A stretch of DNA of 33,844 nucleotides from an uncultured Desulfobulbaceae bacterium (GTDB taxonomy: Bacteria; Desulfobacterota; Desulfobulbia; Desulfobulbales; CALZHT01). The translations under genes were made by a program, and so were the position numbers. This document shows, piece after piece, positions 1 to 33,844 of the stretch. Location of the stretch: positions 1 through 33,844 of the forward strand of contig CALZHT010000027.1 of the NCBI GenBank assembly GCA_945787445.1, given 5' to 3'. The notes under the pieces were generated by a model. That model saw only the letters and a program-made list of their open reading frames with translations, ran no database searches and was not told the origin of the DNA. Position 1 is the first letter of the stretch. The number at the start of each line of letters is the position of its first letter.

Positions 1-1734
1 GCAGAAGAAGCATTACAAAGGACAATTTCCCTGAAGCCTGAGCGGATTGAGAACTATCAGGTCCTTGCTGAATTTTTTATGAAACAGGGCAAAAAAAACC
101 TAGCAGAGGCCCAGATCAAAAAGATGGTTGCTGCATTGCCTGGCTCGCCGAAGGCGCTGATTGTACAAGCCGGATTTTACGAATTTATTAAAGAATTTGA
201 CTATGCATTAAATAGTCTGGAAAAAGCAGTACAGTTGAAACCGGATGACAGCAGTATATATGTCAGGCTTGGGAGCTTTCACCAAAGACAGAGAGATTTT
301 GCCAAAACCGAAGAAGCCTACAAAGAGGCTATAAGATTTTCGCCGGACCGTGCTGATATCATGGCAATTCTCGCTGGTTTTTATTTTGATTTTGGGAAAA
401 TTGATTTGGCTCGTCAAAAGACGGCTGAAGGTTTGGCAAAAAGTCCTGATAATTTGGGGCTGAAACTTGTCAATGCGAAGATTGAAATAAAAGATACAGA
501 ATATGAAAAGGCTCTGCAATTGGTTGATAAAATTATTCAAGAAAGACCTCGGGCGGGGGAAGCATATTTTGTAAAGGCAATGGCACATCTTGGCCGAGAT
601 GAAAATGAGCTCGCTACTAAGGCCGCATTGGAAGCAGTAAAATATATTCCAAGACATTATAAAGCCAGGACCTTGCTGGCAGAATTGTTTTTTCAGAAGC
701 GTTCTTACAAAGAGGCCAAGGTTGAGGCAACTCGAGCCTTGCAAATCGAGCCAAGGAATTTGAAGGCGGCAGTAATTCTTGGCAAAAGTTTGATGGGAGA
801 AAAAGAATATAATGGAGCGCTTAAGATTTTCAAAGGCATTCAGAAAGCTGTTCCAAAAGACGCAGTTGTGGCCCATGCCATTGGCTTAACCTATGTATCT
901 CAGCAAAAATATGATCTTGCGGTGGAAGAGTTTGAAAAAGCCCTGGCAAATGCGCCCCAGTCAAATCTTGCCTTGTCGAGCTTGTCCGCGCTCTACATAA
1001 AGCAGGGCAAGAAGCAACAGGCTATTGATCTTGTTAAAAAACAGCTTGCAGATCATCCGGAAAACCCATCATTTCATGTAATTATGGGTACCCTGTATGC
1101 TTCTGAGAAGAATTGGCAGGAAGCAGTGCAAAATTACCGTGAAGCAACCAGATTGGCACCGGATCAGCCCAGGCCCTACATGCTTCTTGCCGGTGTTTAT
1201 TCAACAACAGGCAAAACAGATGAAGCTATTGGCCAGTATCAGGAAATAATCAATCAAAGACCGGAATTGATCGAGGCCCGAATGCAACTGGCTGTGCTTC
1301 ATGAAAAGAAAGGTGAATATGACAAGGCTGTGAATCATTATAAAGAGATTCTTTCATATAAGGCTGAGTTTGTCCCAGCCGCCAATAATCTGGCCTGGCA
1401 TTATGTTAACCGCGAAGTTGACTTGGGTGAAGCCTTTCATCTGGCCATGATTGCTAAGAAAGGTGCACCGGAGGATCCAAACATAGCAGATACATTAGGA
1501 TGGATCCATTATAAAAGAGGAGCGTATGATCTTGCCTTAACGCAATTTACTCAGGCTGAAGAGCATCTTGCCGACAACCCGACCGTGCAGTATCATCTAG
1601 CCCTGACCTTGCATCAACTTGGAAAAAAACAGGAAGCAAGGGATGTTTTGGCCAAATCGTTAAGCCTTAAAAAGGAATTTCCGGAAGCACAGCAAGCAAA
1701 AGAATTAATGGACAAGCTTTCCAAAGAAACCTAG
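1..1734 (+). CDS. TPR-repeat protein, PrsT-like, 5' truncated by the window
   Basis: The reading frame is open from base 1 (first codons A-E-E-A-L-Q), so the gene starts upstream; an internal ATG at 79 is not a likely start. The visible 577 residues are an almost continuous series of about 34-residue tetratricopeptide repeats with the usual small/aromatic pattern (for example 'AGEAYFVKAMAHLG' and 'PNIADTLGWIHYKRGAYDLA'). TPR arrays form superhelical protein-binding scaffolds. Large TPR proteins, often lipoproteins of the PrsT type, sit beside exosortase/EPS loci and are thought to support polymer or protein export. The position upstream of an EPS operon with an exosortase fits that group. The N-terminus is missing, so a signal peptide or lipobox cannot be checked. 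A generic TPR protein is the alternative. Confidence 0.85.
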   Translation, partial: AEEALQRTISLKPERIENYQVLAEFFMKQGKKNLAEAQIKKMVAALPGSPKALIVQAGFYEFIKEFDYALNSLEKAVQLKPDDSSIYVRLGSFHQRQRDFAKTEEAYKEAIRFSPDRADIMAILAGFYFDFGKIDLARQKTAEGLAKSPDNLGLKLVNAKIEIKDTEYEKALQLVDKIIQERPRAGEAYFVKAMAHLGRDENELATKAALEAVKYIPRHYKARTLLAELFFQKRSYKEAKVEATRALQIEPRNLKAAVILGKSLMGEKEYNGALKIFKGIQKAVPKDAVVAHAIGLTYVSQQKYDLAVEEFEKALANAPQSNLALSSLSALYIKQGKKQQAIDLVKKQLADHPENPSFHVIMGTLYASEKNWQEAVQNYREATRLAPDQPRPYMLLAGVYSTTGKTDEAIGQYQEIINQRPELIEARMQLAVLHEKKGEYDKAVNHYKEILSYKAEFVPAANNLAWHYVNREVDLGEAFHLAMIAKKGAPEDPNIADTLGWIHYKRGAYDLALTQFTQAEEHLADNPTVQYHLALTLHQLGKKQEARDVLAKSLSLKKEFPEAQQAKELMDKLSKET

Positions 1735-2068
1735 AGAGTTGTGGATGAAATAGTTGCATGCTGACATGAATTCCCAGTGCATTCCACGCTCTGCTGAAGC
1801 AGAGACGCGTTATGTTCCATTTTTATTATGTAATCGGTGATTCTGTTCAAAAGAGGCATGTATTTTGCTTAAATAGATACTATTAATTAAATAATGCCAT
1901 CGAAGAAACCCCTGAAATTTTCTTTCGCTGTAAAAACTTCATTTGTATTCCCAACAATACAAACAACATGCATTGATAGAACCAATTAAGATTTTTTCGA
2001 GAAGTATCCAATCGTAAAGAACCGAATTCTTTGATCTGTTAAATAGAAAAGGAAAAGAGCAGGGAGTT
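1735..2068. other. Intergenic stretch between the TPR gene and the NusG-like gene
   Basis: This is 334 AT-rich bases with no credible gene. It contains one clear hairpin, CTCTGC (1789-1794), loop TGAA, GCAGAG (1799-1804). No T-run follows, so it is at best a weak or Rho-assisted end for the TPR transcript. The sequence around 1865-1900 is very AT-rich and could hold the promoter for the next gene, but I found no convincing -35/-10 pair. Confidence 0.4.
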
Positions 2069-2578
2069 ATGATTTCCAGAGAATGGTTTGCCGTCCGGAC
2101 AAAACCTCATCAAGAATTCGTGGCGCAATATAACTTTCAACGCCAGAATTTTCATTCCTACTTGCCCAAAATAGTAAAAACGGTGAAGCACGCCAGAAAA
2201 ATTAGAAAAGTCACAAGACCCTATTTCCCAGGGTATCTTTTTCTGTATCTGAGTCCTTCTGAGCAAGATTGGAATAAGATTAGCAGCACAAAAGGTTCTC
2301 TTGGTCCTGTTAAATTCGGAGATCATTATCCGGCTGTGCCGGATTTGGTCATTGAGGAACTTGTGTCCCGTGAAAATGAAAATGGTCATATTCCCTTGGA
2401 CATCCAGGCGATGGGATTTCACACAGGCCAAAAAGTTTTGATAACAACGACGGAATTTGACAATATTCAGGGTTTGTTTTTGGAAATGAAGGACGAACAG
2501 AGAGCAATTATTTTGCTTAATATGCTCCAACGTCAGGTTAAAACTACTGTAGAATTAGATCTGCTGCAAGCAGTTTAG
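2069..2578 (+). CDS. NusG-like (RfaH/UpxY/LoaP-type) transcription antiterminator
   Basis: This 169-residue protein starts at an ATG with GGGAG five bases upstream. The N-terminus 'REWFAVRTKPHQEFVAQ' is the classic NGN-domain opening of NusG paralogues, and 'RPYFPGYLFLYL' is the matching beta-strand motif with the conserved 'FPGYLF'. The C-terminal 55 residues ('GFHTGQKVLITTTEFDNIQGLF...RAIILLNMLQR') have a KOW-like pattern. Specialised NusG paralogues bind elongating RNA polymerase at a recruitment element early in the transcript and suppress termination through long polysaccharide operons. It lies directly before the EPS operon, and a possible recruitment element follows 75 bases downstream. 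Housekeeping NusG is unlikely, because that gene normally sits next to secE and ribosomal genes. Confidence 0.88.
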   Translation: MISREWFAVRTKPHQEFVAQYNFQRQNFHSYLPKIVKTVKHARKIRKVTRPYFPGYLFLYLSPSEQDWNKISSTKGSLGPVKFGDHYPAVPDLVIEELVSRENENGHIPLDIQAMGFHTGQKVLITTTEFDNIQGLFLEMKDEQRAIILLNMLQRQVKTTVELDLLQAV

Positions 2579-2622
2579 CACGTAGAGAATAGTGCTATAA
2601 ATCATTCCTTACCTAAATCGAT

Positions 2623-2628
2623 TATAAT
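2623..2628 (+). promoter_or_regulatory. Candidate -10 box for the EPS operon
   Basis: TATAAT matches the sigma-70 -10 consensus exactly and lies between the antiterminator gene and asnB. Transcription from it would begin near 2635, so the ops-like hairpin at 2654 would be transcribed early. No good -35 hexamer is visible at 16-18 bases upstream, so this is only a candidate; the operon may also be read from upstream. Confidence 0.25.
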
Positions 2629-2653
2629 GCGGTGTTCTGTTTTTCACCCAAAT

Positions 2654-2667
2654 GGCGGTAGCCCGCC
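2654..2667 (+). promoter_or_regulatory. ops-like antiterminator recruitment element with hairpin
   Basis: GGCGGTAG followed by CCC matches the first eight bases of the ops/JUMPstart core (GGCGGTAGNNT) recognised by RfaH; the eleventh base is C instead of T. It also folds as GGCGG / TAGC loop / CCGCC. It lies 75 bases after the NusG-like gene and 134 bases before asnB, in the leader of the EPS operon, where such elements are found. That this paralogue reads it is an inference. Confidence 0.5.
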
Positions 2668-2680
2668 TTAATGTGGGAAT

Positions 2681-2801
2681 TAGTTGATTAGTTGACTAGG
2701 TGATTCGATTAGTAACCTCGCGGATTCGTTGACAAGTGAACGAATTAACCAATTAACCAATCAACGAATAAACCAAGAAACCAAACAACGACAAACCAAC
2801 C
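2681..2801. repeat. Degenerate AACCAATC-type intergenic repeat array
   Basis: The left part carries GTTGATTAGTTGAC-like units and the right part carries the opposite orientation, AACCAATTAACCAATCAAC and relatives. The two halves can pair in part; ATTCGTT (2724-2730) faces AACGAAT (2739-2745). The array runs directly into the asnB start codon and leaves no Shine-Dalgarno sequence. Related arrays occur at 4851, 7549, 8647 and 14160. Confidence 0.7.
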
Positions 2802-4772
2802 ATGTGCGGAATCGCCGGTATATTTCAATTTAGAAATAATTCTCCAATTGAGTTGAAAGCCCTTGAGAGCATGATTTTTCCAGTTACTCATCGTGGACCA
2901 GACGGGTATGGATTTTTTCAGAATGAGCGGGTTGGGATGGCGCATGCCAGGTTAAGCATTATCGATCTTGAAGGCGGGTGGCAACCAATCCACAATGAAG
3001 ACAAAACATTGTGGATAGTATTCAATGGGGAAATATTTAATTATATTGAGCTGCGCCCTGAGTTGGAAAAAAGGGGTCACAAGTTTTATACCAACTCCGA
3101 CACAGAAGTAATCATCCACCTATATGAAGAAAAGGGCGAGAAGTGTTTGGAAGACTTGAACGGACAGTTCGCTATCGCCATTTTTGATACCCAAAAAGAA
3201 TCGCTATTTCTAGCAAGAGATAGATTGGGCATTCGCCCACTATATTACACGTTTCGAGATGGAAGATTTTATTTTACCTCGGAGATAAAATCGATATTTG
3301 CAGCAGATGTGAATATTCCAAGAGTTATAAATCCGCATGTTCTTGCAGAGATTTTTACATTTTGGACACCTGGCAACAATGAGACTATTTTTGAGGGAAT
3401 AAATCAACTCCCACCGGGGCATTGGGCATCGATTCATAATGATGGTTCTATTCGTGTCCATGAATACTGGGACATACCTTTTACTCTGAGCGAAAGTTCC
3501 ATTCATCCCGGCGATGAATATGCCGATCAGCTCCGGGAATTACTCATCGACTCTGTCCGTCTACGGTTACGAGCTGATGTGCCTGTTGGCGCTTACTTGA
3601 GCGGTGGTATTGATTCGTCAACCATAACTTCGCTCATTCATCACTATACAAACAATCCTCTCAAGACCTTTTCCGTAACTTTTGCAGATACGGTTTATGA
3701 TGAACAAACCGAGCAACAGACAATGGTCGACTATCTTGATACGGATCACAACACGGTGCATTGCACCTACAAAAAGATTGCCCAGGCCTTTCCGGATGTC
3801 ATATGGCATACGGAAACATCCATTTTGAGGACAGCCCCGACGCCTCTTTATTACCTTGCCGGATTGGTTCGCCAAAATAACTATAAGGTTGTTTTAACAG
3901 GGGAAGGAGCTGATGAAATTCTTGGCGGCTATGATATTTTCAAGGAGGCCAAAATACGCGCCTTTATTCGCAAGAATCCTGATTCCTCAATTCGGCCCTT
4001 TTTGTTGAAAAGGCTCTATCCTTATCTGGCATTATCGCCTGCAAAGTCTGCTGAATATGCTAGAAAGTTTTTTGCCACCGACGCTCCGGTGGATTCTGAT
4101 ATTTTTTATGCACATGGGCCAAGATGGAAAACCACGGCCGGGACCCATATTTTTTGGTCGGATGATTTGCGGCAGAAAGTCATGGAGTATGATGCTATTG
4201 AAAGGCTTAGCCACAAATATACGAAAAAAATGGGCAGTTTAGATTTTTTTACGAAAGCACAATATCTTGAAACCAAGCTCTTGCTTGGCAACTATTTGTT
4301 GTCTTCGCAAGGTGACCGCATGGCTATGGCCCATTCCGTTGAGGGCCGATTCCCCTTTTTAGATCATCGGGTTGTAGAGTTTGCCTTTTCTATCCCGCCA
4401 ATCCTTAGAATGAAGGTCTTAAATGAAAAAAATATTTTGAAGGAAAGCATGAAAGATATATTGCCTGATGTAATAGTAAACCGTAAAAAACAGCCATATA
4501 TGGCACCGGATATATTAAGTTTTTTTGGTGAGCAAGAACCGGGATATCTTGAGTATTATTTGTCAGAAAGCTTACTTAATGAGGTAGGTCTTTTTAAGGC
4601 GGCTGCAGTAAAACAACTTATTACCAAATGTAGAAAAAGAGCAAGGCAGGGATTCCGTGAAAATATGGCTTTTGTGGGAATTCTATCTACTCAGATTCTT
4701 TATGACAAATTTATCAAGAATTTCCAGGTAGATGTACCCGCGAAGTTGGAAAATGTGAAGGTTATTTCATGA
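2802..4772 (+). CDS. asnB: Asparagine synthase-type glutamine amidotransferase
   Basis: This 656-residue protein begins 'MCGIAGIFQF', giving the catalytic Cys2 of class II glutamine amidotransferases after Met removal. The glutaminase domain covers about residues 2-190 ('RGPDGYGFF', 'FNGEIFNY'). The synthetase domain has the PP-loop 'SGGIDSS' (267-273). The expected reaction is ATP-dependent transfer of glutamine-derived ammonia to a carboxylate. In EPS and exosortase clusters such enzymes often amidate a sugar acid or another precursor rather than make free asparagine, so the substrate is uncertain. The start lies in a repeat array with no Shine-Dalgarno sequence, but Cys2 fixes it. An acyl carrier protein and an AMP-forming ligase follow, suggesting a shared modification pathway. 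It may belong with the exosortase-associated amidotransferases. Confidence 0.92.
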   Translation: MCGIAGIFQFRNNSPIELKALESMIFPVTHRGPDGYGFFQNERVGMAHARLSIIDLEGGWQPIHNEDKTLWIVFNGEIFNYIELRPELEKRGHKFYTNSDTEVIIHLYEEKGEKCLEDLNGQFAIAIFDTQKESLFLARDRLGIRPLYYTFRDGRFYFTSEIKSIFAADVNIPRVINPHVLAEIFTFWTPGNNETIFEGINQLPPGHWASIHNDGSIRVHEYWDIPFTLSESSIHPGDEYADQLRELLIDSVRLRLRADVPVGAYLSGGIDSSTITSLIHHYTNNPLKTFSVTFADTVYDEQTEQQTMVDYLDTDHNTVHCTYKKIAQAFPDVIWHTETSILRTAPTPLYYLAGLVRQNNYKVVLTGEGADEILGGYDIFKEAKIRAFIRKNPDSSIRPFLLKRLYPYLALSPAKSAEYARKFFATDAPVDSDIFYAHGPRWKTTAGTHIFWSDDLRQKVMEYDAIERLSHKYTKKMGSLDFFTKAQYLETKLLLGNYLLSSQGDRMAMAHSVEGRFPFLDHRVVEFAFSIPPILRMKVLNEKNILKESMKDILPDVIVNRKKQPYMAPDILSFFGEQEPGYLEYYLSESLLNEVGLFKAAAVKQLITKCRKRARQGFRENMAFVGILSTQILYDKFIKNFQVDVPAKLENVKVIS

Positions 4773-4850
4773 AGTTAAGGAAAAGTTTAAATGTTCCTTG
4801 GTAAATTAGTATATTGGTTTAAGGTAGATCATACTAATTGAATCATTCCT

Positions 4851-4893
4851 CCACACAACCACACAACCACACAACGAATCAACTAATCAACCA
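4851..4893 (+). repeat. CACACAACCA / AATCAACCAA repeat array
   Basis: Three tandem ACACAACC units pass into AACGAATCAACTAATCAACCAA, the same motif family as the array before asnB. It ends just before the Shine-Dalgarno of the carrier protein gene. Confidence 0.65.
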
Positions 4894-4913
4894 AGGCTAA
4901 ACAAGGAGTAAGG

Positions 4914-5159
4914 ATGTCGGATAAGGTACAACAAATCAGAGGATTTATTTTTGAAAATTTTTTATTTGATGCAGATGAAGGAGCCCTTGAAAATGATGCT
5001 TCTTTCCTCGAGCAAGGAATTATTGATTCAACAGGCGTTTTAGAACTTGTGGAGTGGTTGGAAGAAACATTCGAGATGCAAGTGGATGACACAGAACTTG
5101 TTCCGGAAAACTTGGATAGCGTCAACAAGCTTGCTGTGTATATTGAGAGGAAGGCGTGA
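4914..5159 (+). CDS. Acyl carrier protein
   Basis: This 81-residue acidic protein has the phosphopantetheine site 'GIIDSTG', with Ser39 as the attachment residue, and the four-helix carrier pattern. AAGGAG at 4903-4908 lies five bases before the ATG. It carries an acyl or aminoacyl group as a thioester. The most likely loading enzyme is the AMP-forming ligase at 5623, now separated from it only by the GxxExxY cassette, which looks like an insertion between the two. Its GIIDS signature resembles carriers of D-alanyl and EPS modification systems more than fatty-acid ACP. The cargo is unknown. Confidence 0.88.
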   Translation: MSDKVQQIRGFIFENFLFDADEGALENDASFLEQGIIDSTGVLELVEWLEETFEMQVDDTELVPENLDSVNKLAVYIERKA

Positions 5160-5160
5160 T

Positions 5161-5616
5161 ATCTCACGCAAAGACGCCAAGGTGAAGAGAGAGGTTTGCT
5201 TTGTGAAAGAAAATGAACTAGCCAAGGAAATTGTTGATGCTGCCTTTCTGATTCATAATGGCCTTGGTCCTGGTTTACTTGAATCTGTGTATGAAGTAGT
5301 GCTATCGAATGAACTTGAAAATCGCGGATTAACAATAGAAAGACAAAAGCCAATCCCCCTTCACTATAATGGTCTTTCGTTCAATGAGGGATTCCGAGCA
5401 GATCTTATAGTAGAAAATAAAGTGATTGTAAAACTGAAATCAGTTGTAACAATAGCACAGGTCCACATGAAGCAACTTCTCACTTATATCCGTTTGGCCG
5501 ACAAAAGACTGGTATTGTTAATCAACTTTGGCTCTGTATTAATAAAGAACGGTATCTGCAGGATAGTAAATGGACTTGAAGAATTATTATTGCGCCTTTG
5601 CGTCTTTGCGTGAGAT
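5161..5616. mobile_element. GxxExxY cassette bounded by inverted repeats
   Basis: The left end (5161-5182) reads CTCACGCAAAGACGCCAAGG after AT. The right end (5592-5616) is its inverted copy, GCGCCTTTGCGTCTTTGCGTG followed by AGAT. The single gene inside encodes a GxxExxY protein. The unit begins one base after the acp stop codon and ends six bases before the ligase start, so it fills the space between two genes that look like natural neighbours. The same repeat stands alone at 8728-8752. I recall this repeat/gene association in other bacterial genomes, but I know of no defined transposition mechanism; calling it mobile is an inference. Confidence 0.55.
5203..5613 (+). CDS. GxxExxY family protein with altered ExK motif
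   Basis: The GTG at 5203 is chosen because GAGAGAGG lies about eight bases upstream; it gives 136 residues, close to the family's usual size. A longer open frame upstream overlaps acp and is not credible. The family motif is present in 'GLLESVY' (G-x-x-E-x-x-Y), and the C-terminal half has 'QLLTYIRLADKRLVLLINF'. The family resembles PD-(D/E)xK nucleases, whose core here would be 'RADLIVENKVIVKLK'. Relatives usually read V-E-L/I-K at the end of this strand; this copy reads V-K-L-K, so the acidic residue of ExK is replaced by Lys and catalysis may be lost. Function in the family is not established. Most of the right inverted repeat is translated as the C-terminus. Confidence 0.75.
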   Translation: MKENELAKEIVDAAFLIHNGLGPGLLESVYEVVLSNELENRGLTIERQKPIPLHYNGLSFNEGFRADLIVENKVIVKLKSVVTIAQVHMKQLLTYIRLADKRLVLLINFGSVLIKNGICRIVNGLEELLLRLCVFA

Positions 5617-5622
5617 AAAAAA

Positions 5623-7149
5623 ATGCTCGTTCATGATTTCCTCATAAACTCAGCCAATCGTTTCCCCAACAAGGATGCAATCATCCACGGCGCCAAACGA
5701 TATACGTATGCCGAGGTTCTTGCAGAAGCCAATAAACTTTCTTGTTGGCTACTCGAAAGAAACCTCGACAAGGGCTTCCGGGCCGCTCTCCTAACAGATG
5801 ACCCATTTGAATATATAACTTCCTATTTTGCCATCCTGCTGGCGGGGGGAATTGCCGTTGGGCTGAATACTCAAACATCCGAGCGCACATTAAAGAGGGT
5901 TCTCAATGATTGCACTGCTTCGGTAATTTTTGTTCATCCAAAATTTAAACGATATATTGATAAAACAGCGCCTGAAATCATTTCGCTCCAGGCCATAGTG
6001 ATTAATAATATAGATACTGACAGTATGATCAGTTTCGAGCGTTCGCAAATTCTGGGTGAACCCGGCCAACTTGATAACGACCGGTTGCTGGAAGTGCAAA
6101 AGACAGATCTGGCACAAATTATTTACACTTCAGGCACTACCGGTGAACCAAAAGGTGTGATGCTGACCCATGGAAATTTATCAGCCAACACCGAGTCCAT
6201 AATCGAGTACCTGCATTTAACATCTGATGACCGTATCATGGCGGTGCTTCCATTTTTTTATTCGTATGGGAATTCAGTCCTCCTTACCCATATTGCTGCG
6301 GGTGGATCTCTGGTGGTGAATCAGAACTTTCTGTATCCCAATGTAATCCTTGATGAAATGGCAAAAGAGGAGGTGTCCGGATTTTCGGGCGTGCCTTCTA
6401 CCTTTGCCATTCTTCTGAACCGTTCTGCTCTTAAGAACTATTCATTCCCTGCTCTCCGCTACATAACCCAGGCAGGCGCGGCCATGTCTCCATCCCTTGC
6501 CCAGCGATTGCAAATCGTTTTCCCTGAAGTTGCAATATACATCATGTATGGCCAGACCGAAGCATCCGCCAGGTTGTCATATCTTAGCCCAGAAGACATA
6601 CAGCGCAAGGCCGGCTCGATAGGCAAAGCTATTCCAGGAGTTACACTGAAATTACTCGATAAGGAAGGCAAACACGTTTCACTTGGTTCTACAGGTGAGA
6701 TCGTAGCCCAGGGTGCGAATGTCATGGCCGGGTACTGGGGCAAACCCGAAGAGACTGCCAAGGTCCTTAAGCCTGAAGGGCTGTGGACCGGGGATTTGGC
6801 CCGCATGGATGATGATGGGTACCTCTACATAGTCAGTCGAAAAAGTGATATGATAAAGACCGGTTCTCACCGCATTGCTCCTAAGGAAATCGAGGAGATA
6901 ATTTTAGAGCATGAAGCTGTTCATGAGGTTGCTGTGGTTGGAAACGAGGATGAAATCTTAGGTGAGGCTATTAAAGCATATGTGGTTCTCAAGGCAGACA
7001 ATAAAATCAAAGAAAGAGAAATAGTTGTTCATTGCCGCAAGAACTTGCCCGCTTATAAGGTTCCGCATCAAGTAGAGTTTCTTCCAGAATTACCAAAAAC
7101 CGCCACGGGAAAAATACAGAAAAAAAAGTTGATAGCTGATGGGCCATAG
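5623..7149 (+). CDS. AMP-forming acyl/aryl ligase (ANL superfamily)
   Basis: This 508-residue adenylate-forming enzyme has the phosphate-binding loop 'YTSGTTGEPKG' (168-178), 'YGQTE' (309-313), the hinge region 'GDLARMDDDGYLYIVSR' and a C-terminal 'TGKIQKKK' with the probable catalytic Lys497. It should activate a carboxylic acid with ATP and pass it to CoA or to a carrier-protein thiol. The acp at 4914 is the obvious partner, as in exosortase-associated acyl ligase clusters. The start codon follows the right inverted repeat of the GxxExxY cassette and has only a weak GAG ahead of it. The acid activated cannot be deduced. It belongs to a different subgroup from the adenylation enzyme at 22838. 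Confidence 0.9.
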   Translation: MLVHDFLINSANRFPNKDAIIHGAKRYTYAEVLAEANKLSCWLLERNLDKGFRAALLTDDPFEYITSYFAILLAGGIAVGLNTQTSERTLKRVLNDCTASVIFVHPKFKRYIDKTAPEIISLQAIVINNIDTDSMISFERSQILGEPGQLDNDRLLEVQKTDLAQIIYTSGTTGEPKGVMLTHGNLSANTESIIEYLHLTSDDRIMAVLPFFYSYGNSVLLTHIAAGGSLVVNQNFLYPNVILDEMAKEEVSGFSGVPSTFAILLNRSALKNYSFPALRYITQAGAAMSPSLAQRLQIVFPEVAIYIMYGQTEASARLSYLSPEDIQRKAGSIGKAIPGVTLKLLDKEGKHVSLGSTGEIVAQGANVMAGYWGKPEETAKVLKPEGLWTGDLARMDDDGYLYIVSRKSDMIKTGSHRIAPKEIEEIILEHEAVHEVAVVGNEDEILGEAIKAYVVLKADNKIKEREIVVHCRKNLPAYKVPHQVEFLPELPKTATGKIQKKKLIADGP

Positions 7150-7159
7150 GTGATGGTTT

Positions 7160-7546
7160 ATGGGGACAGTAGGTAATGAAATAGGCCACTTTTCTTTTGA
7201 AGAACTTGAAGTTTGGCAACGAGCCGTTCTATTTGCCGAACAGGTCATTACTTCAAGTGAGAGCTGGCAAACAACTGGAAAACATTATAGGTTGTTGGAG
7301 CAACTGGAAGCAGCAGCTACTTCTGTAGCAATGAACATCGCTGAAGGAAAGGGTTGATTTTCTCGAAAAGAGTTCGTTCACTTTCTTTATATTGCCCGAG
7401 GATCTCTCTTTGAAGTCGTTATTCTCCTGACTATCATTGAAAAATTAGGTTGGATTAAAGGCGATCAATTACTGAAGATTAGGAGTGAAGCAGAAGTTAT
7501 AGGTAAAATGCTTTCATCACTTGCCAACTCGCTCAAAAACAAATAA
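7160..7546 (+). pseudogene. Four-helix bundle protein (23S rRNA IVP-like), broken by an in-frame TGA
   Basis: The frame opens with 'HFSFEELEVWQRAVLFAEQV' and continues 'VAMNIAEGKG', a strong match to the small four-helix bundle family first seen in 23S rRNA intervening sequences. Codon 66 (7355-7357) is TGA, where relatives usually have Arg in 'AEGKGR'. The same frame then continues normally, 'FSRKEFVHFLYIARGSLFE...', to a TAA at 7544. A single CGA-to-TGA transition explains the break, and no shift is involved. The intact protein would be 128 residues. Genes of this family often appear as single insertions between unrelated genes, as here between the ligase and the amidotransferase. Its role is not known. 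Confidence 0.8.
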
Positions 7547-7548
7547 TC

Positions 7549-7647
7549 CCATGCACTACAAACCATGAACCATGAACCAAATAGTATGGGCCAAACACTA
7601 TGAGCCACGAGCCAAAAACTATGAGCTATAAACAATCAACCAACCCC
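7549..7647 (+). repeat. ACCATGAACCATGAACC-type repeat array running into the next gene
   Basis: Units such as CCATGAACC, CTATGAGCC and AATCAACCAACC follow one another with drift. The array supplies both candidate ATG codons (7600 and 7621) of the PP-loop amidotransferase, so the first residues of that protein are probably repeat-derived. Confidence 0.65.
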
Positions 7648-8646
7648 AAAATCTGTACCCGCTGCATTCTTCCGGAAACATTCCCGGGAATATCTTTCAA
7701 TGATGAAGGCATATGTAATCATTGCCGGAGATACCGTGGCCAACAAGCGACCGAGGAACAAAAAAAGAAATACGAACAAAAATTCCTCGACCTGATCCAC
7801 GAATCAACGAATCAACGAATCTCCCAGTCGTACGACGTCCTCATGGCTTATAGCGGAGGCAAGGACAGTACGTATACCCTCGATGTCTTTGTGAATCGCT
7901 ATAACCTTCGCGTTCTGGCCCTTACCTTTGACAATACCTTTGTTTCAAAACAGTCCTTTATTAATATGCAAAAGGTTTGCGAGAACCTGGGTGTTGATCA
8001 TCTTATCATCAGACCTGATCCGAAGATGTTGAGAAACATTTTCCGTACCGCAGCAAAAGAGGAATTATATTCTCTGAAAACATTGGAGCGCGCAAGTACC
8101 ATTTGCACGAGCTGCATCGGCCTGGTTAAGTCATTAATTTTGAGAACAGCTATTGAAAAAGAGATTCCATTTGTCGGTTTCGGCTGGTCACCAGGACAAG
8201 CGCCGGTCCAGTCATCGGTCATGAAAACTAACGCAGCCCTGATGAAAACCACACAGAAAGCAATTTATGAACCGCTTCATGCAATTGCCGCTGATGCAAT
8301 AAATCCTTGTTTTGTGACGGATGAGCAGTTTGATAATCCGGAGAAATTCCCCTGGAACATCCACCCACTTGCCTTTTTGGATTATAACGAAGAAAAGATT
8401 GTTGAAAGAAACAATGAAATCGGCTGGATAAAACCTGATGATACAGATCCGAATTCCACTAATTGTCTCTTGAATGCCTATGCAAACCAGGTCCACCGTA
8501 TAAAGTATGGCTTTCACCCCTACGTTTGGGAGATTGCCAATATGGTCCGAGCCGGGATTTTGGACCGCCAAGAGGGTATAGAGAAAATTTACCCACCAGA
8601 AAATGAGGAAATGGTGGATTATGCAAAACAGGAATTAGGTAATTAG
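7600..8646 (+). CDS. PP-loop N-acetyl-sugar amidotransferase-like protein (WbpG-like)
   Basis: This 348-residue protein has an N-terminal zinc-ribbon-like set Cys19/Cys22 and Cys39/Cys42 ('CTRCILPETFPGI', 'GICNHC'), the PP-loop 'YSGGKDS' (84-90), and a second Cys pair in 'TICTSC'. This arrangement fits the WbpG/PseA-like amidotransferases that convert a sugar N-acetyl or similar group to an acetamidino group using ammonia and ATP; the exact substrate is not visible. The start at 7600 lies in a repeat array without a Shine-Dalgarno sequence, and ATG 7621 is equally possible; conserved sequence begins at 'ICTRC'. Residues about 67-77 ('HESTNQRISQS') are encoded by a repeat insertion just before the PP-loop domain. 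It may work with the AsnB-like protein at 2802. Confidence 0.85.
   Translation: MSHEPKTMSYKQSTNPKICTRCILPETFPGISFNDEGICNHCRRYRGQQATEEQKKKYEQKFLDLIHESTNQRISQSYDVLMAYSGGKDSTYTLDVFVNRYNLRVLALTFDNTFVSKQSFINMQKVCENLGVDHLIIRPDPKMLRNIFRTAAKEELYSLKTLERASTICTSCIGLVKSLILRTAIEKEIPFVGFGWSPGQAPVQSSVMKTNAALMKTTQKAIYEPLHAIAADAINPCFVTDEQFDNPEKFPWNIHPLAFLDYNEEKIVERNNEIGWIKPDDTDPNSTNCLLNAYANQVHRIKYGFHPYVWEIANMVRAGILDRQEGIEKIYPPENEEMVDYAKQELGN
7799..7822 (+). repeat. ACGAATCA repeat inside coding sequence
   Basis: Three tandem CGAATCAA-like units lie in frame within the amidotransferase gene. They are the same motif as the intergenic arrays and encode a hydrophilic linker just before the PP-loop domain. Confidence 0.65.
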
Positions 8647-8787
8647 TTTATTCGTTCATTCGTTATTTGGTTCATTATCTTATTAACGAATCAACTATTT
8701 AACGAGATATCTAATAGACTACTCATTGCGCCTTAGCGTCTTTGCGTGAGACAATTGAACTAATCAACCAATTACCGAACCAACGAT
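8647..8787. repeat. Mixed repeat array between the amidotransferase and rmlA
   Basis: The left part has TTCGTTCATTCGTTATTTGG (one orientation). The middle and right parts have AACGAATCAACTATTTAACG and AACTAATCAACCAATTACC (the other orientation). A solo copy of the GxxExxY-end repeat interrupts it at 8728-8752. Confidence 0.6.
8728..8752. repeat. Solo copy of the GxxExxY-cassette end repeat
   Basis: GCGCCTTAGCGTCTTTGCG followed by TGAGAC matches the right end of the cassette at 5592-5616 at 23 of 25 positions. No GxxExxY gene and no inverted partner is nearby, so it is either a relic of an excised copy or an independently dispersed repeat. Confidence 0.75.
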
Positions 8788-8809
8788 TGTCCCAAAATCA
8801 GGAGAGAGA

Positions 8810-9688
8810 ATGAAAGGAATAATTCTTGCCGGTGGTTCCGGCACAAGGCTTTATCCTTTGACAAAATCAGTCAGTAAGCAATTGATGCCTGTCTATGATA
8901 AGCCGATGATATATTACCCCCTGGCAACATTGATGCTGGCTGGTATTAGAGAAATATTGATCATCACCACCCCGGAGGATCAGCTTCAGTTCCAGCGGTT
9001 GCTCGGCGAAGGCAGCCAATGGGGTATTTCCCTTGACTATGCCGAGCAGCCAAGCCCAGAAGGCCTTGCCCAAGCCTTTATCATCGGTGAATCATTTGTA
9101 GGTCATAGCAGTGTCTGTCTGGTTCTCGGGGATAATATTTTTTATGCGCATGGGCTGGCAAAGTCCCTGCAGCAAGCTGCCAGGCTGACAAGCGGTGGGA
9201 TAGTCTTTGGCTATTATGTGAAAAATCCGCAACGGTATGGCGTTATCTCCTTTGCTGAAGATGGTCGGGTCACCGGCATAGAGGAGAAACCTCACCAACC
9301 AAAGTCCAACTATGTTGTTACTGGCTTATACTTTTATGACAATGATGTTGTGCAGATTGCCAAGGGAATAAAGCCTTCGGCGCGGGGCGAACTAGAAATA
9401 ACTGATGTCAATAAGGCCTATCTTGAGCGCGGAGATTTAAAGGTCGAACTGCTGGGACGGGGCACTGCCTGGCTCGATACCGGCACCCATGATTCTTTGC
9501 TGGATGCTGCTAATTTTATTAAGGTTATTGAGGAACGGCAGGGCCTTAAGGTGGCATGCGTTGAAGAGATCGCGTTTCGCATGGGATATATTGATGCAGC
9601 GCAATTATATCGGTTGGCTGAACCCTTGCAGAAGAATGGCTATGGGCAATATATGCTCCAACTGATTGATGAAAAAAGAGGAATATGA
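8810..9688 (+). CDS. rmlA: Glucose-1-phosphate thymidylyltransferase
   Basis: This 292-residue enzyme makes dTDP-glucose from dTTP and glucose-1-phosphate, the first step to dTDP-L-rhamnose. The N-terminus '[18 protein letters not shown]' is the nucleotide-binding signature, followed by '[17 protein letters not shown]' and '[11 protein letters not shown]'; '[20 protein letters not shown]' and '[16 protein letters not shown]' are also typical. Length is normal for the short RmlA class. GGAGAGAG lies just before the ATG, unlike the repeat-embedded starts nearby. Its stop overlaps the rmlC start by four bases, so the rml genes are translationally coupled. Confidence 0.97.
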
Positions 9689-10233
9689 ACTTTTCTCCCA
9701 CACATATCCCTGAAGTAGTCTTGATAAAGCCAGATGTCTTTGAAGACCAACGCGGATTTTTCATGGAAACATGGCAGGCCGAAAAATTTGCAAACGCAGG
9801 TATTGATGCCGTCTTTGTCCAGGATAACCATAGCCGGTCAATACAGGGGAGCTTGCGGGGATTGCATTATCAGATTAAAAAGCCACAGGGTAAACTTGTT
9901 AGGGTGCTGAGTGGCGAGGTCTATGATGTTGCTGTTGATCTTAGAAAAAAATCACCATATTTCGGGCAATGGGTTAGTGAAACGCTGTCTGCGGAAAACA
10001 GGAAAATGCTCTGGATGCCGCCCGGTTTTGCCCATGGATTTTATGTTATCAGCGAGTCTGCGGAGTTTGAATACAAATCTACTGATTATTATGCCCCTGA
10101 GTTTGAAAGAACAATCCGTTGGAATGATCTTGATCTGGCTATTGATTGGCCTATATTGGCCGGCTGCTCTCCTATTCTTTCAGTAAAGGATGAGCAGGGC
10201 ATAGCATTTAAAAATGCAGAGTGCTACCTATGA
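9685..10233 (+). CDS. rmlC: dTDP-4-dehydrorhamnose 3,5-epimerase
   Basis: This 182-residue cupin enzyme epimerises C3 and C5 of dTDP-4-keto-6-deoxyglucose. Signatures are '[18 protein letters not shown]', '[20 protein letters not shown]' (with the catalytic-region His) and '[13 protein letters not shown]'. Length is normal. The start ATG overlaps the rmlA stop (ATGA), and the stop overlaps the rmlD start in the same way. Confidence 0.97.
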
Positions 10234-11099
10234 AAGTCGTTATCACTGGAGCCAATGGTCAGCTCGGATGGGAATTGCAACGAACAGAGCCGAGCGACAT
10301 ATCTTCCTATTTTTTGCATTCAAAGGAATTGGATATTTGTAATACAGTAGCAGTTCGAAAAACCATAGGAGCTATAAATCCGCAAGTGATAGTCAACTGC
10401 GCTGCCTATACGGCAGTTGACAAGGCTGAACAGGAAAAAGAGATGGCTTTTGCGGTAAATTCGCAAGGAGCGGCAAATATTGCAGAGGTTGCACGCCATA
10501 ATGGGGCTCGCCTTATCCAAATGTCAACGGATTTTGTTTTTAACGGTAAGAAATCCCAGCCGTATCTTCCTGAGGATATTCCCAACCCAATTTGTGTGTA
10601 TGGCGCCAGTAAGCTTGATGGGGAAAAGCGAGTAGCAGCCATTCATAGTGCACATACGATTATTTTGCGCACAGCCTGGTTGTATTCATCTCAGGGTAAC
10701 AATTTTGTTAAAACAATGCTTCGGCTGATGAGAGAGAGAGATCACTTGTATATTGTTTCAGATCAGGTAGGTACCCCGACTTGGGCACACGGCCTTGCTG
10801 AAACGATATGGAAATTTGTTGAGATGCCTCTTAATGGCATATTCCACTGGACTGACTCAGGAGTGGCAAGTTGGTATGACTTTGCAGTTGCCATTCAGGA
10901 GGAAGCGTTGCAGATTGGAATATTGGAAAATGAGATACCAATTACCCCCATAATGACAAAAGAGTATCATGCGCCAGCGAAACGGCCTACTTTCTCTGTT
11001 CTCGACAAGACCTCAACTAGAAAAATTTTGGGATATATATCACCTCACTGGCGAGTGTGTCTCAGGGAAATGCTAAAGGATGTGAAGAGTGAAGTATGA
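10230..11099 (+). CDS. rmlD: dTDP-4-dehydrorhamnose reductase
   Basis: This enzyme reduces dTDP-4-keto-L-rhamnose to dTDP-L-rhamnose. I chose ATG 10230 over the GTG at 10221 because it forms the usual ATGA overlap with the rmlC stop and gives the expected N-terminus '[17 protein letters not shown]'; the product is 289 residues. The Rossmann NAD(P) motif is followed by 'VNCAAYTAVDKAE', 'STDFVFNGK' and the catalytic Tyr-x3-Lys in 'YGASKLDGEK'. It is the third coupled gene of the rhamnose block. Confidence 0.96.
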   Translation: MKVVITGANGQLGWELQRTEPSDISSYFLHSKELDICNTVAVRKTIGAINPQVIVNCAAYTAVDKAEQEKEMAFAVNSQGAANIAEVARHNGARLIQMSTDFVFNGKKSQPYLPEDIPNPICVYGASKLDGEKRVAAIHSAHTIILRTAWLYSSQGNNFVKTMLRLMRERDHLYIVSDQVGTPTWAHGLAETIWKFVEMPLNGIFHWTDSGVASWYDFAVAIQEEALQIGILENEIPITPIMTKEYHAPAKRPTFSVLDKTSTRKILGYISPHWRVCLREMLKDVKSEV

Positions 11100-11462
11100 G
11101 GATTTAAAAGAAAAAGCCTCAGTCTTCTCGTCTGGCAGGTAAATCCAATGATTTGCTGTAGGATGGTTTATGTTATTAAGGATAACTTTTCGCGGTAAGC
11201 AATGTATGCGCTAGCCAAACCAGATGAGACGGGAACGTCGTCTCGATTCCGAGCAATATTGCGGAAGGAGCAGCCAGAATAAGCAAGAAAAGTTTTTCAG
11301 TTCCTTTCAATCACGCTTGGTTTTTTGACTGAATTGGAAACATGAGTGCTGATTGCCCAAAAACGAGGGTATATTTAAAGAGGAAAAGAATTTAGACAAT
11401 ATTTAAACCTTTTTGGGCCTTTAATGTGGCCTGATTGAGTCAACAGGAGAAAAGATGAGCAA
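11100..11462. other. Non-coding gap between rmlD and rmlB
   Basis: No gene is seen in this 363-base gap. It holds one small hairpin, GAGACG (11226-11231) with CGTCTC (11239-11244), without a T-run. A Shine-Dalgarno sequence AGGAG (11445-11449) lies near its end. A gap of this size inside an otherwise tight rml block is unusual and may reflect deletion or insertion of material; nothing in it resembles a known element. Confidence 0.4.
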
Positions 11463-11466
11463 ATGA
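11455..11466 (+). other. Three-codon micro-ORF overlapping the rmlB start
   Basis: ATG-AGC-AAA-TGA starts five bases after AGGAG, the ideal distance. Its TGA overlaps the rmlB ATG (11463) in an ATGA arrangement. RmlB itself is 13 bases from the Shine-Dalgarno, so initiation may occur at the micro-ORF and re-initiate at rmlB. It may instead be the original rmlB start, now disconnected by repeat insertion. Confidence 0.4.
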
Positions 11467-12593
11467 CCACCCATCACTCACCTCTCACGTCTAACACCTC
11501 ACATCTTTTAGTCACTGGAGGCGCCGGATTCATAGGAGCTAATTTCGTGAATTACTGGTTGAATAATTATCCGGATGATCGGGTCGTTGTGCTTGATGCA
11601 CTCACCTATGCCGGCAACCTGGCAAGCCTTGAACCAGCAAAAAACAATCCGAATTTTCATTTTGTCCATGGTGATATATGTAATCAAGAGCTAGCGGAAA
11701 GATTGTTACGGGATGAATCTATTGATACAATCGTGCATTTTGCCGCCGAATCCCACGTAGACCGCTCCATCCATGGCCCTGATACATTTATTCAAACCAA
11801 TATTGTTGGAACCCACTCGTTATTGAAGGCAGCAAAAAGCGTCTGGCTGGATTCTCACTCCTCACTCCTCAGACCTCAGTCCTCAGTCCTCAAACCTTAT
11901 CGCTTTCACCATGTCTCAACCGATGAAGTTTACGGGTCCTTAGGCCCTGAAGATCCTCCATTTACTGAGCATACACCTTATGCCCCCAACTCTCCCTATT
12001 CTGCAAGCAAGGCTGCCTCGGATCATCTGGTCCGAGCCTATCATCATACTCATGACTTGAATATAACCACAAGCAACTGTTCCAATAATTATGGCCCATA
12101 CCAGTTTCCGGAGAAGTTAATTCCTCTTTTTATAATCAATATCCTTGAAGGAAAACCTTTACCTGTTTATGGCGATGGCTTGAATATTAGAGACTGGTTG
12201 TATGTGGAGGACCATTGTAAAGGGATTGATTTGATTCTTCAGAAAGGGCGTCCAGGTGAAGTGTATAATATAGGAGGCAACTGTGAGAAAACTAACCTTG
12301 AAATGGTTGAGACTCTCTGTAAAAATATGGATGAACGTAAACCAAGTTCATCCCTGACTTCTTACTCCTCACTCCTCACCTTTGTAAAGGATCGACCTGG
12401 CCATGACAGGCGCTATGCTATTGATTCAAGCAAGATAAAAAAGGAACTTGGTTTTGAACCATACGAGTCATTTGAAACTGGTATCCGAAAAACTATTGAC
12501 TGGTATTTGCAAAATGAAAGCTGGTGGCGCGCTGTAATGGACGGTAGTTATCGAGAATGGCTAGACAGACAGTATGGGCAAAAACATAATTAA
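11463..12593 (+). CDS. rmlB: dTDP-glucose 4,6-dehydratase
   Basis: This 376-residue enzyme converts dTDP-glucose to dTDP-4-keto-6-deoxyglucose. It has 'LLVTGGAGFIGANFVNYW' (NAD site), 'VHFAAESHVDRSI', the catalytic-region motif 'STDEVYGSL', 'YSASKAASDHLVRAY' (Tyr-x3-Lys), and 'NCSNNYGPYQFPEKLIPL'. It is somewhat longer than the usual 350-360 residues. The excess comes from three low-complexity stretches encoded by CTCACTCCT-type DNA: the N-terminal tail 'TTHHSPLTSNTSH', 'SHSSLLRPQSSVLK' and 'SSSLTSYSSLLT'. All lie outside the core motifs in places expected to be loops, so the enzyme is probably active. It is separated from rmlACD by a 363-base gap. Confidence 0.96.
   Translation: MTTHHSPLTSNTSHLLVTGGAGFIGANFVNYWLNNYPDDRVVVLDALTYAGNLASLEPAKNNPNFHFVHGDICNQELAERLLRDESIDTIVHFAAESHVDRSIHGPDTFIQTNIVGTHSLLKAAKSVWLDSHSSLLRPQSSVLKPYRFHHVSTDEVYGSLGPEDPPFTEHTPYAPNSPYSASKAASDHLVRAYHHTHDLNITTSNCSNNYGPYQFPEKLIPLFIINILEGKPLPVYGDGLNIRDWLYVEDHCKGIDLILQKGRPGEVYNIGGNCEKTNLEMVETLCKNMDERKPSSSLTSYSSLLTFVKDRPGHDRRYAIDSSKIKKELGFEPYESFETGIRKTIDWYLQNESWWRAVMDGSYREWLDRQYGQKHN
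11466..11503 (+). repeat. CTCACCTCT-type repeat at the rmlB N-terminus
   Basis: Degenerate CTCAC/CCTCAC units (ATCACTCACCTCTCACGTC and AACACCTCACATC) encode the first dozen residues of RmlB, ahead of the conserved 'LLVTGGAGFIG'. Confidence 0.55.
11853..11895 (+). repeat. ACTCCTC / CCTCAGT heptamer repeat inside rmlB
   Basis: Units CTCACTC, CTCACTC, CTCAGAC, CTCAGTC, CTCAGTC and CTCAAAC follow at a seven-base period, in frame, and encode the loop just before 'YRFHHVSTDEVYG'. Confidence 0.75.
12351..12380 (+). repeat. Second ACTCCTC repeat inside rmlB
   Basis: CTTACTCCTCACTCCTCACC repeats the same heptamer in frame and encodes 'SYSSLLT' just before 'RPGHDRRYAID'. Confidence 0.7.
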
Positions 12594-12719
12594 TGCGAAA
12601 TCTGTAAATTAGCATTAGACCCTTTTGTAAAATCATCTGCAGTTTATCTTTTTAGGTGAATTTCTGTATGCCTGGTCCTATACTGCGGTTGTACTATTTC
12701 AATCAATAAATCCGAAAGG

Positions 12720-14156
12720 TTGAGTTTTATTGAGATTAAAGATATGTATGATTCTAGAACTTTAGAGCTTGATAGAACCGTTTTTCTTTTAGATGTTTTT
12801 CTGACCGTTATAACGTTTCTCCTTTCATTCTGGCTCGGAAAAATTCTGCAACTTGAAGGAGAGATAGAATTTTATTCACATCTGTTTATTATTCCCCTGT
12901 TGTTAGCCTTAATTATCGCTTTTTTAACCTATTTTGGTGCATACGAAAGTCCCCGCAACACTAATATTATAGGCTATGCTTGGGCGATTTTTCGAGGTTT
13001 GTCGCTAGCCATCGGGATTCTTTTAACCCTACTGTTCTTCCTCGATATACAATATATCAGTCGGCTTGTTGTTCTTGCTTTTGCCGCTATGGAATTTTTT
13101 ATTCTTGTGGCTATCCGTGTCGTTGTCAGAAGCTATTTTCTAGGGGCCTTAACAAGTGGGAAACATTCTTTACGGGTTTTAATCATCGGTACGGGCGAAC
13201 GGGCAAGAGATCTGGCGCTAGAGTTACAGAGGCAGGCAGAATGGGGCTTTAAAATTATCGGCCATCTGGATCCTGACCCTAAGCGCGTGGGCAGTGATGT
13301 TGATGGTGTGCCGGTTATTGGAACAGTAGAGAATGTGAGCGACTGCTTGAAAAAACACGTGGTTGACGAAGTCATTATCGCTATTCCTCGCTCCCTTTTG
13401 GAAGATGCCGAGCCCATTGCTCAAGCCTGTGAAGTAGAGGGGATCAAGTTAAGATTTATGGCAGATGTATTCCGCTTGCATGTGGCCCGTATCAGCCTGA
13501 CTCAGCTTGGAAGCACCCCTTTGTTAACCCTGGAGCCTGTTGCTCAGGACAACAATCAATTGTTTATTAAACGTATATTTGACCTTGTCGTAACAACACT
13601 GTCCATGCCCGTTATTCTGCCAATCCTGGCAGTTGTCGCCATTGCGATCAAGCTGGACTCTCCCGGGCCAATCCTTTTTGTCCAGCAACGAGTAGGTTTG
13701 AGAAAGCATCTCTTTCCCATGTTCAAGTTTCGCTCTATGCATGTAGATGCGGAAGAGAAAATGAAAGAAATGGAGCATCTTAATGAAGCAGAAGGCCCAA
13801 TATTTAAAATTACCAACGATCCGCGCGTGACGCGCGTTGGTCATTTTATTCGGAAGACTAGCATAGATGAGTTGCCGCAGTTGTTTAATGTGCTGCGGGG
13901 TGAAATGAGCCTGGTCGGGCCCCGGCCCATGTCCATACGGGACGTGGATCTTTTTGACAAAGGAATTCAAAGAAAACGTTTCAGCGTAAAACCTGGTCTT
14001 ACCTGCATATGGCAGGTTTCGGGCAGAAGCAATCTGCCATTTCACAAATGGCTGGAACTGGACCTGAAATACATTGAAAACTGGTCTCTTTGGCTGGATT
14101 TTAAGATTCTGGTTAAAACCATTCCCGCGGTATTAAAATCAAAAGGGGCTGTATAA
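12720..14156 (+). CDS. Polyprenyl-phosphate sugar-1-phosphate transferase (EPS initiating enzyme)
   Basis: This 478-residue membrane enzyme should load the first sugar-1-phosphate onto undecaprenyl phosphate to start the repeat unit. The N-terminal half has about four membrane segments, then a Rossmann-like domain ('[17 protein letters not shown]'). The C-terminal catalytic domain has '[18 protein letters not shown]', '[13 protein letters not shown]', '[11 protein letters not shown]', '[23 protein letters not shown]' and '[14 protein letters not shown]', the full bacterial sugar transferase pattern (PssY/WcaJ/EpsE type). The TTG at 12720 gives the longest frame but sits against its AAAGG; ATG 12744 is a reasonable alternative. 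The sugar (often glucose or galactose) is not determined. Confidence 0.93.
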
Positions 14157-14159
14157 TTT

Positions 14160-14190
14160 TCCAATCAACCAATCAACTAATGAACGAATC
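14160..14190 (+). repeat. AATCAACC repeat spanning the exosortase start
   Basis: CCAATCAACCAATCAACTAA continues into ATGAACGAATCAATT, so the start codon and first residues of the exosortase lie within the repeat, with no Shine-Dalgarno sequence. Confidence 0.6.
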
Positions 14191-15016
14191 AATTAAAAAA
14201 ACGCCTGCCATACTGGCCTTGCTTGCTTTAACCCTTTTCATCTCCACCTATTTTCCCGCTTTCAAGCTTCTTGTGCAACAATGGACCGCAACAGAAGAAT
14301 ATTCCCATGCGTTTCTAACCATACCAATCATCCTTTACATGATGTGGCACAAAAGGCCCGCACTGCCCGAAAGCAAGGCTCGATACTCGGCTTTCGGGTT
14401 ATTGCTGATCGTATTCTCAACAGGGTTTTACCTGTTCGGCCTGCTTGCAAACGTCAATACCATCATAATCTTACCAATGTTTCTGACTATCGTTGGTGTT
14501 ATTATTTATCTGTTTGGGGTAGAGGCGGTTAAAGAGTTGTTTACTCCCCTACTTCTCATCGCAATGCTCATTCCGGTACCTAGTAAACTATATATAGAGG
14601 TTACCTTTCCACTCCAAATCAAAGTATCTCAGATAAGTGAGTTGATTGTCAGGATGTTTGGTGTTCCTATTCATCGCGTAGGCAACATCATGAATATACC
14701 TGAAAAAACCTTTGAGGTTGTCGATGCATGCAGTGGCTTGCGGTCCATAATCACACTCCTAACCCTGAGTGTGATTATGGGCTATTTTTTGTTACAAAAG
14801 AATTCCTCAAAGTTGGTCTTACTGGCGACGAGTATCCCGACAGCTATTCTGGTTAATATAATCAGAGTAACAATGATAATACTGCTTTTTTACTTTTTTA
14901 GGCTGGATCTGACCGAAGGCACGTGGCACACAATAACGGGCTTATTGGTTTTTTGCATAGCCCTGTTCATCCTATTTTTACTGCAAAGAGTATTAAAATT
15001 TTGGGAAACAAAATAA
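14180..15016 (+). CDS. Exosortase
   Basis: This 278-residue protein with about eight hydrophobic segments has the exosortase signatures 'EEYSHAFLTIPI' near the N-terminus, 'VDACSGLRSI' with candidate catalytic Cys184, 'NIIRV' with Arg229 and 'GTWHT' with His250. Exosortases are inner-membrane transpeptidase-like enzymes that process C-terminal sorting signals (PEP-CTERM and relatives) and are usually encoded with EPS genes. EpsI follows directly with a short overlap. No protein in this window ends with a recognisable sorting signal, so its substrates lie elsewhere. I cannot assign the subtype. The start is embedded in a repeat. Confidence 0.93.
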   Translation: MNESIKKTPAILALLALTLFISTYFPAFKLLVQQWTATEEYSHAFLTIPIILYMMWHKRPALPESKARYSAFGLLLIVFSTGFYLFGLLANVNTIIILPMFLTIVGVIIYLFGVEAVKELFTPLLLIAMLIPVPSKLYIEVTFPLQIKVSQISELIVRMFGVPIHRVGNIMNIPEKTFEVVDACSGLRSIITLLTLSVIMGYFLLQKNSSKLVLLATSIPTAILVNIIRVTMIILLFYFFRLDLTEGTWHTITGLLVFCIALFILFLLQRVLKFWETK

Positions 15017-15654
15017 AAGTTAAGTTAATTGTCATATGTGTCGTGTTTCTTGTCACCTGTATTTTCGTATACAGAAACACTGAATCAGTATCAATTACCA
15101 AGAAGACACCGCTAAAGCCTTATTTTGCAAATATTGAAGGATATAAACTCCTCCGTTATATTGATTTGGCTAATGATGCTATCAAGATGTTGGATTTGGA
15201 TGATTATGTCTATGCCGATTACGAAGGGAAAAATGGAAAAGTAAGCCTATATATCGGATATTATTATACCGCCAACAAAGTGTACGCCTCCCATTCTCCT
15301 ACAATCTGTTACCCCAGCCAGGGGTGGAAAATAGATAAACAACCGACCAACCACTCCATTAGTTTAGGTCCTCATCGAATTCATTATAATGAAATTATCA
15401 CATCCTATATCGAAGAACAGGAGCTGGTTTTATACTGGTATCAGTCTCGCTTTCATACCAACACCAAGAACTATATGAACAAGATAGATATGGGATATAA
15501 CAAGCTCAAAAATAACGATGAAAAGCACGCCTTTGTAAGAGTTTCAGTACCGTTAGGCAACTCTACATATAAGGAAGCAAATAAAGTTGCGACAGGCTTT
15601 ATTCAGGCATTTTATCCGCAATTTATTGATTTTATTACTGAGGCTGGACATTAG
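15001..15654 (+). CDS. epsI: EpsI, exosortase-associated protein
   Basis: The TTG at 15001 is preferred: AAGAG lies about ten bases upstream and it gives 217 residues beginning 'MGNKIKVKLIVICVVFLV', a single membrane anchor. A frame open from 14923 would overlap the exosortase much further and start inside its helices. The conserved 'HSPTICYPSQGWKI' with Cys103 is the EpsI signature, and 'YNEIITSYIEEQELVLYWYQ' fits the family. EpsI is either separate from or fused to exosortases and is thought to act in EPS export or sorting; its chemistry is not established. It overlaps the exosortase by 16 bases and is the last gene before a terminator. Confidence 0.9.
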   Translation: MGNKIKVKLIVICVVFLVTCIFVYRNTESVSITKKTPLKPYFANIEGYKLLRYIDLANDAIKMLDLDDYVYADYEGKNGKVSLYIGYYYTANKVYASHSPTICYPSQGWKIDKQPTNHSISLGPHRIHYNEIITSYIEEQELVLYWYQSRFHTNTKNYMNKIDMGYNKLKNNDEKHAFVRVSVPLGNSTYKEANKVATGFIQAFYPQFIDFITEAGH

Positions 15655-15662
15655 AGCTTAAA

Positions 15663-15700
15663 CCGCCCCCCTCTGATTAATGGGAGGGCGGATTTATTTT
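15663..15700 (+). terminator. Rho-independent terminator after epsI
   Basis: CCGCCC (15663-15668) pairs with GGGCGG (15686-15691), extended by CCC/GGG around one bulged A, with a ten-base loop. ATTTATTTT follows. It ends the rml-exosortase transcript. Confidence 0.85.
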
Positions 15701-16073
15701 CTGTAATCACGTTCTTTGTCATGGGAATTATTAATGGGAGCATCTAATAGGTGACATAGTTATAAAACGTTAGCAACACCTGCTGTTAGCATACCGGTTG
15801 AGAGATTCGGTGAATGTCATCTATTAATCGCTTGGAGTAGTAAAAGAGGGAGGTTTACATGCGTTGTAGCCATGAGAGAAGTTTAGCTCAAATTATGAGA
15901 ATTTTATGACTAAATATATGGAGTTTATGCAGGTCACCTGTTATTAATATCGCCCATCCGGAAAGGGAGACAAACGACAAAATATTTTAAGAATTCATTT
16001 AGTCCTCTTGAGCCAAACTGCACAATGAAATGTACAGCCAATTTTACGGGGGTTTTAAAAAAGGAGATTTATT
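15701..16073. other. Intergenic region with one possible short peptide
   Basis: I see no sizeable gene. A 16-codon frame at 15859-15909 (M-R-C-S-H-E-R-S-L-A-Q...) has an excellent GAGGGAGG five bases ahead, so a leader peptide or the start of a lost gene is possible. The rest is AT-rich and unremarkable; no promoter stands out. Confidence 0.35.
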
Positions 16074-16202
16074 GTGAAGTCAAAACATATACCAATATTT
16101 ATCATCTTTATTTTATCTTCCATTCTCATATCTTGTAAAGGAGGAGAAATGCCAGAAAAAATACATCAATTCCCCGGTATTGTCCTAAATACCAGTTTAT
16201 GA
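16074..16202 (+). pseudogene. Lipoprotein N-terminal remnant, related to the SGNH lipoprotein at 20404
   Basis: A GTG start with AAGGAG seven bases upstream opens a 42-residue frame. It begins with a basic hydrophobic signal and lipobox 'ILISC', followed by 'KGGEMPEKIHQF'. The lipoprotein at 20404 has 'LIIGC' followed by 'NGGEMSEKNYQL', and the DNA GGAGGAGAAATG plus CAGAAAAAA is shared. After this the frame stops at TGA (16200) and similarity ends. It is best read as the truncated leader of a paralogue; a genuine 42-residue lipopeptide is possible but less likely. Confidence 0.6.
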
Positions 16203-16388
16203 GCATCCAAATCCAACGAAAAATACTTAACAATTACTCTAAATTTGGCCTCAGAAATCCTTGAACGGCTTATGCACTTGTTTTTCATTGGCATGACTGG
16301 GTTTAGAATACATCAAAGTATCCTCAACTAGTCAAGCCCCTTACAAATTAATAGTTAGGTTGTAGGAATTATTCATTGAGGGTTATGT

Positions 16389-17165
16389 ATGAAGATAGTC
16401 GTATTAATAAAAAGTGTTCCTGATACCGCATCAATTTTTAAAGTTGCAGAGGATAATAAATTTGTAGTCATCGGTAACCCAAAATTTATTATGAGTCCAT
16501 ATGACGAGTATGCTCTGGAAGAGGCCATAAAGGTAAAAGAATCTGTCTCCGGGGAAGTGGTTGTTGTGAGTTTTGGTGACGAGAATGCCCTGGAAGTCAT
16601 GCGTACAGCTTTGGCTGTTGGCGCAGATTCAGCAATTCTCGTTGAAAATTCTGATGCAGATAGCTTTACTGGTAAAGGGGTCTCCAAGGTATTGGCTGCT
16701 GTTATAAAAACACTTTCACCAAACATCATATTCGCAGGAAAACAGGCCGTGGATGATGATGGTTGTCAAGTCCCGGAGCGTGTGGCAGAGATCCTGGGGA
16801 TCTCCCATGCCTCAGCGGTTACCCGCTTTGAACTCCAAGGATTGACAGCTGAGGCGGACCGTGAAGTTGAAGGGGGGTATTGCACTATGGAAATAACATT
16901 TCCTGCGCTGTGTACTGTTGAAAAGGGAATAAACACCCCACGATATCCGACATTGCCAAACATCATGAAAGCAAAGCGAAAAGAAATTAGGAAAATGACC
17001 CTGGAAGAGTTAAATCTCAGTGCAGATGATGTCAGACCTGGTCTGACAGTGAACTCTATCTCCCTCCCCCGACAGGAGCGTCTTTTGAAAAAACTGGAAG
17101 GAGAGATTGGCGCCCAGGTAAAGCAACTGACCTCCATTCTCCGTGAAGAAAAAATTGGTTTATGA
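16389..17165 (+). CDS. etfB: Electron transfer flavoprotein beta subunit
   Basis: This 258-residue protein begins 'MKIVVLIKSVPDTA' and continues 'NPKFIMSPYDEYALEEAI', 'GKQAVDDDGCQVPERVAEIL' and 'RYPTLPNIMKAKRKEIR', the ETF-beta pattern. GAGGG lies six bases before the ATG. With EtfA it forms an FAD/AMP heterodimer that accepts electrons from acyl-CoA dehydrogenase-type enzymes. It starts the etfB-etfA-etfD unit; the nearest dehydrogenase is the ACAD-like gene at 21533. Bifurcating ETFs are the alternative, but the membrane-anchored FeS partner two genes on favours simple transfer to quinone. Confidence 0.95.
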   Translation: MKIVVLIKSVPDTASIFKVAEDNKFVVIGNPKFIMSPYDEYALEEAIKVKESVSGEVVVVSFGDENALEVMRTALAVGADSAILVENSDADSFTGKGVSKVLAAVIKTLSPNIIFAGKQAVDDDGCQVPERVAEILGISHASAVTRFELQGLTAEADREVEGGYCTMEITFPALCTVEKGINTPRYPTLPNIMKAKRKEIRKMTLEELNLSADDVRPGLTVNSISLPRQERLLKKLEGEIGAQVKQLTSILREEKIGL

Positions 17166-17181
17166 TAAAAGGGGATTCTTT

Positions 17182-18144
17182 ATGAGTATTTTAGCACTGA
17201 TAGCACAACAAGGCGAACTGAAGAGCTCAGCTCTCGAAGCGGTGTCCGTAGCAAATCAGATCGCCCAAAAAGCGGATATGCAATTGATCGCTGTTTACAT
17301 TGGCCCACCCTTGGCTGATCAGCTAAAAAGGCTCGAAGGTTTTGGAATAGAAAAGATTGTCGTTTTTGAGAGTGAAGCTGTTACGTACTATCAAAACGAC
17401 ATTTGCGTGCCGATCCTTCAGAAACTAGTTACAGAATTTGATATTAAGGTAATCATCGGATCTGCCACATCAATTGGCAAGGAGGTCTGTGCCTCTATAG
17501 CTGCAAAACTGGATGCGGAATTGATTCAGGACTGTATTGAGGTAGATTGGGACGATGGCCTGCAAGCAAAGAAACCAATTTTTGCTGGAAAGATCATTTC
17601 TGATATCAGCTTTACAAATATGCCTGCCATAATTTCCGTACGCCCGAACATTTTACCGGTTATCAGGAACAGAGAAGGTGCTCCTGAAATTATAAAACGT
17701 GAGATGCCCCACGTGCCACATGCTAAAAGTATAAAAAATATAGTGAGAGAGGCAAAAAGCGGGGTTGAATTGACTGAGGCTAAGGTAATAGTTGCCGGTG
17801 GACGAGGGATAGGTGGCCCGGAGAACTGGCCTGTTCTTCAGGAGTTATGTGATGTCATGGGTGCCGCGCTGGGCGCGAGCAGATCCGCTGTTGATGCCGG
17901 CTGGATCCATCATACTCATCAAATTGGCCAGACCGGGAAAGTGGTCAGTCCTGATCTGTATATCGCTTGCGGTATCTCTGGAGCTATTCAGCACCAGGCA
18001 GGCATGAGAAACTCCAAGGTCGTCGTGGCTATCAACAAGGACCCTGGTGCCGAAATCTTCAGTAGTTGTGACTATGGGATTGTTGGCGACCTTTTTGAGG
18101 TCGTACCCCTGCTGACAAAGGAAATGAGAAAGCTTTTATCATGA
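17182..18144 (+). CDS. etfA: Electron transfer flavoprotein alpha subunit
   Basis: The ATG at 17182 has AGGGGA seven bases upstream and gives 320 residues; a GTG at 17143 in the same frame would overlap etfB. The C-terminal FAD domain is clear: 'VIVAGGRGIGGPENW', 'GASRSAVDAGWI', 'QIGQTGKVVSPDLYIA', 'GISGAIQHQAGM' and 'AINKDPGAEIF'. It is the FAD-binding partner of EtfB. Its stop overlaps the start of the next gene (ATGA), so the two are coupled. Confidence 0.95.
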   Translation: MSILALIAQQGELKSSALEAVSVANQIAQKADMQLIAVYIGPPLADQLKRLEGFGIEKIVVFESEAVTYYQNDICVPILQKLVTEFDIKVIIGSATSIGKEVCASIAAKLDAELIQDCIEVDWDDGLQAKKPIFAGKIISDISFTNMPAIISVRPNILPVIRNREGAPEIIKREMPHVPHAKSIKNIVREAKSGVELTEAKVIVAGGRGIGGPENWPVLQELCDVMGAALGASRSAVDAGWIHHTHQIGQTGKVVSPDLYIACGISGAIQHQAGMRNSKVVVAINKDPGAEIFSSCDYGIVGDLFEVVPLLTKEMRKLLS

Positions 18145-20114
18145 CAATTGGCAACATCATCATACTGGTTTTACTTAGCGCCTCTCTCTCCTTTTTTTCA
18201 TTTCGCCTCTTGCATTTACTCAAACTGATCGCCCTTGGCCAGGGTGCGTTGCCGTTAGATCGAAAAGCCCATCGAATCAAACGGTTATTGATTGATGGAT
18301 TTGGGCAACGCCGTGTTCTTAAACAGTTTTCCGGAGTTGGTCATTTCTTCATCTTTTGGGGATTTTTCTTTGTATCCTTTGGTACTATCGAAGGCTTAAT
18401 ATCAAGCATAATACCTCGGTTTTCTTTTTCCTTTTTAGGTGACCCCTTCTATTTGTTTATGAATTTTGGCCAAGATGTTTTCGGACTATTTGTCATTGGC
18501 GCACTTCTGGTCTCATTATACAGACGATTTGTTATCCGTCCTGTCCGGATGGAAGGAGCATTTTCTCATACTGTTGACGCACTTATAATCATCACCCTGA
18601 TTTTTGTCTTGCTTATAATGTCTTATGGGATGCGTGTCATTGATCCCAAACCAGGCTGGACGCCAGTGGCAGATGTGCTGCGTGAGTTTATTTTCCACGG
18701 AACAGTCAGCTCAACTTCATACAGTGTGGCTTATGCTAGTTTTGAATGGATACACCATAGCGTTGTTTTATGTTTTTTAATTTATATTCTCTACTCAAAA
18801 CACACCCATATTTTATTTGCGTTACCCAACATTTTCCTGAAACCTGACAAGCCTCTAGGTTTGATTGAAAAATTGGACCTGGAGGATGAAACCGTGGAGC
18901 ATTTCGGGATTCAGGGCATCACCGATTTTACAAAAAAGGATCTCCTTGACCTGTTTGCCTGTACAGAGTGCGGCCGGTGTCAGGAAGCCTGTCCCGCTTA
19001 TATTACCGGAAAACCATTAAGCCCGAAAAAGGTTATCCTGAACCTCAAGGAACATTTACTTGAGGCAGGGCCAGCGCTGTTAAAGAAATCTGAAACAGAA
19101 TTTTCTCAACCCTTATACTCCGATGTCATTAATAAAGATATGCTGTGGTCTTGTACTACTTGTTACGCCTGCGAAGAAGCTTGCCCTGTTGGCATCGCCC
19201 CCATGAAGAAAATTATAGGGATTCGGCAAGCACGAGTTCTCATGGAAGGCGATTTCCCGGAAGAGGCCCAGCGAGCCTTGCGGAACATTGAAACACAATC
19301 TAATCCTTGGGGACTTCCCCAGCAACAACGAGGTCAATGGGCAGAGGGACTGGGGATAAAGACCCTGGCTGAAAATCCTGATGTAGAGTACTTATTTTTT
19401 GCAGGGTGTGCCGGATCCTATGATCAACGGTATATTTCAGTGAGCAAAGCAATAGCAGCAATTCTCCAAAAGGCGGGAATACAATTTGGAATTCTTGGCA
19501 ATGAGGAGTTGTGCACCGGTGACAGCGCCAAGCGTATTGGCAATGACTATCTTGCCCAGGAGTTAGCTGTTGCCAATATTGCAATATTTAATCGTTATGG
19601 AGTGAGGAAAATTATTACATCGTGTCCTCACTGCTTCAATACCTTAAAAAATGAATATCCTGAGTATGGCGGTTGTTTTGAAGTTATTCACCACTCAGAC
19701 TTGATAGTTGATCTCATTACAAGTGGAAGGCTTCAACCTCATTCCCGACTTCCTGTCGATACAAAAAAAATAACCTACCATGACTCCTGTTATCTTGGGC
19801 GATACAATCAAATAATGGATGCGCCTAGAGAAGTAATCGCTCGCCTGAAAGGAAGCAAACTGGTTGAGCTCAAACGCAACCGGGAAAATAGTTTCTGCTG
19901 TGGTGCAGGTGGTGGCAGGATGTGGATGGAGGAGAAGATAGGCACTGCCATTAATGTAGCTCGTTCGCGGGAAATAATAGATTCTGGTGTCGATACAGTG
20001 GCAACAGCATGTCCTTTCTGCATGAACATGCTGGCTGACGGAATAAAACAAGAAGGCAGAGTGGAAGAAATTAAGATTCGTGATATCGCGGAAATCGTTG
20101 CTGAAGCGTTGTGA
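18141..20114 (+). CDS. EtfD-type membrane iron-sulfur oxidoreductase (ETF:menaquinone route)
   Basis: This 657-residue protein has an N-terminal membrane domain of five or six helices (about residues 1-225), similar to the heme-binding NarI-like domain. A dicluster ferredoxin domain follows: Cys274/277/280/284 ('CTECGRCQEACP') and Cys338/341/344/348 ('CTTCYACEEACP'). Two CCG-type domains come next, the second with 'HDSCYLGRYNQ' and 'FCCGAGGGRMW'; the first is reduced ('FFAGCAG'). This architecture belongs to the HdrD-like oxidoreductases encoded with etfBA that pass electrons from ETF to menaquinone. The four-base overlap with etfA supports a complex. A terminator follows at 20168. Confidence 0.92.
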   Translation: MTIGNIIILVLLSASLSFFSFRLLHLLKLIALGQGALPLDRKAHRIKRLLIDGFGQRRVLKQFSGVGHFFIFWGFFFVSFGTIEGLISSIIPRFSFSFLGDPFYLFMNFGQDVFGLFVIGALLVSLYRRFVIRPVRMEGAFSHTVDALIIITLIFVLLIMSYGMRVIDPKPGWTPVADVLREFIFHGTVSSTSYSVAYASFEWIHHSVVLCFLIYILYSKHTHILFALPNIFLKPDKPLGLIEKLDLEDETVEHFGIQGITDFTKKDLLDLFACTECGRCQEACPAYITGKPLSPKKVILNLKEHLLEAGPALLKKSETEFSQPLYSDVINKDMLWSCTTCYACEEACPVGIAPMKKIIGIRQARVLMEGDFPEEAQRALRNIETQSNPWGLPQQQRGQWAEGLGIKTLAENPDVEYLFFAGCAGSYDQRYISVSKAIAAILQKAGIQFGILGNEELCTGDSAKRIGNDYLAQELAVANIAIFNRYGVRKIITSCPHCFNTLKNEYPEYGGCFEVIHHSDLIVDLITSGRLQPHSRLPVDTKKITYHDSCYLGRYNQIMDAPREVIARLKGSKLVELKRNRENSFCCGAGGGRMWMEEKIGTAINVARSREIIDSGVDTVATACPFCMNMLADGIKQEGRVEEIKIRDIAEIVAEAL

Positions 20115-20167
20115 ATTTGGAACAAGATAAGATAGGAACTATTTCAAATTTGGTTATCTCCAAAATT

Positions 20168-20190
20168 CTGGAATAATACTCCAGTTTTTT
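20168..20190 (+). terminator. Probable terminator after etfD
   Basis: CTGGA (20168-20172) pairs with TCCAG (20180-20184), with a seven-base loop and six T residues following. The stem is short, so efficiency may be modest. It would separate the etf unit from the next gene. Confidence 0.5.
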
Positions 20191-20403
20191 GGCATCAAAC
20201 GGAGACCGGCTACTATTGGGTAGTCTAGTAAATACCTCAACTCTTGGTCTTTATGCTATCGCATTTTTCTTTGTGAATTCGATCAAGTAGGTTAATAATA
20301 CTTATGATAATTGTAAAGAACGCATAATTAAAATATTAACTCAAAATATAATACTTCCCAAAAGCTATTAAAATCTACACATTAATACGAATGGAGGGAT
20401 CGA

Positions 20404-21261
20404 ATGAAAATAAAATATTTAATATCAATATTTATGCAGTTCAGCTTAATTTTAATTATTGGATGCAACGGAGGAGAAATGTCAGAAAAAAACTATCAGT
20501 TGGCAAGAATCGAAGACGTACCTGCTGCTAATTGGGAAAAACTTGCACAGAAAAAGATATACTTTGGCCACCAATCTGTTGGCTACAATATTTTTCAAGG
20601 TATTAATGACCTGATGAAAGAAAACCCTAAGATCAAGTTGAATATTGTTAAAACTTCTGACGAATCAGATTTTAGAGGCGGCATTTTTGCTCACTCAGGC
20701 GTAGGTAAAAATGGTTTTCCCAAATCTAAAATTGATTCATTCGCCCAGTTCGTTGAGAAAGGCATTGGAAAGAATGCGGACATTGCTTTTTTTAAATTCT
20801 GTTATGTGGATATCAGAACAGATACCGAAGTCAAGGATGTTTTCAGCCATTACAAAAAAACCATGTTAGAACTAGAGAAATCCTATCCGGACACTCAATT
20901 TGTTCATGTTACAGTTCCACTCACTACTGAACTCACAGCATTTCAAGTTTTTAGCAAGAAAGTTAAAATAATAATTGGGAAGTTTACAGGAAAACCTGCT
21001 TGGTTCCTTCCAAAAGGCAATCAACAAAGAAACATGTTCAATGAAATGCTTATACAGGAATACGATGGAAAAGCTCCCATTTTTGATCTGGCAAAGTTTG
21101 AATCTACATACCATAATGGTACACGTTGCTCGTTTAAAAATGATGGAAAGACTTATTATTGCATGGTGCCGGAATACACCGAAGACGGCGGCCACTTGAA
21201 TGAAACAAGTCGGAAGAAAATTGCCGAACAACTTCTGATATTCCTCGCAAGTCATATTTAA
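20404..21261 (+). CDS. SGNH-hydrolase-like lipoprotein
   Basis: This 285-residue protein has GGAGGG five bases ahead of the ATG, a signal peptide and lipobox 'LIIGC' (lipidated Cys21). The body fits an SGNH/GDSL hydrolase: 'YFGHQSVGYNI' with candidate Ser58, 'FFKFCYVDI', 'HVTVPLT' and 'DGGHLNE' with candidate Asp261 and His264. Such enzymes remove or transfer O-acyl groups, and an envelope lipoprotein in an EPS locus could edit acylated polysaccharide. A second possible start, ATG 20479, has a perfect GGAGG just ahead and would give a cytoplasmic form. The N-terminus is duplicated as the remnant at 16074. Substrate unknown. Confidence 0.75.
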   Translation: MKIKYLISIFMQFSLILIIGCNGGEMSEKNYQLARIEDVPAANWEKLAQKKIYFGHQSVGYNIFQGINDLMKENPKIKLNIVKTSDESDFRGGIFAHSGVGKNGFPKSKIDSFAQFVEKGIGKNADIAFFKFCYVDIRTDTEVKDVFSHYKKTMLELEKSYPDTQFVHVTVPLTTELTAFQVFSKKVKIIIGKFTGKPAWFLPKGNQQRNMFNEMLIQEYDGKAPIFDLAKFESTYHNGTRCSFKNDGKTYYCMVPEYTEDGGHLNETSRKKIAEQLLIFLASHI

Positions 21262-21333
21262 AATTTTAACGCTTACTACAAATTGCTCGTATATTTAGGT
21301 GCCAAAAAAAAGAGGGCGAATCCAACTGACGAT

Positions 21334-21411
21334 GCTCCTGCGCAAGGGAGCCTGATATAAGCTTTAGTATCGATCTAAGCCCTACACCTCTGGTGGAGGA
21401 TCCAGATAGGT
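21334..21411 (+). promoter_or_regulatory. Structured leader upstream of the dehydrogenase operon
   Basis: Three consecutive stems can form: GCTCC (21334-21338) with GGAGC (21347-21351); GCTTTAG (21361-21367) with CTAAGC (21375-21380), one bulge; and ACC-TCTGG (21386-21393) with CCAGA-TA-GGT (21402-21411). An alternative CCTC/GAGG pairing (21387-21390 with 21396-21399) competes with the third. This suggests a cis-regulatory RNA or attenuator, but it matches no riboswitch class I can name. Confidence 0.4.
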
Positions 21412-21466
21412 TCTACCGACCCGGCGAGAAAAAATCACCACTGGCGGCAACCAAACAGCTGATTAG

Positions 21467-21477
21467 GGTGGTAGTGC
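21467..21477 (+). promoter_or_regulatory. Possible second ops-like site
   Basis: GGTGGTAGTGC differs from the element at 2654 (GGCGGTAGCCC) at three positions and from the GGCGGTAG core at one. It lies 55 bases before the dehydrogenase gene. Weak evidence by itself; it is listed because the same antiterminator could serve both transcription units. Confidence 0.25.
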
Positions 21478-21532
21478 AAAGGTCTCATTAAGTCAATAAG
21501 TCAATACAAAAAATAGCTGTAAGGGAGGTTAT

Positions 21533-22678
21533 ATGGATTTCTCTTGGTCCGATGATCAATTGAACCTGAAAGAATCCGCAATTAAATTTGCTAAAAAGGA
21601 GTTAAATAATCAACTCATTCAACGAGATCAGAGGGGAGTATTCTCCCGTGAACTCTGGGAAAAATGTGCTGATTTTGGCGTACAAGGTATGGCATTTCCA
21701 GAGAAATATGGGGGCATCAACGCGGATATCTTAACCACAATGCTCGTCATGGAGGGATTGGGTTACGGGTGTAAAGACAACGGTTTGATATTCGGGATCA
21801 ATGCCCAAATGTGGAGTGTTCAAATGCCTATCTTGAGGTTCGGCTCCGATGCTCAAAAGAGTAAGTACCTGCCTAACCTTTGTAGCGGAAAATGGATAGG
21901 GGGCCATGGAATGACGGAACCTGATTCGGGTTCCGATGCCTTTAGTCTAAGAACTTCAGCAAAATTGAAAAACGGGTGTTATATACTAAACGGCACCAAA
22001 ACATTTGTGACCAATGCTCCTGAGGCCAATGTGTTTCTCGTTTTTGCCACCGTCGATAAAAAGTTAGGATTCATGGGTGTTACTGGATTTATCATAGAAA
22101 AAGACTTTCCTGGTTTTCATGTAGGTAAACCAATTGAAAAAATGGGCTTAAGAACAAATAATATGGCTGAATTGATACTTGAAGATTGCGAAGTGCCGGT
22201 GGAGAACCGGCTCGGGGAAGTTGGCAGTGGAGCCGCCGTGTTTAATGACTCCATGGAGTGGGAGAGGAGTTGTATTTTAGCCAGCAATTTAGGCGGAATG
22301 GAAAGACAACTCGAGATGTGTATCAACTATGCCAAAGAACGCAAACAGTTTAATAAACCTATTGGGAAATTTCAAGCCGTGGCCAACAAAATTGTGGACA
22401 TGAAAGTTCGACTGGAAACCTCCCGCCAAATTTTATACAAAGTTGCATGGTTAAAGAAAACTGAGAGCCAAGCGGTTATGGACGCTGCCATTGCCAAATT
22501 ATACTTGAGTGAAGCATGGGTAAAATCGTGTCTTGATGCGATTCAAATTCATGGCGGTTATGGCTTTACAACCGAATTTGAGGTAGAGCGAGATCTCCGA
22601 GATTCTATTGGAGGGACATTATATTCAGGTACATCGGAGATTCAACAAAATATTATTGCACATCAATTAGGGCTTTAA
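21533..22678 (+). CDS. Acyl-CoA dehydrogenase-like enzyme, probable prolyl-carrier-protein dehydrogenase
   Basis: This 381-residue flavoprotein has AGGGAGG just before the ATG and the ACAD fold signatures 'GHGMTEPDSGSDAFSLRT', 'NGTKTFVTNAPEANVF', 'KERKQFNKPIGKFQ' and 'QIHGGYGFTTEFEVERDLRD'. The usual catalytic Glu of 'YEGTSEIQ' is Ser365 here ('YSGTSEIQ'). A Glu244 in 'EWERSCILA' aligns with the base of isovaleryl-CoA dehydrogenase, as expected for the PigA/PltE/RedW family that oxidises carrier-bound proline to pyrrole-2-carboxyl. An adenylation enzyme with a proline-type pocket and a carrier protein follow. Electrons probably go to the ETF encoded upstream. An ordinary branched-chain acyl-CoA dehydrogenase is the alternative, but no CoA-pathway genes accompany it. 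Confidence 0.8.
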   Translation: MDFSWSDDQLNLKESAIKFAKKELNNQLIQRDQRGVFSRELWEKCADFGVQGMAFPEKYGGINADILTTMLVMEGLGYGCKDNGLIFGINAQMWSVQMPILRFGSDAQKSKYLPNLCSGKWIGGHGMTEPDSGSDAFSLRTSAKLKNGCYILNGTKTFVTNAPEANVFLVFATVDKKLGFMGVTGFIIEKDFPGFHVGKPIEKMGLRTNNMAELILEDCEVPVENRLGEVGSGAAVFNDSMEWERSCILASNLGGMERQLEMCINYAKERKQFNKPIGKFQAVANKIVDMKVRLETSRQILYKVAWLKKTESQAVMDAAIAKLYLSEAWVKSCLDAIQIHGGYGFTTEFEVERDLRDSIGGTLYSGTSEIQQNIIAHQLGL

Positions 22679-22837
22679 TACTGTTTGGACCTCCCAAAGA
22701 AATGAGGGTATCGGTTGCTGGCAAAGGGAGTGGGATGAGTATTAGGAAAGTAAAAACATCGAATCAAATTTATTTAGTACCATTTTATTATGAGTATAGA
22801 AGATACAATACGATCTCATTGAAAAGGAGTTGGGATT

Positions 22838-24364
22838 ATGAGTTTAAAAGATCTTCTTGTCCTCAGTGCTAAACGTACGCCAGATGCTCTGGCCGTCAAA
22901 GGCCCTGATGAAAGCTTGACCTATGGTGAAATAGATCGACTGGCCAACCGTATAGCACGGGCGCTGGATGATTCAGGGGTCCGCAAAGGAGACCGTGTGG
23001 GGATCTGGCTCGACAAATCAGTGCGTGCTGTAGCGGCGATGCAAGGAGTTTTACGCCTTGGGGCAGCATATGTACCACTTGACCCGCTTTCTCCTGCCTA
23101 TCGTGTACGATCCATTATACAGGATTGTGATATGCGGGCGTTTGTGAGCACGGCAAAGGGTGCTGAAACCACGCTGACAGACAGTAACGCGAATGTGGCC
23201 AGCCTATGTACAGACAATACGGGACAAGGGTTGAGCTGGGATGACTTGCAGTCTTTTTCGGATGAGCCCTTTGAAGGGCCAAAGTCTGGAGAAAATGATC
23301 TTGCCTTCATATTGTACACATCCGGTTCGACTGGAAAGCCTAAAGGTGTCTGTATCAGCAACCTCAACGCACTAGCATTTATCGAGTGGGCTGGTGATGA
23401 AATAAAAGTAAATTCGGACGACCGCTTCTCCAACCATGCTCCATTTCACTTCGACTTGTCCGTACTGGATCTGTATGTAGCTTTCCGGGCAGGGGCCTCT
23501 GTCATTCTAATTCCCGACATGCTGTCATATGCACCCCGAAGATTGGTCAATCTAATCCAGCAGGAAGAAGTTACAATATGGTATTCTGTACCATCGGCAT
23601 TGATCCTCATGATGGAACAAGGCGGACTGTTAGAAGAGCAGACTATCCCGCTGCGAGCCATTCTTTTTGCCGGAGAACCGTTTCCCATCAAGCACTTGAG
23701 GCGGCTTTATGAACGTTGGTCGGCAGTGAGATTTTTGAATCTCTATGGCCCGACCGAAACGAATGTCTGTACTTTTTATGAGGTAAGAGGAATTAAAAAA
23801 GATCGCACTAAACCAGTTCCTATTGGACGTGGATGTTCTGGTGATCGGGTGTGGGCAGTTAAAGACGATGGCACTGAAACAAAACCAGGTGAAGAAGGGG
23901 AGTTGATGGTTTCGGGACCTACCGTCATGCTGGGCTATTGGGGACATCCAGCCCATGGCGACAAGCCTTATCCTACCGGTGATATGGTTCGGCTGGAGAA
24001 AGATGGCAACTACGACTACGTCGGTCGCCGCGATCATATGGTTAAGGTACGCGGCCACAGAGTAGAGCTTGGCGAAATCGAGGCTGCATTGGGGGGGCAC
24101 ACTGATATTCACGAGGTGGCGGTTGTAGTATCCAGTTCTGATATGAATACCCGTCTGATTGCCTTTATAGTCTGCAACGACAACACACGCCCGACGTTTC
24201 TGGATATCAAACGGCACTGTGCAGAGCGACTGCCACGGTATATGATTGTCGATGATGTTAGTTTTCTTAACGAACTTCCTCGTACAAGAAACGGAAAAGT
24301 AGATCGCCTTAAACTAAAACAGGATGCTGAAAATATTTATAAAAAGAAGGATGACATAAAATGA
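22838..24364 (+). CDS. Stand-alone adenylation enzyme, probable L-prolyl-AMP ligase
   Basis: This 508-residue NRPS-type adenylation protein has AAGGAG nine bases ahead of the ATG, 'LYTSGSTGKPKG' (159-170), 'HFDLSVLDLYV' (A4), 'LNLYGPTETNVC' (A5) and 'NGKVDRLK' with Lys487. Aligning by eye on the PheA pocket gives Asp206, Leu207, Leu210, Tyr249, Leu276, Ala278, Leu302, Val310 and Cys311: D-L-L-Y-L-A-L-V-C. From memory this is the code of the prolyl-AMP ligases of pyrrole pathways (RedM, PltF), distinct from the D-V-Q type of modular NRPS proline domains. It should charge the carrier encoded next, whose start overlaps its stop by four bases. It is unlike the ligase at 5623. Confidence 0.85.
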   Translation: MSLKDLLVLSAKRTPDALAVKGPDESLTYGEIDRLANRIARALDDSGVRKGDRVGIWLDKSVRAVAAMQGVLRLGAAYVPLDPLSPAYRVRSIIQDCDMRAFVSTAKGAETTLTDSNANVASLCTDNTGQGLSWDDLQSFSDEPFEGPKSGENDLAFILYTSGSTGKPKGVCISNLNALAFIEWAGDEIKVNSDDRFSNHAPFHFDLSVLDLYVAFRAGASVILIPDMLSYAPRRLVNLIQQEEVTIWYSVPSALILMMEQGGLLEEQTIPLRAILFAGEPFPIKHLRRLYERWSAVRFLNLYGPTETNVCTFYEVRGIKKDRTKPVPIGRGCSGDRVWAVKDDGTETKPGEEGELMVSGPTVMLGYWGHPAHGDKPYPTGDMVRLEKDGNYDYVGRRDHMVKVRGHRVELGEIEAALGGHTDIHEVAVVVSSSDMNTRLIAFIVCNDNTRPTFLDIKRHCAERLPRYMIVDDVSFLNELPRTRNGKVDRLKLKQDAENIYKKKDDIK

Positions 24365-24636
24365 AACAAACTGAAATTCTCGATGAGTTGAAAGGATACA
24401 TTTCACGTGAGGTTCTGGATGGCAAAGATGTCGGCCTGGACGAATCGACTCCGCTGCTTGAATGGGGGATTATCGATTCAATGGGGATGGCAAATATGGT
24501 GAGCTTTATTCAGAATCGGTTCCATGTTGAGATACCGGATGATATGATCCTTCCCGAGCACTTCATAAATCTGTCGGCCTTATCTAATTTGGTGGTATCT
24601 TTGACAATGGGAGGTAATGATATATCAGGATCGTAA
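24361..24636 (+). CDS. Peptidyl carrier protein
   Basis: This 91-residue carrier has the phosphopantetheine site 'GIIDSMG' with Ser40. The ATGA overlap with the adenylation gene indicates coupled translation and a direct partnership. In the proposed pathway, proline is loaded here and oxidised while bound. Its size fits the free-standing carriers of that module (PigG, PltL, RedO). The acp at 4914 is its counterpart for the other ligase. Confidence 0.88.
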   Translation: MKQTEILDELKGYISREVLDGKDVGLDESTPLLEWGIIDSMGMANMVSFIQNRFHVEIPDDMILPEHFINLSALSNLVVSLTMGGNDISGS

Positions 24637-24706
24637 AAAGCTATACCAATTAGTTCGAAGGCGGGCTAACGGTCAGTAATTGCAATAGATTAAGGAGTGA
24701 ATGATT

Positions 24707-24814
24707 GTGTCTTTAAACGATATGCACGAACCTGTTGCCACAACCGGGATCGGCTATCGTTTCCCTGGTGCTCGCAATCCAAGGGAATTCTGGAAAATTA
24801 AACACGATCAATAG
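24707..24814 (+). pseudogene. Stub of a type I PKS ketosynthase N-terminus
   Basis: After AAGGAG (24692-24697) a GTG at 24707 (or in-frame ATG 24701) opens 35 codons containing 'VATTGIGYRFPGARNPREFW', the standard opening of type I polyketide synthase ketosynthases ('IGxRFPGAxxPxEFW'). The frame then runs into TAG at 24812, thirteen bases before the next gene. The catalytic Cys and both His regions are absent, so it cannot be active. It marks where a PKS gene once followed the carrier protein, which is where pyrrolyl-starter pathways place their elongating synthase. A deletion joining to the GNAT gene explains it best. Confidence 0.75.
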
Positions 24815-24826
24815 GGGAACTCACAT

Positions 24827-25924
24827 ATGACATCCACGACCATAAGGCCGCTCACCCCTGATGATATGGAAAGAATGGAAGCGCTGCTACAGACACGCGA
24901 TGATACAGATCCACAAAAGACAAAAATGAGGTTAAAGATTTTATCGTGGTTGGCATTTGAAAACCCCTTCGCAGATGACCAACCAACCTATTTCATTGCA
25001 GACAACGGTAAAGAGATCATCGCTCATCTTGGCAAAATGCCGATTGAATTCATAATCGATGGCAGGCTCCAAAAAGGTTACTTTATCCACGATCTATTTG
25101 TTCACCCGAATTATCGAAAGAATGGAGGCGGTTTTTTTCTATCAATGCAATTATATCAGTCAGTTGAAAAAAGCCTGGATTCATTTGCATTGCTAATCTG
25201 GACCAATAAGCAGAACTTGGCAATGCAAAAGACGAGGGGTTATCATGAGCTCTATGCCGATCGCTACCGCAAATTCATCTACCCCGATTTGTTTCTGAAA
25301 AAACATATTAAACCGGATATATTGGCCCGCTTGAGTAGTTTCATTCTCCGAAAAATTATGACCGCCATTGATTGGATCTTATGTCTCCCGATACCTACAG
25401 GTATACCGGTTCGTAAGATCAAATCGTTGAGCGATCAATTTGATCGGCCGAATCCTAACCTAATTCAAAATATCGGTATATGCCCTTTTCCCAGTAGCCA
25501 ATACCTAAACTGGCACTACATTAACAACCCGTTTAGCGAGATGGAGATCTTGATTGCTGAAGAAAACGATCAAATACGTGGATATATCGTTTTATGCACC
25601 ATCTTGACGGAATCACATCATGAGGGTTTCATCGTCGATATTATGGTTAATCCCAATGATAAACGAACCCTCCGCTCTCTACTCAGAGCCAGCGTGAAAT
25701 ACATGCGCTCTGAGAATGTCAATTCCATTAGGTGTTGTCTGAGTGATCCAAAATTGTCTCGATTTTTGAAAAGCTGGCTGTTTTTTAGGAATAATTTTAA
25801 AAAGGAACCGATTATGCTCGCCAACTTTAGCAACCACGAAGAACATTCAAGATTAATAGATATTCGCAATTGGCATATAACATACGGTGTTTCGGACGCA
25901 TTTGTATTTAAGCCGTCCGAATAG
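24827..25924 (+). CDS. GNAT-family acyltransferase
   Basis: This 365-residue protein has GGGGAA about seven bases before the ATG. The first half is a GNAT domain with 'YFIHDLFVHPNYRKNGGGFFLS' split around the acyl-CoA pyrophosphate loop near residues 94-103; the second half ('EMEILIAEENDQIRGYIVLC', 'GFIVDIMVNP') looks like a second, diverged GNAT unit. Double-GNAT proteins in EPS loci acylate sugar amines or related acceptors. Directly after a carrier-protein module, it is a candidate for moving the carrier-bound acyl group onto a sugar; two deacetylases that could expose the amine follow. Donor and acceptor are not shown by the sequence. Confidence 0.75.
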   Translation: MTSTTIRPLTPDDMERMEALLQTRDDTDPQKTKMRLKILSWLAFENPFADDQPTYFIADNGKEIIAHLGKMPIEFIIDGRLQKGYFIHDLFVHPNYRKNGGGFFLSMQLYQSVEKSLDSFALLIWTNKQNLAMQKTRGYHELYADRYRKFIYPDLFLKKHIKPDILARLSSFILRKIMTAIDWILCLPIPTGIPVRKIKSLSDQFDRPNPNLIQNIGICPFPSSQYLNWHYINNPFSEMEILIAEENDQIRGYIVLCTILTESHHEGFIVDIMVNPNDKRTLRSLLRASVKYMRSENVNSIRCCLSDPKLSRFLKSWLFFRNNFKKEPIMLANFSNHEEHSRLIDIRNWHITYGVSDAFVFKPSE

Positions 25925-25935
25925 ATAGGGTATAG

Positions 25936-27069
25936 TTGTTTTGCAATTCTATCTATCCGACTTTTATTAAAGACTCTATCGTATCTCGTATAGCCAATAG
26001 TGCAGGGGTGCGCGTGACTTTGAAAGCGATTATAAAAAAAAAATTATGTAAAATAATCTGTCAGCTAGGATTGCCTAAGTTGATGCATAAAAGCATTGCT
26101 GAAAACGATTTGACGATTATCACTTATCATGGAATTGTAGACGAGCCACTAAAAATATTTGACTGGTGTTTTCTTGATAAAGATTCATTTCGTGAACAAG
26201 TTGTCTATCTGAAAAATCATTTTAATGTTGTTCAACTTTCCAAAGCAATCGAGTTAATCATAAATGGACAGCTTGAAAATTCAACTGCTGTTATAACCTT
26301 TGATGATGGGTTTCAAAACAATTTTGATGTTGCTTACCCAATTCTAAAAGACGCTGGAGTGCCTGCAACAATTTTTATATCAACTGGGTATGTTGATACG
26401 GAGGATACCATATGGTTTTGTAGGCTCAATCAAGCCTTCAATAGATCATTTAAGAGAGAGCTTCATTGGAATAGCCATTGCTTTAACATCGAAGACATAG
26501 AGAAAAAATATATTGCATCATCTAAAATAACATTCGAATTGAAGGCCTTACCACATTCTCGGCTGATAAAAGAAGTTAAATCGATAATCTCTCAGCTAGG
26601 TGACAACTTTCATGAACCAGTTGGCTTGGATTCCCCTTATCGCATGCTATGCAGTAACGCAATTAAAAAAATGGTGGAGTCAGGTTTGATAGAATTTGGT
26701 GCCCATACACATACTCATGCAATTTTGAGCCCCCTGCCCTCAAAGGAAAAACAAAAAGAAATAATAAAATCAGTTTCAGAGCTTGAAAAGATAACCAAAA
26801 CACCCTGCAAACTTTTCGCTTATCCTAACGGTGGCGCTGCTGACTTTGATAATGAAACTATACGTATACTTAAATCATTAGGGATTAATGCGGCTGTTTC
26901 AATGATACCAGGTCCTAACTTTTCTGACACTCAACTCTTGCAACTTAGACGTTATTCGGTAGGTGCTGATACAAACATTGAACAATTCAAAACAATTGTT
27001 CATCATTTGGATTGGACACTTAAAAAATTCTATTTAAATAAAGGCAGTAAGAATCAAGTGAGATATTAA
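25936..27069 (+). CDS. Polysaccharide deacetylase (NodB-like)
   Basis: The NodB homology domain is clear: 'TFDDGFQNNF' with Asp123/Asp124, the metal motif His-x3-His in 'FGAHTHTHAIL', and 'KLFAYPNGG'. It probably removes N-acetyl groups from a polysaccharide or a lipid-linked sugar. The start is uncertain. TTG 25936 follows TAGGG and gives 377 residues; GTG 26008 or 26014 would also leave the domain intact, since conserved sequence begins at 'LTIITYHGIVDEP'. No signal peptide is obvious, so the site of action is unclear. Confidence 0.88.
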   Translation: MFCNSIYPTFIKDSIVSRIANSAGVRVTLKAIIKKKLCKIICQLGLPKLMHKSIAENDLTIITYHGIVDEPLKIFDWCFLDKDSFREQVVYLKNHFNVVQLSKAIELIINGQLENSTAVITFDDGFQNNFDVAYPILKDAGVPATIFISTGYVDTEDTIWFCRLNQAFNRSFKRELHWNSHCFNIEDIEKKYIASSKITFELKALPHSRLIKEVKSIISQLGDNFHEPVGLDSPYRMLCSNAIKKMVESGLIEFGAHTHTHAILSPLPSKEKQKEIIKSVSELEKITKTPCKLFAYPNGGAADFDNETIRILKSLGINAAVSMIPGPNFSDTQLLQLRRYSVGADTNIEQFKTIVHHLDWTLKKFYLNKGSKNQVRY

Positions 27070-27136
27070 CAAAAATTCATCGATATCTCTCAAAGATGAA
27101 TAATCGCTCACTTCGTTTTATGTTCAAAGGTTAGCT

Positions 27137-27955
27137 ATGTTTCAACCTCTGATTTTAGAGATTTACCGATCTATATTATTCAAGAGAATCAAACTTTTGG
27201 ATTCAGACAGTCTTAAAGGGAAAACAATTGTGTTCGCACCACATCAGGATGATGAAACACTTGGTTGTGGAGGAACAATTTATTTGAAAAAACAGGCCGG
27301 AACCTATGTGAAGATAGTTTTTTTTGCTGATGGATCTAATTCACATTCAGGGCTGATTGCAAGAGATAAATTACGTAATATTCGAGCATCGGAAGCTGTA
27401 GCCGCCGCAAGTGACCTTGGTGTTGAGGAAAAGGATATAATATTCCTTGGATATGAAGATGGAAAAATAGATGAGAATAGAGATAGTGCCATAACACAAG
27501 TAGAGGATATCCTTAAGCAGGAGGAACCTAAACATATATTCATTCCATCTTTGAATGAACCACCGATGGATCATTGGGCAACCGCTGAAATTGTGATTTC
27601 CGCTTTGGAAAAAATGACTTTTCCTACAAATGTATATGAATACCCGGTTTGGTTATGGCACCAGTGGCCTTGGACAAAAATTGATTATGCTGGGTATCGA
27701 AAGATTACTTTGTGGAAGAAGATGATCAAGAGTGCTCCAGGATTTAGCTCAATATTTCAGTTCAGGTATGGCGTAAATATTAAGAATATACTGAATGTGA
27801 AAAAGAGTGCTCTCAAAAAGCATCGATCCCAAATGACACGCAATCAATCCAATCCAGCAGCGGAAATACTTCCCGACGTAGGCGATGGTACTTTTTTAAA
27901 TTGTTTTTTTACTGATTATGAGGTGTTTAGGAAAATCGGCGATTGTCACCCCTGA
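27137..27955 (+). CDS. PIG-L/LmbE-family deacetylase
   Basis: This 272-residue protein has 'VFAPHQDDETLGCGGT', the zinc site His36/Asp39 with catalytic Asp38, and a later 'PMDHWATAEIV' supplying the third zinc His. The family hydrolyses N-acetylglucosamine-type amides. AAAGG lies six bases ahead of the ATG. Paired with the GNAT enzyme, it could expose a sugar amine for re-acylation, as PIG-L enzymes do in other pathways. Substrate not determined. Confidence 0.9.
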   Translation: MFQPLILEIYRSILFKRIKLLDSDSLKGKTIVFAPHQDDETLGCGGTIYLKKQAGTYVKIVFFADGSNSHSGLIARDKLRNIRASEAVAAASDLGVEEKDIIFLGYEDGKIDENRDSAITQVEDILKQEEPKHIFIPSLNEPPMDHWATAEIVISALEKMTFPTNVYEYPVWLWHQWPWTKIDYAGYRKITLWKKMIKSAPGFSSIFQFRYGVNIKNILNVKKSALKKHRSQMTRNQSNPAAEILPDVGDGTFLNCFFTDYEVFRKIGDCHP

Positions 27956-27970
27956 GACAATTAATTGTCT
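27955..27970. repeat. 16-base perfect palindrome
   Basis: AGACAATTAATTGTCT begins at the last base of the PIG-L stop codon. It could be a hairpin or an operator-like site; there is no T-run for a terminator. Confidence 0.5.
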
Positions 27971-28115
27971 ATGGGTAATAAAAAATGCCTAACAAAAATA
28001 AAGAGCAAGAAAACAATTAACCTGGTAAAAGGTGAATGACAAACTATCCAATCTGTTTCGCTTTTTTATCATCTAAAAAAGGCCCAGTTAATTATTTTCA
28101 TTTTATATTAAGCTT

Positions 28116-29210
28116 ATGAAAATTACCTTTGTTCTTCCTTTTGTCACTCTAGCGGGTGGAATCAGAGTGGTTGCCATCTATGCTGATCGATTAAAAAAAC
28201 GGGGGCATGAGGTATTTGTTATTTCAACTCCCAGTCAACAGCTCACGCTTAGGCAAAAGATTAAAACCTTGCTTAAGGATAAAAGATGGCCCACTCAAAA
28301 TCATGGTGCTTCCTACTTCGATGATATTGATATAGAACATAAGGTGCTTGAAAGCTATCGACCGATAACTAACGACGATGTTCCGGATGCAGATGTTGTT
28401 ATTGCCACATGGTGGGAGACTGCCGAGTGGGTGAATACTTTTGACAAATCTAAGGGCCTTAAATTTTATTTTGTTCAAGGCCACGAGGTATTTCAAAATC
28501 AATCAATTGAAAGGATAAAATCAACTTATCGATTACCTCTAAAAAAGATTACAATTTCAAAATGGTTGATGAATATTATGGATGAAGAATACGGTGACAA
28601 GGAAGTTTCTCTTGTGCCCAATAGTGTTGATTACGACTTTTTTAATTCACCGCCAAGAGGAAAGCAATCCAATCTGACTGTCGGTTTTATGTATTCACCT
28701 CTACCTTTCAAGGGCTGTGATATAATTATCGAAGCTTTGAAAAGAGCCCGGAAAAATATTCCAAACCTTAAAATTCTTGCTTTTGGCTCAAAGAGGCCTG
28801 CACCTGAACTACCCCTACCTACCTTCACAGAATTTTATTACAGGCCTAAGCAGGAAAAAATTCGAGAAATCTATAGCTCCTGTGATCTGTGGCTTTTTGG
28901 GAGTCGTGCAGAAGGATTTGGACTTCCCATATTGGAAGCAATGGCATGTCGGACTCCCGTAATAGCCACACCAGCCGGAGCAGCACCCGAGTTATTAAGT
29001 AATGGAGGAGGTGTTCTCCTTGGCGATTATACTGTTGACAGTATGGTAAAAGCGATACTGAACATTAATAATATGCAGGAATCTCATTGGGAGACAATGT
29101 CTGAACAGGCATACGAGAAGGCTAAAAGCTATTCATGGGATGACGCAACCGTATTATTTGAAAAAAGCCTTCTGAAATACCTTAATGTTGAACGTAAGCT
29201 ACAGCAGTAA
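28116..29210 (+). CDS. Glycosyltransferase family 4 (GT-B fold)
   Basis: This 364-residue protein begins 'MKITFVLPFVTLAGGIRVVA'; the C-terminal donor domain has 'VGFMYSPLPFKGCDIIIEAL' and 'GSRAEGFGLPILEAMACRTPVI', the E-x7-E motif of retaining GT4 enzymes. It should add a sugar from a nucleotide donor to a lipid-linked intermediate; with rmlABCD nearby, a rhamnosyl donor is possible but not shown. No Shine-Dalgarno precedes the ATG. It is the only obvious stand-alone glycosyltransferase in the window, so others must lie outside. Confidence 0.9.
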   Translation: MKITFVLPFVTLAGGIRVVAIYADRLKKRGHEVFVISTPSQQLTLRQKIKTLLKDKRWPTQNHGASYFDDIDIEHKVLESYRPITNDDVPDADVVIATWWETAEWVNTFDKSKGLKFYFVQGHEVFQNQSIERIKSTYRLPLKKITISKWLMNIMDEEYGDKEVSLVPNSVDYDFFNSPPRGKQSNLTVGFMYSPLPFKGCDIIIEALKRARKNIPNLKILAFGSKRPAPELPLPTFTEFYYRPKQEKIREIYSSCDLWLFGSRAEGFGLPILEAMACRTPVIATPAGAAPELLSNGGGVLLGDYTVDSMVKAILNINNMQESHWETMSEQAYEKAKSYSWDDATVLFEKSLLKYLNVERKLQQ

Positions 29211-29597
29211 TAATTTTGATCCGCTTCTTCCCTGAGCGAAGATTTACTGACTGTGAAAACTTAATAAATATTTTGATAGCTTTATACAACAATATAACAA
29301 AACGTTTTTCATTTTGAGGCCTTTTCACAAAAACAAATTGCTCATACAATTTTTGCAACCAAAGTGAGACGGATAAAACCTTGACCATTGATATGCCGAT
29401 TTTATGACTTTTCATGATATATAAAGGGTGTTGAAAAGTAGCTTACTTAAGCCAAATTTCAAATCTCCGTGATGCTGTTTCAGCATTTTTTTGTCAGTTA
29501 TCTTTATTATTGGTCGGTGTCTAAACTTATCAAGACCGTTTTTAAGAGTATTTAATCTGCATACCTACAAACGCACCGATTTTTAGGAGGTAAGAAA
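29211..29597. other. Intergenic region before the sulfotransferase
   Basis: Apart from the terminator at 29472 and the sulfotransferase Shine-Dalgarno at 29585, I see no gene or element in these 387 AT-rich bases. Confidence 0.4.
29472..29492 (+). terminator. Rho-independent terminator
   Basis: ATGCTG (29472-29477), loop TTT, CAGCAT (29481-29486), then a run of T residues. It ends the transcript upstream of the sulfotransferase gene. Confidence 0.7.
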
Positions 29598-30581
29598 TTG
29601 GCTAGGAGAAGATTACCCGATTTTATCATTATTGGAGCTGCGAAGTGTGGGACTACATCCTTACACGAATATCTATCTATGCACCCAGAAGTATCAGTAG
29701 GTGATACTAAGGAAGTTTTTTTTGCTGACCCAAAAGAACCCGAGTTTTTTGCGATTGATTCTATATACGAGAAAGGTCTCGATTATTATTCAAAACTGTT
29801 TTCTTCAGCAGGAGAAGACCAAATATGTGGTGAAGCATCAACTATTTACACATTATATCCGCAATTCCCTCATGTCGCATCCAGAATTTCAGCGGCTATT
29901 CCTAATGTCAAATTAATATACATCATGAGAAATCCTGTTGATCGCGCATATTCCTTTTATGTACAGCTAGTTCGAAATTATCAAGATGCTTCACGCAAAT
30001 ACGTAGTTTCGCGCACTTTTGAGGAATGTGTTTTCCCAGACAAGTATCCATACAGAGCTAATAGAGATAATTTTTTTGCCCCCTTTGATGAACATCTCAA
30101 AGATGAACCTGGAACATTTCTAGATGGCGGCAATTATCATACACAAATAACACAGTATCTTAAATATTTCGATAAAAGCCAGATGTTGCTTTTGTTATTT
30201 GATGATTTTATTCATTCTCCTGATTTGGTGCTTAAAGAGGTGTGTGAATTCCTTGCTATTGATAGCAGCTTTAAATTCACGGAAAAAGGCAAAGTGAAAG
30301 AGAATATTACAAACGATTATTTCACGAAGGTACAAAGAAACTTAACTATAGAATCACTGAAAAACTTCCCTTTCATTCAAAAAATCGGAAAGCATTTGCC
30401 AGAAAAAGTTAGTAAGGAGATAATAAATTTTTTTATGAGTATTGGTAACAAGAAGACCAATGTTGACTGGTTACCAAAAAAGATGTTATCAGAGACCAGT
30501 ATCTATTTAATAAATTATTATTCTGATGAAATCAAACAATTGGAGAATTTATTGGAAAAAGATTTATCTCATTGGAAATGA
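29598..30581 (+). CDS. PAPS-dependent sulfotransferase
   Basis: The TTG at 29598 is the start: AGGAGG (29585-29590) lies seven bases ahead. The 327-residue protein has the 5'-phosphosulfate loop 'IIGAAKCGTTSLHEYLSMHP' near residues 11-30 and the 3'-phosphate motif 'YIMRNPVDRAYSFY'; 'LLLLFDDFIHSPDLVL' is also typical. It should transfer sulfate from PAPS to a hydroxyl or amine, here most likely on the polysaccharide. It lies after a terminator and may have its own promoter in the gap before it. Confidence 0.93.
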   Translation: MARRRLPDFIIIGAAKCGTTSLHEYLSMHPEVSVGDTKEVFFADPKEPEFFAIDSIYEKGLDYYSKLFSSAGEDQICGEASTIYTLYPQFPHVASRISAAIPNVKLIYIMRNPVDRAYSFYVQLVRNYQDASRKYVVSRTFEECVFPDKYPYRANRDNFFAPFDEHLKDEPGTFLDGGNYHTQITQYLKYFDKSQMLLLLFDDFIHSPDLVLKEVCEFLAIDSSFKFTEKGKVKENITNDYFTKVQRNLTIESLKNFPFIQKIGKHLPEKVSKEIINFFMSIGNKKTNVDWLPKKMLSETSIYLINYYSDEIKQLENLLEKDLSHWK

Positions 30582-30727
30582 ATTATGAATATTCTGATTT
30601 AAAATCCATTAGGATTATTAATTGTAGAAATAGAACTGTAATCAGCTCCGCAAAAACAAACATTACAACTTTACTCATCCTCTGTTTAAAAATTCTATAT
30701 TTGACCAGAAACTGATAAAAAAATCTT

Positions 30728-32026
30728 ATGCAATCCCTCGGGAAATTAGCAGCAAGAAGTACATTTTGGACCTTTTTAGGTTATGGTGCAAACCAGGTAT
30801 TGAGGCTTGGAAGCAATCTTATCCTTACACGGCTACTCGTTCCGGAAATTTTCGGGCTGGGTGCCTTGATCAATACATTTATAATTGGCCTAAATATGTT
30901 TTCTGATATTGGTATTGGGCCTAGCATTATAGAGAATGAGCGTGGAGAGGAACCTTTATTTCTAAATACTGCATGGACAATCCAGGTTTTGCGCGGTGTA
31001 GCGATTTGGCTGTGTGCTTGTATTTTCGCTTGGCCTTTTGCTCGATTTTATGGTGAACCACAACTAGGTTGGCTCATTTTTGTTTCAGGGATTACAGGAG
31101 TAATTGCAGGCTTCAATTCTACGGGGATATTCACAGCAACCCGTCGTTTAATGCTAAAACGTCTTACCTTGATAGAGATCGGAACACATATGGTTTCGAT
31201 AGTTGTTGTAATCGGTTGGGCGTTGATTACTCCAACTATTTGGGCATTTGTTGCAGGATCTTTATTTAGTACATTTTTCAAGATGCTCGCAAGTCATCTT
31301 TTGTTGTCTGATGTCAAGCATAAATTTATATGGGATAAGAATTCTGCTCGATCCTTGGTAAAATTCGGCAGGTGGATATTTGTCAGTACTGTCTTGGGAT
31401 ATTTAGCCCTACATATTGATAGACTTGTTCTTGGTAAGTTTTTAAGCCTAAAAGAGTTAGGAATATATTCAATTGCTTCAATGATTGCAAATACTATACA
31501 GCAACTATTTGGAGCTATGGGTCAGAGAGTTCTTCTCCCTCTTTATTCCAAGTTAAAAAAATTACCGGCTAGTGAATTACGGAGAAAAGTTCTAAAACTG
31601 AGAATCCGGCTATTATTAATATATTTGCCACCCTTATTCATATTTGTGATTTTCGGCCCAGAGATAATAACTTTGCTCTATGATCCTAGATATCAAGAAG
31701 CAGGCTGGATATTGCAAACTCTTTCTATAGGTCTAATAATACTGGTAGGTACAGCGTTAGGACCAATAGTATTATCATTTGGAAATTCTTATTTATATAT
31801 GAAACTTATTGCTTCTAGGGTATTTTTTTTATTAGCTTCAATGTTATTTGGTGGTTATTATTTTGGAACTCGGGGAGTCATTATAGGAGTTGCATGTTCT
31901 CCGATTTTTTACTATCCATTCCAATCGGCCGTTTATAGGAGATATTCCGTTTGGTTTCCACATGTAGATGCACTTTGTATTTTTACACCATTATTGATAG
32001 TATTTGTATTCATGTACTTAGTGTGA
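30728..32026 (+). CDS. Oligosaccharide flippase (Wzx/MOP family)
   Basis: This 432-residue, strongly hydrophobic protein begins 'SLGKLAARSTFWTFLGYGANQVLRLGSNLILTRLL' (shown for residues 3-20 and 21-37 as one continuous match to the family opening), followed by 'PEIFGLGALI' and about a dozen membrane helices. It should flip the lipid-linked repeat unit to the periplasm before polymerisation. No Shine-Dalgarno is evident before the ATG. The Wzy-like gene follows, as in Wzx/Wzy pathways. Confidence 0.9.
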   Translation: MQSLGKLAARSTFWTFLGYGANQVLRLGSNLILTRLLVPEIFGLGALINTFIIGLNMFSDIGIGPSIIENERGEEPLFLNTAWTIQVLRGVAIWLCACIFAWPFARFYGEPQLGWLIFVSGITGVIAGFNSTGIFTATRRLMLKRLTLIEIGTHMVSIVVVIGWALITPTIWAFVAGSLFSTFFKMLASHLLLSDVKHKFIWDKNSARSLVKFGRWIFVSTVLGYLALHIDRLVLGKFLSLKELGIYSIASMIANTIQQLFGAMGQRVLLPLYSKLKKLPASELRRKVLKLRIRLLLIYLPPLFIFVIFGPEIITLLYDPRYQEAGWILQTLSIGLIILVGTALGPIVLSFGNSYLYMKLIASRVFFLLASMLFGGYYFGTRGVIIGVACSPIFYYPFQSAVYRRYSVWFPHVDALCIFTPLLIVFVFMYLV

Positions 32027-32156
32027 AAGCATGGATTTGTAATTTACTTTATAAGGTTTGACAACAATTGATGAACTTGAATAATCAACAGAGATCATTT
32101 CCTTATCTTTTTGAACAATTGATAGCTTGCTATAAAAGGAAAATGGGAGAATATTA

Positions 32157-33390
32157 TTGAGCCTTTTTGTACCAATAATGCTGTTTGCCTGGATTCCATT
32201 AACTGTATTATTCTTTCTCATATTAAAGCCGCATCGCGCAGTCCTCTGGTCAGTAATTGGTGGTTGGTTATTCTTGCCTATGGCTTATTATAATTTACCC
32301 GGTTTACCAGAATATAGTAAATTCACTGCCATCTCAATCGGATTGTTGCTTGGCAGTTTCCTTACCGGACAAAAGCAAAGCACCCCTTTCAAATGGAAGA
32401 TATACGATGTCCCAATTGTTATATGGTGTTTTTTTTGTCCCATTGCCACATCCCTCTCAAATCAGCTTGGCCTGCATGAAGGTTTTTCAGGGACTTTTGG
32501 TCATATCATGACGTATGGTGTGCCATATTTTGTAGGACGGATTTACTTTACTAACACCAGGGCATTGAAGGACCTATGCTTAGGGATCATCATTGGCGGA
32601 ATAATATATTTCCCTTTATGTCTTTATGGTTGCATTGTGGATGGCACTATCTACTACAATTATCTTTTGGTACTGGCGAAACAATGAAGAAAAACATATC
32701 AAAGGTTTTCCTTTGTCAGTCCTATTTGTTGCCTTAGCTGTTACCACCATACTATGCAAATCAGCCAATGGATGGACTGCACTCGCTATAGGAATCAGTA
32801 GCTATATACTATACAGTAATTTCAAAGCTGTTCCATTTATAGAAATTTTATTTTTGATAACGCCCCTCTACATAATCAGTCGTACATCAAGCATTCTATC
32901 AGCACACGAAATTGTGACTGTGGCTGAGATATTTTTTGATGAGGAGCGCATTATTTCATTATCAACCAGACTCCAACAGGAGGACCTCATTAATGTGCAA
33001 GCCCTAAAACGTCCTCTTTTGGGTTGGGGGTATTTCGGCCGTGGAATGCCTATAGATCCTGTGACAGGCGAGAGAATCCGTATGGCGAGAGATGCTTTAT
33101 GGCTCATCTCTTTCCAAACACACGGATTTGTCGGTCTAATTTCCCTATACTCGAGTCTGCTATTAGGGCCATGGTTAATGTTGCGCAACAGGAAAAGACT
33201 AATTAAATCTGAATTGAATTATTATTTAGCTTTCGCTATAGCATTGAGCTTGATCGTTATTTTATTCTCTATAGATTCTCTTTTAAATGGAATGTTTAGC
33301 CCTTTGTATATTACAATTTCAGGGGCACTTATAAGCCTTTATATGGTAATATTTAAAAATGAACAAACAGATGAGGTGGTAAGGAATTAA
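32157..33390 (+). pseudogene. O-antigen ligase/polymerase-like (Wzy) gene with internal deletion and frameshift
   Basis: A TTG start with GGGAGA seven bases ahead opens a membrane protein that is collinear with EPS polymerases up to 'IIYFPLCLY' (about 32625). The frame then ends out of register at 32687. The downstream half resumes at once in another frame as 'MVALWMALSTTIIFWYW' (32626), then 'KSANGWTALAIG', 'RPLLGWGYFGRG' and further helices to TAA 33390. In relatives as I remember them, a segment with the 'SPQLH' and 'GYRP.VFM..HGL' motifs lies between these points; it is missing. An internal deletion whose length is not a multiple of three explains both features. The total is about 410 codons, shorter than the usual 450 or more. 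The product is probably inactive. Confidence 0.75.
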
Positions 33391-33439
33391 TGGACACTTT
33401 TTTTAAGGGTGAATTACTAATCATCCAGGAGGTGTTCAA

Positions 33440-33734
33440 TAAGCAAGAGAAAACGTCGTAACTATTCAAAAGATTACAAAGAAGAAGCCGTGAAACTGAT
33501 AGTCGAGCAGGGATACTCACTTTCTGAGATCGGACGAACCTTGGGCATCAATGCCAATTGTTCGGTCGCTGGAAGAAAGAGATTGAGGGAACGTCAGCCG
33601 TTGACGAATCAGGGAATAATACAGTCGCAGAGCAGGCTGAATTAAAACGGCTCCGCAAGGAAAACAAGCGGCTGAAAATGGAGCGTGAGATTTTAAAAAA
33701 GGCGGCAGCCTTCTTCGCGAAAGAACAGGGATGA
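33440..33734 (+). pseudogene. IS3-family transposase OrfA, multiply disrupted
   Basis: The helix-turn-helix OrfA can be rebuilt from three frames: 'SKRKRRNYSKDY' (from 33443), 'EEAVKLIVEQGYSLSEIGRT' (about 33481-33540) and 'LFGRWKKEIEG' through 'REILKKAAAFFAKEQG' to TGA 33732. Relatives suggest one base is missing near 33479 and another near 33559. The position expected for the start codon reads ATA (33440), six bases after AGGAGG. No functional OrfA can be made. Coiled-coil leucine-rich sequence near the end matches the family. Confidence 0.8.
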
Positions 33735-33844
33735 GGTATCGATTTATTGATGGAGCGAGGAAGGCATATCTATTAACCCTGGTTTGTCAGGTAATGCGTG
33801 TGAGCCGTAGTGGATTTTATTCCTGGAAAAACAGAGAAAAGTCC
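33731..33844 (+). CDS. IS3-family transposase OrfB, N-terminal fragment at window edge
   Basis: The ATG overlaps the orfA stop (ATGA). The 38 visible residues 'MRYRFIDGARKAYLLTLVCQ' onward to 'VSRSGFYSWK' match the start of the IS3 OrfB, ahead of its DDE integrase core. The frame is open to the end of the window, so whether it is intact cannot be told. Confidence 0.85.
   Translation, partial: MRYRFIDGARKAYLLTLVCQVMRVSRSGFYSWKNREKS

What the first reader, a model, noticed from the sequence alone, without database searches (positions are those of the whole stretch)
21533..24636. A complete prolyl-to-pyrrole carrier module inside an exosortase/EPS locus
Three adjacent genes match the set that makes pyrrole-2-carboxyl thioester from proline: an ACAD-like dehydrogenase (381 aa), a free-standing adenylation enzyme (508 aa) and a free carrier (91 aa). 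Seen directly: adenylation pocket residues 206/207/210/249/276/278/302/310/311 read D-L-L-Y-L-A-L-V-C. Established (from memory): RedM/PltF-type prolyl-AMP ligases carry this code. Inference: the module makes a prolyl, pyrrolinyl or pyrrolyl thioester. This module is known from antibiotic and pigment pathways; I do not know of it in an EPS/exosortase locus.
Basis: partly seen in the sequence, partly recalled or inferred. Interest (0 to 1): 0.87.

Follow-up and report, generated by a model that had tools for sequence, protein, structure and literature searches.

The report
Proline-loading module in a polysaccharide locus
Three adjacent genes look able to load proline onto a carrier protein and oxidise it, as antibiotic and pigment pathways do, but here they sit in a cell-surface sugar-polymer locus of a probably anaerobic bacterium, which hints at an undescribed chemical decoration of surface polysaccharides.

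Summary
All three genes are at the stated places, and each one's best solved relative belongs to a prolyl-carrier pathway: PltF, a prolyl-ACP dehydrogenase, and the Bmp-type, PltL and PigG carriers. The pocket DLLYLALVC equals PltF at 9 of 9 positions; D-alanine-ligase membership fails. The module very probably makes L-prolyl-S-carrier and oxidises it there. Pyrroline (2-electron) or pyrrole (4-electron) is unresolved.

(1) Among 20 other loci, 19 hold all three parts and 7 are polysaccharide loci, though only 3 of those 7 keep the proline code. In two, the trio's neighbour is a membrane-plus-SGNH protein resembling a fused DltB/DltD-like transferase. (2) Upstream lie EtfBA and an EtfD-like membrane Fe-S protein, in a genome with dsrA and no heme-copper oxidase above cut-off, suggesting an O2-independent electron route. 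Neither ETF genes nor an exosortase were seen in the other 20 loci.

Most likely function: making the acyl donor that decorates the exopolysaccharide. Acceptor and transferase are inferred. My searches of an open-licence library found no paper describing it.

The parts
21533..22678 (+). Prolyl-S-carrier dehydrogenase (ACAD fold), 381 aa; AnaB/PigA/Bmp3-type catalytic Glu244, Ser365 where another ACAD of this genome has Glu
   Evidence: (4irn 483 bits)
22838..24364 (+). PltF-type free-standing L-prolyl adenylation enzyme, 508 aa, code DLLYLALVC
   Evidence: (PltF 494 bits)
24361..24636 (+). Free peptidyl carrier protein, 91 aa, GIIDSM attachment motif (Ser40)
   Evidence: (6cxt carrier 53 bits, PltL 46, PigG 35, D-alanyl carrier 21)
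16389..17165 (+). Electron transfer flavoprotein beta subunit
   Evidence: Pfam ETF
17143..18144 (+). Electron transfer flavoprotein alpha subunit; one of two found in this genome (38% to the other)
18141..20114 (+). Membrane Fe-S/CCG protein like EtfD or EtfAB:menaquinone oxidoreductase, 5 hydrophobic (TM-like) stretches; proposed electron sink
   Evidence: (9ojn 421 bits)
20404..21261 (+). Lipoprotein-like protein of 285 aa, probable SGNH fold (GHQSVG ... DGGHLN); candidate periplasmic esterase or acyltransferase
   Evidence: CE3 esterase Z 8.3, PatB Z 7.2, LPS acetyltransferase domain Z 6.6, from a model of mean pLDDT 54
24827..25924 (+). GNAT-family protein directly after the carrier; candidate N-acyltransferase, but distant relatives occur beside sugar or polysaccharide genes without the module
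25936..27069 (+). Polysaccharide deacetylase
27137..27955 (+). PIG-L de-N-acetylase
14180..15016 (+). Exosortase (EpsH/Xrt family), followed by DUF3485 14923-15654
4914..7149 (+). Second carrier (4914-5159, 81 aa) and acyl-CoA-ligase-like enzyme (5623-7149); separate acyl system
8810..14156 (+). RmlA, RmlC, RmlD, RmlB and polyprenyl glycosylphosphotransferase (EPS context)
28116..33390 (+). GT4 glycosyltransferase, sulfotransferase, Wzx flippase, and two membrane ORFs that may be a polymerase

Best explanation
The 508-aa enzyme activates L-proline with ATP and loads it on the 91-aa carrier. The 381-aa flavoenzyme then oxidises the carrier-bound prolyl ring to a pyrroline (2-electron) or pyrrole (4-electron) thioester. 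In this probable anaerobe the electrons likely leave through the adjacent EtfBA pair and the EtfD-like membrane Fe-S protein to menaquinone rather than to O2. The acyl group is then moved onto the polysaccharide made by the surrounding genes, either in the cytoplasm by the adjacent GNAT onto a de-N-acetylated sugar, or Dlt-like across the membrane with the SGNH protein and an MBOAT not seen on this contig. Status: the code, clade and gene order are shown; prolyl loading follows from the families; the electron route and polysaccharide decoration are inferred.
For: Pocket 9/9 identical to PltF, clade with PltF 98/96. Best PDB matches of all three proteins are prolyl-carrier pathway members. The catalytic Glu reported for AnaB and Bmp3 (PMC10849742, passages) aligns with Glu244; it is present in all 27 rows of the clade that holds these enzymes (three rows outside have it too). 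The six genomes with the best PigA-family scores in the phylum (421-455 bits) are exactly the six found with the adenylation enzyme. 19 of 20 other loci examined carry all three parts. 7 of these 20 lie in polysaccharide loci: G304, G142, Microvirga, G287, G063 and two near-identical Rhodobacterales plasmids; G304, G142 and Microvirga have DLFYLALVC, one residue off the window's code. In G142 and Microvirga a TM+SGNH protein of 880-900 aa (35.7% identical) is the next gene (divergent in Microvirga). Electron route: EtfB-EtfA-EtfD-like genes upstream on the same strand; this EtfA has no E<=1e-75 match in the other 192 genomes of the order searched; dsrA 576.6 bits, cut-off 392.85; no COX1 above cut-off. 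No open frame over 833 aa carries any of the 10 adenylation matches in this genome, so no large NRPS is visible (the assembly has 227 contigs and one match starts 38 bases into its contig).
Against: No transferase for the acyl group is identified. The GNAT's distant relatives occur without the module (0 of 5 neighbourhoods fetched have it). No MBOAT among the 29 window ORFs scanned, and no match to the G142/Microvirga fusion in this genome. In Brasilonema and G515 the same trio lies in NRPS/PKS clusters, and the Roseovarius polysaccharide locus also holds an 8-kb NRPS gene. Exosortase, Etf and EtfD genes are absent from the 20 other loci as retrieved, 5.4 to 51 kb each, so their link to the module rests on one locus. 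In 4 of the 7 other polysaccharide loci (G287, G063, Pseudohalocynthiibacter, Roseovarius) the code is not the proline code (Roseovarius carries the same protein accession as Pseudohalocynthiibacter). The two other genomes searched of the window's family lack the enzyme at E<=1e-85.
Confidence: 0.6

Rival explanations
1. The trio is the starter module of a small diffusible natural product (pyrrole or pyrroline alkaloid) and only happens to sit in the EPS locus.
For: In Brasilonema (closest adenylation enzyme, 72%) and in G515 (closest dehydrogenase, 59%) the trio lies in NRPS/PKS clusters; in Methylocystis it lies in a prodigiosin-type cluster; the Roseovarius polysaccharide locus has an NRPS gene next to it.
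Against: No PKS, NRPS or KAS family among the 29 window ORFs scanned; no large adenylation ORF in the genome; the module lies between EPS genes on the same strand; recurrence in other polysaccharide loci. The rest of the pathway could be on other contigs.
Confidence: 0.22
2. The adenylation enzyme and carrier work as a D-alanine or other amino-acid system, and the dehydrogenase acts on another amino-acyl or acyl thioester.
For: Close dehydrogenases (55-58%) in G287 and G063 pair with enzymes whose code is DLFNHSISS, not proline, so the dehydrogenase alone does not fix the substrate.
Against: The window code equals PltF; TIGR01734 DltA 264 bits against cut-off 559.85; DltA structures score at most 216 bits against 494 for PltF.
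Confidence: 0.06
3. The dehydrogenase is an ordinary acyl-CoA dehydrogenase served by the neighbouring ETF, unrelated to the prolyl module.
For: ACAD fold with ETF genes close by; another ACAD of the genome (contig C21) sits beside the other ETF pair.
Against: Best matches are prolyl-carrier dehydrogenases; Glu244/Ser365 as in AnaB, Bmp3 and 5zw0, while the C21 ACAD has Ser and Glu there; same order ACAD, A, carrier as in Brasilonema.
Confidence: 0.05
4. The flavoenzyme reoxidises with O2 like the described oxidases, and the EtfBA/EtfD genes serve something else (compatible with the best explanation apart from the electron route).
For: Relatives are described as oxidases (titles in the reference list seen); none of the 20 other loci has ETF genes as retrieved.
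Against: Sulfite-reductase genome without COX1 above cut-off (cytochrome bd not tested; genome 95.6% complete); a divergent EtfA lies 3.4 kb from the dehydrogenase.
Confidence: 0.35

Closest known systems
PltF/PltE/PltL, PigI/PigA/PigG and RedM/RedW/RedO modules (pyoluteorin, prodigiosins; names partly recalled)
   Same: Free-standing prolyl adenylation enzyme with the same pocket as PltF, free carrier, ACAD-fold dehydrogenase.
   Different: Not in an antibiotic or pigment cluster; the dehydrogenase falls outside the PigA/Bmp3 clade; ETF/EtfD-like genes beside it.
AnaB/AnaC/AnaD of anatoxin-a
   Same: Best PDB match of the dehydrogenase is 4irn, prolyl-ACP dehydrogenase (that the entry is AnaB is recalled), 54.5% identical against 41-46% for the PigA/Bmp3 set; Asn90 and Trp94 shared with it and not with that set. 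AnaB makes a pyrroline thioester (PMC3252866, passages).
   Different: A clade with AnaB is neither shown nor rejected (AU p 0.27); no PKS here.
Dlt D-alanylation and PatA/PatB-type O-acylation systems (recalled)
   Same: Free adenylation enzyme and carrier; SGNH-like protein in the window; TM+SGNH protein beside the trio in two other loci.
   Different: DltA membership not met; an extra dehydrogenase; no MBOAT seen in the window; the MBOAT nature of the TM domain elsewhere is a by-eye motif only, Pfam silent.
Sugar pyrrolyl esters of clorobiocin/coumermycin (recalled only)
   Same: Carrier-bound pyrrolyl group transferred to a sugar.
   Different: Small molecule, not a polysaccharide.
EtfAB plus membrane Fe-S EtfAB:menaquinone oxidoreductase (Syntrophomonas wolfei Swol_0696-0698; mycobacterial EtfD)
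   Same: Adjacent EtfBA and membrane Fe-S/CCG protein (PMC4324140 passages; PMC12855090 passages).
   Different: Here near a prolyl-carrier rather than an acyl-CoA dehydrogenase.

Membership tests
PltF-type L-prolyl-carrier ligase | Adenylation pocket code as in PltF | tested here: met
   DLLYLALVC, 9/9 identical
PltF-type L-prolyl-carrier ligase | Groups with PltF in a tree | tested here: met
   window + Brasilonema 100/99, with PltF 98/96, 27 rows; NRPS domains nest in the wider group; RedM and CloN4 were not available
PltF-type L-prolyl-carrier ligase | Activates L-proline | not testable with these tools
   needs an enzyme assay
DltA D-alanyl ligase | NCBIfam TIGR01734 above its curated cut-off | tested here: not met
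   264.3 bits against 559.85; no DltA row was in the tree
Prolyl-carrier dehydrogenase (AnaB/PigA/Bmp3 group) | Closest solved relatives are prolyl-carrier dehydrogenases | tested here: met
   4irn 482.6, 6cxt 322, 5zw0 316.9, then acyl-CoA dehydrogenase 4l1f 289.9 bits
Prolyl-carrier dehydrogenase (AnaB/PigA/Bmp3 group) | Catalytic Glu of AnaB and Bmp3 | tested here: met
   Glu244, MEWER; role in AnaB/Bmp3 from PMC10849742 passages
PigA equivalog NF053553 | Score over cut-off 500 | tested here: not met
   446 bits; the 4irn letters score 409 and 5zw0 scores 702
RedW equivalog NF045652 | Score over cut-off 650 | tested here: not met
   398 bits; none of the 17 sequences scanned reached it
Four-electron pyrrole-forming clade (PigA/Bmp3) | Placement inside the clade | tested here: inconclusive
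   clade 99/95 excludes the window; AU p 0.095 for including it
Two-electron AnaB type | Placement with AnaB | tested here: inconclusive
   AU p 0.27; 35 positions side with AnaB and 21 with at least four of the five PigA/Bmp3 rows, but an outside row (L101) gives 28 and 25, so the count does not decide
Dlt-like transmembrane acyl transfer | MBOAT plus SGNH partner | tested here: inconclusive
   SGNH-like fold for 20404-21261 from a low-confidence model; no MBOAT among the 29 window ORFs scanned; 33.8 kb contig
Exosortase/EPS locus | Exosortase above cut-off beside EPS genes | tested here: met
   TIGR02602 192.8 bits, cut-off 105.55; the XrtA model, 177.9 against 208, is not met

The most novel reading that the evidence does not exclude
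A recurrent, undescribed class of surface-polysaccharide decoration: proline is loaded, oxidised to a pyrroline or pyrrole acyl group on a free carrier, and transferred to the polymer by a Dlt-like membrane transferase plus SGNH protein. In this sulfite-reducing, probably anaerobic bacterium a dedicated EtfBA/EtfD-like chain replaces O2 as electron acceptor. It would join antibiotic-type pyrrole chemistry to the Dlt logic of wall polymer acylation.
Probability: 0.3. Interest if true: 0.87.

Novelty: new variant of a known kind. Interest (0 to 1): 0.7.

Why it matters
If true, bacterial surface polysaccharides carry heteroaromatic or imine groups made by carrier-protein chemistry known so far from small molecules. 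That would change charge, metal binding, recognition by phages and grazers, and reactivity of biofilm polymers, and it gives a sequence test (PltF code plus ACAD plus carrier inside a polysaccharide locus) to find more. An ETF-coupled prolyl-carrier dehydrogenase would also extend a reaction class described for oxidases to anaerobes.

Tried and rejected
GNAT as the specific pyrrolyl transferase: lowered. 8 of 326 phylum genomes besides this one have 22-26% relatives. Of the 5 neighbourhoods fetched, 3 (L149-L151) show rhamnose-type or polysaccharide-type matches to window genes, 2 show none, and 0 show the module. Its structure model was useless (pLDDT 33).

MBOAT membership of the TM domain of the G142/Microvirga fusion: not confirmed; no PDB sequence match at E<=1 and no Pfam match. 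It remains a motif seen by eye (SFTD[FY]WRR.NIYW.DF ... ATW.LH.YQ). In the phylum 28 of 395 genomes match the fusion profile (at most two candidates scored per genome); only G142 matches it in full length, G020 matches the TM part alone and the rest the SGNH part; the window's genome gave none.

SGNH fold of 20404-21261: Foldseek gave no match at E<=0.001 (best 6se1, E 3.2e-3). In the VIA-align list the 13 best rows (Z 8.3-6.6) are esterases, lipases or O-acetyltransferases, but unrelated folds follow from Z 6.5.

The one genome-contig scan drew poor peptide patterns and returned proteins of 26-30% identity; 8 of its 80 loci were used as outgroup rows only and dropped from the trees. The row labelled PltE is the sequence of PDB 5zw0, which scores 702 bits with the PigA model; I treat it as PigA, so PltE is not in the trees. 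RedW, RedM and CloN4 were not obtained. L104 and L109 were mis-picked neighbouring ORFs in the first dehydrogenase tree and were left out of the second; L108 gave no ORF and was never used. My ORF caller missed the Microvirga dehydrogenase; tblastn found it. Of the 16 plasmid records, 8 were examined; the other 8 are further strains of S. clavuligerus, Mycetohabitans and Methylocystis. Polysaccharide-type dehydrogenases as one clade: not rejected and not shown (AU p 0.121). The AnaB-type signature: a first count of 15 AnaB-type positions was one-sided; the two-sided count does not decide.

Papers, open-licence library only: none with exosortase and pyrrole, none with all six terms; listings that looked off the point (20 of 4,738 shown; one paper; 12 listed; one, on tomato; three). 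Passages were read of PMC3252866, PMC12855090, PMC4324140 and PMC10849742; no paper was read whole.
Full report
OBSERVATION. Domains are ACAD (N, M and C-terminal Pfam domains), AMP-binding with its C-terminal domain, and PP-binding. The nine pocket residues read DLLYLALVC as stated.

WHAT THE THREE PROTEINS ARE. Against all PDB sequences the adenylation enzyme is closest to PltF (6o6e, 494 bits; PigI 237; D-alanine ligases at most 216). The dehydrogenase is closest to 4irn, prolyl-ACP dehydrogenase (483 bits; Bmp3 322; 5zw0 317; best other acyl-CoA dehydrogenase 290). The carrier is closest to the 6cxt carrier, PltL and PigG (53, 46 and 35 bits; D-alanyl carrier 21). The pocket is identical to PltF in all nine columns; Brasilonema shares it, and 8 of the other 11 locus rows have DLFYLALVC. 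In a 27-row tree the enzyme joins the Brasilonema enzyme (72% identical, support 100/99) and then PltF (98/96); NRPS domains nest in the wider group, so the tree alone does not prove the substrate. DltA membership fails (264 against 560 bits). Prolyl loading of the carrier is therefore strongly expected, though not measured.

PYRROLINE OR PYRROLE. The catalytic Glu reported for AnaB and Bmp3 (PMC10849742, passages) aligns with Glu244. Ser365 stands where another acyl-CoA dehydrogenase of this genome (C21) has Glu. In the 35-row tree the PigA/Bmp3 clade (99/95) excludes the window; Asn90 and Trp94 agree with AnaB and with none of that clade. But a tree with the window inside the clade is not rejected (AU p 0.095), nor is one with window plus AnaB (p 0.27). 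Counted both ways, 35 positions side with AnaB against all five PigA/Bmp3 rows and 21 side with at least four of the five against AnaB; a row outside all these enzymes (L101) gives 28 and 25, so such counts do not decide. NCBIfam scores (446 PigA, 398 RedW) are below both cut-offs, as are those of the 4irn letters (409 and 377). AnaB gives a pyrroline thioester (PMC3252866, passages); RedW, PltE and Bmp3 give pyrrole (PMC10849742, passages). The oxidation state is open.

MIXED ORIGIN. The adenylation enzyme (72%) and carrier (49%) are nearest to Brasilonema, yet the dehydrogenases of the two loci are only 46% identical; the window's is nearest to G515 of the same order (59%). The module may have been put together from two sources (inference).

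DISTRIBUTION. With the adenylation enzyme as query: 6 of 395 genomes of the phylum at E<=1e-90, 6 of 242 of the class at E<=1e-85, 4 of 41 of the order of G304 at E<=1e-85, 16 of 72,556 plasmid records at E<=1e-80; the counts include the window's own genome. With the PigA family in the same 395 genomes, 16 match at E<=1e-100, none over the cut-off, and the six best are the same six genomes. I examined 20 loci besides the window (12 genomes; 8 of the 16 plasmid records); 19 have all three parts and one (G422) lacks the dehydrogenase in 39.4 kb. These loci were chosen by similarity to the window enzyme, and several are close kin. Contexts: polysaccharide genes in G304, G142, Microvirga, G287, G063, Pseudohalocynthiibacter and Roseovarius, the last also with an 8-kb NRPS gene; NRPS/PKS in Brasilonema and G515; prodigiosin-type in Methylocystis; KASIII-ACP-A-ACAD in Streptomyces microflavus and Mycetohabitans; HupE, radical SAM, A, ACAD and carrier in G624 and G562; unclear in the rest. 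Of the seven polysaccharide loci, G304, G142 and Microvirga carry DLFYLALVC; G287 and G063 (DLFNHSISS) and Pseudohalocynthiibacter (DIFFIGSMC) do not. Roseovarius has the same protein accession as Pseudohalocynthiibacter.

A POSSIBLE TRANSFERASE. In G142 and Microvirga the gene next to the trio (divergent in Microvirga) encodes an 880-900 aa protein, 35.7% identical over 876 columns, with 10-11 hydrophobic stretches and a C-terminal SGNH-like domain (Lipase_GDSL_2 30.5 bits, below its cut-off of 32.9). By eye the TM part has MBOAT-like motifs; no database match confirms that. This is the layout of a fused DltB/DltD-like or PatA/PatB-like transferase (recalled comparison). In the window an SGNH-like lipoprotein (20404-21261) lies directly upstream of the dehydrogenase: its single-sequence model is poor (pLDDT 54), Foldseek gives only E 3.2e-3, and the 13 best VIA-align rows (Z 8.3-6.6) are esterases, lipases and O-acetyltransferases such as PatB, with unrelated folds from Z 6.5 on. 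No MBOAT was seen on this contig, which ends at 33844, so the export step is an inference here.

ELECTRON ROUTE. 16389-20114 holds EtfB, EtfA and a membrane Fe-S/CCG protein with 5 hydrophobic stretches, best PDB match an iron-sulfur-binding reductase (9ojn, 421 bits; that this is mycobacterial EtfD is recalled). In Syntrophomonas wolfei the same kind of trio is proposed to pass electrons to menaquinone (PMC4324140, passages). The EtfA is one of two found in the genome; the other sits beside another acyl-CoA dehydrogenase. None of the other 192 genomes of the order searched has it at E<=1e-75. The genome encodes DsrA above cut-off and no COX1 above cut-off; cytochrome bd was not tested, and the genome is 95.6% complete. 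An O2-independent prolyl-carrier oxidation is thus plausible, but the ETF trio appears in none of the other 20 loci as retrieved.

WHAT IS NOT SETTLED. The acceptor, the transferase, the oxidation state, and whether the exosortase has anything to do with the module. An exosortase was seen in none of the 20 other loci as retrieved. L089 and L125 carry relatives of the exosortase-associated hydrolases below cut-off.

NOVELTY. The parts are known families; the setting, the recurrence in polysaccharide loci and the ETF chain are what is new. Searches for exosortase with pyrrole, exosortase with adenylation and pyrrole-2-carboxyl with polysaccharide and glycosyltransferase listed no paper on it in the open-licence library. 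I rate it a new variant of a known kind.

Noticed in passing
window 4914-7149: A second free carrier (81 aa, PP-binding) and a ligase_PEP_1-like acyl-CoA ligase (394 bits, cut-off 592) form another carrier-based acyl system in the same locus; a PDDEXK_3 ORF (5047-5613) overlaps the carrier gene.
   Followed up: partly
L093 7857-8840, L094 16137-17159: Arginase-family gene (Pfam in L093; by sequence likeness in L094) beside a close dehydrogenase (55-58%) whose adenylation partner has the non-proline code DLFNHSISS; substrate unknown, possibly another amino acid decorating a polysaccharide.
   Followed up: partly
L129, L130, L112, L161: HupE/UreJ-family membrane protein near ACAD, A-enzyme and carrier, with a radical SAM (HemN-like) protein in L129 and its relative in L130; looks like a separate small cluster.
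   Followed up: no
window 32157-33390: Two overlapping membrane ORFs in different frames may be one polymerase (Wzy-like) gene broken by a frameshift or assembly error.
   Followed up: no
L089 4479-6433: Two adjacent GNAT/FemAB-like (Acetyltransf_6) genes and exosortase-hydrolase-like genes upstream of the trio in a polysaccharide locus; other transferase candidates.
   Followed up: partly
window 7600-8646: WbuX-like N-acetyl sugar amidotransferase (below its cut-off) without the HisH/HisF-type partners annotated in the Rhodobacterales locus L112.
   Followed up: no

Follow-up and report, generated by a model that had tools for sequence, protein, structure and literature searches.

Genes at the locus

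We analysed a window of 33,844 nt, meaning the whole stretch of contig CALZHT010000027.1 studied here, from the genome of an uncultured Desulfobulbaceae bacterium (GCA_945787445.1; 227 contigs, 95.6% complete). On its forward strand lie, in order, a prolyl-carrier-protein dehydrogenase (21533–22678), a stand-alone proline adenylation (A) enzyme (22838–24364), a carrier protein (PCP/ACP; 24361–24636), a ketosynthase (KS) stub (24701–24814), a GNAT-type acyltransferase (24827–25924), a polysaccharide deacetylase (25936–27069) and a PIG-L family deacetylase (27137–27955). The first three genes are referred to below as the trio.

The dehydrogenase has an acyl-CoA dehydrogenase fold and is AnaB/PigA-like. 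Among solved structures it matched best the prolyl-ACP dehydrogenase AnaB (4irn, 482 bits), ahead of 6cxt (322 bits) and 5zw0 (317 bits), and it shares with AnaB the segment SMEWER, which we take to hold the catalytic Glu. These matches point to a prolyl-carrier dehydrogenase, with NCBIfam scores for PigA (446 bits; cut-off 500) and RedW (398 bits; cut-off 650) that both fall below the equivalog cut-offs. The A enzyme (TIGR01733, 353 bits) was closest among solved structures to the L-proline--PCP ligase PltF (PDB 6o6e, 494 bits; next match 395 bits), with which it shares the specificity-pocket segments HFDLSVLD, IWYSVPS, LFAGEPF and GPTETNVCT, indicating a proline-specific enzyme. The stand-alone carrier scored 24.5 bits against PF00550 (cut-off 20.8) and has the phosphopantetheine serine in a DSMG site. 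All three frames are open, and their catalytic motifs are intact in alignments.

The trio most likely still makes an oxidised prolyl thioester, either pyrroline or pyrrole. The product reported for AnaB, the prolyl-ACP dehydrogenase of the anatoxin pathway, is pyrroline-5-carboxyl-AnaD, i.e., pyrroline-5-carboxyl-ACP (PMC3252866), and RedW, PltE and Bmp3 yield pyrrole (PMC10849742). Since the nearest solved dehydrogenase is the pyrroline-forming AnaB, the pyrrolyl starter proposed in the initial annotation is unproven, though the PigA profile also scored high. Just upstream of the dehydrogenase (16389–20114) are genes for ETF beta, ETF alpha and a membrane Fe-S (heterodisulfide-reductase-like) protein, which are a possible electron outlet for this enzyme.

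On the right flank, the GNAT matched PF00583 in two stretches (5.7e-11), and the two deacetylases matched PF01522 and PF02585, respectively. Read from translations, with profile checks on part of the locus, the frames right of the PIG-L deacetylase appear to encode a glycosyltransferase, a sulfotransferase, a flippase and a Wzy-like protein, the left side holds an exosortase-like gene, the ETF genes and dTDP-sugar genes, and the locus also includes asparagine synthase and sugar transferase genes. The setting of the trio thus appears to be an exopolysaccharide locus. Homologues of the GNAT in phylum genomes (22–26%) also occurred in polysaccharide loci, several of them directly beside a polysaccharide deacetylase; two such deacetylases matched that of the window at 44% (L180) and 40% (L183). 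In these two loci the pair of GNAT and polysaccharide deacetylase recurs at 9373–11743 and 8628–10949, respectively. In none of the relatives searched did a polyketide synthase (PKS) gene lie between a carrier gene and a GNAT homologue, which is where the initial annotation had suggested looking for an intact one. The GNAT family seems to belong to polysaccharide loci and would not be a natural neighbour of a PKS.

Other features of the locus were also recorded. A second carrier and AMP-ligase pair (TIGR03098-like, 394 bits; cut-off 592) lies at 4914–7149, and a frame overlapping the end of the first carrier (5047–5613) reads as GxxExxY-type, with a similar protein at L182 7260–7655. Searches for tRNA, Rfam and terminator signals returned none of note. 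An AlphaFold model of the GNAT from the single sequence was discarded (mean pLDDT 33).

The ketosynthase remnant

A frame of 35 codons had been described at 24707–24814 as opening like a type I PKS ketosynthase, and it was present at that position, running from GTG 24707 to the TAG that ends at 24814. Read from the in-frame ATG at 24701 instead, the peptide has 37 residues (MIVSLNDMHEPVATTGIGYRFPGARNPREFWKIKHDQ). The RBS-like sequence AAGGAG, read directly on the forward strand at 24692–24697, lies 9 nt upstream of the GTG and 3 nt upstream of the ATG, and this spacing leaves the start uncertain; the ribosome binding site claimed earlier is present as an RBS-like sequence, and GTG is one of two possible starts. 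Between the TAG and the ATG of the GNAT gene (24827) there are 12 bases rather than the 13 counted previously.

The ketosynthase assignment was borne out by four comparisons. The stub scored 21.2 bits against PF00109 (gathering score 20.8), covering profile positions 2–24 of 252, and a phmmer search of PDB sequences returned the KS of PikA1 (E=1.2e-4). With a profile made from ten KS N-termini of the source genome and its order relatives, the stub was the sole match (E=1.5e-7; next 0.31) among the 990 stop-to-stop frames of at least 20 aa in the whole window. It was also 55% identical to the first 33 residues of a PKS from Brasilonema, described below (blastp E=3e-10, small database). Over 25 positions, 16 residues were identical with PikA1 and 15 with the Brasilonema PKS; the stub is equally near both, so its kinship to the latter rests on gene order.

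The stub thus covers the N-terminal ~33 residues of a KS-first type I PKS, followed by TAG, and we have little doubt that it is a remnant of such a gene. Because the distance from the KS motif to the start codon is short, as in KS-first PKS proteins, the stub most likely represents a genuine 5' gene end rather than part of an internal module. The frame ends at residue 37, and the catalytic Cys/His/His and the KS C-terminal domain are absent from it; it is a KS remnant, not a KS. Two of its buried positions carry T in place of the I or V present in each of the 13 KSs compared, which would fit what is expected after loss of function.

The rest of the PKS was searched for in the window and in the genome. 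A tblastn search of the window with the Brasilonema PKS matched residues 1–33 only, ending at 24808; residues 34–947, the halogenase, and the later C and carrier parts of the NRPS gave no match there. The Brasilonema NRPS matched the window through its A domain alone, and the second Brasilonema PKS matched only the stub, with weak KS similarity. Other matches to the Brasilonema PKS in the source genome were separate KS genes at about 30% identity, and the rest of the assembly contained neither a KS body of that type nor a headless KS. With its catalytic parts missing from both the window and the remaining assembled sequence, the PKS is dead, and the stub is all that stands for an elongating PKS alongside the trio. 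The genome also holds two other type I PKS-like KS-AT proteins (L093 2131–7095 on contig C121 and L094 739–3417 on contig C104), one of which carries a KR domain; both are only about 30% like the Brasilonema PKS. At the apparent junction (24806–24826), PKS similarity ends at the codon GAT (24806–24808) and the leader of the GNAT gene follows, its start lying 18 bases past that end. Repeats that could serve as integration marks at the block edges were just short and imperfect, with no evident meaning.

The Brasilonema counterpart and trios in other genomes

A plasmid protein search placed the closest relative found for the A gene on pBOCT1 of Brasilonema octagenarum UFV-E1 (QDL19054.1, 72.4% over 98%), in a cluster at 158–178 kb of CP030122.1. 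This is the only close relative known, and no other A gene above 46% identity was found in 395 phylum genomes. The nucleotide identity between the window and pBOCT1 was 68.8% over 22854–24488. The plasmid carries, in order, genes for a P450, a dehydrogenase, an A enzyme, an ACP, a Trp-halogenase-like protein, a KS-AT-ACP protein, an NRPS and a second PKS; identities to the window are 46% for the dehydrogenase, 72% for the A enzyme and 49% for the ACP, and the first PKS opens with a KS leader similar to the stub. The two loci thus share the dehydrogenase-A-carrier order with a similar KS start downstream, but Brasilonema has a halogenase, a complete KS, an NRPS and a second PKS, and the stretch read contains no GNAT or deacetylase. 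By this gene order, the intact PKS expected downstream of this carrier is present in a cyanobacterium, which contradicts the view that a PKS is never found at this position; the earlier statement that it comes right after the carrier agrees with Brasilonema in having a KS-first PKS downstream, but not in adjacency, as the halogenase lies between. A 90-aa fragment of a second halogenase (L165 21537–21809) and a first PKS in which the AT profile matched in part (L165 18537–21380; 2–121 of 319) were observed in the Brasilonema cluster, which may be decaying too.

We compared the A and dehydrogenase identities across 17 trios (136 pairs). The dehydrogenase was nearly always the better conserved, with a median difference (A minus dehydrogenase) of -0.088. 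For the window and Brasilonema the difference was +0.253 (0.717 vs 0.464), and the next largest was +0.019. The A tree joined the window and Brasilonema at 100/100. The dehydrogenase tree placed them apart, but the AU test does not reject their grouping (p=0.25); this tree was set aside as proof of mosaicism on its own, and the identity contrast carries the case. Similarity to pBOCT1 begins at nucleotide 22854 and, in protein, at A residue 1 (22838), and the gene to the left is without it, so that the intergenic stretch 22679–22837 is the probable left edge of the Brasilonema-like block. Since the A gene is far nearer to Brasilonema than the dehydrogenase is, the block appears mosaic, and the A gene, carrier and KS start probably have a different history from the dehydrogenase, joined to it by a splice. 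A mosaic block could have been truncated before it arrived, and polyketide production by the host lineage may never have occurred. The earlier proposal that an ancestor of this lineage made one finds no support in these differing affinities.

The suggested dN/dS comparison was reduced to pN/pS, with Brasilonema alone near enough and synonymous sites saturated. The values were 0.21 for the A gene (95% 0.18–0.25), 0.39 for the carrier and 0.37 for the stub (0.19–0.60). The A gene thus appears conserved over a long branch, but because of the saturation these ratios say little on selection after the cut.

Relatives were sampled in the order and class (258 genomes), and a further 395 genomes were drawn from the remainder of the phylum. 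In the order and class, only five others combined a dehydrogenase at about 50% or more with an A gene. In one of the same order (G163; dehydrogenase 59% identical), dehydrogenase, A gene and carrier are directly followed by a 2698-aa C-PCP-KS-AT-DH-ER-KR-ACP protein; G172 and G228 have an NRPS-like frame two genes beyond, and G230 has the same order within its short contig. The family relatives G001 and G002 are without the dehydrogenase. The phylum draw yielded the trio without a KS in G533, G318, G395, G549 and G530, set in polysaccharide loci in at least the first four, and the carrier is directly followed by a GNAT in G318 and by a hexapeptide acyltransferase in G533. In loci L146, L147, L148, L149, L153 and L166, the proline A enzyme, carrier and prolyl dehydrogenase occur without a PKS, with polysaccharide genes around them in at least L146–L149 and L166; in L146 and L147 the gene immediately following the carrier encodes an acyltransferase. 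An arginase-family gene was noted beside the dehydrogenase in L146 (by profile) and L147 (by similar translation). Microvirga pMVF16-2 has carrier, A gene and dehydrogenase beside polysaccharide genes, and Roseovarius has the trio genes beside polysaccharide export genes and an NRPS. Dehydrogenase matches in L150 and L151 were set aside, as by translation these look like fatty-acid-type loci with no A-carrier pair. An A-domain scan of the genome contigs gave just general NRPS A domains at 30% or less, with patterns too unspecific.

Origin of the junction and a possible role of the trio

Our preferred reading, which we consider likely, is that the stub is a PKS relic at a mosaic splice and that the trio may now serve a glycan. 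The stub would be what is left of the 5' end of a KS-first type I PKS gene, and the block of A gene, carrier and PKS start would be related to a cyanobacterial natural-product cluster. At its left join this block would meet a prolyl-carrier dehydrogenase of another lineage; at its right join, a breakpoint about 33 codons into the PKS would have fused it to a GNAT-deacetylase pair already present in an exopolysaccharide locus. The stub would then lie where the natural-product block meets the polysaccharide module. As judged from sequence, the remnant, its intact counterpart elsewhere, the mosaic structure and the polysaccharide setting are well supported; the order of events, the present product and the acceptor are what we infer from them.

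A simple loss in place, in which a complete cluster once stood here, the lineage made the polyketide and a deletion left the first PKS codons, is unlikely, yet it fares best among the alternatives. The dehydrogenase-A-carrier-PKS start order agrees with that of Brasilonema, the halogenase aside, and a homologous trio precedes an NRPS-PKS protein in the same order (G163). However, the dehydrogenase and A gene differ in their affinities, the family relatives do not have the dehydrogenase, and the GNAT and deacetylase on the right belong to polysaccharide loci. Somewhat less probable still is that the trio itself is decaying, a relic without an outlet once the PKS was gone. The PKS is indeed gone and a dedicated transferase is unproven, but the three frames are open with intact catalytic motifs, the A gene has its low pN/pS over a long branch, and other genera keep the trio without a PKS in polysaccharide loci.

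We regard it as improbable that the trio serves another synthase in trans: the genome encodes at least two other type I KS-AT proteins, but these lie on separate contigs (short ones, with no trio seen near them), and their KSs have only distant similarity to the Brasilonema PKS. A draft assembly error at the junction, with a full PKS in the organism, is marginally less credible again. PKS genes are repeat-prone and may drop out of an assembly in 227 contigs, yet there is no headless KS body elsewhere, the spacing to the GNAT is operon-like and the genome is nearly complete. It is very improbable that the frame works as a short gene or resembles a KS by accident: it does have a start and an RBS-like sequence, but its KS match is far above chance, and the same short frame, whose conservation in relatives would have marked it as a gene, was absent from all 15 other trio loci tested.

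In the preferred reading of a relic at a mosaic splice, the intact-looking trio would still charge the carrier with proline, which is then oxidised to a pyrroline- or pyrrole-carboxyl group. This acyl group would be handed, probably by the GNAT, to an amino sugar freed by the deacetylases, replacing polyketide extension. Amino-sugar acylation has the best support as an outlet: polysaccharide loci are a recurrent setting of the trio, two of these loci place an acyltransferase after the carrier, and in the window deacetylases lie close by. Against a dedicated GNAT-carrier link stands the occurrence of GNAT relatives in loci that lack the trio. That a proline-derived acyl group decorates the glycan is therefore offered as a possibility of slightly less than even weight. 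Of almost the same weight is the full scenario, in which a starter module captured from a polyketide cluster, its PKS since lost, decorates an exopolysaccharide with pyrroline or pyrrole acyl groups through the GNAT and deacetylases, with the stub as a scar.

Known systems offer partial likenesses. The cyanobacterial anatoxin-a genes anaBCDE supply a prolyl-ACP dehydrogenase, a proline A enzyme and an ACP, followed by the PKS AnaE (PMC3252866). The window differs from this pathway in being without a functional PKS and in its polysaccharide setting. The pyoluteorin starter is made by PltF, PltE and PltL with the halogenase PltA, followed by the PKSs PltB and PltC. The window resembles it in the PltF-like A enzyme and in the logic of proline loading, oxidation and PKS extension, but its dehydrogenase is less like 5zw0, it has no halogenase and its PKS is a stub. 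Clorobiocin and coumermycin biosynthesis, in which CloN2/CloN7-type transferases move a proline-derived pyrrole from its carrier to a sugar with no polyketide extension step, works like the decoration proposed here. For ACP-using acyltransferases in exosortase/polysaccharide loci, FeeM-type N-acyl amino acid synthases are a precedent (PMC7293339), but the GNAT of the window gave no match to such a family in the profile search.

The remnant itself is ordinary gene decay, and the part worth following is the mosaic setting in a polysaccharide locus. The stub fixes the cut end of the mosaic block and marks a secondary-metabolite starter module inside such a locus, and the independent examples of the trio in other genera have no PKS beside them. 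To our knowledge, proline-derived heterocycles on bacterial exopolysaccharides have so far not been looked for, and a search for proline-derived pyrrole on polysaccharides gave nothing relevant in the literature collection searched. Should the trio supply a glycan acyltransferase, proline-derived heterocycles would be present on bacterial exopolysaccharides, and comparable trios, located among polysaccharide genes in more than one phylum, would represent an undescribed class of heterocycle-decorated glycans.
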